Shown: positions 1-45,972 of the stretch, piece by piece
How the letters are laid out: every line of letters starts with the position of its first letter
Numbering within the stretch: position 1 is the stretch's first letter
IMG/VR virus record: IMGVR_UViG_3300009167_000004
Coordinates: 1 to 45,972 of that record
Source: a virus
Length of the DNA stretch: 45,972 bases
Strand: one strand, 5' to 3'
Notes under the pieces: generated by a model
Databases searched by the model: none
What the model was told of the DNA's origin: nothing
Seen by the model: only the letters and a program-made list of their open reading frames with translations
Program-made: the position numbers and the translations under genes

Positions 1-123
1 CGTAGTAGGAAGCACCTCGGAAGAGGTGACGATTTATGCGGACAAAGACGAGCTAACGGTTCTAACCCAACCTGTTACTCTGGACGCGGCTGGACGGGCC
101 GAGGTCTATCTGAAGGAGCAAGC
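1..123. repeat. Terminal direct repeat, left copy
   Basis: These 123 bases are identical to 45850-45972. The reading frame of the tail-spike gene runs through the join without a break, so this is the overlap of a circular or circularly permuted genome rather than a repeat inside one molecule. Confidence 0.97.
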
Positions 124-1519
124 CGAGGTGAAAATCCTCGATGCCGATGGGGTGCTCAAGCGTCTGTCATTGAACGCCACTAGCGTAGACGCAAAACAGG
201 TGGACATGTCATCAATTACGACTTGGACCGGAGGAGATCTGGCGGGCATGTTCGGAAAGATCACCTCGAGCATCGGACCTGATGCGCAGTACAAGGAGTC
301 TTCGGACAGCGAAAGCATCGTCCCCAGGAACGTACACGACGTTCTGCACGACAAAATCACACCGCAAGATTTCGGAGCAACAGGTGACGGTGTCGCTGAT
401 GACACTGTACATTTGCAGGCGGCTATCAGTAGGGCTCTGGCCACGGGACTGCCGCTCTACCTTGGTCCATATAGCTACAAGATTACGGCGGGGCTTACGG
501 CAAGTGGGCCCTTGCGCATGTATGGTGACTCTGCCAAGGAGTCTATCATTCTGGCGACCTCAGAAGCATTTGACGGTCTTACGATTGCAGTTCCTGGGGC
601 CGACGATGATGTTCCGTTTGAGCTGCGGAACTTCGCCATTGAGCTGGAGAACACCAGTGGGCTGGGAAACATTGCAATCAAGGTAACAACTGGAAACTTT
701 GGGTTGATTGAAGGAGTCACCGCTACCGGAGGAAAGGGGATCGTACTCGCGTATTCCGGACTCACACGCTGTGAAATCAGGCGGTGTGTCGTGAATGTTA
801 AGGGAAGCGCTGCTGTCCAAGGAATCGGAATTGTCCTGGGTCAATTTTGTACTGCAGATGAGTGCACTGTACTTGCAACAGATACCAGCACTCTCTACTG
901 CCGAGGGTTCGATCTATACGATGGGGCCGAAACCAGAGGATGTTTGGCCACCTCATGTGCCCATGGGTTCTTCTTTCAATCGGTCACCGGGAAATCGGTA
1001 GCAAGCGAATGTTATGCCTACAGCTGTGGAGTTGGCTTCCGTCCATACGGGGACGCATCAGTCATCATGTTCTCACGATGCTATGGCTCCGTTACCGCTG
1101 ACGTTGACAATTACGTTTCCACTCCCTACATCAACATAAGAAATTCGTGGAGCGATGTAGACGCCAGGTCGCAGTCGTTCTCTTCAATCGCAACGGTCAG
1201 CCCGATATTCACCTTTGATCCAGGAAGAGAGCTAAACGTTTTCAAGGCAACATATGATGGGGATGCTCTAACAGTAAGAGTTGACCTTGCGACACCGGCA
1301 CCAACTCTGACTCCGTATACGAAGTACCGCATGATCGTTCAAATGGCTGTTGGAACCACTGCATCCGGTGGTCTTACCATGGACGCTGGAATTGCCAGTT
1401 TCACGTTGCCTGCAACACTGGCAGGAGCGGCATACTATACGGCTGAGTTCGTAGTATCGACAGACGGCGTTCTTTGCCAAATGGGGGCCTGGGCAACCAA
1501 CAACTGGAACACGTGGTAG
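1..1519 (+). CDS. Tail spike / pectate-lyase-fold tail protein (3' part of a gene crossing the join)
   Basis: This is the body of a tail spike that probably binds and may degrade a host surface polysaccharide. The true start is ATG 45764, in frame across the circular join, giving 534 residues in all. The first ~110 residues have the usual virion-anchoring pattern (GKVYFYVVGS, then VTIYAD and DAAGRAEVYL). Next comes the pectate-lyase-3 signature ITPQDFGATGDGVADDT followed by LQAAISRAL, which opens a right-handed beta-helix. Helix-type repeats rich in Cys and aromatic residues follow, then a small beta-rich C-terminus. It directly follows the gp4-like adaptor and precedes the gp10-like gene. 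Catalytic activity cannot be judged from sequence alone; the fold assignment is solid. Confidence 0.88.
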   Translation, partial: VVGSTSEEVTIYADKDELTVLTQPVTLDAAGRAEVYLKEQAEVKILDADGVLKRLSLNATSVDAKQVDMSSITTWTGGDLAGMFGKITSSIGPDAQYKESSDSESIVPRNVHDVLHDKITPQDFGATGDGVADDTVHLQAAISRALATGLPLYLGPYSYKITAGLTASGPLRMYGDSAKESIILATSEAFDGLTIAVPGADDDVPFELRNFAIELENTSGLGNIAIKVTTGNFGLIEGVTATGGKGIVLAYSGLTRCEIRRCVVNVKGSAAVQGIGIVLGQFCTADECTVLATDTSTLYCRGFDLYDGAETRGCLATSCAHGFFFQSVTGKSVASECYAYSCGVGFRPYGDASVIMFSRCYGSVTADVDNYVSTPYINIRNSWSDVDARSQSFSSIATVSPIFTFDPGRELNVFKATYDGDALTVRVDLATPAPTLTPYTKYRMIVQMAVGTTASGGLTMDAGIASFTLPATLAGAAYYTAEFVVSTDGVLCQMGAWATNNWNTW

Positions 1520-1520
1520 C

Positions 1521-2984
1521 ATGACAGAGATAGCTACAGGGCAAATCGTCTTCTCTGGCAGCGAGGATAAAAGCTCCGCGCAGCTAGGGGGGGCGATGCC
1601 GTTGGTCATCAATGCAATCACGGACAGCGTTGGAGCGGTCAGAAGGCGTCCTGGCATTTCGCTTTGGTCTTCTTTCCCTGCTGCAGCAGCATCCGGATCT
1701 CCCGTTATAGGTATGAGTCCATTCGGCAGCACACTTGTCTACGTGACCGAGGACAGGTTGCTGCATGCCATATCGCCAAGCGGGGAGATCTTAGAACTTT
1801 CAAGCACGGATGCGACCACCAGGCTTGATGGGGGAGTGCGACCGTCGTTTGTTCAAGGAAGGAACATGCTGGCCATCGCAGGAGGTGGCGCAATCCAGAA
1901 ATGGAGCGGTACTGGACTTTCGGAACGTTTACAGAACACTGGAACTGGGGGACCTCCTCCTGAGGCGACGCATATATCTGGAATTGCACAAAGGCTTGTT
2001 GCAAAGGTGGCGAACGGGACAGCTCAGATCTGGTGGAGCGCACCTCTCGAGCAGTACGAGAACTGGGATATGGTTACCGGCGGAGCCTCTTACATACAAG
2101 CTTCGGCAAAACCAGATCCATTGACGTCCCTGTACGACAACACGAATGAGGTCTTCGCGTTCGGTAGCATGACCCTGCAGGTATTCATTCCATCGAACCT
2201 TGCTGTCGATGCGAATGACCCCAACAACCTACTGGATTTTGCTCCATCAAGGACATTGAACATAGGGACCTTGGCAAATTCGGGAGTGGTTCCTATCGAC
2301 GATGCTTTTGGAGTCCCAGATCGCTATCGAAGAATCATCATTACCGATGGGCGAAGCTACAACGACATATCGAAGAGCATTGCCTATATCCTGCAGGGGA
2401 TGCAGGGGTTCGACGAATGCTGGGGATTCAGAATTCGTTTTGGACGATTCGACTGCCTAGCATGGATGTTTCCGTCCGATGGATACGGCATCATATGGGA
2501 CGCGAACCAAGGATGTTGGGCGGAGTGGCGATCTTGGCTACGAGGTGAGAAGGACATTGCGATCACATCGGCATACCACTGGCCAGAATACAACCTTTTC
2601 TTGATTGGCATGTCGGATGGAAGCATTGCCAAGCTTGACGATCAGGTGTCCACGGATTTGGGTGATCCCATCCGGATTGTCATTGTGAGCGGCTTCAGTA
2701 ACTACGGTAAACAGTCCCTCAAGCTGTCGAGGACTGTTCGCTTTGTCATGAAGCGAGCCGGTGCGATTACAGCGACAAGCGGTCACGTCCGATTCAGTTA
2801 TCGGAACGATGAAGGTAGTTGGTTTGTAGCCAGGGATATCCCGCTAGGAGACGATCCCAATCCGACTATCACGATCCGAAGTTTGGGGACCTTCCGAATT
2901 CGGCAGTGGAAAGTGGAGTACACTGGCAGTGATGAGTTTCAGCTCATCCGAGCTACTGAGGAGTTCGAGAACCTGGAGGGATAA
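1521..2984 (+). CDS. P22 gp10-like tail hub / packaged-DNA stabilisation protein
   Basis: A 487-residue protein resembling the P22 gp10 family, which extends the short-tail tube below gp4 and helps hold packaged DNA in the capsid. Visible family-like features are the N-terminal AMPLVINAITDSVGAVRRRPG segment, beta-propeller-like repeats (QIWWSAPLEQYENWD, SMTLQVFIPSN, SYNDISKSIAYI) and a WAEWRSW strand. The length is close to P22 gp10 (about 470). The start follows the tail-spike stop by one base, so translation is probably coupled. Placed two genes after the gp4-like protein, it supports a P22-type tail. The assignment rests on remembered family character, not a search. Confidence 0.72.
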   Translation: MTEIATGQIVFSGSEDKSSAQLGGAMPLVINAITDSVGAVRRRPGISLWSSFPAAAASGSPVIGMSPFGSTLVYVTEDRLLHAISPSGEILELSSTDATTRLDGGVRPSFVQGRNMLAIAGGGAIQKWSGTGLSERLQNTGTGGPPPEATHISGIAQRLVAKVANGTAQIWWSAPLEQYENWDMVTGGASYIQASAKPDPLTSLYDNTNEVFAFGSMTLQVFIPSNLAVDANDPNNLLDFAPSRTLNIGTLANSGVVPIDDAFGVPDRYRRIIITDGRSYNDISKSIAYILQGMQGFDECWGFRIRFGRFDCLAWMFPSDGYGIIWDANQGCWAEWRSWLRGEKDIAITSAYHWPEYNLFLIGMSDGSIAKLDDQVSTDLGDPIRIVIVSGFSNYGKQSLKLSRTVRFVMKRAGAITATSGHVRFSYRNDEGSWFVARDIPLGDDPNPTITIRSLGTFRIRQWKVEYTGSDEFQLIRATEEFENLEG

Positions 2985-2986
2985 CG

Positions 2987-3352
2987 ATGGCATCATTTGG
3001 CCTCGATGACGTATTTAGCGGCTCGACATTTTCGGGCATGGCATCCGGTGCACTCGCTGGTGGAGCGGTTGGAGGATGGCCAGGAGCAATCATTGGAGGG
3101 CTCGGGGGAGCTGGAATTGGAGCATATTCCAACTATCAGCGCGACAACGCTACACAGCAGCAGAAGAGCAATATTGACCAACTGCTGGCCAGTATGCACA
3201 CCTCGAATTCGTCCAACATGGCGTCCTATCTAGCCGGGCTGAACAAAGCACTGGCCTACTACGGACCAGCACAAGAGCAGTATTCGCTGCTTTATGGCAG
3301 AGGTGGAGCTGCATCTACGGGAAAGGGAGTTTGGGGAAACACGGGGGTCTAA
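2987..3352 (+). CDS. Gly-rich small virion-associated protein
   Basis: 121 residues. The N-terminus has a long glycine-zipper-like stretch (SGALAGGAVGGWPGAIIGGL, then GGAGIGAY) that could insert in a membrane. The C-terminal half is hydrophilic and helical. GGAGGG lies 6 bases before the ATG. The gene sits between the gp10-like tail gene and large internal-type proteins, so a role as a minor ejected or tail-tip protein is an inference. No family recognised. Confidence 0.75.
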   Translation: MASFGLDDVFSGSTFSGMASGALAGGAVGGWPGAIIGGLGGAGIGAYSNYQRDNATQQQKSNIDQLLASMHTSNSSNMASYLAGLNKALAYYGPAQEQYSLLYGRGGAASTGKGVWGNTGV

Positions 3353-3353
3353 C

Positions 3354-4841
3354 ATGGCCAACGAATGGCAATCCAAATCAGACCCAAGAACTGGACGTCC
3401 GTTTGAGAGCGAAGCTCAATATCTGGACTGGCAGGCTTGGAGTGCAGGGCAGCAGCAGGCAGCTTCCGCATCGGCCTCGGCTGTCGATAAGGCATCGAGA
3501 AGCGCAGGGCCCGGCTATGACTTTGGAGGCACGAGGGCTTACTACGTCGATCCGGAAAGCGGTTACTACCATTTTGGAACAACCGTCTCTTCTCAGGCTC
3601 CAACAAGAGCGGGTAACCCAGAGGGAGCGACAGAAAATCAAGCAGGATCCGGATATATCGATCCGAATACAGGACAGATATATTACAACGTTGGACCAGC
3701 CCCATCATCTCAGCCTCCTCCTAGAGCAGGTAGTCCCAATGAAGCAGGATCCGGATATGTAAACAACAGTGGAGCCGTACAGCAAAACTCCAGACAGTAC
3801 GACTACACCACGGATTACGGACTTGGTCCCGCTAATGCTGGGATAATACCGATAGCACACGACGCCTCTGGAACACCGACAGCTTTTTACGCTGGCACAT
3901 TCGGCGGTGGTGGAAAGGTGTTCACCACGCTTGCAGAGGCGCAAGCGTCTGTGCAGCAATACAAGCAGTGGTACGAGACCCAGAACCCACCGAAGGGTGG
4001 CGGTGGAACTTCGGGACCAACAACCACGACAACTCAAACTCCTCCCCCCACCGGACTGCTCACCGATCCCGGATTCGGGGAGAAGTACTACGATTCCACA
4101 AAGGACTTCTACACCGGGAAAAGCAATGCGCAGAACTGGTGGGAACAGACGGCCAATCAACCACTGGCTAGCCAGCAAATGTGGCAGGCGTACAATGGGA
4201 TATTTAGCAATCCTAATTATCTCGACGATTACTATGGCCGAAAGGCACAGCAGGCACAGACGACTCTAGACAGGAAGGCATCGTCTGGGGGATGGGCGGA
4301 CAGCGGTGCATCTGCGAGAGCAACGGCGAATATAGACCTGTTATTCGCGGATGAGGCCCGCAAGGGGATGCAGGACTTTGCTACCACGGGGATGGGGCTT
4401 GCTAGTTCCGCTGATGCGGGAAACCTGGCGAAGTTGGCAGCAGCCTCCGGAGTCGATGCAACGAATCTTGCAAAGATCACTGCGGGCCAGGTTGCGTCGG
4501 GAAGCGCGCAGAATTTGGAGGAGAACCGTCTTACGGGTGGCCTCACGGCTTCGATACTACTTGGGAATCAGCAGGCGAATGCTGTGTATCAGGGCCTGAG
4601 CGCTATCGAGCAGCAGAATTTCATTACGCAAATGATGGAATTGCAACTGAGGGTGCAACAGGGTCAGTTGACAGCTGCACAGGCATACCAGCAAGGCGTG
4701 GAGCTACTGCAGTCGTTGGCTACAATCTCAAAGCTAGGAACGAGTTATCAGGGAGGACAGCAAAACACAGGCAGTAACACGCAGACCGAACAGAAAAAGC
4801 AGGAAGAAAATACGGGGAAGAATACGGGGTACTATGTTTAA
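3354..4841 (+). CDS. Putative internal virion / ejection protein
   Basis: 495 residues from ATG 3354, which lies one base after the previous stop; an upstream in-frame ATG at 3294 would overlap the previous gene and lacks support. The first ~270 residues are low complexity (Gly, Ser, Tyr, Gln, Pro), with a duplicated element ending EAGSGYVNNSG / NQAGSGYIDPN. The rest is a helical Ala/Gln-rich region typical of ejected proteins. Together with the next two genes it occupies the place of P22 gp7/gp16/gp20-type proteins, but no homology is claimed. Confidence 0.75.
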   Translation: MANEWQSKSDPRTGRPFESEAQYLDWQAWSAGQQQAASASASAVDKASRSAGPGYDFGGTRAYYVDPESGYYHFGTTVSSQAPTRAGNPEGATENQAGSGYIDPNTGQIYYNVGPAPSSQPPPRAGSPNEAGSGYVNNSGAVQQNSRQYDYTTDYGLGPANAGIIPIAHDASGTPTAFYAGTFGGGGKVFTTLAEAQASVQQYKQWYETQNPPKGGGGTSGPTTTTTQTPPPTGLLTDPGFGEKYYDSTKDFYTGKSNAQNWWEQTANQPLASQQMWQAYNGIFSNPNYLDDYYGRKAQQAQTTLDRKASSGGWADSGASARATANIDLLFADEARKGMQDFATTGMGLASSADAGNLAKLAAASGVDATNLAKITAGQVASGSAQNLEENRLTGGLTASILLGNQQANAVYQGLSAIEQQNFITQMMELQLRVQQGQLTAAQAYQQGVELLQSLATISKLGTSYQGGQQNTGSNTQTEQKKQEENTGKNTGYYV

Positions 4842-6756
4842 CCCTCGTTCCCTAGGAGTTCCGGACTTTGGCAATGTGGCCATCATGCCGCCGAGCATGG
4901 TTCCGCAGATCAGGTCTGTTGGAGACACAATCGATGCGTTTATCGAGAATCGCCGACGACAAGCGCAGGAGGCTAGAGCTGCCGCAGCACTGAAGTTGCA
5001 ACAGGATAGACTGCAGGCGCAGGAGGAGAGAGATGCGGCGGCACTGAAAGAACGTGAGGCGTATGGACGAAGAAAACAGGACCTTGCAGAAAAGAAACAG
5101 GAAGCAGACGAACTTTTCCGGAGGACAAAGGAAAACAGGGCTACCATCGATCCCCTTATGCGATCTATCGGGCAGGGCAAAGCCCCCGGATCGATCCTGC
5201 TGTACGACGAATCAGGACAGCCGTTCATTTCGCAGCCACGATTCGAGCAGTATCAGGAAGAGCCCCCACAGCTCGGTCCGGTGGCATCGCCTGTTCCATC
5301 TCCTGGAGTGGGTCAGGAAGCTATTCTATCTGCTCGTAAGGTCTTTGTTGACGAACCTGGAGGAGATGAAGAATCACAAATCGTTGTTGAGAATCCCGAC
5401 GGCACAACAGAGATCAGGATGGTGCCTCCGGGAACACTCCCTCCAGGCGCACAAGAAGGATCACGTCTCGACTACGAGTCCGTCTTTCCCAGCCCACCGC
5501 CATCTGCTGCCCCACCGATTCCTTCTCTTCCACAGGGCCCACCGGCGGTTCAACCGAGCCAACCGACACCACAGCTTCGTCCCCAGGATATAACGCCAGC
5601 TGCTATGCCTGGAAGCATCGATGCGGCCATGCTGGCATCAGCTCCTCGTCCCGCGGCTCCAGCCGCCCCTGTCAAGAAGAGAGGACGATGGGTCATACCA
5701 ATGCCGGGGGGAGAGCCTATGGTGGTCGACATGGAGACCGCTCGCCAGGCCCACCTAGACGAGGTTCGGAGCCAAATACAGTCTATCGAGGAGGCGATGG
5801 GGAGTCCTGGAATGACCCAAGATGGAGCGATCTATCTGGCCCGTAAGAAAGCCATTTTGCTCGCCGATCTGCCTCCTGAAGACCAGAGGTCAATCATGCG
5901 CCAGCAGGGAGCGATGGATATTGCTGGCATCAACGCAATAGAACGACAGGCTGATAGGGCATCACGGGAGAAGATTGCGGAAATGCGAGGAAAAAAGCGC
6001 ATCAACGCAATGTTGGCTGCAGGTGGTGGACCCTTGCCGGCCGGAGAGCTTGATGAGGCATACGCGCGGCTTCCACAAAAGCTTGCGAATCCTACCGCGC
6101 AGCAGGTTAGGTCAATCTTGGCGCTCGAGACGAGAACACTCAATTGGGCCAAGCTCATTGGAGTAGGAACCAATCGTCTAGCGTTGGCGGAACGAAACAT
6201 TACTCTGGAGGGACCAGATTCAGGGACCGCCCATGTCGAGTCGATGATGAATTTCTTTGGTTACATTCGTGGTGGTGTACCTGCGAAGAATGAAACTGTT
6301 GAGTGGCGCCATATGACAGGAAATGCCATCAATACACTCGACAGTATTGGCCTGTATTTCAAGCTTGGTCCCATTGGAAGTTACATTTCCAACACAGATT
6401 TGAGTGAAGAGGAAAAACGAAAACTCGCAAAAGACCTCGATTCGAGAATGACTCCAGGACAGAGACGGTCTTTGCAGAAGGCAATTCACGAATCAAGATC
6501 TGCTCTGCTTACCTATGCAGAGAAGGATTCGGACGCTATGGCAGAGTCGTTCCGTCATGGAACCACAGCAGAGCAGGCCAAAGCGGCAGACATGATCAAC
6601 TCGCTCCGAACTGGTGCTGGTCTGAAAAGAAAGGATTACTTCAAGTTTTGGGGGAAGCGTGCGACATCTCCAGAGGAGTACAACGTCGAAACTAAGGAGA
6701 AACCCACTGGGAAAATGACCTTGGATGAGGCTCTCAAGGCGATGGAGGGTAGGTAA
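4834..6756 (+). CDS. Putative internal virion protein with coiled coil and Pro-rich linker
   Basis: 640 residues overlapping the previous gene by 8 bases. Residues ~35-100 form a strongly charged coiled coil rich in Gln, Arg and Glu (NRRRQAQEARAAAALKLQQ and on). Residues ~145-285 are Pro-rich and disordered, and the last ~330 residues are helical. It ends in a TAATG overlap with the next gene, GGAGGG sitting just before it. Long coiled-coil proteins between tail-hub and lysis-type genes are commonly ejected with the genome; this is inferred from position. Confidence 0.75.
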   Translation: MFNPRSLGVPDFGNVAIMPPSMVPQIRSVGDTIDAFIENRRRQAQEARAAAALKLQQDRLQAQEERDAAALKEREAYGRRKQDLAEKKQEADELFRRTKENRATIDPLMRSIGQGKAPGSILLYDESGQPFISQPRFEQYQEEPPQLGPVASPVPSPGVGQEAILSARKVFVDEPGGDEESQIVVENPDGTTEIRMVPPGTLPPGAQEGSRLDYESVFPSPPPSAAPPIPSLPQGPPAVQPSQPTPQLRPQDITPAAMPGSIDAAMLASAPRPAAPAAPVKKRGRWVIPMPGGEPMVVDMETARQAHLDEVRSQIQSIEEAMGSPGMTQDGAIYLARKKAILLADLPPEDQRSIMRQQGAMDIAGINAIERQADRASREKIAEMRGKKRINAMLAAGGGPLPAGELDEAYARLPQKLANPTAQQVRSILALETRTLNWAKLIGVGTNRLALAERNITLEGPDSGTAHVESMMNFFGYIRGGVPAKNETVEWRHMTGNAINTLDSIGLYFKLGPIGSYISNTDLSEEEKRKLAKDLDSRMTPGQRRSLQKAIHESRSALLTYAEKDSDAMAESFRHGTTAEQAKAADMINSLRTGAGLKRKDYFKFWGKRATSPEEYNVETKEKPTGKMTLDEALKAMEGR

Positions 6757-9221
6757 TGGCAACAGTAGAAGATCTTCTGAGGCTTCCACCCCAAAAGTTG
6801 CGATTTCTCGCAGACAACGTTGATCCAAATGATGAGGGTTACCCGCTGATAGAGAAGGCATTGGAGGAATTGGATAAGCGAAGGAGTGGAAAACTTAGCT
6901 CCGACATCGCTGCGGGAACGACCCCACCGAAGAGCAAATGGCAGATGGCCAAGGAGTCGCTTGGGGAAACGGTTACCCAAGATCTTGGACCGTCGGGCCT
7001 GGCAGAGACCGCCAGGACGATTGGCGGGGCCAGCGCTCGCGCGGGGGACGTCCTGCTTCGCCAGGGGGCTGGGACCGCTGCAGCCGCCATCCAGGCTGTT
7101 CCGGGAGTCGCTCCAGCCTTCGAAGCGGCCGGCGACTTGGCACAAACCCTCGTTCCTAGCCAAAGAGAACGTATTCGCAGCGTTCTTCCCACACCTGGGT
7201 ATTTCGAATCGGTGGTCGAGCAATCTCCATCACCACTGGCATCACGTGTTGCCGGATGGAGTGCAGCTCCACTTGGCGCCGCTGGACGTCTTGGAGCTAC
7301 CGTTAAGGGAGTAGCTGAACCATTGGTTAAGCCAGTGGTTCAGCTTTCCAACGCTTTGAGAGCTGCGACTTCTCGTGCTGGTCCAGGCGTATCGACGATG
7401 ATTTCAGGTGCATCCACTCCGGCTCTCATGGCTGCTGGAGAAGCCGCCATCCGACGGATGCCTGGAGCATCAGCCGATCTATATCGTGCGACCACGGGCC
7501 GTGATATCTCTCTCCCAGAGTCCTATGCTCCTCTCAGCCTTCGGAGAGAAATCCTTCCAGCAGCCGCTTTAGGATCTCTTGCTTCTGTTGTTCCAGCTGC
7601 TGCCGCATCAGCATCGAATCCAGCTTCGCAGGGTGGAAGAATCGCGGCCAGATATGCGGCTGAACGAAAGGCGGGAACCTACGAGCCGGAAGAATTCCAG
7701 CGTTTGGACACTGGACGTAAGGGGGTTTCGCAAGCATGGCAGGAGGCACAGCCTGCTGTCGATGAGGCTCGGGATCTGGCCAAAACGTCCGTAGCCGATG
7801 CGATGGAACAGGCGAAGTTTGAGTCAGGTCGTGCACTCTCTCTGCGCAAAGCAGACATTCAGGCTGGAGTTGAAGAGGCTTCCAACGCAGCAAAGGTCCG
7901 TATGGCGGAAGCGGCATCTACTGTTGAGCCCAGAATGAGGTCGAAGCTTGGCGAGCAACGTATGACTGCCAAGAAGGCATTCGAGAGGGACATGGCTACT
8001 TTGGAGAAGTTCCTGGTCGACGAAAACGGACGTCCGATGAAGTTCGATACGGAGCCCCTCTTTCAACGAATCCGCAATATCGTTGCAGAATCCGCACGAC
8101 AGGATACTGAGAATACCCCAGGTGAGATCAGATTGCCCCTTGGTGAGCAGCAGGCAAACGTTGAGAGCATGTTACGGCGTTATCTTGGAGGTCCCAAGAC
8201 GAAGGCAGAACAAAACGTCATTCTCGATGCTCGAGGCAATCCAATTGCATCGGGACAGAGTCAAGCTGAGAACACTGCAACGATCAGAGACTTCCGAAGA
8301 GCCATCCAGGAGCTTGGAACCCTGGCAAATTCAGGAACCCCAGAGAAACGCTATCCATACCAAAAAATAGTTCGTTCCATTCGGGATTACCTGATTGAAG
8401 TCGATCCAACTCAAACCCTAGGCGACATTTACCAAAAATACAGAACGTCGGCTACGCAAAGGGAGCGGCTCAACCAGATGGTTTACCGCGAAGAGAGCGA
8501 AAAGCTTGGCACAGGTGGAGTGAGGGATCGGTTTGATGACCCTGACATCGAGGCTCCAACGCCAGATGTGACGCCAGGCGAAGAATTGCGCGGTCGGAAG
8601 TTTCTCGTTTCCTCAACCGACCCAAGTGGAGAAATGGGGGTCAGTCGACCCCAGTATGAAGAGGTAAGACAAGCTGGGTTCGATCCGGAGTTGGAGGAAA
8701 TGTCTTCCGCCCGAAGATCGTCTGATTATGATGCTCAACGTGCCAAGCGTATAGCAGATGAAGAGATAGCTCGAGAGGAGTTGAATCAGCAGCAGCAGCT
8801 CAGAGGAACAAAAGAACGAGCCACTAGGCAGGCAGAGATCCCTATTGGCGTCGCCAAGCGAGCACAGGAGAAGATCACATCTGCGAAACATGCTTACGAG
8901 GAGTCACGCTGGCCGGGCCCTATGAAACTCGCCCCTGGGCTCATCATGGGCGGTGCTGGGATGACCTACCCTGGACAGCATGGGTTGGTCCTGACGCTTC
9001 TTGGAGCTACGTCGACCGCGAATGAGCTGGCACAGCCTCTGCGGAGCCGGGCGGCCTACTACCTGCCAAGCGCAGAGCAGCTGCGAATGGGACTTCCGCT
9101 TCTTGTTGGTCCCGAGCTAGCAGGTGGAAGGCTGGGGAATCCTGTGGTTCCAATGGTCGACTTTCTACGCGAAAAAGAGCGATATAGAGAGGAACAAGCA
9201 GAACGAATCTGGAAGAGGTGA
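6756..9221 (+). CDS. Large putative internal virion / DNA-ejection protein
   Basis: 821 residues, the longest product in the genome. Residues 1-300 are Ala/Gly/Pro-rich with several weakly hydrophobic stretches; residues ~310-450 and ~620-730 are long charged helices. A C-terminal hydrophobic patch (LAPGLIMGGAGMTYPGQHG) may touch membrane. The start overlaps the previous stop (TAATG) with GGAGGG upstream. Position and composition fit the largest ejection protein of short-tailed phages. No lytic transglycosylase or peptidase motif was seen here. Confidence 0.75.
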   Translation: MATVEDLLRLPPQKLRFLADNVDPNDEGYPLIEKALEELDKRRSGKLSSDIAAGTTPPKSKWQMAKESLGETVTQDLGPSGLAETARTIGGASARAGDVLLRQGAGTAAAAIQAVPGVAPAFEAAGDLAQTLVPSQRERIRSVLPTPGYFESVVEQSPSPLASRVAGWSAAPLGAAGRLGATVKGVAEPLVKPVVQLSNALRAATSRAGPGVSTMISGASTPALMAAGEAAIRRMPGASADLYRATTGRDISLPESYAPLSLRREILPAAALGSLASVVPAAAASASNPASQGGRIAARYAAERKAGTYEPEEFQRLDTGRKGVSQAWQEAQPAVDEARDLAKTSVADAMEQAKFESGRALSLRKADIQAGVEEASNAAKVRMAEAASTVEPRMRSKLGEQRMTAKKAFERDMATLEKFLVDENGRPMKFDTEPLFQRIRNIVAESARQDTENTPGEIRLPLGEQQANVESMLRRYLGGPKTKAEQNVILDARGNPIASGQSQAENTATIRDFRRAIQELGTLANSGTPEKRYPYQKIVRSIRDYLIEVDPTQTLGDIYQKYRTSATQRERLNQMVYREESEKLGTGGVRDRFDDPDIEAPTPDVTPGEELRGRKFLVSSTDPSGEMGVSRPQYEEVRQAGFDPELEEMSSARRSSDYDAQRAKRIADEEIAREELNQQQQLRGTKERATRQAEIPIGVAKRAQEKITSAKHAYEESRWPGPMKLAPGLIMGGAGMTYPGQHGLVLTLLGATSTANELAQPLRSRAAYYLPSAEQLRMGLPLLVGPELAGGRLGNPVVPMVDFLREKERYREEQAERIWKR

Positions 9222-9224
9222 CAC

Positions 9225-9650
9225 ATGATGTTGGCTCAATCGATAGGACTTGGATATCCGACGGTTCCTGGAGCGAATGAGACCGTCGTTCTTTTTGATT
9301 CTTCTTTGACGTTCAAGGGACTTGAATTAGCAACCCTTGGGATAACACGTCTCAGATTTGACTTTGCTGGACTCGATCAGCCTAGCGCTGCCAGTGGGCT
9401 TAAGGGCTATAAGAGCATAGATAAGGGAGTAACCTGGCATCAATCGGAATTCGTATGCAAGGGAGCTTCCATCATTATTCCAGTTCAGGTTACAGCTGAT
9501 ACAGGATCGGCTTCTTGCTATTACGACATAGCCATCAGTTCGGCAAGGTACGTAAAATTCACCTTTACCGCTGGAGCCGCTCCTCCGACAGCTGGAGCAT
9601 GGCATCCTGTTATTACCCTACAGACCGATCATCCTGAAGGAGCTACGTAA
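9225..9650 (+). CDS. Hypothetical beta-rich virion protein
   Basis: 141 residues, mostly short beta strands with alternating polar and hydrophobic residues (RLRFDFAGLDQP, ARYVKFTFTAG). There is no signal peptide or membrane segment. AGAGGTG lies just before the ATG, and the gene starts three bases after the ejection-protein stop. A small receptor-binding or tail-decoration role would suit the composition, but no family is recognised. Confidence 0.7.
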   Translation: MMLAQSIGLGYPTVPGANETVVLFDSSLTFKGLELATLGITRLRFDFAGLDQPSAASGLKGYKSIDKGVTWHQSEFVCKGASIIIPVQVTADTGSASCYYDIAISSARYVKFTFTAGAAPPTAGAWHPVITLQTDHPEGAT

Positions 9651-9662
9651 TGGGAGATCGAC

Positions 9663-10064
9663 ATGCGACACGACCTCACGGATACGGATGAAAACGACGC
9701 CATAACAGACGATGGGATAACCCCAGGCATATTGGCCGAGAAATCCCATGTTCCTGCAACACAACTCTACGTTGAAGAAATGGTGAGGACCGGGAATAAG
9801 CGTCACAAAGATGCGTGCTTTGCCAGGAGGCTGGTCAGAAGGTGGACGTTGGTAATTGCAGCGATGTTTGGAGCACTTGCTGTAATACAGGTAGTAATTG
9901 CTCTATATGGCAAGGCGATTATAAGGGAGACCGTTCACGATGCTATTCATGAGGAGATAGGAAAGATCGTGAACAGTGACAAGAATGAGGTTCCCAATAC
10001 GTTGACTGGCAAGTACCACTTGCAGTGGCCTCCATTTGCGCAAGTCCGCGATGTCACACCCTAA
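9663..10064 (+). CDS. Single-pass membrane protein, candidate holin
   Basis: 133 residues with an acidic N-terminus, a basic cluster (RRLVRRW) and one membrane helix at about residues 62-83 (LVIAAMFGALAVIQVVIALYG), then a charged C-terminal tail. GGGAG lies 6 bases before the start. It is the last gene of the late block, just before a strong hairpin. One-helix proteins at this place are often holins or spanin-like proteins, but the lytic transglycosylase is far away at 29.7-30.3 kb, so the lysis role is only a guess. Confidence 0.7.
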   Translation: MRHDLTDTDENDAITDDGITPGILAEKSHVPATQLYVEEMVRTGNKRHKDACFARRLVRRWTLVIAAMFGALAVIQVVIALYGKAIIRETVHDAIHEEIGKIVNSDKNEVPNTLTGKYHLQWPPFAQVRDVTP

Positions 10065-10071
10065 ATACACC

Positions 10072-10105
10072 AACGCCAGGCTTGCTTTTTCGGCAGCCTG
10101 GCGTT
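10072..10105 (+). terminator. Strong hairpin ending the late virion operon
   Basis: An 11-bp perfect stem (AACGCCAGGCT / AGCCTGGCGTT) with a 12-base loop, eight bases after the last late gene. The sequence after the stem is only moderately T-rich, so it may need a factor or act as an mRNA 3' end. Confidence 0.75.
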
Positions 10106-10154
10106 AGCGTTATCTTCTGACCCCCCAGAAGATGGTCAAAAACATCGCACATAG

Positions 10155-10179
10155 CGGTTGCACTGTCAACCGTATTTTT
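10155..10179 (+). terminator. Rho-independent terminator-like hairpin
   Basis: Stem CGGTTG / CAACCG with a 6-base loop, followed by TATTTTTG. This is the second hairpin after the late operon and the only one there with a proper T run, so it is the better intrinsic terminator. Confidence 0.6.
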
Positions 10180-10468
10180 GGCGCCATCTCGGGCGCTGTT
10201 GCTCGCAAGAGTCGTCGGTTGGGGGGAAGGCGAACGGTTGGAACCGAAATACGAGACACGGCTAGCTCGGCCGCGAACCTGCAAGTCCCGGTTGGAAAGG
10301 TGACACCAGATTCTGCGGATAGCTCCGCAGTCCCACCCCGTCTGGCATTACCGGGATTCGGTCTACGTGATGGCGTAGCCCTGGCAGGTCCAACAAGGGT
10401 AGACGTCAGAATCTGCACACTCGGATAGTCCCAGGAGTGCGTCAGACAGCAGCGCCACCCGACCCCAA

Positions 10469-10482
10469 GTGACCTACCTCAC
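10469..10482. promoter_or_regulatory. GTGA-N6-TCAC operator/promoter element
   Basis: GTGACCTACCTCAC is a dyad of the CRP/FNR type. The same arrangement (GTGATGTAGCTCAC) lies at 25237-25250. Both precede a leader GAAAGGGRGCAAC directly before an ATG. A TAATGAT that could be a -10 begins 18 bases downstream. Whether a host CRP-like protein or a phage protein binds is unknown. Confidence 0.5.
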
Positions 10483-10576
10483 ACAAGGACATCCCTCACG
10501 TAATGATGGGATGGGACCTAAGAGGGTGGGTTGTGTTAAGATCTTATGCAATCGGTCATTCAGAAAGGGAGCAACG

Positions 10577-10600
10577 ATGCATACCGGAGAACTGCGATGA
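10577..10600 (+). CDS. Seven-residue leader ORF (MHTGELR) coupled to the next gene
   Basis: AAAGGGAG ends 5 bases before ATG 10577, the best ribosome binding site in this leader. The ORF reads MHTGELR and stops at TGA 10598-10600, which overlaps the ATG of the zinc-knuckle gene at 10597 (ATGA). Its own GGA GAA codons supply the GGAG for that second start. The arrangement suits a leader peptide controlling the downstream gene, or a remnant of an older start. Confidence 0.5.
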   Translation: MHTGELR

Positions 10601-11103
10601 GTTGGGACCCCGAACTTCTTCACGCGGAAGTTCTGCGGGAATTCGCCTTTATAGAAGATGGCTTCTATAGCCGCATGGAGGAAAGATTCTTCCTCTTCGA
10701 GCGCTCAAGGCGTCGTCACTGGAACCAAACCTACGAGTGGAGGCATCCGGAGCGAGTGAAGATGTTCCACAGACGTCGGTATCAGCGAATAAGGAACGAT
10801 CCGGTGGCGTGGTCAAAGTATATGGAGCGACAGCGCAAAAACAGGAAGAGAGCCAAGGACGCATCTAGACAAGGTGGCCATCTCAAGGAGAGTCGATGCC
10901 AGATCTGTCACAAGAAGCACTATCGCAGTTCCAAATGGTGTTCAGATAAGTGCAGTACCGCTGCCTATTATCGGAGAAACAAGGACAGGTGGAGGAAGAG
11001 GTACAATCACCCCAAGACGCAAAAGGCTTGCCCAGAATGTGGAGGTCTTGGTCATTACCGGAAAACCTGCCCGTCGATTCTAAGGGGGATGGAAAATGTA
11101 TGA
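10597..11103 (+). CDS. Zinc-knuckle protein, probable nucleic-acid binder
   Basis: 168 residues from ATG 10597 (GGAG 7 bases upstream); the longer frame from 10546 has no ribosome site. The middle is very basic and Arg-rich (RRRYQRIRN, RQRKNRKRAKD). Residues ~104-125 hold a CxxC...CxxxC zinc site (CQICHKKHYRSSKWC). The C-terminus has a classical CCHC zinc knuckle, CPECGGLGHYRKTC (C-x2-C-x4-H-x4-C), of the type that binds single-stranded RNA or DNA. First full-length gene of a three-gene operon of zinc proteins. Its role is not known. Confidence 0.8.
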   Translation: MSWDPELLHAEVLREFAFIEDGFYSRMEERFFLFERSRRRHWNQTYEWRHPERVKMFHRRRYQRIRNDPVAWSKYMERQRKNRKRAKDASRQGGHLKESRCQICHKKHYRSSKWCSDKCSTAAYYRRNKDRWRKRYNHPKTQKACPECGGLGHYRKTCPSILRGMENV

Positions 11104-11311
11104 GGATAGGGCTAGGAAGTCGTCCAAGTCTCCAGAAAGCATCCTGGGGAATGCGGTTGGGGAGATGCTTCGCGACCTCGGCCACGTGATGTTTTGCTCA
11201 ACCTGCAAGCGGGCCGAGATGCCGGGCTCCATTCGCTGTGGGCGCTGTGGACGCCCCCTGGAGCGTGCTCGTAGCTCCTTTAAGGTATCGGTTGCCGTGG
11301 AGGCATCCTAA
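11096..11311 (+). CDS. Small zinc-ribbon protein
   Basis: 71 residues, overlapping the previous gene by 8 bases. A zinc ribbon with two CxxC pairs (CSTCKRAEMPGSIRCGRC) follows a short helix. Its stop overlaps the next start (TAATG). Function unknown. Confidence 0.75.
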   Translation: MYEDRARKSSKSPESILGNAVGEMLRDLGHVMFCSTCKRAEMPGSIRCGRCGRPLERARSSFKVSVAVEAS

Positions 11312-11514
11312 TGCCTTCCTGTGCGTGCTTTGGCTTCTGTGGTGGCGTTCCTGGCGTCAGGGACCCCATTACAGGACTCGTGTGCAACGTTTGCAGCGGT
11401 ACCGGAACGTATAGCTACGAAACGAAGAAAGAGCACGACGAGAGGGAATGGGAAACCTTCTGGAAGCCGTTGCTCGCTAAAAATCGAACATTTGCCGGGC
11501 CAGCACGTAGATAA
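11311..11514 (+). CDS. Small Cys-rich protein with DnaJ-like zinc motif
   Basis: 67 residues starting in a TAATG overlap. The N-terminal half has CACFGFCGG and CNVCSGTGTY, resembling one repeat of the DnaJ Cys-rich zinc region (CxxCxGxG). The C-terminal half is charged and helical. Last gene of the operon, ending just before a bidirectional terminator. Confidence 0.72.
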   Translation: MPSCACFGFCGGVPGVRDPITGLVCNVCSGTGTYSYETKKEHDEREWETFWKPLLAKNRTFAGPARR

Positions 11515-11543
11515 AAAAAGAGCAGAGCGTTTGCTCTGCTCTT
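11512..11543. terminator. Bidirectional rho-independent terminator between convergent operons
   Basis: An 11-bp perfect stem AAGAGCAGAGC / GCTCTGCTCTT with a 4-base loop. A run of seven A's on the + strand gives a T tract for the - strand transcript. It lies between the + strand gene ending at 11514 and the - strand gene ending at 11565. Confidence 0.88.
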
Positions 11544-11564
11544 CGCATCATTTCTGGTGTTGGC

Positions 11565-12338
11565 TCAGCAGTCCGACGACTCCTCTGGAACTTCCGTGGT
11601 TTCAGGAGTTGGCGTAGCGGGTTGTTCGCTAGGGTTCGGCTGTTTCGGCTTGATGTGACAAATCCTGAGTGCGCCGATATTGTGCGTCGGGCCTGTCAGG
11701 AATACGTGTGTCGACGTTGAGGCGATGACGGTTAGGTCGTCCAGCTCTTCCTTGCTATAGAGCTGCGAGAAGATTGCATATTGCTTGTCGGTGAGCTGGA
11801 CGGAGTCGCCAGGGCGCAGTTTTGCTGCGGTTCTGGTTGCAATCGTGGTCTTTGCGACGAATCCGGAACGTCGCATAGATTCGAGGGCATTTTGCAGTGC
11901 CTGCCAGTTGTTTTCCAGATTGGTGATGGAATTCAGGAAGCGGGAAGCTAGGTCGCTCTCGAGCTTGCGAATGTCCCAAGAGCGCATGCGCTTGAAGAAT
12001 GGAAGAAGTCGCAGGGAAATGCTTGCATGTGAATCGATAGCCACGTCAAGGGATGGGCGTGGAGGAACCTTTGATTTCTCCCCGGTAGGCGGATCTTGAG
12101 TCTCTCCAGACGTAGAAGCTTCCGAGCCTTCCGGTGTGGAGTCTTCTCCTTCCGCACTGAGGTCAGATCCTGGGACCTCCATGGTCTTGGAGCAGTCTGG
12201 GCAGAATCCACCTTCCTCTGCTTTCCCCGTGCATCCCGATGTTGCACAACTCGCAGACCGTCTCCTTGAACGTTTGGGAGTCGTAGCAGGCGTCTCTATT
12301 TGTTCGCCTTGGTCGTTTAAAACCTTCACAATGGACAT
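11565..12338 (-). CDS. Hypothetical protein with N-terminal zinc motif and disordered linker
   Basis: 257 residues, last gene of the long - strand operon. AGGAG lies 8 bases before ATG 12338. Residues ~31-49 carry a CATSGCTGKAEEGGFCPDC zinc motif after a basic patch (KRSRRR). Residues ~53-95 are a Ser/Pro/Glu-rich linker, then a ~130-residue globular part, then a Pro/Thr-rich tail. It overlaps the upstream gene by 13 bases. No family recognised. Confidence 0.78.
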   Translation of the reverse strand: MSIVKVLNDQGEQIETPATTPKRSRRRSASCATSGCTGKAEEGGFCPDCSKTMEVPGSDLSAEGEDSTPEGSEASTSGETQDPPTGEKSKVPPRPSLDVAIDSHASISLRLLPFFKRMRSWDIRKLESDLASRFLNSITNLENNWQALQNALESMRRSGFVAKTTIATRTAAKLRPGDSVQLTDKQYAIFSQLYSKEELDDLTVIASTSTHVFLTGPTHNIGALRICHIKPKQPNPSEQPATPTPETTEVPEESSDC

Positions 12339-12634
12339 ATTGGGTTCTCCTGTGTGGTGAGAAATAATCGTCGCATTGTGGCGGCGATTCCGTCAAGACG
12401 TTGTTTCAGTTCCGTGGCTGTTATTTTACGGAAAAAATCCAAATGGTCATGTAGCAGCCTATGACACCTGGAGCAAATTGGAACAGCCCGGTGGTCGTGC
12501 GCTCTGATTCCCATGCCTATCGGGTTCCCTTGCTCATCGTGACGTGGATGGTGAGGTGCCGAGGAGGTACCTCCACAGAAAGAGCATGGCTTGTAGCGAA
12601 GCCATGTTAGGTATTCTGGGTCTTCGCATGCCAT
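12326..12634 (-). CDS. DUF968/HNH-like zinc protein
   Basis: 102 residues from ATG 12634. The pattern CSFCGG...HH...G.GIRAHDHRAVPICSRCH...H matches the DUF968-type fold of phage recombination-associated HNH-like proteins: two CxxC pairs with several His residues. The start has no clear ribosome site and lies 28 bases inside the upstream gene, so coupled translation is likely. A longer frame to 12808 is the shadow of that gene. Nuclease activity is plausible but not shown. Confidence 0.7.
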   Translation of the reverse strand: MACEDPEYLTWLRYKPCSFCGGTSSAPHHPRHDEQGNPIGMGIRAHDHRAVPICSRCHRLLHDHLDFFRKITATELKQRLDGIAATMRRLFLTTQENPICPL

Positions 12635-12915
12635 GGGAGGGTCACGGCTTGAAGTTTGGTGGCCAAGGACAAAATGCAGCTGGAGAAGTCCGGGTTGCCA
12701 GACGTTGATGCGAGAGTCGTTTCGTCCGGTGTTTGCCATCCGTCGATTAGGCGCAATTGTTCTTCGACAACGATACGGGCCCAGTACCCCTGACCATTGC
12801 GACCACAATGGAGCGATGAAGATCCTGTCTGAATGTCAGAGAGAATCGATTCGACAATTTGGGATATTGGTAGTTGGTGAATATCCGGGGGTGATTTCCA
12901 TTCAATTTGCATCAT
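12607..12915 (-). CDS. Hypothetical protein
   Basis: 102 residues with a strong ribosome site (AAGGAG 5 bases before ATG 12915; a second ATG follows directly). Helical N-terminus, no motif. It overlaps the DUF968-like gene by 28 bases, so the pair is probably made together. Confidence 0.7.
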   Translation of the reverse strand: MMQIEWKSPPDIHQLPISQIVESILSDIQTGSSSLHCGRNGQGYWARIVVEEQLRLIDGWQTPDETTLASTSGNPDFSSCILSLATKLQAVTLPWHAKTQNT

Positions 12916-12942
12916 TGCGTCTCCTTGGTCACTAGTTAGTTG

Positions 12943-13191
12943 CTATCTAGGACGTTGTTCCCAGTGGGTTTTAACAATGGCCTCGCAACTCATATTTCGT
13001 GGATGCTGTCCAATTCGCATACAATGCGACTCTGGCAGCGAGGGTCTGTTGTCTCCGTACTCATAATCGACGGCCAGGATCGCCATTCTCATCCCGCAGA
13101 GCCAGCACACCCGTAGCTTACGCATCCATTGTAGGATCACGAGGAAGCGTTGTCGTCTGCTTTCCTGATCGCTAGCTACCGCCGATTGCAT
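12943..13191 (-). CDS. Small Cys/Arg-rich hypothetical protein
   Basis: 82 residues; AGGAG lies 6 bases before ATG 13191. The N-terminal half is basic, with CWLCG followed by isolated Cys and His residues that could form a zinc site. It overlaps the upstream gene by 20 bases. Confidence 0.65.
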   Translation of the reverse strand: MQSAVASDQESRRQRFLVILQWMRKLRVCWLCGMRMAILAVDYEYGDNRPSLPESHCMRIGQHPRNMSCEAIVKTHWEQRPR

Positions 13192-13537
13192 GGAGCTCTC
13201 CTGCTAGGCAGTGGGAGCAAGAACGGCTCCCATCGGCAAAGAAGACCACCACCGCATGATCGAGGCCGCATATGCTACATGTGCGGTCATTGTTAGCAGC
13301 TGAGATCATGGTGCGCATGATGGACTCCCATCGATCGAGGTAGTCTCTGGGATTCGCATCTTTCTGACCGGCTACATAGTTTAGAGTTGCTTGCTCAGCC
13401 AGTGAGAGAGCTTTGCTTAGCTCTGTGGAGTCCGCGATCGTTCGGTCGTAAAGGGCCGCCAGGCGGCTGTAGGCTTCACGCCAGGCCGTTTTCGCCGCCG
13501 CTGTCCGGCGCTCCTGTGCTTCTGAGGGGGGTCTCAT
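13172..13537 (-). CDS. Helical protein with C-terminal zinc ribbon
   Basis: 121 residues. Residues ~8-80 are Ala-rich helices; the end carries CSICGLDHAVVVFFADG and CSHC, a treble-clef or ribbon zinc site. AAGGA is 8 bases before the ATG. It overlaps the genes on both sides, as usual in this operon. Function unknown. Confidence 0.75.
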   Translation of the reverse strand: MRPPSEAQERRTAAAKTAWREAYSRLAALYDRTIADSTELSKALSLAEQATLNYVAGQKDANPRDYLDRWESIMRTMISAANNDRTCSICGLDHAVVVFFADGSRSCSHCLAGELHAIGGS

Positions 13538-13670
13538 CGTTTGTTCCTTCTGCTGCCTCTACGAATCTGAGGGAAGCGCGAAGCGATTCAATCTCGTCAC
13601 GATAGTGATATTCGGCCCATTCTTGGAACCGCTGTGGTTCCATAAATCGGTGGCCCTCGTAATGTCCCAT
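13476..13670 (-). CDS. Small hypothetical protein
   Basis: 64 residues from ATG 13670, which overlaps the helicase stop (TAATG) and has AAAGGGGG upstream. The frame can be extended to 13805 but only inside the helicase gene. Acidic C-terminus, no motif. It overlaps the next gene by 62 bases. Confidence 0.65.
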   Translation of the reverse strand: MGHYEGHRFMEPQRFQEWAEYHYRDEIESLRASLRFVEAAEGTNDETPLRSTGAPDSGGENGLA

Positions 13671-15364
13671 TATACCCCCTTTGATACGATTTCTTGATAT
13701 TCGGCTGGAGTGATTTTCCACCCATGTGAGTGTAGGTGTGCAATGAGTCTGTTGGCCGTTTCGAAGCGCAGCTTCAAAGCGGGGATATTTGCTCGAGTTA
13801 GACACTGGACTTGTCGGTAGGATGCCAGGCCGAGCGCTTCCCGTTTTTTGAGTGCGCCAATCAGAACAAACGCCTGTTGCTTGGTCAGGCCGTCCGGTAT
13901 CTTCACGCCTTTGTGAACGAGAAGATCCAGTTGAGACTTAGTGGCAATCGCCCCTCCGAACCGTTCCGACCATTGGACCTTATTACTGTTGATGTGAAGG
14001 CATTGGAACGGATCGAGTTCGAAGGTGGAGTATGAGACGTTGGCGATGATTCCCGCCCGCTTGACCACCTCAGCAGCCGCAGCAGCCGCAGCAGCCGCAG
14101 CTTTTTGGCGCTCTTCTTCTTCTGCCTCTTTCAGTGCGACGTCGGCACGGATTCCCGGCTTAGATTTGACGATTCTGACTGCGGACTGTAGGACCTCATC
14201 GGGATAGTTACCTCCCAGGATATCGCACGAGGTAGCCAGGCGGTGCATGCCTGAATTCCCCGTGAATTCAAGCACTAGACAGTCCTTTTTCCCTTCACAG
14301 ATACGAAGGCCACGGCCGATGATTTGAGCATGGAGACCCCGGCTCTTTGTTGGTCGTGCCTGTGCGATGCAACTCACTTCGGGGTTGTTGTAGCCTTCTG
14401 TGGCGATGCCACAGTTGACAAGTCGCTGGAAACCTCCCTTTGAGAATCTATCCAAAAGAGACCGTCTCAAGTCTATCGGCGTCCCCCCGTCGACCGAGAA
14501 CGTCGATCCGGGTTGGACACGGTTGAACATTTCGGCGAGACGTTTCGTGTTGTCGACGGACGTGGTGTAGACGATGGTTCGGCGGTCGCCCGCTTCGGCA
14601 ATGGTCGCACGTACAACGGCGTGAAGAACCTTCTCGACTGCCATGATGGCGTCGAGTTCTGCTGGGCTCAAGTCGCCGGCGACTTCCTTGCAGTGGGACA
14701 GATCGATCTCATTGACGTGCACCTGGCGGACCACGATAGGGCACAACCAACCGTCTTTCATGGCATCCGCAATCTCGTACACGTATGCCACGGATTCGAA
14801 GACCGTTCCCATCGCGGTTTCATCGGCCCGGTCAGGCGTAGCAGTTACGCCGATAGACTTTGCTTCTGAGAAGTACTTGTAGACCCGCTGCCACGTCGGA
14901 GATGGGCAGTGGTGCGCTTCATCGAAAATGATCAATCCGAAGTCGTTGGGACGCCACCTCGTGAGACGGTTCTCTCGAGACAGGGTTTGGATTGAAGAAA
15001 CGACGATACGCTCACTGCCGGCATAGTAGTCGGACTGTTCAAGTCCGATAAGCTCCCCAGTCGCATCACCGAGCTTGGTGCGGGCTTGTTGCAGCAGTTC
15101 GTCCCTGTGTGCGAGCACTAGCACCCGCTTCGAAACAGCGCTCTCGACAAATGGCCATTCGATCGCCGCTTGAACGAAGACGCGGGTTTTTCCGCATCCG
15201 GTCGGCATCACGAGAAGGGTAGATCGGTTTGTCTTCAGTTCTCGCTTGATCCCATCGAAGGCGGAAACCTGATATGGACGTAGGGGCTCCGCCCCTTGGA
15301 ACAGCTCGTCGGTGCTGCTGCAAGGGGCCCCTTTGCTTGGAGAGAAGTCGAGAACGAGTTGCAT
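13670..15364 (-). CDS. SF2 DEAH-box helicase, RadD/DEAD-family like
   Basis: 564 residues. Helicase motifs appear in order: Walker A PTGCGKT, motif II FDEAHH, motif III GVTATP, and motif VI QIIGRGLR near residue 350. This is the RadD/restriction-helicase type of superfamily 2, an ATP-driven DNA translocase. A poly-Ala stretch joins a C-terminal domain of ~140 residues with no helicase motif. The start overlaps the ParB-like stop (TAATG). In a phage without a visible polymerase it may remodel forks or recombination intermediates together with Erf. Confidence 0.88.
   Translation of the reverse strand: MQLVLDFSPSKGAPCSSTDELFQGAEPLRPYQVSAFDGIKRELKTNRSTLLVMPTGCGKTRVFVQAAIEWPFVESAVSKRVLVLAHRDELLQQARTKLGDATGELIGLEQSDYYAGSERIVVSSIQTLSRENRLTRWRPNDFGLIIFDEAHHCPSPTWQRVYKYFSEAKSIGVTATPDRADETAMGTVFESVAYVYEIADAMKDGWLCPIVVRQVHVNEIDLSHCKEVAGDLSPAELDAIMAVEKVLHAVVRATIAEAGDRRTIVYTTSVDNTKRLAEMFNRVQPGSTFSVDGGTPIDLRRSLLDRFSKGGFQRLVNCGIATEGYNNPEVSCIAQARPTKSRGLHAQIIGRGLRICEGKKDCLVLEFTGNSGMHRLATSCDILGGNYPDEVLQSAVRIVKSKPGIRADVALKEAEEEERQKAAAAAAAAAAEVVKRAGIIANVSYSTFELDPFQCLHINSNKVQWSERFGGAIATKSQLDLLVHKGVKIPDGLTKQQAFVLIGALKKREALGLASYRQVQCLTRANIPALKLRFETANRLIAHLHSHGWKITPAEYQEIVSKGV
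14071..14101 (-). repeat. 9-bp tandem repeat coding for poly-alanine
   Basis: Three copies of CAGCAGCCG plus a partial one, inside the helicase gene. They encode the Ala run that links the helicase core to its C-terminal domain. Such repeats change copy number easily without breaking frame. Confidence 0.85.
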
Positions 15365-16353
15365 TAGCCGATCGCAGATACGAGAATGAATGTCCCGTCG
15401 ATATAGACTCCGGCCTTGTCGCCTTCTGCTAGCAGCTTCTTGTCGTCGACGGATGTCATTTCATAGGCGTTCAGGAATCCCCGTCCGCTGCACGCAATGC
15501 ACTCCTTGCGGAGCTTCTTAGTACATTTGCACCACGGGCACAGGGAATCGGGCATCCTGACCTTGATATCCTCAACCGCATTTTCCAGCTGCGTTCTGAG
15601 GGTGTCGAGATCCAGGGAACTCTGCTTTTCGAGACGACGTGTCCATTTGATAAGTTCGATGATGTCACTTAGCATCGACTCGAGTTCGGTGTGCTCGAAA
15701 GTCGATTTTTTGACAACGTCGTCGGGTACCTCGAGTCCCATTGTGTTGATGCGGATATCCTGCTTCTCCTTTTTGGGTACCTTGCGGTTGGCATCTCGAG
15801 TCTCGGCCGCGCGAACCGCTGCCACGGTCTTGCCGGTCATTTTTGCTACCCGTTCCCGAGCTTTCGTTTTGGAGCCCTTTGGTCGGCCGACCTTTCGGGG
15901 TTCATTGGTAGTCTCGACTTCAGGTGCAGTTTCCTCCGAAGTTGAGGACTCCTCCTCTCCATTCGTATCAATCTCCGGAAAGGTTTGCGCTGGTTTTGGA
16001 TGTTCCAGCTCCATCAGTCTGGCAATTGCGGCGTCCAGTTCTGGTCCGCTGTGACGACGGCGGATGTTCTCGATAAGTGTAACCTTTTCAAGTTCTTCGG
16101 AGGTTCCAGAGATCAGCAGAGCATCAACTCGCTTGACCTCTTCGTTGAGACAAGCTGCCAGGCGGTCTCCTCCTGCTACCAGCTCGTTGGTTTTCTTGTT
16201 GACTATGATGGGCTCTGCTGGCTGTCCTCCAGTATCGGCAAAGCTTTTGCCGAGGTCGATTACATGGTCGGCCGCGCGGCGCTTTCCAATGTCACCCGGA
16301 GCCTTGATTCTTGCTACTGGGATCGTCTTGAATCCGTATCGTTTTATCATCAA
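15364..16353 (-). CDS. ParB-like N-terminal domain protein with AT-hook and zinc ribbon
   Basis: 329 residues. Residues ~10-110 match the ParB/sulfiredoxin-type domain: VARIKAPGD, DLGKSFADTG, PIIVNKKTNELVAGGDRLAAC (key G-G-x-R in the phosphate-binding loop) and ENIRRRH. An acidic linker is followed by an AT-hook-like GRPKGSK, a helical region, and a C-terminal CPWCKC...CIACSGRG zinc site. Phage ParB-like proteins can be CTP-dependent DNA binders or nucleases; which applies here is open. GGGAG precedes the ATG. It overlaps the upstream gene by 62 bases. Confidence 0.82.
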   Translation of the reverse strand: MMIKRYGFKTIPVARIKAPGDIGKRRAADHVIDLGKSFADTGGQPAEPIIVNKKTNELVAGGDRLAACLNEEVKRVDALLISGTSEELEKVTLIENIRRRHSGPELDAAIARLMELEHPKPAQTFPEIDTNGEEESSTSEETAPEVETTNEPRKVGRPKGSKTKARERVAKMTGKTVAAVRAAETRDANRKVPKKEKQDIRINTMGLEVPDDVVKKSTFEHTELESMLSDIIELIKWTRRLEKQSSLDLDTLRTQLENAVEDIKVRMPDSLCPWCKCTKKLRKECIACSGRGFLNAYEMTSVDDKKLLAEGDKAGVYIDGTFILVSAIG

Positions 16354-16606
16354 CTGTCTCCCTGTGTTGTCGTATGCGGTGGTGTGGCGAAATGCATTTC
16401 CATCCGCGTTGTTCTAGTAGTTGTGCCAGTGTGGCTATGCTAATGAAGCCATTGAAAGCTGTTGGCTCTCCTGTGTCGATAAGAAAGCCGGGCTCAGTAA
16501 CGACAAGCCTTCCATGATGGCTGTCGTGGTAATAGATGGGGGACGGTCCAGGCTCGACGTAGACGAGTATCGGTGAAGGAGCCGGAGGAACGGACATAGG
16601 GCTCAT
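16292..16606 (-). CDS. Hypothetical protein
   Basis: 104 residues from ATG 16606, two bases after the SMC-like ATPase stop. It begins Pro-rich with aromatic residues, then has a short helical segment (IATLAQLLEQRGW). The last 62 bases overlap the ParB-like gene, whose own start is well supported. Function unknown. Confidence 0.6.
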   Translation of the reverse strand: MSPMSVPPAPSPILVYVEPGPSPIYYHDSHHGRLVVTEPGFLIDTGEPTAFNGFISIATLAQLLEQRGWKCISPHHRIRQHRETVDDKTIRIQDDPSSKNQGSG

Positions 16607-16608
16607 AT

Positions 16609-17856
16609 CTACGCGTTCCCGCTGGTGTCGAGGACCTCTCCGTCCTCCAGAATTACAGCCCCTGGGTCGCCATCGCCGACGCGTTCGATCCAAACCTGGT
16701 AGCCTCGTTCGTGTGCCATTTCTGCGATCTCGCGCATGGCGGTTTTGTCAAGTAATGATGCGTCAGGGAGAAGGATAACGCCCAGCTTGGGGTGGAGGGC
16801 GCAAGCGATCGAGAACGAGATGCGGCGTCTCTCTGATGCTGAGGCTTGAGAGAACGGAAGTCCTCGGTAGGTAACCTGTCCGTCGGCAATGCTAAGTTCT
16901 GGAACTGGCCAGGCGGCTTCCTCGAGGAGCGTCTGCTTTTGGGAATCGATGGCCTCGATTGCCTTGGTCATACCCGCTGCTTCACGTTCCAGTTCCGTGC
17001 AGCGCTTCGATTCTTTCTCTCGACTGTGCTTGGCACGTACAAGTCGGTTGGTCATTTCTGCAGTAGAAAGTTTCTCGTTGACTATATCGAGATCTGCTTC
17101 TGGGCACTCATCCAAAGCCTTCTGTGCAATTGCGAGCTTGGCCTTGGCTTCGTTGGCCTTGTCCTCGAGGTTTTGGATAGTCTGTTGTAGATCGCTGACG
17201 CTCATTCTGATTCTTCCACGCCTGACGTTTTGAGCAGTTAGTCGTTCGTGCTCAGTAAGCAATTGGCCAATATGAACTTCTTCGTCAGGGGCATTTACGC
17301 ATTCGCGTGGAAAGTCTGCAATTCGTGTCTCCAGGACCTTGATAGAGCGATTGACCTGAGTACGCTCCTCGTAGAGGCGTGCGCGTGTCTGGTCAAGCTC
17401 GGTGAAGTCAAGGCCGAGCATCTTTCGCAGTACCTCGACTTGTTTCTTCTCCTCCAGTCGCTCGAAGGCGATAGGGTCAAATGAGATCTCAGAAAACAGC
17501 TTGTTGAGGATCTCCTGTGGGGATTTTTGTGGGGTACCGTCGGCCGTGCGGACTACGATTTTCTCGAGCCTCTTTCCCTCTCGTTCTATCGTGAGGTCGC
17601 CGAGGGAAATCTTGAAATTCCCCGTAGGTTCTCCTCGGCGCACGGGCTCCTCTGGAATCGCTCGGGCTCCGCGAAACGCCATCTCGATGCAGGCGAGGAC
17701 CGAGCTTTTCCCTTGGGCGTTGTCGCCGCCAAGTATCACGACAGGGCTCTCGGGGTCAGGCTCGATACGGACAGCCTTTAGCCGAAGGACGTTGTGCGCC
17801 TCGAGGGAAACTATACGTAGTAGTTTCTCGGTCTTGTTATTGTCATTCTGTATCAT
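16609..17856 (-). CDS. SMC/Rad50-like AAA ATPase
   Basis: 415 residues from ATG 17856 (AGAGGAG 5 bases upstream; ATGA overlap with erf). Walker A is GGDNAQGKS at residues 43-51. A coiled coil spans ~residues 165-320, short compared with Rad50. The C-terminal lobe has a signature-like QASASERRRISFSIACAL and a Walker B-like strand VILLPDAS. The Walker B lacks the usual DE pair, so ATP hydrolysis may be altered. The layout is that of SbcC/RecF-type repair ATPases, but no SbcD-type nuclease gene is nearby. A role beside Erf in recombination is likely. Confidence 0.85.
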   Translation of the reverse strand: MIQNDNNKTEKLLRIVSLEAHNVLRLKAVRIEPDPESPVVILGGDNAQGKSSVLACIEMAFRGARAIPEEPVRRGEPTGNFKISLGDLTIEREGKRLEKIVVRTADGTPQKSPQEILNKLFSEISFDPIAFERLEEKKQVEVLRKMLGLDFTELDQTRARLYEERTQVNRSIKVLETRIADFPRECVNAPDEEVHIGQLLTEHERLTAQNVRRGRIRMSVSDLQQTIQNLEDKANEAKAKLAIAQKALDECPEADLDIVNEKLSTAEMTNRLVRAKHSREKESKRCTELEREAAGMTKAIEAIDSQKQTLLEEAAWPVPELSIADGQVTYRGLPFSQASASERRRISFSIACALHPKLGVILLPDASLLDKTAMREIAEMAHERGYQVWIERVGDGDPGAVILEDGEVLDTSGNA

Positions 17857-18932
17857 TTCTGCTCCTCTGGTGGTTTCTTGGGTTGTGGTTCTGCCATCCA
17901 TGCTGGCTCCGGCTCTGGTACAGGCACCTCACCATTTTTGGCAGCGGTAATCAGCCGGGCGATCTCGGCGCAGCTCAGCTCTCGGAATCCTCCGATAGGT
18001 GCGGAACCGCGCATCATTCCATTCACCCATACCAGCTTTCCCCGTTTTTTCGCTACCGCAGCCTGTTTGTCGCCCAGTTTGGATACATCCCCCCATGGGG
18101 AAAGTGCGTCTAGAGCACTGTTCAGCTCGCGCACCTGTTCTTCGGTTGCCATTCCAGCGGCTGTCCCCAGTGCATTTGTCGTAGGAGGGCTAGTTGGTGG
18201 GGGGGTAGCGGACTTGGTACTATCCGTGTTGGTCGACGTTGGCGGCGTCGGTTTTTCGTTCTTTTTGGCGTGCTGTTCATTGGCGATAGCTACCAGCTTC
18301 TCGACCTCTTCAGCGGTCAAGGATTCCGAGCTGGGAACCTTGCGCCCGAGAGCAGTTTCGCACCACTTTTGGATAGCAGGTCCTTGGACGACTCCGATGG
18401 AGTCGAGGGCTTTCCATAGCGGTTGCAGCGGGTCTTGGGGTATAGCCTCGTTCCCTGCGGCCTGATTACCGTCGTCGTCGTACTCGCTGGCGACGTTGAG
18501 GAGACCAGAGATTAGGTATCTGCGCACGTAGGTCAGCAGGCGTCCGAAATCCTGGGGATCATCGCGAAGGGACCCCACTCGAGCAGAGCTGCGCATCCAT
18601 TGTCCGGATGAATGCAATAGCCAAACGTCACAGATGCCGTCCAGGCTAACTGTCGATGTTATTGACAGTCCGTTTTCAGAGAGAGCAGGTACTGTAGCCG
18701 CTAGAACGCTGTCCAGCGTTGCATATTGAAATTGATATTTTTCTCCCCGTTTGGTGGTAACGACTACCGTTCGATTCTTTTCAATTGGGGCAAACTTGCC
18801 TTGTGCTGCTGCTAGTGCCGTGATGAGTTTGTCGATCTCTGGGCTACGAGATGGAGATACGTTGTCGATCTCTGGACTGCGATATAGTGACGTGGTTTGG
18901 GTCGTTGGTGCGATTGGGGTCGTATCAGTCAT
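17853..18932 (-). CDS. erf: Erf-family single-strand annealing protein
   Basis: 359 residues. The ERF superfamily core lies at ~residues 33-160: ITALAAAQGKF, YQFQYATLDSVLAATVPALS, then LLTYVRRYLISGLLNVASEYDDDGN. Erf proteins anneal complementary single strands and can circularise phage DNA after entry, independent of RecA. A Pro/Thr linker (~225-255) and a C-terminal helical part follow. The extreme N-terminus has a duplicated SPEID element. Start and stop both overlap neighbours by ATGA, tying it to the ATPase downstream. Confidence 0.9.
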   Translation of the reverse strand: MTDTTPIAPTTQTTSLYRSPEIDNVSPSRSPEIDKLITALAAAQGKFAPIEKNRTVVVTTKRGEKYQFQYATLDSVLAATVPALSENGLSITSTVSLDGICDVWLLHSSGQWMRSSARVGSLRDDPQDFGRLLTYVRRYLISGLLNVASEYDDDGNQAAGNEAIPQDPLQPLWKALDSIGVVQGPAIQKWCETALGRKVPSSESLTAEEVEKLVAIANEQHAKKNEKPTPPTSTNTDSTKSATPPPTSPPTTNALGTAAGMATEEQVRELNSALDALSPWGDVSKLGDKQAAVAKKRGKLVWVNGMMRGSAPIGGFRELSCAEIARLITAAKNGEVPVPEPEPAWMAEPQPKKPPEEQK

Positions 18933-19222
18933 TTGTTATCCATTGGGTTGAAGGTGTTTCGGTAAGGAAGCCAGGAAAATAGGCTTACTGATACGCCATG
19001 CACTGGACAGCAGGTGATGGCGAGTCCGCGAAGCCTGCACCAGCATTGCTCAGCGTATACCAATGCGTTCCATCCCTCGATTGTTACTGATGGAAGGATT
19101 CTTGGCGGTTTGTGTTCTTCACAGAGAAGATCTCTGTTCCAAGTTCCATCTTTCTCGTGATCGAAGACGCCCACGGCTTCGTGTCCGCATATCGAACACG
19201 GCAAAAGCATGGTTGGACTCAT
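18929..19222 (-). CDS. Small zinc-binding hypothetical protein
   Basis: 97 residues with CSICGHEAVGVFDHEKDG, then CEEH, and later CWC/CCPVH: two probable zinc sites. ATGA overlaps on both sides place it translationally between the 122-residue protein and Erf. No function assigned. Confidence 0.75.
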   Translation of the reverse strand: MSPTMLLPCSICGHEAVGVFDHEKDGTWNRDLLCEEHKPPRILPSVTIEGWNALVYAEQCWCRLRGLAITCCPVHGVSVSLFSWLPYRNTFNPMDNK

Positions 19223-19587
19223 AGTGCCTTTGGCTTTCCCTGTAGGACGTATGGAAGAAGAGCCATCAGCTTGGCCTCACGCAGTTCGGTATCGGACATC
19301 TCTACGAGGTACGAGTGGGACACGAGAGGAGCGGGTGAGCATCCGATGAGGATCGCGCTTATCCATGGGCGTTCGGCCGCGAGAACCTGCCGGGCCCCAT
19401 GTTCGTTAGGGGCCACTGCAGAAAACTCGACCCTATCAACACACAGGAAGTGCCACCGCTGTGCATTCGGGCAGAGAAGCGATGCCAGTTGTTCTTGACG
19501 AGTACGCTCCGTTCGGCCCAGTCTCCAGTTCTCGCTACGCAGCCGTTTGGCGTAATGCTCGAGCGCTTTCGTGGTGTCGGGATTCAT
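19219..19587 (-). CDS. Hypothetical protein
   Basis: 122 residues; AAAGGAGT just before ATG 19587 is one of the strongest ribosome sites in the operon. Basic N-terminus and mixed alpha/beta character, no motif. First gene of the tightly overlapped recombination cluster. Confidence 0.75.
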   Translation of the reverse strand: MNPDTTKALEHYAKRLRSENWRLGRTERTRQEQLASLLCPNAQRWHFLCVDRVEFSAVAPNEHGARQVLAAERPWISAILIGCSPAPLVSHSYLVEMSDTELREAKLMALLPYVLQGKPKAL

Positions 19588-19610
19588 GGCTACTCCTTTC
19601 TATCTTCTGC

Positions 19611-19648
19611 ATTCCTTAGGCGGGTACATTGGCACTCGCCTAAGGAAT
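19611..19648 (-). terminator. Intercistronic 12-bp hairpin
   Basis: A perfect stem ATTCCTTAGGCG / CGCCTAAGGAAT around a 14-base loop, between the secreted-protein gene and the recombination cluster. There is no T run after it on either strand, so it is more likely a partial terminator or an RNA processing or stability element. Confidence 0.6.
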
Positions 19649-19659
19649 TTCTCTAGTAA

Positions 19660-19962
19660 CTACTCGCAGCGAACGGACAGCTTTCCGAACGCTCGACACG
19701 CGTACACTTCCTTGGCGTCGTAGCACTTGTGGTTCTGGTTGGCTTCTCGCCATGTAAGCATGGGCTCGCTGTCGTGGTCTTTGAGGACTACCCGGCCGAC
19801 TGAGCACGATGGGATGCCCGCGAACTTCGGGTCTGTGGTTGTGGTTTTGGATGGATTCTTGATGGTGGCGGGCAGGTCTTTGGTGGGGACGAACTTCCCC
19901 TTTTCTGCGGCAACGACGTTGCTCGAGACGAGGATTACAAATGCGACTACGAGGATCTTCAT
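19660..19962 (-). CDS. Secreted (periplasmic) small protein
   Basis: 100 residues with a clear Sec signal peptide: MKILVVAFVILVSSNVVAA, cleavage likely after AA. The mature ~80 residues have four Cys that could form two disulphides. AAGGAG lies 6 bases before the ATG. A phage protein exported during the early phase could block superinfection or alter the envelope; no family recognised. Confidence 0.78.
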   Translation of the reverse strand: MKILVVAFVILVSSNVVAAEKGKFVPTKDLPATIKNPSKTTTTDPKFAGIPSCSVGRVVLKDHDSEPMLTWREANQNHKCYDAKEVYACRAFGKLSVRCE

Positions 19963-19975
19963 GGTGTGCTCCTTG

Positions 19976-20458
19976 TTATGGGGTTGGAATTATGGTCTCT
20001 TTGATCTCGAAAAGCTCTGTCTTGTCCAGGGAACGAATACTGTTACATGCCATTTGCACCAAGTAATGAACACTGGAGACAACGTTGATGAGATATGGCA
20101 ATTGCTCCATGTCTACTATGTGGGTGATTTCCCCATTCGTCTCGATGCAAGACTCTCTGCCGTCGAATGGATGGGAAATTTTTGCGTGGAACAGCCATAC
20201 CTCCTCCTCATGTCCAGAAGCACCACTAGTAAGGCGTCCAAACAGTTGCCAGGCATGGATACGATCTGGAGAGTCGAATATACCTTTGGTTTCTTCGCGA
20301 AATTCCCGTTCCATTGCATGCATGGGACTTTCGTTATCTTCGATTTTTCCACCGATTCCGTTGAGTCTTCCTTTCTGCCATTCCGGATGGTTCTTAGCGA
20401 TCAGCAGGACGCGGCGATAATAAGAATCAAACATAAATCCAAGCACGTAGTTCTTCAC
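19976..20458 (-). CDS. Nudix hydrolase
   Basis: 160 residues starting with GTG 20458, with AAGGAG 6 bases upstream. The Nudix box reads G-KIEDN-E-SPMHAME-REFREETKG, matching G-x5-E-x7-RE-x2-EE-x-G with all metal-binding Glu present. The preceding LNGIGG is also typical. It should hydrolyse a nucleoside diphosphate linked to another group; the substrate (oxidised nucleotide, NAD(P), ADP-ribose or RNA cap) cannot be told from sequence. Confidence 0.92.
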   Translation of the reverse strand: MKNYVLGFMFDSYYRRVLLIAKNHPEWQKGRLNGIGGKIEDNESPMHAMEREFREETKGIFDSPDRIHAWQLFGRLTSGASGHEEEVWLFHAKISHPFDGRESCIETNGEITHIVDMEQLPYLINVVSSVHYLVQMACNSIRSLDKTELFEIKETIIPTP

Positions 20459-20489
20459 TATGGTCTCCTTTCTTGGGCTTTCCGCCCGT

Positions 20490-20517
20490 GGCTACCCTCG
20501 AGAGATCGGGGGCAGCC
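20490..20517 (-). terminator. Intercistronic hairpin
   Basis: On the - strand GGCTGCCC pairs with GGGTAGCC (8 bp with one G-U) around a 12-base loop, between the DUF932-like gene and the Nudix gene. No T run. Confidence 0.4.
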
Positions 20518-20530
20518 ATCGACGCGAAAG

Positions 20531-21688
20531 CTACGCAGCCTTGGCGAGCACCACGCCAGCCTCTTTTTCGAGGTCCAGGCGAGTCTCGATATCGGTTTCC
20601 GGCTGCTTGGCGACCCACGAAATTGCATTTGACCAGCGCCACGTCGTGTTCCCTGGGGGCAGCTCCTCGACGTCGGGCCGGTTAAACGCTTCGCCCACCT
20701 TTTCAGCGATTCCCTTCCCCAGCCGCTTGCGCAAATCAGCCAGCTTGGTCTTGGCGTCGATGTTTTCCGACGCGGCGGCGGTCAGAAGCTGGGCTGTTTC
20801 GGCGATTTTGGCGTCGGAAAGAAAGACGTTGGCAGTATCGCGCATAGCGGAAGAGGTAGCCTCTGCATCTAGCCGCATCGTGCGGTCGCTATAGGTAATG
20901 TCCTCCGAGAGGCGCGCTCCGAGGTGGATTTGGCGCAGCCCAGTCTCGAGAACGGCTCCGTTATAGCACCAGAGACGCATCGCGAACATGGAGATGGACT
21001 GGGCTCCGCGGCCGTAGTCGGAGTTGGACCACGATAGTCCCAGGACCACGAATTCGCCCGGAGCGATTTCTGTCACGCGGGGAATCAGGATACGGACACT
21101 CGCTCTGGTGTCCGTGACGATTGCATCTGTGACAAGCGCTCCGACTTTGTTGGAGACGCCGAGAAGCGTATCGAGGCCAGGCCGGCAGTCGACGCGTCGG
21201 AATTTGTCGCTCAGGAATCCGCGCATTTGGCCATTGAGACTGCGCACCAGGAAGCGATTGTCTCCGAGAACGTTTGCGGCGTGCTCGGTAAGGGACCGAG
21301 CGAGCAGGGACGACGCCCAATTCGGGGCCTGGTCTGCAGGAATGAATGCGCCATGTTTCTGGCGTTGTTCTTCCTGGTTTCTTGCAATAGCGCGAGCCTC
21401 GTCCTGCAGGTGACGGATGTACGCCATAGACATCCCGCATTTGTCGGCGAGCTGGGTCATTGCATTGCTGTGAATGGAGCCGTCAAATCCGTACCTGACG
21501 ACGATTTCACCCTCAGGGGCCTTTTCGAACACCATGGCGCCCCCTCGAGAGATGGTGTCCTGAGGAACCTCGGTCATGATGCGCTCGATGGCGTTTTCGG
21601 CCCGGTCGCGGGACTTGGCGATATACGCCTCGAGACGGGCAATGGCTGTTTCTCGGTTGTGCTGAGTGGTTGCGATAATTGGTTGCAT
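20531..21688 (-). CDS. DUF932-like protein
   Basis: 385 residues. The central part has the DUF932 look: LNGQMRGFLSDKFRRVDCRP, then GLSWSNSDYGRGAQSISMF and RLWCYNGAVLETGLRQIH. DUF932 proteins are common in phages and plasmids near recombination or anti-restriction genes; their biochemistry is unclear. GAAAGG lies before ATG 21688. It is followed by a hairpin rather than overlapping its neighbour. Confidence 0.75.
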   Translation of the reverse strand: MQPIIATTQHNRETAIARLEAYIAKSRDRAENAIERIMTEVPQDTISRGGAMVFEKAPEGEIVVRYGFDGSIHSNAMTQLADKCGMSMAYIRHLQDEARAIARNQEEQRQKHGAFIPADQAPNWASSLLARSLTEHAANVLGDNRFLVRSLNGQMRGFLSDKFRRVDCRPGLDTLLGVSNKVGALVTDAIVTDTRASVRILIPRVTEIAPGEFVVLGLSWSNSDYGRGAQSISMFAMRLWCYNGAVLETGLRQIHLGARLSEDITYSDRTMRLDAEATSSAMRDTANVFLSDAKIAETAQLLTAAASENIDAKTKLADLRKRLGKGIAEKVGEAFNRPDVEELPPGNTTWRWSNAISWVAKQPETDIETRLDLEKEAGVVLAKAA

Positions 21689-21748
21689 GGGTCTACCTTT
21701 CCGTGGTGGTTAGGTGCCGTACACTGTCTCGGCTCCCATGGTGCCCAT

Positions 21749-21768
21749 CTCGTGGAGGTGAGCACGAG
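21749..21768 (-). terminator. Hairpin after the lipoprotein gene
   Basis: A 6-bp stem CTCGTG / CACGAG with an 8-base loop, 12 bases beyond the lipoprotein stop. No T run; probably an mRNA 3' structure. Confidence 0.35.
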
Positions 21769-21779
21769 CGAAACGAGAC

Positions 21780-22106
21780 CTACTGATTGACGTGGCATCT
21801 TACGAGGCCGTCGGCCCACCAGCTCTCGATATAGGACCCCACACATGGGTTTTCGGCAGTTCCCGCATCGGGCACTGGTTGGCAGAAGACCGCGTCTCGC
21901 GGGTGGTAGACGACTTGCTCGTATCCCTCCGCGCAGAGACCGGCGTCGACGGCCAGTGTATCCGGCAAGGTGTCAATCGGTCCTGCGTCAGGCTGGCACG
22001 ACGATGGGTTTTCAGTTTCTGGGCAGTCGCACGGAGGGGACATCCCAGCCCGGCTACAGCCAAGGAGCGCGAGCGTGGTAGCGAGAAATACTGTTCTGCG
22101 CATCAT
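21780..22106 (-). CDS. Small lipoprotein
   Basis: 108 residues from ATG 22106 (GAAAGG upstream; a second ATG follows at 22103). A basic MMRR start and a hydrophobic stretch end in the lipobox LLGC, so the Cys would be lipidated and the protein anchored in the envelope. The mature part has several further Cys and two Asp-Ala-Gly elements (QPDAGPID, AVDAGLC). Phage lipoproteins often block receptors against superinfection; here that is an inference. Confidence 0.8.
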   Translation of the reverse strand: MMRRTVFLATTLALLGCSRAGMSPPCDCPETENPSSCQPDAGPIDTLPDTLAVDAGLCAEGYEQVVYHPRDAVFCQPVPDAGTAENPCVGSYIESWWADGLVRCHVNQ

Positions 22107-22125
22107 GGTAGGGACCTTTCGCTGG

Positions 22126-22179
22126 AAGAAAAAGAACGCGGTTCGTGCCAAAAGAGCACAGGGAGAGACACGAACCGCG
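22126..22179 (-). terminator. Rho-independent terminator on the - strand
   Basis: An 11-bp perfect stem CGCGGTTCGTG / CACGAACCGCG around a 21-base loop. On the - strand it is followed by TTCTTTTTCTTCC. It lies between the 159-residue gene and the lipoprotein gene and overlaps the lipoprotein leader, so it may reduce read-through into downstream genes. Confidence 0.72.
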
Positions 22180-22209
22180 CCAGTGGCAGCACCATTGCTC
22201 CACTAGAAT

Positions 22210-22689
22210 CTAAGAGTTTTCGCTGCCCTCGTTGTTGCCCTCGTTGTCCTTGTGGACGTCCGTGTCCTTGGGGTGGACGATGGTAGGCGAGATTGTGCGC
22301 TCTCGGGCCTGCAGCCACTTGACGCGCGATCGGACTGACTTTTTGAAGTCGGTGATTTCCGGATCGTCAGAGGAACAGTAGTTGCTTACCTGCCATCGGA
22401 AGCCGGCGGGAAGTAATCCCACCTGATGGTGTCTGTACGGAGGGCTTCCGAACTGTGAGTGGACGAAGGTTCGGTTGAGCTTCGCGAGTGGCGCCTCTTC
22501 GCCCTTGGGGCCCTCATTGTTGAGGGTGAATGAGCATGTAACTGGGGTTTTCGGCTGAGCTTCGTCACACGCCAGCCCAGTGGCGATGATGTCAGGGCAG
22601 TCTCCGTCCATATCCTGGTAGATACAGACGCGTAGAATGAGGTTTCCTGGCAGAAATTCCGTAATATCTGATGTCATAGCAAATCGCAT
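22210..22689 (-). CDS. Hypothetical protein
   Basis: 159 residues; AAGGAG 6 bases before ATG 22689. Beta-rich N-terminal half (ILRVCIYQDMDGDCPD) with Cys residues, then a charged helical end and a Asn/Glu-rich tail. The gene is isolated by a hairpin on each side. No family recognised. Confidence 0.75.
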   Translation of the reverse strand: MRFAMTSDITEFLPGNLILRVCIYQDMDGDCPDIIATGLACDEAQPKTPVTCSFTLNNEGPKGEEAPLAKLNRTFVHSQFGSPPYRHHQVGLLPAGFRWQVSNYCSSDDPEITDFKKSVRSRVKWLQARERTISPTIVHPKDTDVHKDNEGNNEGSENS

Positions 22690-22747
22690 GGTGTCTCCTT
22701 GTTGGGTTGGTTTCGGTCCGCTCCACTCTCGAGCCGTCGAGGGCAGA

Positions 22748-22763
22748 GCGCGCCGAAGCGCGC
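22748..22763 (-). terminator. cUUCGg tetraloop hairpin after the zinc-ribbon gene
   Basis: On the - strand GCGCGC-TTCG-GCGCGC forms a 6-bp GC stem capped by the very stable UUCG tetraloop, five bases after the stop at 22768. No T run follows; likely a 3'-end protector or partial terminator. Confidence 0.6.
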
Positions 22764-22767
22764 GGTG

Positions 22768-23223
22768 CTACTTGGAGTTGAGTGCCGCGAGAATGGCGTC
22801 GCAGGTGGCGTCGTCGATCAACTCACCTCCGCAACGAGGGCAAACCACGGGGTTGGTGTCACTGGTTGTTTCGACGTCTGTCGAATATCCACATTCGGCA
22901 GCGCAGGTGATCGTCTGGACTGTGCAACCAGTTGCCTCGTCATCCTGGTCTGCAGGCTCCGGGCCGTCGTCGCACGTGGCATCGGACAGGATGGCGGCTA
23001 TTTTGCGTGCCTGGGCTTCAGATCGACAGGCGATGTGGGTGGTGATGTTGCGCTCTCCAATTCTGCGCGTGCTGCCCTCGTCGCGAGTCATTGTCTCTAC
23101 GTCGACATACCAACGACCGCAGACGATCGACCATGCGGCGGTCGCGCTGACAACCAGCGGTCTTGGCTCTGTACCCACGAGTGGTCGCTCGTCCGTACGC
23201 TCAACGATTTGTGTTTTCGTCAT
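22768..23223 (-). CDS. Zinc-ribbon protein
   Basis: 151 residues from ATG 23223 (GGAGG 5-6 bases upstream). A beta-rich N-terminal domain carries WSIVCGRWYVDVET. After an acidic linker comes a zinc ribbon: CAAECGYSTDVE then CPRCGGEL. Function unknown. Confidence 0.75.
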   Translation of the reverse strand: MTKTQIVERTDERPLVGTEPRPLVVSATAAWSIVCGRWYVDVETMTRDEGSTRRIGERNITTHIACRSEAQARKIAAILSDATCDDGPEPADQDDEATGCTVQTITCAAECGYSTDVETTSDTNPVVCPRCGGELIDDATCDAILAALNSK

Positions 23224-23234
23224 AATGCCCTCCG

Positions 23235-23486
23235 TTACAGCCATGCTTTGGCTGCAGAATCCAGATCGTCTCGGTCAGTGCGGTGCAGTGCAAACCGGGC
23301 CGCCACGGAGCGCCCCAGTCCTGTGTCGTCGGGAAATCCCGAGTCATTGGTCTCACAGATGACGGCCCGGCAGCCTTTTGATCGCACTGTACATCCCGCG
23401 TTGTAGGCGAAGTACGCCAGAGCTGCTCGCTGTGCTCGTGCTGCAGAGTCTGATGACAGCTGAGGTAGAGTGATGTAGTAAGTCAT
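23235..23486 (-). CDS. Hypothetical protein
   Basis: 83 residues from ATG 23486 with TGAGGA upstream. Ala-rich N-terminal helix and a basic middle (CTVRSKGCRAVIC). The gene ends 11 bases before the zinc-ribbon gene. No function assigned. Confidence 0.68.
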   Translation of the reverse strand: MTYYITLPQLSSDSAARAQRAALAYFAYNAGCTVRSKGCRAVICETNDSGFPDDTGLGRSVAARFALHRTDRDDLDSAAKAWL

Positions 23487-23517
23487 GGCATCCTCAGTTG
23501 GCTTGGCAGCGGTGAGC

Positions 23518-23802
23518 CTAGTCGCTGTAATCGTGGACAAAGCCCTTTTGCGTCAGCTCAGCTTCGAGCGTCAGTGGAGTGTAGGTAGAGCGCGACAGAG
23601 CCAGCTTCCACCCGTAGCTATGGCGCGTACCGTCTTTCCAGACCACCGAGAACTGACGCAGCAGTGTACCGTCGGACATGAGTCGATACTGCGTACGTCG
23701 CTCGGATAGTTGGAGGTCTGTATTTAGGGTCCCCTGTGGTGGATTGCTCGTGACCTTGACCATGCACAGCACGGCATGTCCATGGACGCCTAGGCGTGCC
23801 AT
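23518..23802 (-). CDS. Hypothetical protein
   Basis: 94 residues from ATG 23802, which overlaps the upstream stop (TAATG) with AGGAGGG 6-8 bases before. Mostly beta strands (QYRLMSDGTLLRQFSVVW). Second gene of the - strand operon. Confidence 0.7.
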   Translation of the reverse strand: MARLGVHGHAVLCMVKVTSNPPQGTLNTDLQLSERRTQYRLMSDGTLLRQFSVVWKDGTRHSYGWKLALSRSTYTPLTLEAELTQKGFVHDYSD

Positions 23803-24011
23803 TACCGACCCTCCTGTGTGCTTTTTATCGCCCTTGGGGGAGGGGCACACTCGTACCACTCGATAGAGAGACGATAGGCGCCATGGCTCGCGAGAGCTGT
23901 AACGACGCGCTCCGCCGCCTCAAGTGACCCCAGTCCCTCAGCATGCACCATCGGCATTGTGGAGTAACCGCCTGGCGTTGGTTTCACTGCGTAAACACGA
24001 TATAGCGTCAT
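23802..24011 (-). CDS. First gene of the - strand operon, hypothetical
   Basis: 69 residues, ATG 24011 with AAAGGA upstream. Small alpha/beta protein ending Pro-rich and basic. As the promoter-proximal gene next to the iteron array it could be an early regulator, but it has no helix-turn-helix. Confidence 0.7.
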   Translation of the reverse strand: MTLYRVYAVKPTPGGYSTMPMVHAEGLGSLEAAERVVTALASHGAYRLSIEWYECAPPPRAIKSTQEGR

Positions 24012-24067
24012 GATGTCCTTTCTTTTTTTGACAGCTACCGGCTAGCTCGGCTGCGATGTCGGTCATA

Positions 24068-24140
24068 GGTAAAGCATACTGCGTACCAAGCAGGTAAAGC
24101 ATACTGCGTACCAAGCAGGTAAAGCATCGTAAGTACGCAG
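24068..24140. repeat. 25-bp tandem iterons with an inverted partial copy
   Basis: Two exact copies of a 25-bp unit beginning GGTAAAGCATACTGCGTACC (24068-24092, 24093-24117), a 10-base partial third copy (24118-24127), then GTACGCAG in reverse (24133-24140), complementary to CTGCGTAC in the unit. They overlap the likely - strand promoter, so they may be repressor operators or replication iterons. Confidence 0.88.
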
Positions 24141-24413
24141 AATCGCTAGCCTACAATCCGTGTCGTCCCTACCACGACCCCCGAGCCCCCAAGAAAGCGA
24201 CGAATTACGTCACTTTTGGTACTAAAACGGTATGAAAACGATGCATACCTCGCAAAGTTTGCGGACCTGGCACGCCAGAAAGGACCCTCTATCCCGCCAG
24301 AGCCCCAGCCCTCCACAGCCTATAAGCCTATAGCGTCCAAACCCCTACACCAGTAATACCTACTGAAGTACCAGTAGACGATCCCTCATTAGCCATCTGA
24401 GGTCTCTGCTCTT

Positions 24414-24453
24414 GGTCCGGTCCGGTCCGATCCGGTCAGCTCCGGTCCGGTCC
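24414..24453. repeat. CGGTC short tandem repeats
   Basis: About eight imperfect GGTCC/GATCC/GGTCA pentamers in 40 bases, in the middle of the divergent control region. No open frame uses them. Confidence 0.75.
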
Positions 24454-24694
24454 TATGCGATTACCGCAGGTTAGGAGGTGACGAGGTGCGGTGAGGAGGC
24501 CGGCCGGAGGCCCGGAGGACGGCCCGGAAGGGCCGGGGAATGTCTCCCGGAAGGCTGTCTCAGACCCGCGCGCGCTGTCAAGCCTTTTCGTCTTCCGGCA
24601 GGGTTTCTGCGCGGCTTGCGCAGATAAACTCCGCGTCAGTTCAATGATTACGCACACTTACGGCCACGACGCATAGCTGAACCTGCGTTCAGTG

Positions 24695-24777
24695 TGTCTG
24701 CGATTCCTTACATCGTGTCTGCAAAACGGGACGGTGTCGTAAAACCCCGGCATTCTGTCTGCTTAGGCAGACAGAAT
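24695..24777 (+). promoter_or_regulatory. TGTCTGC operator array ending in an 11-bp palindrome
   Basis: TGTCTGC occurs at 24695, 24716 and 24756, and in reverse (GCAGACA) at 24767. The last pair forms a perfect hairpin ATTCTGTCTGC-TTAG-GCAGACAGAAT. Spacings of 21 and 40 bases are near two and four helical turns. The palindrome runs into the first possible ATG of the HTH gene, which suggests autoregulation. Confidence 0.6.
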
Positions 24778-25225
24778 GGCCTTGTATGCAGGACGGCCGG
24801 AACAGAGGTATCCTTTCGGAATGGCCCTCGTAGGACTGGTACGTTGCACCTCGGTAGGCAGACTGCTTGGCGTGTCAAAGGAAATGGTCGTTCGACTGGC
24901 GGAACGACTCGGAATGCCAATCATCAAGGCGAGCACTATCGGTACGCCCGGCCGGACCGGAGACAGGACGACGTCACCCAGATTCCTCTCCCTCGAGAAT
25001 GCCGTTGCCCTGTGTGAAGCGATGCTTCCCAAGATGGCCAACCGGCTGGCAGCGCAGCGCGCGCGTCGACAGCTGAACAGGCTGGAGCTTGACGTACGAC
25101 GCACTACAGCCAACGTCAGGCACGAGGTCGTGGCGGAGAACCAGGGGGGTACCGGAGCGGACGAACCCAGTACAGAGACACGCCCTACCCCTCCTCCGGA
25201 TAAAATCCCCATCCCGAACCTCTAA
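24776..25225 (+). CDS. HTH-type regulator, first gene of the + strand early operon
   Basis: 149 residues from ATG 24776; ATG 24821 is the alternative (GAGGT 11 bases upstream). Neither start has a strong ribosome site. A helix-turn-helix of the MerR/excisionase kind reads TSVGRLLGVSKEMVVRLAERLG; the second helix and following strand (MPIIKAS) fit a winged HTH. A basic helical segment follows (RLAAQRARRQLNRLE), then a Pro/Thr-rich tail. Operator-like repeats directly upstream suggest it controls itself and perhaps the divergent operon. Confidence 0.68.
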   Translation: MALYAGRPEQRYPFGMALVGLVRCTSVGRLLGVSKEMVVRLAERLGMPIIKASTIGTPGRTGDRTTSPRFLSLENAVALCEAMLPKMANRLAAQRARRQLNRLELDVRRTTANVRHEVVAENQGGTGADEPSTETRPTPPPDKIPIPNL

Positions 25226-25236
25226 CGCAACGCCCC

Positions 25237-25250
25237 GTGATGTAGCTCAC
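25237..25250. promoter_or_regulatory. GTGA-N6-TCAC operator/promoter element
   Basis: GTGATGTAGCTCAC, matching the element at 10469-10482 (shared GTGAnnTAnCTCAC). TGTTAC, 20 bases downstream, may be the -10. The following leader GAAAGGGGGCAAC-ATG is nearly the same as at 10563. It probably drives the operon from 25299. Confidence 0.5.
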
Positions 25251-25298
25251 TTCCCAGGTGTCCCGGCTCGTGTTACGGTTGCAGCGAAAGGGGGCAAC

Positions 25299-25892
25299 AT
25301 GGCAAACGAGCCACGCGCCGAGCGTTCTGGTATTAGCGGTCTAAGCACTGAATGTTTGATTGAGGCCTACAATACGGAGGTAGAAAGGATGGGGGCACAG
25401 CCGACTCCAGGGGGCGGGTCTCCATTTCGGAAGCTTCTGACGGCCTCTGAGTATCTCTCCACGAATGGGGACACTCTTGGCATCAATGTTTCGGTGGCAC
25501 AGACAGTTTCGTTCTTCGGGCAATGGAGGATACACGAACAGCAGCTGCTTCACGACGTATGGCGCAGGCTTCAGACTATGGGGCTAGGCTCGACTGAAGC
25601 GAAGAAAGATCTCAACGTACGTCTCACGGAGAAATGCGGAATGTGTGCGTGCTGGAACAAGCGACCGGAATGGAATGGCTGCTCGCTCAGTTTGATTCAG
25701 AGTACAGAGCCGAATCAGCCGGCGTGTTCCATGTGGGCTTCGAAAGCTTCAGCCTCGCAGCCTACGGAAGTAACGAAAACGGCGGAAGGCACGATGCGCT
25801 CTATCGAGGTTCCCGTGGTTCGCGGGCCGGATATGAACAAGGTTCGTAGTTGCCTGTCACGACAACTGTATCAGAGGAGCAATATCAAGTAG
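25299..25892 (+). CDS. Hypothetical protein with Cys cluster
   Basis: 197 residues from ATG 25299 (AAAGGGGG upstream), not the longer frame inside the HTH gene. Helical N-terminal two thirds; residues ~112-146 hold CGMCACW, then C and C again with Trp, a likely zinc or metal site. AGAGGAG lies just before its stop but no ordinary start codon follows. First gene under the second GTGA element. Function unknown. Confidence 0.75.
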   Translation: MANEPRAERSGISGLSTECLIEAYNTEVERMGAQPTPGGGSPFRKLLTASEYLSTNGDTLGINVSVAQTVSFFGQWRIHEQQLLHDVWRRLQTMGLGSTEAKKDLNVRLTEKCGMCACWNKRPEWNGCSLSLIQSTEPNQPACSMWASKASASQPTEVTKTAEGTMRSIEVPVVRGPDMNKVRSCLSRQLYQRSNIK

Positions 25893-25917
25893 AACCCTAA
25901 ACACCCTAAAGGTCACC

Positions 25918-26064
25918 CTGTCCTATCGTGAGCGCAAGAGCAAGGACCCTTTCTGTGGGGCGCACCCAACTCTTGAGCAGCACGTGGATGTAATTAGGAA
26001 TGGTGGAGACTGCGGAGATCTTTACGACCAGCTCAAAGAAGAGGACGACGATGACAGCGAATGA
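25918..26064 (+). CDS. Small acidic-tailed protein, probable CTG start
   Basis: A frame without ATG, GTG or TTG at the expected place, but AAAGG sits 5 bases before CTG 25918. The 48-residue product begins (M)SYRERKSKDPFCGAHPT and ends LYDQLKEEDDDDSE. It fills an otherwise empty gap, and its stop overlaps the next start by 14 bases, as neighbours do. Use of CTG is the main doubt; translation by a frameshift from the gene before is less likely. Confidence 0.5.
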   Translation: MSYRERKSKDPFCGAHPTLEQHVDVIRNGGDCGDLYDQLKEEDDDDSE

Positions 26065-26503
26065 CGTTGAGCCAGAGACCGATTATGTGTGTGAGCACAG
26101 CACGAAATTAGCTGTGTGGCGCACGTGGGCCAGGAAACTCCTGGGTAAGAAGGTATTCGACGGGAAAGAGGGATACGATCCCGCCCTGATGGAGCAGTTG
26201 GAGAATAAACTCAGCGAGATCGGGCGGCTTACAGAATGGAAGCAGAGCGCGCTTTTGGTACTTCGTGAATGGGAACCCATGCACGATTTTGTCAAACGGC
26301 ACGGGGGAGAGCTTGGGGCCTCAATTGCCAGTGAGACGTGCAGGATTGTCGCCCTGCTCGAAACCGAGATTGAACAACTGAAAGCAGAAATGGAACGTCG
26401 ATATGGCAAATCCGCCAGTAGCAACGACTGTCTCGGATGTGGCAAGCCGGGAATCGGTATCGGCTACTGCAAGACATGCCATGAGGGGCTCCGATACAAA
26501 TGA
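26051..26503 (+). CDS. Helical protein with C-terminal zinc ribbon
   Basis: 150 residues from ATG 26051 (GAGG 6 bases upstream). Charged helices over most of the length; the C-terminus has CLGCGKPGIGIGYCKTCHEG, a compact zinc ribbon with two CxxC pairs. ATGA overlap with the next gene. No function assigned. Confidence 0.75.
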   Translation: MTANDVEPETDYVCEHSTKLAVWRTWARKLLGKKVFDGKEGYDPALMEQLENKLSEIGRLTEWKQSALLVLREWEPMHDFVKRHGGELGASIASETCRIVALLETEIEQLKAEMERRYGKSASSNDCLGCGKPGIGIGYCKTCHEGLRYK

Positions 26504-26709
26504 CTGAAAGTATAACGTGCACGTTTTGTTCCAAACACGCTAATGACCTGTCTCCCGACGTTGGGACGATGTGTGGTAGACCCGCTACCCAAATTATCTA
26601 TTGGCGTGACGGTCGCTGGTCACTAGCGTGTAAACGGCATGGTTACTCTGTCCTCAATCAGATGGCCAAGAAGCTTGTCTTGAGAGTCAAGGACCTCGGT
26701 ATTGCCTGA
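26500..26709 (+). CDS. Small zinc-binding protein
   Basis: 69 residues. CTFCSKH...CGRPA...CKRHG gives four Cys and two His, enough for one zinc site. It starts in an ATGA overlap. A basic C-terminal helix follows. Function unknown. Confidence 0.7.
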   Translation: MTESITCTFCSKHANDLSPDVGTMCGRPATQIIYWRDGRWSLACKRHGYSVLNQMAKKLVLRVKDLGIA

Positions 26710-26729
26710 GTTGGGCAAATCCGAGAAGA

Positions 26730-26849
26730 TTGGAATAGAGGATATGACGAAAGAAGTCGAGCAGCGTGTTCTGCAAATACTGTGGACATCTGCGCAGTCT
26801 GAATTTACGAAAGGATGACCATTATGGACATGAGGGAACGGCTACTCAA
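26730..26849. repeat. 120-bp perfect direct repeat, copy 1
   Basis: Identical base for base to 26942-27061 (offset 212). It carries the 3' end of one gene and the 5' end of the next, so each copy sits across a gene boundary. Confidence 0.96.
26744..26818 (+). pseudogene. Truncated duplicate of the C-terminus of the next small gene
   Basis: A 24-codon frame (MTKEVEQRVLQILWTSAQ...) identical to the last 24 codons of the 26824 gene but without its first 44. It lacks a good ribosome site and is best seen as a duplication remnant, though a short peptide might be made. Confidence 0.55.
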
Positions 26850-27030
26850 GGTAAAAGACTTCGTCTCCGCCTGCCCAGATCCGGTTGTGAATCGCGAAGA
26901 CATCGGATCGGTGTGGTGCAGAGGCTACACCTTCACGTACTTTGGAATAGAGGATATGACGAAAGAAGTCGAGCAGCGTGTTCTGCAAATACTGTGGACA
27001 TCTGCGCAGTCTGAATTTACGAAAGGATGA
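26824..27030 (+). CDS. Small hypothetical protein within the duplicated unit
   Basis: 68 residues from ATG 26824 (AAAGG 9 bases upstream; ATG 26815 is possible). It starts MDMRERLL, the same eight residues as the next gene, because both starts lie in the 120-bp repeat. The C-terminal 28 residues are copied in the remnant upstream. Function unknown. Confidence 0.65.
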   Translation: MDMRERLLKVKDFVSACPDPVVNREDIGSVWCRGYTFTYFGIEDMTKEVEQRVLQILWTSAQSEFTKG

Positions 27031-27061
27031 CCATTATGGACATGAGGGAACGGCTACTCAA
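26942..27061. repeat. 120-bp perfect direct repeat, copy 2
   Basis: Second copy of 26730-26849. Recombination between the two would delete or duplicate exactly 212 bp containing the 68-residue gene. Confidence 0.96.
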
Positions 27062-27737
27062 CTCACAATATCGACGACTTATCGGGATTCCATCAGATCT
27101 AGTTGCGGCCGAAGATGAGGTCGAACAGATTCTGTCCTTCGCAGCATCCGAGGTCGCACTTGCCCAGGAGCCGTGGATAGCGGAGCTTGACCGTCTTCGC
27201 TCCCAGGTGGCTTCTCTTGAATCGGAGCGTGCTCGCGCTATCGAGGCCATTGACGGCGAGCTTGGTCCAGACGACGATCCGATAGTTGAGGCTTGCAAGC
27301 AGTTCACTAAGGCAACACGACTTCTCCCTGAAAACGTGCTCGATCCTGACTGTGGAACGTTGCCAGAGTCGGTTGCGAAGCTGGTCTCTGCGTACAAAGA
27401 CGTCGACAAACTAAAGGATCAGGTCGCCTCCGAGGCCGCTGAGAAGCTGACTTCTGCAAGCAAAGACATCGACGCGCTATTGGACAAGGTCGCCTTTCAG
27501 GTCGCTGAGCTAAAGGCAAGTAATGAACAGGCCAAAGCAAACGAGAACCTGGCCAGGAACGTAAGTGCATTCGTGCGTTTTGTCGACAAGTTCTCGCCTG
27601 ACACGAATCACGAGGGTAGAAGTCGTCTCGAAATCGCCATGAGAATTATGGAAGGACAGCGTGCGATTATTACGCGGTATGAGCGGCATTTGCGCGCTGC
27701 TGGACTGATGTCATCGCCGGAAAGAGATGATATTTGA
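27036..27737 (+). CDS. Coiled-coil protein
   Basis: 233 residues from ATG 27036 (ATG 27027 possible). It begins MDMRERLLNSQYRR. Several long heptad segments follow: one around residues 45-75 and internal near-repeats KLVSAYKDVDKLKDQVASEA / KLTSASKDIDALLDKVAFQV at ~115-160, which look like an internal duplication. Probably an elongated oligomer; no family recognised. Confidence 0.8.
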   Translation: MDMRERLLNSQYRRLIGIPSDLVAAEDEVEQILSFAASEVALAQEPWIAELDRLRSQVASLESERARAIEAIDGELGPDDDPIVEACKQFTKATRLLPENVLDPDCGTLPESVAKLVSAYKDVDKLKDQVASEAAEKLTSASKDIDALLDKVAFQVAELKASNEQAKANENLARNVSAFVRFVDKFSPDTNHEGRSRLEIAMRIMEGQRAIITRYERHLRAAGLMSSPERDDI

Positions 27738-27753
27738 GGAAAGGGCTATCCGC

Positions 27754-28260
27754 ATGACCTCAGAGACCAAAACGGAAACTCTAAGACGGAAAATCGAATC
27801 AGCCATCAACCAGATGAGCGCCGAAAATGGCAGCAACACTCCCGACTTCATCCTTGCTGAGTATCTGACCGACTGCTTGGCCGCTTTCGACAAGGCGACG
27901 ATGGCTCGGGATCGGTGGTACGGGGTCCCTTTGCGGCCAGGTTCCAGATTAGCCGGGGATGGAACCTCACCCGATCTGGCCAAAGCCGATGAAGTACTGG
28001 TCACGCTCCAGGGTACAGGGAATGACGGTGAAATCGCAAAGGCAGTTGTGATTATTCGCACCGAACTGGATCGAAGAAATGCTGTGATTTCTCAGCTAAC
28101 TTCGCAGCTGGCCCATTCTCAAGAGGCTGGGAAACAACTGTCAGAGCTGATTATGTTTCTCAGCGATCCAACTACTCCAGACGACGCGATCAGAGTCGCA
28201 TTGAATGGAATTCATGAGAACCTTGTAGCCGCCGCCAAGAAAAAGGGGATTGAGATATGA
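27754..28260 (+). CDS. Hypothetical helical protein
   Basis: 168 residues from ATG 27754, with GAGGAAAGGG ending 8 bases upstream; ATG 27727 has no proper spacing. An N-terminal helical part contains WYGVPLRPGSR after LAAFDKATMARD, a layout seen in several phage small proteins, then a coiled coil (DRRNAVISQLTSQLAHSQE). ATGA overlap with the next gene. Confidence 0.75.
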   Translation: MTSETKTETLRRKIESAINQMSAENGSNTPDFILAEYLTDCLAAFDKATMARDRWYGVPLRPGSRLAGDGTSPDLAKADEVLVTLQGTGNDGEIAKAVVIIRTELDRRNAVISQLTSQLAHSQEAGKQLSELIMFLSDPTTPDDAIRVALNGIHENLVAAAKKKGIEI

Positions 28261-28544
28261 CCGTTAGAGATGGTAGGACCATTGGCGAGAAGATATCAGA
28301 CCTTCTCTGGAGCATTTGGATCCCTGATTACGAGGGTGGCGGCCCGTGGTGGAGGAATTGGCAGGCCCAATTTATGTGGCACGTTCGTCGTGTCTGGTAC
28401 TGGGGTAAGAAAGTCCCTTGCTCGTGCCCAGGGTGCGACGAATATGTCTTTGCAGCGTCGGCGTCTGGCATGTGCGGATCTTGCTTGAACGAGGACTGTC
28501 AACACGAGGACTGTTCCTATGACAAACCACGGCAAGGTATCTGA
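28257..28544 (+). CDS. Trp- and Cys-rich zinc protein
   Basis: 95 residues. The N-terminal half is full of Trp and aromatic residues (DLLWSIWIPDY, WWRNW, FMWHVRRVWYW) and could lie on a membrane. The C-terminal half is a zinc module: CSCPGC, CGSC, CQHEDC. Function unknown. Confidence 0.75.
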   Translation: MTVRDGRTIGEKISDLLWSIWIPDYEGGGPWWRNWQAQFMWHVRRVWYWGKKVPCSCPGCDEYVFAASASGMCGSCLNEDCQHEDCSYDKPRQGI

Positions 28545-28749
28545 AGATCCATTGGACGACCCATCTTATCAAGAATGGCTCGACCGAATTTCACAGGATT
28601 GCAGGGCTGAGGTCGGTAATAGGCCCTGCGGAGGATGCCAGTCTGGAGGAATGTGCGATGGGGATTTTCACAGCGCGGACAAACGCGGGACCGATGATGA
28701 CCATGACGACTATTACGATGAAGACCTCGATTATGACGATGATTCCTAG
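28519..28749 (+). CDS. Small protein with very acidic C-terminus
   Basis: 76 residues, GAGGA 8 bases before the ATG, overlapping the previous gene by 26 bases. CGGCQSGGMC in the middle may bind a metal. The last ~20 residues are almost all Asp, Tyr and Glu (DDDHDDYYDEDLDYDDDS), which could mimic DNA or bind a basic partner. Confidence 0.72.
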   Translation: MTNHGKVSEDPLDDPSYQEWLDRISQDCRAEVGNRPCGGCQSGGMCDGDFHSADKRGTDDDHDDYYDEDLDYDDDS

Positions 28750-28782
28750 AAATCTGGGTATCCTGTAAGGACGGAGGAGAAA

Positions 28783-29151
28783 ATGAGAATACCACTTGAA
28801 TGGACAGGTTCAGATATGTCGCAGAGTCAGCGAACAAACTGGATTCCTAGGCCCCCGGAAGCGACGCGGGCATGCATCGACATAGGATGGACAGCTGTCA
28901 ACAGTCCAAAAGGAACCCTGGGAATCGAGGTCGCAAATCACAGGAAACCTGGAGTTCCCGGAGAGGAGTACGAAATAGACATCAAAGTGCATCCAAACGA
29001 GACCTCTGGAAAAACTATAATCGACGGTATCGTCACCTCTGCAGATGGTATCGCCATGGTGTACACACGGCAAAGTGGTGGGGCTGGCGATGTCTTTACA
29101 GACTCAACTTGCGTCGTCGGTACGTTCCCAACAATCACATGGACGCTTTAG
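28783..29151 (+). CDS. Hypothetical beta-rich protein
   Basis: 122 residues with an excellent ribosome site (GGAGGAG). Alternating strands and charged turns, no Cys cluster. The next gene starts two bases after its stop. No family recognised. Confidence 0.72.
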   Translation: MRIPLEWTGSDMSQSQRTNWIPRPPEATRACIDIGWTAVNSPKGTLGIEVANHRKPGVPGEEYEIDIKVHPNETSGKTIIDGIVTSADGIAMVYTRQSGGAGDVFTDSTCVVGTFPTITWTL

Positions 29152-29153
29152 CT

Positions 29154-29411
29154 ATGCCTGGAAACGAGTGCCCGAGGTGCAAGAGTCCGTGCTCTGTGCG
29201 GTACCGAGAGGTTCCTAAGGGGAAGTGGGCACAGCTCGTATGCGGGAAGTGTATTCAAGATCTTGGATTGCCTCCCGGAGGATTCGGCGGAAAAACTCCC
29301 ATCGAGCTTGCCAGGAAGATCGCTGTCGGGCTCGCATCGATGAGGAACCTTCATGAAAGGGAGAATCGTAATGGAAATCAAGGAATGGAAATACGGAGGA
29401 AGGGACGCTAA
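29154..29411 (+). CDS. Small zinc-ribbon protein
   Basis: 85 residues, ATG two bases after the previous stop and no ribosome site of its own, so translation is probably coupled. CPRCKSPCSVRY...CGKC is a classical two-CxxC zinc ribbon in residues ~6-38, followed by a helix (TPIELARKIAVGLASM). It overlaps the next gene by 41 bases. Confidence 0.65.
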   Translation: MPGNECPRCKSPCSVRYREVPKGKWAQLVCGKCIQDLGLPPGGFGGKTPIELARKIAVGLASMRNLHERENRNGNQGMEIRRKGR

Positions 29412-29655
29412 CGGAGACGTTATCAAGATTCCGTTCACCGAAGAGGAAAAGCGACAAAATGAAGGGATGTCGCTTGCGATGAAGTTGGCCCACGATAACG
29501 CAAAAGAGAACGGACTTGGACGGGACAAAGGCGGAACTGGCAGTATCCCATGTCCGAATTGCAAGACTGGAATTCTTAGCTACTCGGTCTCTGAATTCAA
29601 TGGCCACATGTGGGCCGTGTGCTCGACCAAGAACTGCTGCGCGTGGATGGAATAG
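29371..29655 (+). CDS. Small zinc-ribbon protein
   Basis: 94 residues from ATG 29371 (AAAGGGAG 7 bases upstream). Charged helical N-terminus; the C-terminus has CPNCKTGILSYSVSEF, then CSTKNCC, a zinc ribbon. The transglycosylase frame starts two bases after its stop. Confidence 0.75.
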   Translation: MEIKEWKYGGRDANGDVIKIPFTEEEKRQNEGMSLAMKLAHDNAKENGLGRDKGGTGSIPCPNCKTGILSYSVSEFNGHMWAVCSTKNCCAWME

Positions 29656-29657
29656 CC

Positions 29658-30329
29658 ATGCCAGGAATTGCATCGATTTTCATTACGCTTACCCTGCTAT
29701 ATCCGTGCGAACCATCAACAGATAAGGAGTCCAATGGACAACGAATCCCAAAATGTCAACATCCCGCTACAGTCGACTCAGCCGTCGGAACGCATGATGC
29801 AGTTTTTCGAGTGCGCCAACATGCCACTCGACGAACAGGTGATAGCTGCTCCAATAATGGTTGTGGCGGAGGTTGTCGTTATCTCGATCAATGCAGGACC
29901 GGAGCGCACCGTCGCGCTTCGAAAGCTGCTCGAAGCAAGGGATGCCGCTATAAGAGCATTGAGAGCAAGGTAATTCATGCGCTCTCGAGCGCGGCTAGGC
30001 ATTGGGGACACAAAGTCGATGTGCTGGCCGCTCTCGCCATGGCCGAATCGAGTTTTCGACCTGGGATCGTGAACAGGAGGACCGGAGCGGTCGGTCTTCT
30101 CCAGATTTTGCCTGAAGGTGGGGCAAATCCATGGGGGTTCACCAAAGAAGAGTTGAAAAACCCATGGCTCAACGCCGACCTCGGGGCGAGATACCTTGCA
30201 CGGTGCCTGACAGTGTGCAGATCTATCGGAAAAGCACTCGGCCGGTACCACGGTAACAAGCAGGGATGCGTAGAGGACGAATTCTCGAGGAGAGTCGTCT
30301 CGATAATCAACAACGAAAGGGAAAGCTAA
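29658..30329 (+). CDS. SLT-type lytic transglycosylase (endolysin candidate) with an overprinted linker
   Basis: 223 residues if begun at ATG 29658. Residues 1-17 (MPGIASIFITLTLLYPC) look like a signal or anchor segment. Residues ~18-105 are a Cys/Arg-rich linker in whose DNA another gene (29734-29973) is read in a different frame. The catalytic domain starts near residue 106: HALSSAARHWGHKVDVLAALAMAESSF with catalytic Glu130, then GAVGLLQILPEGG and LGARYLARCL, all SLT family 1 hallmarks. It would cleave peptidoglycan. Alternatively it starts at ATT 29973, overlapping the stop of the inner gene; then it would lack an export signal. Confidence 0.8.
   Translation: MPGIASIFITLTLLYPCEPSTDKESNGQRIPKCQHPATVDSAVGTHDAVFRVRQHATRRTGDSCSNNGCGGGCRYLDQCRTGAHRRASKAARSKGCRYKSIESKVIHALSSAARHWGHKVDVLAALAMAESSFRPGIVNRRTGAVGLLQILPEGGANPWGFTKEELKNPWLNADLGARYLARCLTVCRSIGKALGRYHGNKQGCVEDEFSRRVVSIINNERES
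29734..29973 (+). CDS. Acb2/Tad1-hairpin-like protein, candidate cyclic-nucleotide sponge
   Basis: 79 residues with a strong ribosome site (AAGGAG 5 bases before ATG), read in another frame inside the transglycosylase linker. The second half, MPLDEQVIAAPIMVVAE and GPERTVALRKLLEARDAA, has the helical-hairpin pattern with a P/G-x-E-R-x-x-AL-x-KL-x-EA element common in phage proteins of the Acb2/Tad1 hairpin group. Acb2 sequesters cyclic oligonucleotides and so blocks CBASS and Thoeris immunity. The match is from memory of the family; binding activity is not shown. The N-terminal 20 residues are polar. Confidence 0.62.
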   Translation: MDNESQNVNIPLQSTQPSERMMQFFECANMPLDEQVIAAPIMVVAEVVVISINAGPERTVALRKLLEARDAAIRALRAR

Positions 30330-30892
30330 TGGAAAGGCCAAAAGGTATACCACGTACAGAACATCAACAGTGGAACGAGGTGATTAACCTTATCAACGAG
30401 CACTGCCAGTTATCTGGTCAAGTACAGCTTTCACAGGCGATTGAGCAATACAAGGAAATCGCTGTGGATACCTACAAGCACATCGCCATATCTGAGGCGA
30501 GAAGCGCAGCCTCAGTAAGGGACATGTTTGCGAACGAGATGAAGCGACTCCGGGAGATTCCGGAAGAGACAACGGAACAAGCCGATTTCGAGCAAGCTCG
30601 CGCTGAGATGGGATTCGACCCAGCCTTCGACCATCCTCTCTCCTTCAAACAGGCCACTGGTCTTGCCAACGCGGCTATCAAAATCGTGAGAGAGCGCGAG
30701 GTAAGACTGCGCGCCAAGGTCATGGAGCTGGAAAAGTCAAGTTCCCTCGCTATAAAGGCTGAGGAGGAGATGGTGCAAACGATGCGCCAACTGGTAGCGA
30801 CAATTAGAACCCAGCTAATTGTCTGGCATCCAGAACTGGCTGAAACCATACCGAATTATAAATGGATAGGAAATGGGAGTTCACATGCCTGA
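30329..30892 (+). CDS. Hypothetical helical protein
   Basis: 187 residues starting in a TAATG overlap with the transglycosylase. Nearly all helical, with a coiled coil around residues 120-165 (REVRLRAKVMELEKSSSLAI). No motif recognised. Confidence 0.78.
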   Translation: MERPKGIPRTEHQQWNEVINLINEHCQLSGQVQLSQAIEQYKEIAVDTYKHIAISEARSAASVRDMFANEMKRLREIPEETTEQADFEQARAEMGFDPAFDHPLSFKQATGLANAAIKIVREREVRLRAKVMELEKSSSLAIKAEEEMVQTMRQLVATIRTQLIVWHPELAETIPNYKWIGNGSSHA

Positions 30893-31778
30893 CAATGTAA
30901 ACGAGAGCGGTCCAACTCAAAACCGCTGCCAATGCGGAGTAGCTCTGAATCCAAGCCGACTGAGAATCTGCAAGTCATGCGGAGGAAATCTGTGCAAAAA
31001 CTGCTGCAGGGCTGCCAGGGGACTGCCCCAGGAATTACAGAAATTGCTCAAGAACGAATCGTGCGAAGACTGCGACCTGCGCGCAACCTGTTACCTTTCT
31101 CACTATGGAGATCCTGTATCGGTTAGCACCAACGGGGAACTCTATCCGATACCGAGAACGAAAGAGTGGGAGAGAGAGGATGAAGCGGGACCGTATGATT
31201 ACTTGGAAGAAGCCGTACGGGCCGATATCGCCGAGGAGGTGGAGAAGGCGAGGGATAGGGAGAACGAGAAGTGGGAATGGGCCCCGAAATACATCGAGAA
31301 ACTGCTTATGGTGATAGGGGCACAGGAAACTCGCATCACCGAACTGGAAGCAATGGCGATCAAAGCTTCGGTGCCTACTGGAAAGGCCCAGGAGAAACCT
31401 CTCGCCGACGGAGTCGAGAAGCTACTGACAATATGCTCTCCGAAGGATGGAGAAACCGTTGTGGACAGCGCTATCAGAACCATCAAGGAGCTTTGTGATC
31501 TGACGATCAAGATGGAATTGGAGCTGGAAGCGCAAAGAAAGGCCCGAGATCTCGACGCCAAGATGGGATGGAGTGGAATCCAGGAGTGTAGAAAAACACT
31601 GGTAGACTATCTGCGTGCAAACGGCTGGGAAAGGGAAGGGATAGAAACGCCAGAGGAGGCCATACTCAGGGTTCTTGGGAAGTTACAGCGCGAATTGGCA
31701 GAGTCGAAGTCGCCAAAGGACGGTATTTGTCCCCCAACATCTCCGCCGTCATCCGATTCGGTCATTGACTTTGAATGA
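30885..31778 (+). CDS. N-terminal zinc-finger, C-terminal coiled-coil protein
   Basis: 297 residues from ATG 30885 (GGGAG 5 bases upstream; ATG 30873 possible). Residues ~14-70 contain ten or more Cys (CQCGVAL, CKSCGGNLCKNCC, CEDCDLRATC), probably two zinc sites in a FYVE/RING-like cross-brace. The rest is charged helices with two coiled-coil parts and a Pro/Ser tail. Last gene before a strong terminator. Confidence 0.78.
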   Translation: MPDNVNESGPTQNRCQCGVALNPSRLRICKSCGGNLCKNCCRAARGLPQELQKLLKNESCEDCDLRATCYLSHYGDPVSVSTNGELYPIPRTKEWEREDEAGPYDYLEEAVRADIAEEVEKARDRENEKWEWAPKYIEKLLMVIGAQETRITELEAMAIKASVPTGKAQEKPLADGVEKLLTICSPKDGETVVDSAIRTIKELCDLTIKMELELEAQRKARDLDAKMGWSGIQECRKTLVDYLRANGWEREGIETPEEAILRVLGKLQRELAESKSPKDGICPPTSPPSSDSVIDFE

Positions 31779-31833
31779 TGGGGTGAATATCGTCTGACTG
31801 TTCTTGCTGAAGGTTGGTATCACCGCAGATGCT

Positions 31834-31857
31834 GCCTCGTGTCCCTTTCCACGAGGC
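31834..31857 (+). terminator. Hairpin upstream of the operon terminator
   Basis: An 8-bp stem GCCTCGTG / CACGAGGC with an 8-base loop, nine bases before the terminator hairpin. No T run of its own. Confidence 0.5.
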
Positions 31858-31865
31858 GGAGGCAT

Positions 31866-31896
31866 ACCCCGCCGTACAATGTACGCGCGGGGTTTT
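31866..31896 (+). terminator. Rho-independent terminator of the early/accessory operon
   Basis: Stem CCCCGC / GCGGGG continued by CGTAC / GTACG with one bulged C, then TTTTGT. It separates the accessory operon from the late genes. Confidence 0.85.
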
Positions 31897-31918
31897 GTCT
31901 GTCTGGACTGAAAATGTG

Positions 31919-31928
31919 GTAACGTTAC
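31919..31928. promoter_or_regulatory. GTAACGTTAC palindrome before the late operon
   Basis: A perfect 10-base palindrome 25 bases before ATG 31954, in the only gap between the terminator and the first late gene. Position suggests an operator of the late promoter; no clear -35/-10 pair was found. Confidence 0.4.
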
Positions 31929-31953
31929 GTGTAGGGAGTGAAATAAAGGGGAA

Positions 31954-32334
31954 ATGTCCAAAGACCTAATCCCCAGCCCGGCTGAAATCATCCTTGCGAA
32001 GCAGTTTGCCAAGGTGATGGAGAGAAATGTAACCATTACCGCTGCTGCAATGCAGGCTCCTGCTCTGAAACGCGACAAAAAGAGCGGATCCCCCATCCGA
32101 CCAAATGGCATGAGTGACGAGGAATACAACGTCATCTGCGATGCGATGCTTTCCTCCAAGGATTCCCCGGCATATCTGCAGGCGGCGTTCCGTATGACCG
32201 AGGTGGCGCAGAAGATTGCGGGTAGGATGATGGATGTAGACCCACCTGTGGCTCGTAGGGTGATTTACACCGTTGAGCCCAAGGAATACCCCGTACTCGA
32301 TATTACTCCCAAAAAGACGGAGCCAGAAAGATGA
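31954..32334 (+). CDS. Possible small terminase subunit
   Basis: 126 residues with AAAGGGG before the ATG. Helical middle (SDEEYNVICDAML, YLQAAFRMTEVAQKIAGRMMD) and a basic patch (KRDKKSG). It opens the late operon, in front of TerL by two large genes. Size and place would suit a TerS, but there is no clear HTH, so this is a weak call. Confidence 0.6.
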   Translation: MSKDLIPSPAEIILAKQFAKVMERNVTITAAAMQAPALKRDKKSGSPIRPNGMSDEEYNVICDAMLSSKDSPAYLQAAFRMTEVAQKIAGRMMDVDPPVARRVIYTVEPKEYPVLDITPKKTEPER

Positions 32335-34250
32335 GCGAAAACGATAGGTTGAAGACGCCTGTATCAAGTCGTCAGCCTCCGACGCCGGAATCGGCTCTTC
32401 GATGGCTACAACTGGAAGTCCACCCGCTCCTGATGGAGCTGCGTAAGAGGTTCAATCAGGTTCTTGCGGTATACGACGACCATACGGAGCTGACTGCAGC
32501 GTCTCGGGCGGCTGCAAACCAGCATCCCTCTGCCGCTATCAATATCGACGATGGAACCCTCGTTGGGAACCTCGCCGGCATGGAAACCTTGCTGGCAGCC
32601 ATTGCTTTTCTGGACCAGCTCAATTCTGACAAGGTAGCAGTCGACAGCACAGACCATGCAGCAGCAGGAGCTGCCTACCTTCTCGATAAGCTTGCTAATA
32701 GCGGGAACGTTCAGTTTGCACTCGAGACCGCCGGTGGCCTTCGGCGCGTAAAGGGAACTGTGAACATACCTGGGGGGCTCACGCTCACAAGCGCGGTTCC
32801 TCTATCCGACACTCCAGGTGGCGATCCTGGCCTATATCTTGGAACCGAGGCGGCTGCGAAGGATCATAGACACCCCAAGGAAGATCCTGTTGTCGAAGGA
32901 GCGTACCTGTATACGGCCTACATCGTCGGGTCTATTTGGACCGCGTGCGAAACCGTGTTCGGAGGCTACATTCACCCCTGGAACAACGGTTGGACTGAGA
33001 CCGCGCTTGGATCGGGTGTCTGGAACCGTGATGCGGTTGGGGCTGTCACGGAGGCTGGAATTGTGGCGGCGTTCTTTGACGGAGTCACCCCAACACTTGG
33101 AATGCGGGTGTTCTCGACGTACTCACCCTCGGCGCCATGGCGCATGTTCGATGGGATCTACGTCGTTACAGATCTCGGATCGGAGTCAACCCACGGTCAG
33201 GTCACCAGGGCAACCGACCTCGACGAGTCTTCGGAGTTCGTGGTCCAAAAGTGTGTTCAGGTGACAGGCGGAAACTCGACACCCAATCACCTGTTTCGCT
33301 ACGACGGGCCCGCCCTCCCAACTGTCGACACAGATCCTTTGACCTGGACCGATCTGGGCGTTGTCACACCGCCGGCCGGCGATCTGTTCGAGCTTCTGAC
33401 GTCCATGCAGCTCACGTCAGAAGGTGCATCGACAGAAGAACACGAGCAAACCCTGGTAATCGACGTCGGCGATGGGGAAACGGCGTTCACCGAAACGTTC
33501 TCTACTCTTGACAATACGCCAGGCGTCGCAGAGTACCCCGCGGGCATGACGTCGTTTCGTGCGATGGCTTATGCGACCGCGGGCTCTTCAGGAAGCGAAA
33601 CAACGCTCACGGCCAGGCTTTACAAGAAGCCTCTTTCCGGCCTGTCAACTCTTCTCGTTGAAGCAACAAGCCTGGACATCACGGCGACGGCGGCGACGAT
33701 TGTAGAATGGCAGAAGTACGGTGCCACGCCGATCTCGATGAACCCTACCGACAAGTTTCTGGTGATCTGGAATGCGACCACCACCAGCACAACTCCCGTA
33801 ACGGTTCATCTGATCGACAACAACTGGCAGCGCTCTACTCGCGTGCGCACGACCGTACAGATGGCCACGGAAGGTGCTCCAGCATGGAACGATATCGTTC
33901 CAACGGGGTCGGCGACGTTCCCTCTGTCAGCTGCCACCCTGGTCACCGGAGGAAAACTCATTCTCGGGCCATCAGATCGATACCTCGTCGATCCGAGTGG
34001 TTTTGACCTCATTCAGATTTCGACTCCTACGGTTTCCACGGGACAGACGAAAGAGATTACGCTGATTTTCTCTGCGGCCACAAAGCTTCGCCACGCAGGA
34101 GCTGCAGACAGTGGATTCTCTCCGCTCTACCTTCATCATGCGGGATCTCCAATGAACCCCTTGGCATTCAATTACGCTTACGCTGTTGCAACATTCATGT
34201 GGGCCCCATCCATATCGAATTGGCTGCTGACGGCCTATCACGTTACGTAG
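32331..34250 (+). CDS. Large beta-rich virion protein, putative fibre
   Basis: 639 residues starting in an ATGA overlap. Residues 1-140 are helical (a trimer-type stalk or adaptor); the rest is beta-rich with strands like TLVIDVGDG and LTARLYKKPL, a HRHPKED element near residue 180 and a hydrophobic, aromatic end. It looks like a fibre or appendage protein. The place upstream of TerL is unusual for a tail fibre. No family recognised. Confidence 0.7.
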   Translation: MSENDRLKTPVSSRQPPTPESALRWLQLEVHPLLMELRKRFNQVLAVYDDHTELTAASRAAANQHPSAAINIDDGTLVGNLAGMETLLAAIAFLDQLNSDKVAVDSTDHAAAGAAYLLDKLANSGNVQFALETAGGLRRVKGTVNIPGGLTLTSAVPLSDTPGGDPGLYLGTEAAAKDHRHPKEDPVVEGAYLYTAYIVGSIWTACETVFGGYIHPWNNGWTETALGSGVWNRDAVGAVTEAGIVAAFFDGVTPTLGMRVFSTYSPSAPWRMFDGIYVVTDLGSESTHGQVTRATDLDESSEFVVQKCVQVTGGNSTPNHLFRYDGPALPTVDTDPLTWTDLGVVTPPAGDLFELLTSMQLTSEGASTEEHEQTLVIDVGDGETAFTETFSTLDNTPGVAEYPAGMTSFRAMAYATAGSSGSETTLTARLYKKPLSGLSTLLVEATSLDITATAATIVEWQKYGATPISMNPTDKFLVIWNATTTSTTPVTVHLIDNNWQRSTRVRTTVQMATEGAPAWNDIVPTGSATFPLSAATLVTGGKLILGPSDRYLVDPSGFDLIQISTPTVSTGQTKEITLIFSAATKLRHAGAADSGFSPLYLHHAGSPMNPLAFNYAYAVATFMWAPSISNWLLTAYHVT

Positions 34251-34258
34251 GAGGAGCA

Positions 34259-35842
34259 ATGAAAACTCGAACGACAGCATTGGTATTCGCCACCATCGCG
34301 CTGGCACAGATGATCGTTTGGCCTGCAGCACTGGCAACGGACGGAACGAACGGATCGAGTGGACCTGCAGCGTTGGACTATGACACCGATCAGTTGTTCG
34401 ACTCACAAGACCCTCCCCATGTTCTCATCGTGGGCACGGAGACTGTAACTCTTACGGGCCACGGTACCGCCACGATCACATCGGCAGCCGGAGGAACGCT
34501 TTATGGTGAGAATGGGATTGGATTCCTTGCCACCGAGACAGAAACCGCATCATTGACCTATACAGAGACTACTACGGACACGGTTACTGTAGCTACGACG
34601 TCCACGGCCACAGGTACGGGAATTGTAACCGGATCTAGCAATACGGATACGGGGACTTTGACCGCTGGAGCTACGATAACGGTTACTATTCCAACAACGC
34701 AGACACACACTGTGTATCAGACAGCATCGAATACGGGAACTTTCACCAAAACGGCGGTGGGAGTCGTGTGGACAGGAACAGGGGTGTTTACGGCATCACA
34801 GTCCACTACCGAAACAGGATCCCTGACGGCGACAGGTACAGGAACGGCTACCGGGACTGGAACAGGGACCGGAACGGTAAGCGGAACCGCTACCGGGACA
34901 CGCATCGCTTGGGGACAAGCATTTGTAACGGACACGCAGCAGGCAGCGGCAACCCAGACGGTAAGCGCTACCAATACGTTAGCGTCGATAACTACAGTTA
35001 CTTCAACCAGAACGGCAACCTACACGTACGATCATTTTGCGACATGTGTAGAGAGTGCTGTCGGTCTTATAAATGCCACCGGAACAGGAAGCGGTACGTG
35101 GACCAATACGGCAAGCGATACCGCCTATGAGACTGTAACTCTAACCAGTAGCTCGACGTCCACGTTGACGACCACAACTACCTCGGCTTCCACATCGGAC
35201 AATCCGACGATTGAGACTATCTACGGGAACGGAGCTGGGACATTTATAGCAGACTACTGTGGAAGTCAGGGAATAGCTGGAGCAATAGGAACGGGACTGG
35301 CTACCCCAACTCAATTTGGGAATTGGCCCGAGGGATCGTGCGATCCGTTTCACACCGCATCCATTACCGACGCCAGTGGCGTTGTCGATATGGGGACTCC
35401 GACTTCATGGTGGAGCCCAGGTTGGGTGTGGCCTGCCGGTGTATGGAGAGTACGAATGAGGGCCTACGCATCGTCTTTGGCGTCGGCGAGCTACGTTCGC
35501 GTAACCATCATGGTGTACTGGGCAGCAGTCGACGATTCATGGTGCGCATCGCCTGTTTCTGTTTCTACGGGAATGCAAGCCGACTTCCTGGTCACCTATA
35601 CATCGGGAACGGTTCCCTACAATGGAGGGCCTACGCATACTTGGGAACAGTCTACTGGCAAGAACCTGTGGTATGAGCCAGCATACCCGTCGGGTTGGGG
35701 GGCCGGATGTCACAAACCACCCTTGGTGGGTTTGAAGCTCGAGGCATATACGACCGCTACGACTCCGGTGGTTATAACGGTTCAGGATGCCGATTTTGAA
35801 ACTCCGCTTGTAGCGAAACAGACGTACGATCCGGGACCGTAG
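34259..35842 (+). CDS. Secreted Thr/Gly-rich repeat protein
   Basis: 527 residues from ATG 34259 (GGAGGAG 3 bases upstream). A Sec signal peptide (MKTRTTALVFATIALAQM...ALA) is followed by a ~300-residue region built almost only of Thr, Ser, Gly, Ala and Val, with TGTATGTGTGTGT at its core. The C-terminal ~200 residues are a Trp/Cys-containing beta domain (SWWSPGWVWPAGVWRVRM). Thr-rich tandem sequences resemble surface stalks or adhesins. A signal-peptide protein directly in front of TerL is unusual for a virion part. Confidence 0.75.
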   Translation: MKTRTTALVFATIALAQMIVWPAALATDGTNGSSGPAALDYDTDQLFDSQDPPHVLIVGTETVTLTGHGTATITSAAGGTLYGENGIGFLATETETASLTYTETTTDTVTVATTSTATGTGIVTGSSNTDTGTLTAGATITVTIPTTQTHTVYQTASNTGTFTKTAVGVVWTGTGVFTASQSTTETGSLTATGTGTATGTGTGTGTVSGTATGTRIAWGQAFVTDTQQAAATQTVSATNTLASITTVTSTRTATYTYDHFATCVESAVGLINATGTGSGTWTNTASDTAYETVTLTSSSTSTLTTTTTSASTSDNPTIETIYGNGAGTFIADYCGSQGIAGAIGTGLATPTQFGNWPEGSCDPFHTASITDASGVVDMGTPTSWWSPGWVWPAGVWRVRMRAYASSLASASYVRVTIMVYWAAVDDSWCASPVSVSTGMQADFLVTYTSGTVPYNGGPTHTWEQSTGKNLWYEPAYPSGWGAGCHKPPLVGLKLEAYTTATTPVVITVQDADFETPLVAKQTYDPGP

Positions 35843-37399
35843 ATGGACATAGAAGAGCTGTATAAACCGTCTGACGTGCAAGCTGAGGGTCATGCTTGCC
35901 CTGCCAGGGTTATTCTGTACGGTGGAACAGCTGGCTGCGGGAAAACCTTGTTTTTGCGGCGCGATCCTGTCGTTACCCAACTGTGCGGAGAGATAGATAG
36001 GTTCGTCATGGCGAGAAGGGCCGGTCAGACCTTCAAATCGGTCGGCTGGGCTCTTCACCTGCGCAGAAACCGAACCATGCTCGAGCAAACCATCTTGGAC
36101 ATGCTCGATTTTTCCAAGAAGATGGATCCCGGGTGCGAGTGGAACAGTCAATCTAAGATTTTGACCCATACCTGTGGTTACCGGATGCAGTTCGGTCACA
36201 TGCAATACGAGGAGGACTACCGACAGTACGACACGAACGAGTATACGCATATCGCAATGGACGAGGCGGTGCAGTTCTTGTTCATTCAATACACAATGCT
36301 TCGCCTCCGCATCCGAACTGCAGATCCGATCTTGCGCGCAAAGCGCCGGATGGTTCTTGCCTCGAACCCGGACTCCCCAGCTGAAGGGGTATGGGTAAAG
36401 GAGAACTTTGTCGACCCCGCGCCACATGGAAGGACCATGCTACGCGAGACTGTGCGGTTGTTCGACGGAAGCCAAGAGACCTATACGCGGATGTATATTC
36501 CTGCGTTTATCACGGATAACCCTGACAAAGCCTATGCGCGTGCGTACGAGGCAGATCTCCGGACCCTTCCCTACCACATCCAGCAAGCACGTCTTTATGC
36601 AAACTGGAACGTTGTTGCGGGTGCGTTCTTTGAATATGAATTTCGACCAGATGTTCATATTGTTGCCCCATTCAAGATCCCTAGTTACATGACTAGGTTC
36701 CGTGTACTGGACTGGGGCTACAAAACAGCTGCCGTATGTAAGTGGTACGCTGTAACCGAGGATGATGATCTTATTTGTTATCGCGAGGTCACGTGGAACT
36801 ACAAGGTAGCGGACGAGGATAGAAAGGACTGCCAACTTGTAGCTATGGAAATTCGCAATATAGAAAAGAGAGCCGGAGAGTGGGATGAGGTGGAGAATTG
36901 CTCAAAGCTGACGGGACCGGCGGACACACAGATCTGTGAAAAGCGCGGTAACGTTGGGCCCACGATTGAAGAAAGAATGGCAGAAGAGGGGGTCTACTGG
37001 ATCAAATGCAGCAAGGATAGATTTGCTGCAACTCAAGAGTTACTGCGTCGCCTAAAGGACATCCCAAAACCTGGGAAGGGACGCCCAGGGATAACGTGGT
37101 TCAACACGTGTGTGCACACTGCCAGAACGATCCCAATGATAAAGGTGGACCCAGCAGATGCGGAGGTCCCGCTCAAGGGAGGAGACGATCACTGGCTCGA
37201 TTGCGACTTCTACGCTGTCCTTTATCGAGCCGGATCGTCGGATGTCAAGGATCGCGATGAGGTGGAAGACGTGAACGAGCCGGACGACATCATGCTTACC
37301 TTTGGATCGGCGGCGGCTAAGGCCGATATCGAGCGTAGGAAGCGACTGTTTGACAGTATAAAAACCGCACCTGGCGGAAAGTACGGCTACGGACTATAG
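35843..37399 (+). CDS. terL: Terminase large subunit
   Basis: 518 residues. The ATPase has Walker A GGTAGCGKT at residues 27-35 and Walker B THIAMDEA at ~136. The nuclease domain has its first acid in VLDWGYK near residue 290, later GPADTQ, and HWLDCDFYAV near the end, the usual RNase H-fold acids. It packages DNA into proheads and cuts it. Its ATG directly follows the previous stop. Length is normal for the family. Confidence 0.93.
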   Translation: MDIEELYKPSDVQAEGHACPARVILYGGTAGCGKTLFLRRDPVVTQLCGEIDRFVMARRAGQTFKSVGWALHLRRNRTMLEQTILDMLDFSKKMDPGCEWNSQSKILTHTCGYRMQFGHMQYEEDYRQYDTNEYTHIAMDEAVQFLFIQYTMLRLRIRTADPILRAKRRMVLASNPDSPAEGVWVKENFVDPAPHGRTMLRETVRLFDGSQETYTRMYIPAFITDNPDKAYARAYEADLRTLPYHIQQARLYANWNVVAGAFFEYEFRPDVHIVAPFKIPSYMTRFRVLDWGYKTAAVCKWYAVTEDDDLICYREVTWNYKVADEDRKDCQLVAMEIRNIEKRAGEWDEVENCSKLTGPADTQICEKRGNVGPTIEERMAEEGVYWIKCSKDRFAATQELLRRLKDIPKPGKGRPGITWFNTCVHTARTIPMIKVDPADAEVPLKGGDDHWLDCDFYAVLYRAGSSDVKDRDEVEDVNEPDDIMLTFGSAAAKADIERRKRLFDSIKTAPGGKYGYGL

Positions 37400-37407
37400 G
37401 AGATCCC

Positions 37408-39669
37408 ATGGTAGAGGAACAGGACGGGAATGTAGGAACCGAGGAAGAAACAGAGTCCCTACAGGACTCGGCTCCTTTGGAGTTTCCAGACGAAGCAGTT
37501 AATCTACTGCCATATCTAAAAAAAGTGGCAGCAACGGACGAGACGATTAGCAAATTCTTGAAAGAGAAGATGCCAGATATCGTTCGGAAACGATTCGATC
37601 AGTGCATCGAAGGCCGTAGCGAGTGGATAGAGAAACTGAAGGAACTGCAGCGGCTTTGGCTTGGAGCAATTATACCAAAGAAAGAGCCCTTCAAGAACGC
37701 GGCGAATATGCACATACCAATGTTGCTAAAAACAACATTGCGATTGGCGTTTCGTCTTCACGGAGAATTGTTCCGGGAAGGACGGCCACTTTTTTCGGTA
37801 CATGCGACTAACGCCGGTGTGGCCGAGAGAGCGGAAATACTATCGAAGTTCGAGAATTGGCAGTTTACGAAGGAAATACCGAACTTCGAACGGGAAGTAT
37901 TGCGGGCTGGGCTCCAGTTCTTCCGCGATGGAGAGGCGACTTTCTATTCGTATCGAGATGTAGAGAAGGGCGTAAATCGTCACGAGGCACTTTCCAATGA
38001 CGAGTTTGTATATCCATATACCTACAAAACAACCGCCCCAGATATGAGCGATGTCCCATACAAATTCATTGTATCGCGACGACAGAAGCGTGAATTGCGA
38101 GATCTGTCTCGAAACGGTTATTACGATAAGGACGCTGTCGACAAGGTTCTTAAAGAAGCCAAGGGTAGTGACGAGTCGGAGCTTGAAGAGATCCTACGAG
38201 ACACTTCAGATGAGCACGAAGGGGAGAACCGCAGGGAATACACAGAAGATTCTCCTATTATCATTCTTGAGTTTTGGGGATGGATTCAGTTCCCAAGACA
38301 GGACAGGGAAGTTCCAGTTCGCATAGCCCAAGAGATAAGTACCGACACGGTCCTGGGAGTCTACAGGAGAGAGTACGACGATCCAAACGACAGAATCCGC
38401 TATGACCGAGAAACTGCAGATCTGCAGCGTTATCAATCGGAAGTAGAACAACATCTCCGTGCAATGGAGATGGAACAGCAGGTCTTGCAGGCGGTTAGCT
38501 CACCAGCTGTCGATCCAATGGAGGCATCGCGGACGATTCAGGCTATGCAAGCCCAAAGGCCAATTCCTCCACAGAGACCAACGTGGATGAAGCTGGACGA
38601 GGCTACAGGAATGCCTCTTCCACCGGCTCCATGCAAACAGATACCAATTGAACCGTTCTCGCATGCCGTATGCATCGAGAATATCAATGGGAACCACGGG
38701 ATTGGATTTGGAACGATGCTTATGCCGCATCAGATAGCGGCAAATATCATGCTGAACCAGTTCATCGACCAGGCTACTCTTAACAACTCCTACGGTGGAC
38801 TCATACACGAGAACGTGAAACTCCCGTCAGGTATGACAACGCTTAATCCCAATGAGTGGATTCGGGTTAAGGGAGTTCCGATTGATTCGGTTGAAAAGGC
38901 CATGTTTCCCTACCGTCCACCGCTTGCCAATGGGCAGCTTTTGGATGGATTGCGAATGCAGTTAGGCGCGGCAGACGATATTTCCAGCGCCCCTGATGTC
39001 ATGTCGGGAGAAAAGGAAGGCGCGGAAACCTTCAGAGGGACGGCTACCCGCATAGAGCAGGCAACCAAGCAGTTGGCGGTTCCAGCTCGGGCCTTCATAG
39101 GGGCTCTTACACAGGTTGCGAAGAACAATGGACGTATCAACCACTTCTGGTTGCCCGCCGATAGGACGGTGACCATACGGAATCCAGCTACGGAACAAGA
39201 AGAGACGATCCATATCGGAAGGGATATGTATCGCGACGATTACGATGTCGCGTTCTCGGCTGATATGCGATTTATCTCCCGTGCTGCCGAGATCGGAGAG
39301 TCCGACGATATCCTTGGTATGTTGGTGAAGGGCTTCCCGGCAGAGATTGCCGGTTTGATTTTCAAACCTCAGATATTCTCGGAAGCGGCACGTATGTGCC
39401 TGAAGGCTAGAGGAGCAAGCAGTCTTCTGGTGTATGTCAGATCGGATGCTGAAGTAGATCAGGAAGTTATGAGGAGGCAGCAAGCTCAGCAGCAACAGAT
39501 TCCACCTCCACCACCGAACTCTACGAATAAGAAGCCGGGCCCGCCTCCGATGCCACGACCAATTCCACCTTCCATCCCAACAGGAGCGCCAAACGCTACG
39601 CCGGGAATGCAGCCACCACAGACACAACGCCCCGTAGGAACTCCGGAAGAGGCCGCACCAGGTAGATAA
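37408..39669 (+). CDS. Portal protein
   Basis: 753 residues, AGGAG 5 bases before the ATG. Features typical of podovirus portals: the early WIEKLKELQRLWLGAIIPKKEPFKNAAN region, central IENINGNHGIGFG and LMPHQIAANIMLNQFIDQATLNNS (the dodecamer core), and DISSAPDVMSGEKEGAETFRG, then a Gln/Pro-rich C-terminus. The length is close to the P22 portal (725). It follows TerL directly. Confidence 0.88.
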   Translation: MVEEQDGNVGTEEETESLQDSAPLEFPDEAVNLLPYLKKVAATDETISKFLKEKMPDIVRKRFDQCIEGRSEWIEKLKELQRLWLGAIIPKKEPFKNAANMHIPMLLKTTLRLAFRLHGELFREGRPLFSVHATNAGVAERAEILSKFENWQFTKEIPNFEREVLRAGLQFFRDGEATFYSYRDVEKGVNRHEALSNDEFVYPYTYKTTAPDMSDVPYKFIVSRRQKRELRDLSRNGYYDKDAVDKVLKEAKGSDESELEEILRDTSDEHEGENRREYTEDSPIIILEFWGWIQFPRQDREVPVRIAQEISTDTVLGVYRREYDDPNDRIRYDRETADLQRYQSEVEQHLRAMEMEQQVLQAVSSPAVDPMEASRTIQAMQAQRPIPPQRPTWMKLDEATGMPLPPAPCKQIPIEPFSHAVCIENINGNHGIGFGTMLMPHQIAANIMLNQFIDQATLNNSYGGLIHENVKLPSGMTTLNPNEWIRVKGVPIDSVEKAMFPYRPPLANGQLLDGLRMQLGAADDISSAPDVMSGEKEGAETFRGTATRIEQATKQLAVPARAFIGALTQVAKNNGRINHFWLPADRTVTIRNPATEQEETIHIGRDMYRDDYDVAFSADMRFISRAAEIGESDDILGMLVKGFPAEIAGLIFKPQIFSEAARMCLKARGASSLLVYVRSDAEVDQEVMRRQQAQQQQIPPPPPNSTNKKPGPPPMPRPIPPSIPTGAPNATPGMQPPQTQRPVGTPEEAAPGR

Positions 39670-39690
39670 CGAACCAAAGGGAGTAAACAG

Positions 39691-39963
39691 ATGGGAACAA
39701 TCAAAGACGATCCGCCGCCGCTAGACGGAATTGATGCAGACACAATAGCGGAATGGCTAGACAATCCATGTACAAAAGTAGTCTACGGATTACTGGTCGA
39801 AGCACAAAAAGAGGTAGAGAGGCGAATTGTCGAGGTGGCGTTAAGCCATGACGGCAGGACCGATTTTGACGTCGTAAAGCCCGTGCGGTCACTTGGATCG
39901 GTTCTTCAAACCATTGCTATGCATCGTCGTATATACGACGATGCGGGAGTCAAACATGAGTGA
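39691..39963 (+). CDS. Small acidic protein
   Basis: 90 residues; AAAGGGAG is upstream. One long charged helix (KVVYGLLVEAQKEVERRIVEVAL) dominates. It lies between portal and a head-region gene and overlaps the latter by 8 bases. Function unknown. Confidence 0.72.
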   Translation: MGTIKDDPPPLDGIDADTIAEWLDNPCTKVVYGLLVEAQKEVERRIVEVALSHDGRTDFDVVKPVRSLGSVLQTIAMHRRIYDDAGVKHE

Positions 39964-40498
39964 AGAAGATCAAGGATTCATCGCAAGGATGAAAGAACAC
40001 GGATACTTGAACCTGGCCCGCAAGGTACAGGAACATTCAATTCCACCCTGGCCCGGAGAGGTTCCATTTTGGCGAATACTGGTGTACAGGATTCCAGATG
40101 AATTTTCAGCCAATGAAAAAGTGGGAAGAATCTATAAACCAACAACAACGCTAGATTTGCAGAAGAACCGCAGTCCACGTGGAATCATTGTGTCGGCTGG
40201 CCTTGCTGCAATGGACTCCCTGCGAGACCATGGAATGAAAATCGGAGACATGGTGTGGATCTCACCTAATTGTGTCTACCGAGTCGAAACAGGAAGAAAC
40301 GAAAAGGGTTCCATTGAGTTCTTTTTTGCCTATGTGGGAGAAATAGTCCTCAACGAGGACATCCCAGAACGATTGACATCGGGAGAAATCAAACTGGAGC
40401 GCGAGGGGAGAAATCATATCTACCGATGGAGAGACGATCTCGTCTCGTCCAATACGGAAGACAGGAAAGATCCTCCGGTATACAGCGACGACATCTAA
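39956..40498 (+). CDS. Hypothetical protein with cpn10-reminiscent stretch
   Basis: 180 residues from ATG 39956 (GGGAG 5-6 bases upstream). RGIIVSAG...DHGMKIGDMVWISPN and later VGEIVLNED resemble the beta-barrel strands of GroES-type co-chaperonins (G-x-V-x-x-x-G ... G-D-x-V). The resemblance is weak and the N-terminus differs. A head-assembly chaperone role would suit its place between portal and scaffold. Confidence 0.6.
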   Translation: MSEEDQGFIARMKEHGYLNLARKVQEHSIPPWPGEVPFWRILVYRIPDEFSANEKVGRIYKPTTTLDLQKNRSPRGIIVSAGLAAMDSLRDHGMKIGDMVWISPNCVYRVETGRNEKGSIEFFFAYVGEIVLNEDIPERLTSGEIKLEREGRNHIYRWRDDLVSSNTEDRKDPPVYSDDI

Positions 40499-40512
40499 GG
40501 GAGCGTGACAAC

Positions 40513-41493
40513 ATGGCAACCAAAACAGGACACGACAAAAAGCAAAGCGGAGATACCGGAGGGACGGGGACTGAGACACGAAATAACCGTGATGACGATG
40601 ATCGCGATGACGATGGGCAAGGTGATGAGGACCAAGCGGCAGACCAACGAGGAGATGGCGGGGAAGGAGATATTGCGGAAGTAGAAGTACGACAAAAAGG
40701 GGACAAGTTCGAGGTCACACGCGGGCCCGATAGCCGCAAAAAGATAAGGGCCGAAAGACGGGCAGCGGAAACTCGAGGCGTTGTCAACGAGGCAATGCGT
40801 CCGATGGTAGAGCGCTTAGAGGCTCTACAGCGAATGATGACTACGGCTCAGCAGTTCGTCCCTCCCAATCAGCACGAAAGACGGGAGGAAGAAAGACCGG
40901 AGCCAGAAGCCCATCGTAAGCGTATCCAAGAGCTTCGAAAATCGCAGCAACAACTGATGACGGTTATGCGGGCTACGCAAGATCCCAAAGAGATCGAACA
41001 GGCGCAAGAAACCTACTGGAAATTGCAAGATCAGATCGAGGATACAATTGCGGACACGGCGGTTGAAAGGTTCAAAAAGTCCATGCCTTCTCCACAAGAG
41101 CCCGAGGGGGTCCGGCAGTTGCGACGGCTCTACCCCGATGTAGTTAAGGACCCTCGCGCTATGATCCTGGCAAAAGCCAAGTTCGACAGCGCCAGGGTGA
41201 TGGCGGATATGCGTAATCAGCCGTTCGACTTGGCGAAAGAGGAAAGACTGGCAATGGAAGAAGCTGCCTATGAGTTGAATCTACGCCAGCGGCCGAGTCC
41301 GTCACCGAGTGAGGCCCAACGCTCACGGTTCGCCGGCAGCTCACCTGGATCTGGGGGATCGGGTACGGAGTTCACTCGGGAACTTTCCAACATAGAGCGA
41401 AGCGCCGCCATGGCTGCCTATCCTGAATTGTCGGAGGCAGAGGCCGTTTCGGCCTGGACGAGGAGAGTTGCCAAGGCAGGGTACTTCAAGTAG
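40513..41493 (+). CDS. Scaffold-type protein
   Basis: 326 residues from ATG 40513 (GGGAG 9 bases upstream). A disordered, very acidic N-terminus (NRDDDDRDDDGQGDED) precedes a long coiled coil (~80-200) and a Ser/Gly-rich linker. A small basic C-terminal segment (AWTRRVAKAGYFK) would bind the coat protein as in known scaffolds. It lies between the portal and capsid genes and ends just before a strong terminator. Confidence 0.75.
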   Translation: MATKTGHDKKQSGDTGGTGTETRNNRDDDDRDDDGQGDEDQAADQRGDGGEGDIAEVEVRQKGDKFEVTRGPDSRKKIRAERRAAETRGVVNEAMRPMVERLEALQRMMTTAQQFVPPNQHERREEERPEPEAHRKRIQELRKSQQQLMTVMRATQDPKEIEQAQETYWKLQDQIEDTIADTAVERFKKSMPSPQEPEGVRQLRRLYPDVVKDPRAMILAKAKFDSARVMADMRNQPFDLAKEERLAMEEAAYELNLRQRPSPSPSEAQRSRFAGSSPGSGGSGTEFTRELSNIERSAAMAAYPELSEAEAVSAWTRRVAKAGYFK

Positions 41494-41554
41494 GCAGAAT
41501 CATTGGATTGACGCATCGATTAACTGAACACATCGAACATAAAATCCCGCGTCA

Positions 41555-41587
41555 ACAGGGACCGAGCAAAATCGGTCCCTGTTTTTT
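41555..41587 (+). terminator. Strong rho-independent terminator after the scaffold gene
   Basis: Perfect 11-bp stem ACAGGGACCGA / TCGGTCCCTGT, 6-base loop, then six T. It separates portal/scaffold from the head genes, which therefore need read-through or their own promoter; TATAGT near 41621 could be a -10. Confidence 0.92.
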
Positions 41588-41654
41588 GTTGATCGTTCAT
41601 TCTATCTGTGGAACCATTTCTATAGTGGCTTTTTCCAGGTGTGGCCGCACCGTT

Positions 41655-41755
41655 CGGAACTGAGCCCTCCCAGGCCGACGCTCTTTCCCGGCTGGCGCTC
41701 GCGACAGCTGCGCGGAACTGAGCAAGAACCCGCGAGCTTGGGAGTGATGCTCATG
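41655..41755 (+). promoter_or_regulatory. Structured leader RNA that pairs with the ribosome binding site of the head operon
   Basis: A three-way junction. P1 pairs CTCCCA (41667-41672) with TGGGAG (41739-41744); the latter contains the ribosome site GGGAG of ATG 41753. P2 is a 5-bp stem (41673-41677 with 41689-41693). P3 is GCTCGCG (41697-41703) with CGCGAGC (41731-41737). CGGAACTGAGC occurs twice, at 41655 and 41713; its TGAGC can pair with GCTCA over the start codon. No known riboswitch class recognised. It likely controls head-protein synthesis. Confidence 0.62.
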
Positions 41756-42169
41756 GCTAACACGAACCAGGTCAAGACTGCGGCTACGGCTACGAGGAAA
41801 GATCCGAAACCCCGTTCAATGCGAGCAAATGCAATCGGGGGTCACGTTATCGACAAGAGGGATGACCGGGCCTACAAGTGGGCCAACCCGAATGACGAGT
41901 CCTTTGGACTTGTTTTCTGTCTGGCAGACGGATGGAACAAGGTCAATGCGAAGATCGACAAAGAGCGTGGCCGTTTGGGTCGCGTAGCGGACAACGGAGA
42001 GGACGTGATCTGGAAGGGTCAGGTTCTCGTTTGGATGGATAAAGAGGAGTTCGACAGCCGAGATGCGGAACGTGGTGAGTTCGTTGAGCGTCACGAGATG
42101 GCCAAGCAAAGGCCAGGCGGAATCGATGCGATCGTAGGGCCAGACGGAGAGTTGGCCACGAACATGTAA
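41753..42169 (+). CDS. Small head-region protein
   Basis: 138 residues from ATG 41753, GGGAG 8 bases upstream inside the leader structure. Basic, disordered N-terminus and a compact alpha/beta part (DESFGLVFCLADGWNKVN). First gene after the terminator and structured leader, so it may set the expression of the capsid operon. Function unknown. Confidence 0.72.
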   Translation: MANTNQVKTAATATRKDPKPRSMRANAIGGHVIDKRDDRAYKWANPNDESFGLVFCLADGWNKVNAKIDKERGRLGRVADNGEDVIWKGQVLVWMDKEEFDSRDAERGEFVERHEMAKQRPGGIDAIVGPDGELATNM

Positions 42170-42199
42170 CGCACCCAAAGGGTGCAGGAGAGAAACGAA

Positions 42200-42829
42200 A
42201 TGTCAATTCAGCCCCAACGTGGCGGAGCGAGGTGGGTAAAAGCCCTCGGAGTCAATGGACCTGGCACTCCGCCGATTGTTCCGAAGCTCGTAGCAAGCAA
42301 CAACACTCTGGCTCTTTTCGCGGGAGACTGGCTTGAAGAGTTGGCCGACGGTACAGTCTATCCGTGCACCACAGGAGGGGGAGCGCATCCGAAACTATCC
42401 TACGTGATGGTTTCGGCAGATCGCTATCTGGGCTCTGATGGCCTACTCAGAAAAGGGCAATTCGTTCCTGCTGCAACGGTCTATACCGGAGTAGTGTCGC
42501 TATCCAATCCGCTTTCGACCGTCGTTCTCTGTATTCCGGTCGAAAATCAAATCTTCGAGGTCGACATTCCTACTGCGGCGGCAACATGGACAGCTGCCAC
42601 TGCTTTGATCGGAAAGTGTGCCGATATCATCGCAACCGCGGGAAGCACTGTGAACGGGCTCAGCGGCCACACTTCGGTGGCGGTCGCCAACTTCGAAGCA
42701 ACAACCGTGTCGGGACAAATGCTTCTTCGTGAAGTTCCGGAATACGGCATGGATGGGAGAGCAAACGACCCGACTACCACCTATTGGAAGGGCTGGTTCC
42801 AGGCCTACGAGACGCTGGCCGTGGTCTAA
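42200..42829 (+). CDS. Probable head decoration / structural protein
   Basis: 209 residues from ATG 42200 (GGAG 9 bases upstream). Beta-rich with typical small-barrel strands (YVMVSADRYLGSDG, STVVLCIPVENQIFEVDI) and a C-terminal LLREVPEYG. Directly precedes the capsid gene, where decoration or stabilising proteins are commonly coded. Confidence 0.7.
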   Translation: MSIQPQRGGARWVKALGVNGPGTPPIVPKLVASNNTLALFAGDWLEELADGTVYPCTTGGGAHPKLSYVMVSADRYLGSDGLLRKGQFVPAATVYTGVVSLSNPLSTVVLCIPVENQIFEVDIPTAAATWTAATALIGKCADIIATAGSTVNGLSGHTSVAVANFEATTVSGQMLLREVPEYGMDGRANDPTTTYWKGWFQAYETLAVV

Positions 42830-42841
42830 AGGAGACATGAG

Positions 42842-43747
42842 ATGATTACGTCAAATGCAATCTGGAAGGCCCTTGAAATCACCATCAACACCATGACGAC
42901 AGATGATCTGTCGAAGAAACAGGTCTGCATCGGTCCTGGCAAGCTTGTTCAAATCGAAACGCAGAAGAAGGCCTTCACCGACGATACTGAAGTAGCAAGC
43001 ACCACTCTACTTGCAGAGAAGCGCCAGGGACAACCGATGGTGCCAGAAGACATCATTTTGGGAGGTCGCAAGCGCTATCTCCCGAAGACGATGGCCAAGA
43101 AGGTGACCATTACCGAGGAGGCCACTGAGGACAACGATATTCCAGAGCTCCTACGTCCTTCGCAGCGGCTCTTGGCTTCCGCATACAAGACGCAGGATAT
43201 CGATGTAGCTGGACTGGTGATTCAGTCGACCGCCGTGGTTGGTGGGTACGACAACGTAGTGCTGGCCAGCACCGCTCACGTATTGCCAACTGGTGGTACC
43301 GAGTCGAACTATCTCAATGGCGGGGTTGGCATGACTCCTTCGGTGCACGCTCTGATCCAAGCAGCAGCGATGGGGGCTCTTCTGAAGGGACCGAACGGAA
43401 TCATCGATGGCGTAACGATCAAACTCATCGTCTGTCCAGAGATTCAAAGGTATCTGTGGCAGGCTATTATCGGAAGCGACCAGCTTCCAGGGACCAACTT
43501 CAACGATCTCAACGTCGTTAAGGATATGAAGCTAGGCTTGCTTCCTATCAAGTGGTTGGATGCGTCGTCCACAACTCAGTGGGGTCTCAAGACCGATGCA
43601 GACAACGGTTTCCGCTGTCTCATGCGCCGAAAGGTCAGGTCCACGACCTGGTCCGATCCTGACGGCGAGGCTGCCCATCACGGAGTCAGCTACCGCATGT
43701 CGTTGGGACATTCCAATTGGCGAGTCTGGATTCAAGGCTCCGTATAG
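42842..43747 (+). CDS. Major capsid protein
   Basis: 301 residues, GGAG 7 bases before the ATG. The layout is that of a HK97-fold coat without a large delta domain: N-terminal helix (IWKALEITINTM), then the E-loop-like LAEKRQGQPMVPEDIILGGRKRY. A spine helix lies in ELLRPSQRLLASAYKTQ. The A-domain strands include VTIKLIVCPEIQ and end in FRCLMRRKVRSTTWSDPDG and a C-terminal HSNWRVWIQGSV. Its place after the scaffold and decoration genes supports the call. Confidence 0.8.
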   Translation: MITSNAIWKALEITINTMTTDDLSKKQVCIGPGKLVQIETQKKAFTDDTEVASTTLLAEKRQGQPMVPEDIILGGRKRYLPKTMAKKVTITEEATEDNDIPELLRPSQRLLASAYKTQDIDVAGLVIQSTAVVGGYDNVVLASTAHVLPTGGTESNYLNGGVGMTPSVHALIQAAAMGALLKGPNGIIDGVTIKLIVCPEIQRYLWQAIIGSDQLPGTNFNDLNVVKDMKLGLLPIKWLDASSTTQWGLKTDADNGFRCLMRRKVRSTTWSDPDGEAAHHGVSYRMSLGHSNWRVWIQGSV

Positions 43748-43759
43748 GGAGGAGCACAC

Positions 43760-44758
43760 ATGTACAACCAAATTCTCGGGGTCTATGCGGGCATCCTCCC
43801 GCAAAGAACACCCTTCAACGTTCCTCTCGATTTGGGAGGCGTCTATTCTCTTCCGGGGGTTGGGCGTATCTTCTTCGTTCGAGGAAACGGAACTGTAGTC
43901 ACCGCCTATGATGACCAGTACACCATGGTATTGCCAGATACGCGGCGAGAAGTATTCCCGTCGATCGTGTCGCCACAACTTGCAAACAAGCTCGTTGCGG
44001 GCCGTGGTGATGTAATCTGTGTCCTTCCCGGACATACAGAAAACATCAGCACAGCTGACCACTGGGCGTCGATTGTCAAGGCAGGAGTAAGAATCGTCGG
44101 CATTGGAGAGGGAACGGCGATCCCAACGTTCACCTTCACCGTCGCTACGGCTACTCTCGTATTCGATGCACTGAACTTCTCTGTTTCAGGGTGTCGTTTC
44201 TTGTGTGCTGGACCGGCGGGTACCACGGCATTGACAATCGCGGCTCCATTTGCTCTCAGCAGTACCGTACAGATGATTCGAAACCAATTCGAAGTCGGAA
44301 TCGACAACAATCAGATTTGCGGAACCTTTATGACGGTGACCGGAGATCGTGTGTTGTTGGCCTACAACGAAATCGAGAGTCAAGCGGCTGCGGCAGCAAT
44401 TACCGATCTGATCGTACTCACTGGGGCAGATCGCTTCACCATGATCGGGAACCGAGCCAAGGCGGCCGTTACAACGGCTGCGACCGGGCTGGTAAGATCC
44501 ACAGCAACCGCAAGCACCGATATCCTCATTCAGGGCAACATCCTTCACAACTGGTTGGCAGCCAGCACAGGGGTTCTCAACTTCAGTGAGGCTATCGCTT
44601 GTACAGGCGTGCTCAAGGATAACCTGCTCATTATCGAGGATGCTACGTCTCTAGCGGCATTCGCGGCAAATGCGGCCAACGACTTGCGCTTGGACCGCAA
44701 CTACGTGCAGAACGAAAAGAACAAGACGGCGATTCAAATCGGGACAGTCGTCGATTAG
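43760..44758 (+). CDS. Beta-helix virion protein, possible head fibre
   Basis: 332 residues with a strong ribosome site (GGGAGGAG). After an N-terminal ~90 residues, GVRIVGIGEGTAIPTFTF opens a parallel beta-helix with rungs such as IRNQFEVGIDNNQI, FTMIGNRAKAAV, ILIQGNILHNW and LKDNLLIIED. Such proteins are usually spikes. Its place right after the capsid gene, far from the tail spike, suggests a head fibre or decoration. No catalytic motif. Confidence 0.72.
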   Translation: MYNQILGVYAGILPQRTPFNVPLDLGGVYSLPGVGRIFFVRGNGTVVTAYDDQYTMVLPDTRREVFPSIVSPQLANKLVAGRGDVICVLPGHTENISTADHWASIVKAGVRIVGIGEGTAIPTFTFTVATATLVFDALNFSVSGCRFLCAGPAGTTALTIAAPFALSSTVQMIRNQFEVGIDNNQICGTFMTVTGDRVLLAYNEIESQAAAAAITDLIVLTGADRFTMIGNRAKAAVTTAATGLVRSTATASTDILIQGNILHNWLAASTGVLNFSEAIACTGVLKDNLLIIEDATSLAAFAANAANDLRLDRNYVQNEKNKTAIQIGTVVD

Positions 44759-44765
44759 TCTGGAG

Positions 44766-44813
44766 GCGGGGGGAGTTAAGCGGGTAGCTCCCCCCGCTGA
44801 AGCTCTCCCCGCT
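44766..44813 (+). terminator. GC-rich hairpin with alternative pairing
   Basis: Perfect 10-bp stem GCGGGGGGAG (44766-44775) / CTCCCCCCGC (44788-44797). A second CTCTCCCCGCT (44803-44813) repeats the 3' arm, and AGCGGG in the loop (44779-44784) can pair with either arm, so two exclusive structures are possible. No T run; it may lower expression of the tail genes below the head genes. Confidence 0.6.
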
Positions 44814-44827
44814 TTCGTTAGGGAGTC

Positions 44828-45061
44828 ATGGCACAATCGATCAGACGAAAGGCCTACGGTGAAAAGAGGTTCGACGGAACCTTTGTGTGTGACTACTGTG
44901 GAGCCCCATATCACACGACCGACCTTATACGCGATACCGATGGACTTCTACGATGCCCAATCGATAGAGAGGGGGACTCGATTCGTGATATGGAAGATCA
45001 GATAGCGGCAGCCATTGGAAATATGCAGCCGCCACGTAGAAAGATCAGGGATCTGTTATGA
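44828..45061 (+). CDS. Small zinc-binding protein
   Basis: 77 residues; AGGGAGTC directly before the ATG. CDYCGAPYH...LRCPID is a CxxC...C zinc site, followed by a helical basic end. ATGA overlap with the gp4-like gene. A zinc protein inside the virion block is unusual. Confidence 0.75.
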   Translation: MAQSIRRKAYGEKRFDGTFVCDYCGAPYHTTDLIRDTDGLLRCPIDREGDSIRDMEDQIAAAIGNMQPPRRKIRDLL

Positions 45062-45762
45062 CGATTTCGGCGAATTACCTACCGGACTTCCAGCGCGATC
45101 AATTGCTGACCGCTGCTATTCGTCTGACTGGGACCCTTGAGCAGCAGGCAACTCCGACGCCAGAACAGTATGTACAGGCGTCCATTCACATGGACAATGC
45201 CCTGATGGAACTGCAGGCGTCAGGAACAGTCCTGTATTCCGCTGTGCGAGCTACGCTGGATTTGGTTCTTGGCCAGTATGAATACGACTTGCCAGCCGGG
45301 ACCCTCGACGTTGCCGTTACCTCATCCGACATCATCGGAATGATTGTTATTGAAGTGGATGGAACGGAGACAGCGGTTAGGGTTATGAGTTCTCAGGACT
45401 GGATGCTCATTACCCGAAAAACCGGGGTTTCCGGAAGGCCCAGCCGATGCTATGTCGAGCGCCATGCTACGGTGAAGATCGTGTTGTGGCCTGTTCCTGA
45501 TGCAAGTACGTACGTGTTTCGCTACATGCAAGTCAAGTTGCTTGCAGCCAACGATACTGGGGCGGTTACGGCGGATGTCCCTAGAATATTTAGGCCGTTC
45601 CTGATGTATCGAATCGCAGCCGGTGTTGCTAGGGATTCTTCACAACGTGAAAAGGCAGCCGATTTGGACGGAATGGCCAATTACTATCTGACCCTGTGTA
45701 AAACAAGTGACACCGAACACGGCAACCTACGGTTCCGTTGTGGTCACTCGGGAAGGAACTGA
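45058..45762 (+). CDS. P22 gp4-like head-to-tail adaptor
   Basis: 234 residues. It resembles the tail accessory factor of P22 (gp4), which binds the portal ring and starts the tail. The N-terminus carries DQLLTAAIRLTGTL, then YVQASIHMDNALMELQASG, and the body holds LGQYEYDLPAGTLDVAVTSSD and VERHATVKIVLWPVPD. ATGA overlap with the zinc-protein gene; the tail spike starts two bases after its stop. P22 gp4 is shorter (about 166), so extra residues are present here. The assignment is from pattern memory. Confidence 0.7.
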   Translation: MTISANYLPDFQRDQLLTAAIRLTGTLEQQATPTPEQYVQASIHMDNALMELQASGTVLYSAVRATLDLVLGQYEYDLPAGTLDVAVTSSDIIGMIVIEVDGTETAVRVMSSQDWMLITRKTGVSGRPSRCYVERHATVKIVLWPVPDASTYVFRYMQVKLLAANDTGAVTADVPRIFRPFLMYRIAAGVARDSSQREKAADLDGMANYYLTLCKTSDTEHGNLRFRCGHSGRN

Positions 45763-45763
45763 T

Positions 45764-45972
45764 ATGGCATCACTCGTCAAGGAACTGTTTCATTCTGGTG
45801 CGCGCAATGAAGCTGGGGCAGTAATCGCCAGCGGAAAGGTTTACTTCTACGTAGTAGGAAGCACCTCGGAAGAGGTGACGATTTATGCGGACAAAGACGA
45901 GCTAACGGTTCTAACCCAACCTGTTACTCTGGACGCGGCTGGACGGGCCGAGGTCTATCTGAAGGAGCAAGC
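45764..45972 (+). CDS. Tail spike, 5' part (continues at position 1)
   Basis: ATG 45764 with AAGGA 6 bases upstream opens the tail-spike gene: MASLVKELFHSGARNEAGAV, then IASGKVYFYVVGS. The last 123 bases are the same as bases 1-123, so the gene continues at base 1 and ends at 1519. The N-terminal section is the virion-anchoring head domain. Confidence 0.88.
   Translation, partial: MASLVKELFHSGARNEAGAVIASGKVYFYVVGSTSEEVTIYADKDELTVLTQPVTLDAAGRAEVYLKEQ
45850..45972. repeat. Terminal direct repeat, right copy
   Basis: Exact copy of bases 1-123; see the left copy. Remove one copy to obtain the 45,849-bp circle. Confidence 0.97.

Follow-up and report, generated by a model that had tools for sequence, protein, structure and literature searches.

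Tandem pseudoknots and a ribosome-site hairpin in the leader of a phage head operon as a putative translational operator

Comparison among related phages indicated that the leader of the head operon studied here is built of two tandem copies of a bulged, pseudoknotted hairpin of ~41 nt, followed by a third hairpin around the ribosome site. The window, by which we mean the whole stretch of DNA analysed (45,972 nt), is a single linear viral record. At the level of sequence, the comparison showed that the RNA structure is conserved, that it belongs to the sense strand, that it sits before or at the ribosome site, and that it is restricted to the head operon. On balance, this leader of two tandem pseudoknotted domains and a ribosome-site hairpin is probably a translational operator of the head operon.

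The leader and the genes around it were arranged in the window as follows.

35843-37399: terminase large subunit (PHROGs match)
37408-39669: portal-like protein (weak PHROGs connector match)
40426-41493: scaffold-like gene (inferred from its position)
41554-41583, + strand: intrinsic terminator, taken to end the upstream portal/scaffold-like transcript (12-bp stem, 6-nt loop, then the T tail TTTTGTTGAT)
41589-41617, + strand: probable head-operon promoter (TTGATC 41589-41594, 17 nt, AACCAT 41612-41617), its end 9 nt 5' of the first hairpin
41740-41744, + strand: ribosome site GGGAG of head-operon gene 1, 8 nt to ATG 41753
41753-42169, + strand: head-operon gene 1, 138-aa protein (homologues at the same place in relatives)
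42200-42829, + strand: head-operon gene 2, conserved 209-aa protein (homologues in the same order in relatives)
42842-43747, + strand: head-operon gene 3, major capsid protein (Pfam and tblastn)

An earlier note on this DNA had placed head genes downstream of the leader, which the capsid gene bore out: it gave a weak Pfam match (PF25209 Phage_capsid_4, E 2e-5), just under the family's cut-off, and tblastn matches to proteins annotated as capsid in Pelagibacter phages and others. The two genes before it had no family match in Pfam or PHROGs. A direct search with the window's 138-aa gene returned no matches, and a search with its L012 homologue returned only already known contigs; conserved directly after the leader, the 138-aa protein is a candidate regulator or head component. 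GGGAG, named as the ribosome site in the same note, was plausible as such, and GGAG was kept at this position in all close relatives. Elsewhere in the window, the minus strand at 13670-21688 carried DNA-handling genes (a DEAD/ResIII helicase, an SbcC-like ATPase, an ERF-family recombinase, and the conserved phage protein phrog_1362).

The strong terminator noted earlier was found upstream of the leader, and a comparable hairpin and T run were seen by eye at that position in L011, L012, L014, L015, L027, and L065. In 13 of 15 leaders (the window and 12 relatives), two hexamers, the first of them TTGAC-like, were separated by 16-17 nt, and the second ended 8-10 nt 5' of copy 1; L009 and L023 had no convincing hexamer pair. 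The window's own hexamers were weak, and a stricter sigma-70 scan found no promoter in its leader; the promoter call in the window therefore rests on conserved position. As the promoter-like hexamers end so close to copy 1, the head-operon mRNA probably starts at or just before it. In L009, a tandem duplication of ~27 bp (GATTTATTTTGACTCCATCCCAGAC, within 3760-3830) takes in the 5' arm of copy 1 as well as the promoter region, and a partial extra 5' arm thus lies ahead of that leader.

The comparison drew on about 15 related uncultivated phages, some brought in by their capsid protein and more by two motif scans. Wherever gene order was readable it was shared (scaffold-like gene, gap, small gene, 209-aa-type gene, capsid), and each close relative had the leader in that gap, with two tandem copies of the domain; in L073 only copy 2 was covered, and in L010 copy 2 was divergent and was parsed by hand. 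The copies followed one plan, in which stem A (GCUC/GAGC), a small internal loop, stem B (UUCC/GGAA), a single pair X, and stem C lead to a loop that pairs just 3' of the hairpin. The 3' side of X is flanked by two nucleotides, mostly GU or GC, and by a bulged C, which was present in 28 of 31 copies. In the window, the conserved structure begins at 41627, about 28 nt further upstream than the element described earlier, and was assigned as follows.

41627-41666, + strand: copy 1 of the RNA domain (hand-parsed counts, covariation test, model match)
41627-41631 / 41662-41666, + strand: copy 1 stem A, GGCTT/GAGCC
41633-41636 / 41656-41659, + strand: copy 1 stem B, TTCC/GGAA
A41637-T41654, + strand: copy 1 pair X, with bulged C41655
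41638-41641 / 41648-41651, + strand: copy 1 stem C, GGTG/CACC
41642-41677, + strand: pseudoknot 1 (PK1), copy-1 loop TGGCC 41642-41646 with GGCCG 41673-41677
41680-41723, + strand: copy 2 of the RNA domain (parsed counts, covariation, MAFFT alignment, model match)
41680-41683 / 41720-41723, + strand: copy 2 stem A, GCTC/GAGC
41685-41688 / 41714-41717, + strand: copy 2 stem B, TTCC/GGAA
C41689-G41712, + strand: copy 2 pair X, with bulged C41713
41690-41694 / 41705-41709, + strand: copy 2 stem C, GGCTG/CAGCT
41697-41737, + strand: pseudoknot 2 (PK2), copy-2 loop GCTCGCG 41697-41703 with CGCGAGC 41731-41737, ending 2 nt before GGGAG
41719-41753, + strand: hairpin 3, enclosing the ribosome site, TGAGCA 41719-41724 with TGCTCA 41748-41753, including the A of the start codon

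PK1 of the window itself is short (4-5 bp), and its hairpin-3 arm, which was chosen by hand, is placed differently from those of the relatives.

Covariation among the copies carried the assignment. Pair X, whose positions are fixed by the neighbouring CC and GG, was paired in all 31 hand-parsed copies by A-U (5), C-G (18), U-A (5), G-C (2), or U-G (1). The copy-1 loop and its downstream strand changed together (UUCUAGCC/GGCUAGAG, CCUGCC/GGCAGG, CCAGUC/GACUGG, UCUCGUC/GACGAGA, UCCAUC/GAUGGG), as did those of copy 2 (CCCTCGC/GCGAGGG, TCCTCGTG/CACGAGGA, in RNA UCCUCGUG/CACGAGGA, GCTCGCG/CGCGAGC, TTCTCGC/GCGAGAA, ACCCG/CGGGT). Summed over 16 copy-1 loops, PK1 complementarity was 249 against 158 +/- 9.6 for shuffled sequences, and for PK2 the sum was 283 against 185 +/- 9.3, each beating all 500 shuffles; the mean for PK1 fell from 15.6 in native leaders to 10.9 when strands were swapped between phages. 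In relatives, hairpin 3 takes the form GCGYTCA(C)/(G)TGARCGC and likewise covaries (GCATTCAC/GTGAATGC, GCGTCA/TGACGC), its complementarity sum of 278 lying above every shuffle (143 +/- 8.1). The PK2 strand ended within about 3 nt of GGAG, or overlapped it, in nearly every leader, and the spacer between stem A and PK1 was only 2-6 nt.

A phylogeny-aware covariation test found 8 of 1275 column pairs significant, all 8 of them proposed pairs (X, C2, C3, P0-P4), and the top 12 column pairs in the ranking were all proposed. This home-made test was modelled on R-scape, substitutions being spread anew over a tree, and its E-values stood at the floor set by 60 null alignments; the pseudoknot columns had been picked by best complementarity, which makes the shuffle test the fairer control for them, whereas X and C were not picked in this way. 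In a structure-blind MAFFT alignment, 95.0% of cells were paired, compared with 85.0% when shuffled and at most 55.6% when slid, and the covariation score was 0.304 against 0.129. On the extended copy-2 region MAFFT misaligned the anchors, and that alignment was left out of the pair counts. A covariance model (R2), built from 19 copies of relatives with the window excluded, matched the window at 41628-41665 (E 1.8e-7) and at 41680-41723 (E 1e-7) and nowhere else in it.

The proposed pairs contained 40 G-U cells and no A-C cells, indicating that the structure is an RNA of the + strand and ruling out a DNA cruciform or a minus-strand RNA. A coding role for the leader was also considered and rejected: in the window a frame is open from GTG 41639 into the 138-aa gene, but the in-frame stop of the relatives is placed variably, and the G-U pairs speak for a constraint on RNA. 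The open frame through the leader (41639-41752) looks accidental.

The domain was confined to the head-operon leader, once per genome, in the 10 relatives' contigs that carry it, which were scanned whole, and no significant copies were found elsewhere in the phage genomes. A nucleotide search of the leader against isolate phages and plasmids gave only chance matches of ~30 nt. An Rfam 15 covariance scan at gathering score yielded 0 matches in the window and 0 in eight relatives, ruling out a known Rfam class in agreement with the earlier observation that no known class was recognisable; permissive scans of the leaders gave sub-threshold matches only.

Among more distant phages, six with 36-42% capsid identity (L018, L021, L022, L024, L025, L079) had a copy-2-type domain, UCC-X ... 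X-N-GG, in a descriptor scan, each scoring above at least 95 of 100 shuffles. The strand that pairs with the loop (e.g., CCGC, UUCCGC) in these six lies on the ribosome site or close to it (GCGG, GCGGAG). The same scan stayed mostly at shuffle level in still more distant relatives (L081 and beyond), for which we do not claim the domain. This distribution suggests that the copy linked to the ribosome site came first, the tandem copy being a feature of the closer group.

Transcription probably starts just before copy 1, and the downstream strand of PK2 falls within the hairpin-3 loop, next to the Shine-Dalgarno sequence or on it. With PK2 and hairpin 3 formed, a helix on either side would confine the ribosome site to a few nucleotides and should hide it until the helices are melted. 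Anything stabilising both domains would then repress the head operon, and its absence would allow ribosomes to enter. The putative ligand would most likely be a structural protein or another late protein of the phage, which might touch both copies as a dimer; that the leader represses, in which direction, and through which ligand is what we infer. Several features of the leader count against this reading. Few of its unpaired bases are invariant, copy 1 lies ~90 nt from the start codon, and hairpin 3 of the window shares bases with stem A of copy 2, so that the two compete. The spacer of 2-6 nt also demands a sharply bent hairpin, as it is too short for a straight stem of 13-14 bp; a bend at the bulged core probably folds the hairpin back. 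A nested fold containing the helix P1 of the earlier note is very stable on paper as well.

Translational feedback by coat proteins is classical in RNA phages, and to our knowledge it is little documented for the capsid operons of tailed DNA phages. In searches of open-licence papers for a pseudoknot in a phage capsid leader, nothing came closer than the STAXI motif and the T4 gene 32 operator. In T4, a phage protein represses its own gene through a leader pseudoknot, which lies near the 5' end of the mRNA, upstream of the ribosome site (PMC535899). That operator, for a single-stranded-DNA-binding gene, has one pseudoknot of ~28 nt and then a stretch of weaker structure that contains UUAAA repeats (PMC535899), whereas the leader described here combines two domains of larger size with a third hairpin enclosing the ribosome site and precedes a capsid operon. 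As in gene 32-type operators, its structure includes or abuts the ribosome site. The gene 32 operator is the nearest system in function, although the leader is not a member of it.

For tandem pseudoknots, the published idea that comes closest is STAXI (Weinberg et al. 2010, PMC2864571), in which a pseudoknot is repeated two or three times in tandem, as the two pseudoknotted copies are in the leader. However, the genes found near STAXI are ssb, topoisomerase, and antirestriction genes, its loops are often UUCG, and its description mentions no overlap with a ribosome site (PMC2864571), whereas the neighbours of our leader are portal, scaffold-like, and capsid genes. The STAXI covariance model matched neither the window leader nor the leaders of two relatives at E <= 10, and the leader is not a member of this motif.

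The strongest rival to an operator is a shield at the 5' end of the mRNA, in which the tandem pseudoknots would block 5'-to-3' decay (RNase J-type or RppH-dependent entry) and make the capsid mRNA long-lived, as the tandem exonuclease-resistant RNAs (xrRNAs) of flaviviruses do. We rank it so because the fold lies within a few nucleotides of the predicted transcription start and because a flavivirus xrRNA stops the bacterial RNase J1 in vitro (PMC5760640). Viral xrRNAs of flaviviruses and dianthoviruses are likewise compact pseudoknotted domains, tandem in flaviviruses, and the duplication and loop-to-downstream pseudoknots of the leader resemble them. However, those elements stop exonucleases on the RNAs of RNA viruses, whereas the domain here forms the 5' leader of a DNA phage and is locked to the ribosome site, and no ring-shaped three-way junction was found in it. 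Protection from decay also leaves unexplained the position of PK2 and hairpin 3 on the ribosome site and the pairing of the loop with the ribosome site itself in the distant relatives, and we consider it unlikely.

A metabolite riboswitch, with two tandem aptamers acting cooperatively to report the state of the cell to the late genes, is a quite unlikely reading. Tandem glycine riboswitches provide a precedent for cooperative tandem aptamers, and SAM-II, preQ1, and Glutamine-II riboswitches sequester the ribosome site by loop-downstream pseudoknots. In the leader, as in these three, a hairpin loop is paired to sequence further 3' that lies on the ribosome site or close to it, and the tandem copies have a conserved bulged core. 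The leader differs from them in its tandem build and its phage structural genes, which are not metabolic, and no Rfam covariance model matched it. Few unpaired bases are invariant among the copies, and a ligand site is therefore not evident. Natural riboswitches usually control host genes too, but 198 genomes of one bacterial phylum gave 3 matches to the domain at E <= 0.01, where about 2 were expected by chance.

Very unlikely is an antitermination element of the Put type, whose hairpins in the nascent RNA would make RNA polymerase pass terminators in a long late operon. The put sites of HK022 are indeed paired RNA hairpins near the starts of transcripts, but the domain occurs once per genome, in the head operon only, it is locked onto the ribosome site, and no reason for read-through was found in the head operon.

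The operator reading retains the general idea of the earlier note, a cis-acting translational switch before the head operon, which is the best-supported reading, and replaces its anatomy. That note had proposed a three-way junction whose closing helix P1 pairs CTCCCA (41667-41672) with TGGGAG (41739-41744), hiding GGGAG. The two strands are there and complementary, 6-7 bp are available in the window, and P1 appears in the nested minimum-energy fold, which is very stable on paper (-51.3 kcal/mol). However, the nested fold of 41640-41770 was no stabler than shuffles, 79 of 200 of which did as well (z = -0.26). P1 was present only in the window and missing from all 14 comparable leaders; mean complementarity at its place was 2.4 bp over 15 leaders, compared with 2.1 bp when shuffled. 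The refutation test that the note itself had chosen, a lack of compensatory changes in P1-P3, went against the junction, and the same test strongly favours the pseudoknots. As P1 would also break the conserved PK1 and PK2, the three-way junction is highly improbable as the working structure, or as one state of a switch that is peculiar to this phage. Comparison with relatives was needed here because the leader as a single sequence folds no better than shuffles; single-sequence folding misled, and the comparison gave a clear answer.

More tentatively, the leader may represent a new natural class of RNA, in which a sharply folded tandem pseudoknot with a bulged core would gate translation of the capsid operon in a DNA phage through a loop-loop lock on the ribosome site, and would be recognised by a late phage protein, which would keep capsid synthesis matched to assembly. 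It is a compact, heavily covarying RNA with no Rfam family, spread across a group of uncultivated phages, with clear contact to the ribosome site and probably a promoter of its own. Structure determination has a concrete target in it, as has the search for a new RNA-protein or RNA-ligand pair, and it is a possible part for controlled expression.

Other leader elements were seen at the edges of the group. Where copy 1 would be expected, ~60-100 nt 5' of the ribosome site, L018 and L025 shared a second element (CCTCCA ... GGGTACGGTT) that differs from the tandem domain. In the most distant capsid relatives (L099, L100, L101, L103, L104, L105), the small gene was preceded by a different, simple hairpin directly ahead of the ribosome site (e.g., CCGTCTGAACC-GATG-GGTTTCAGGCGGAG), which is possibly another sequestering leader.
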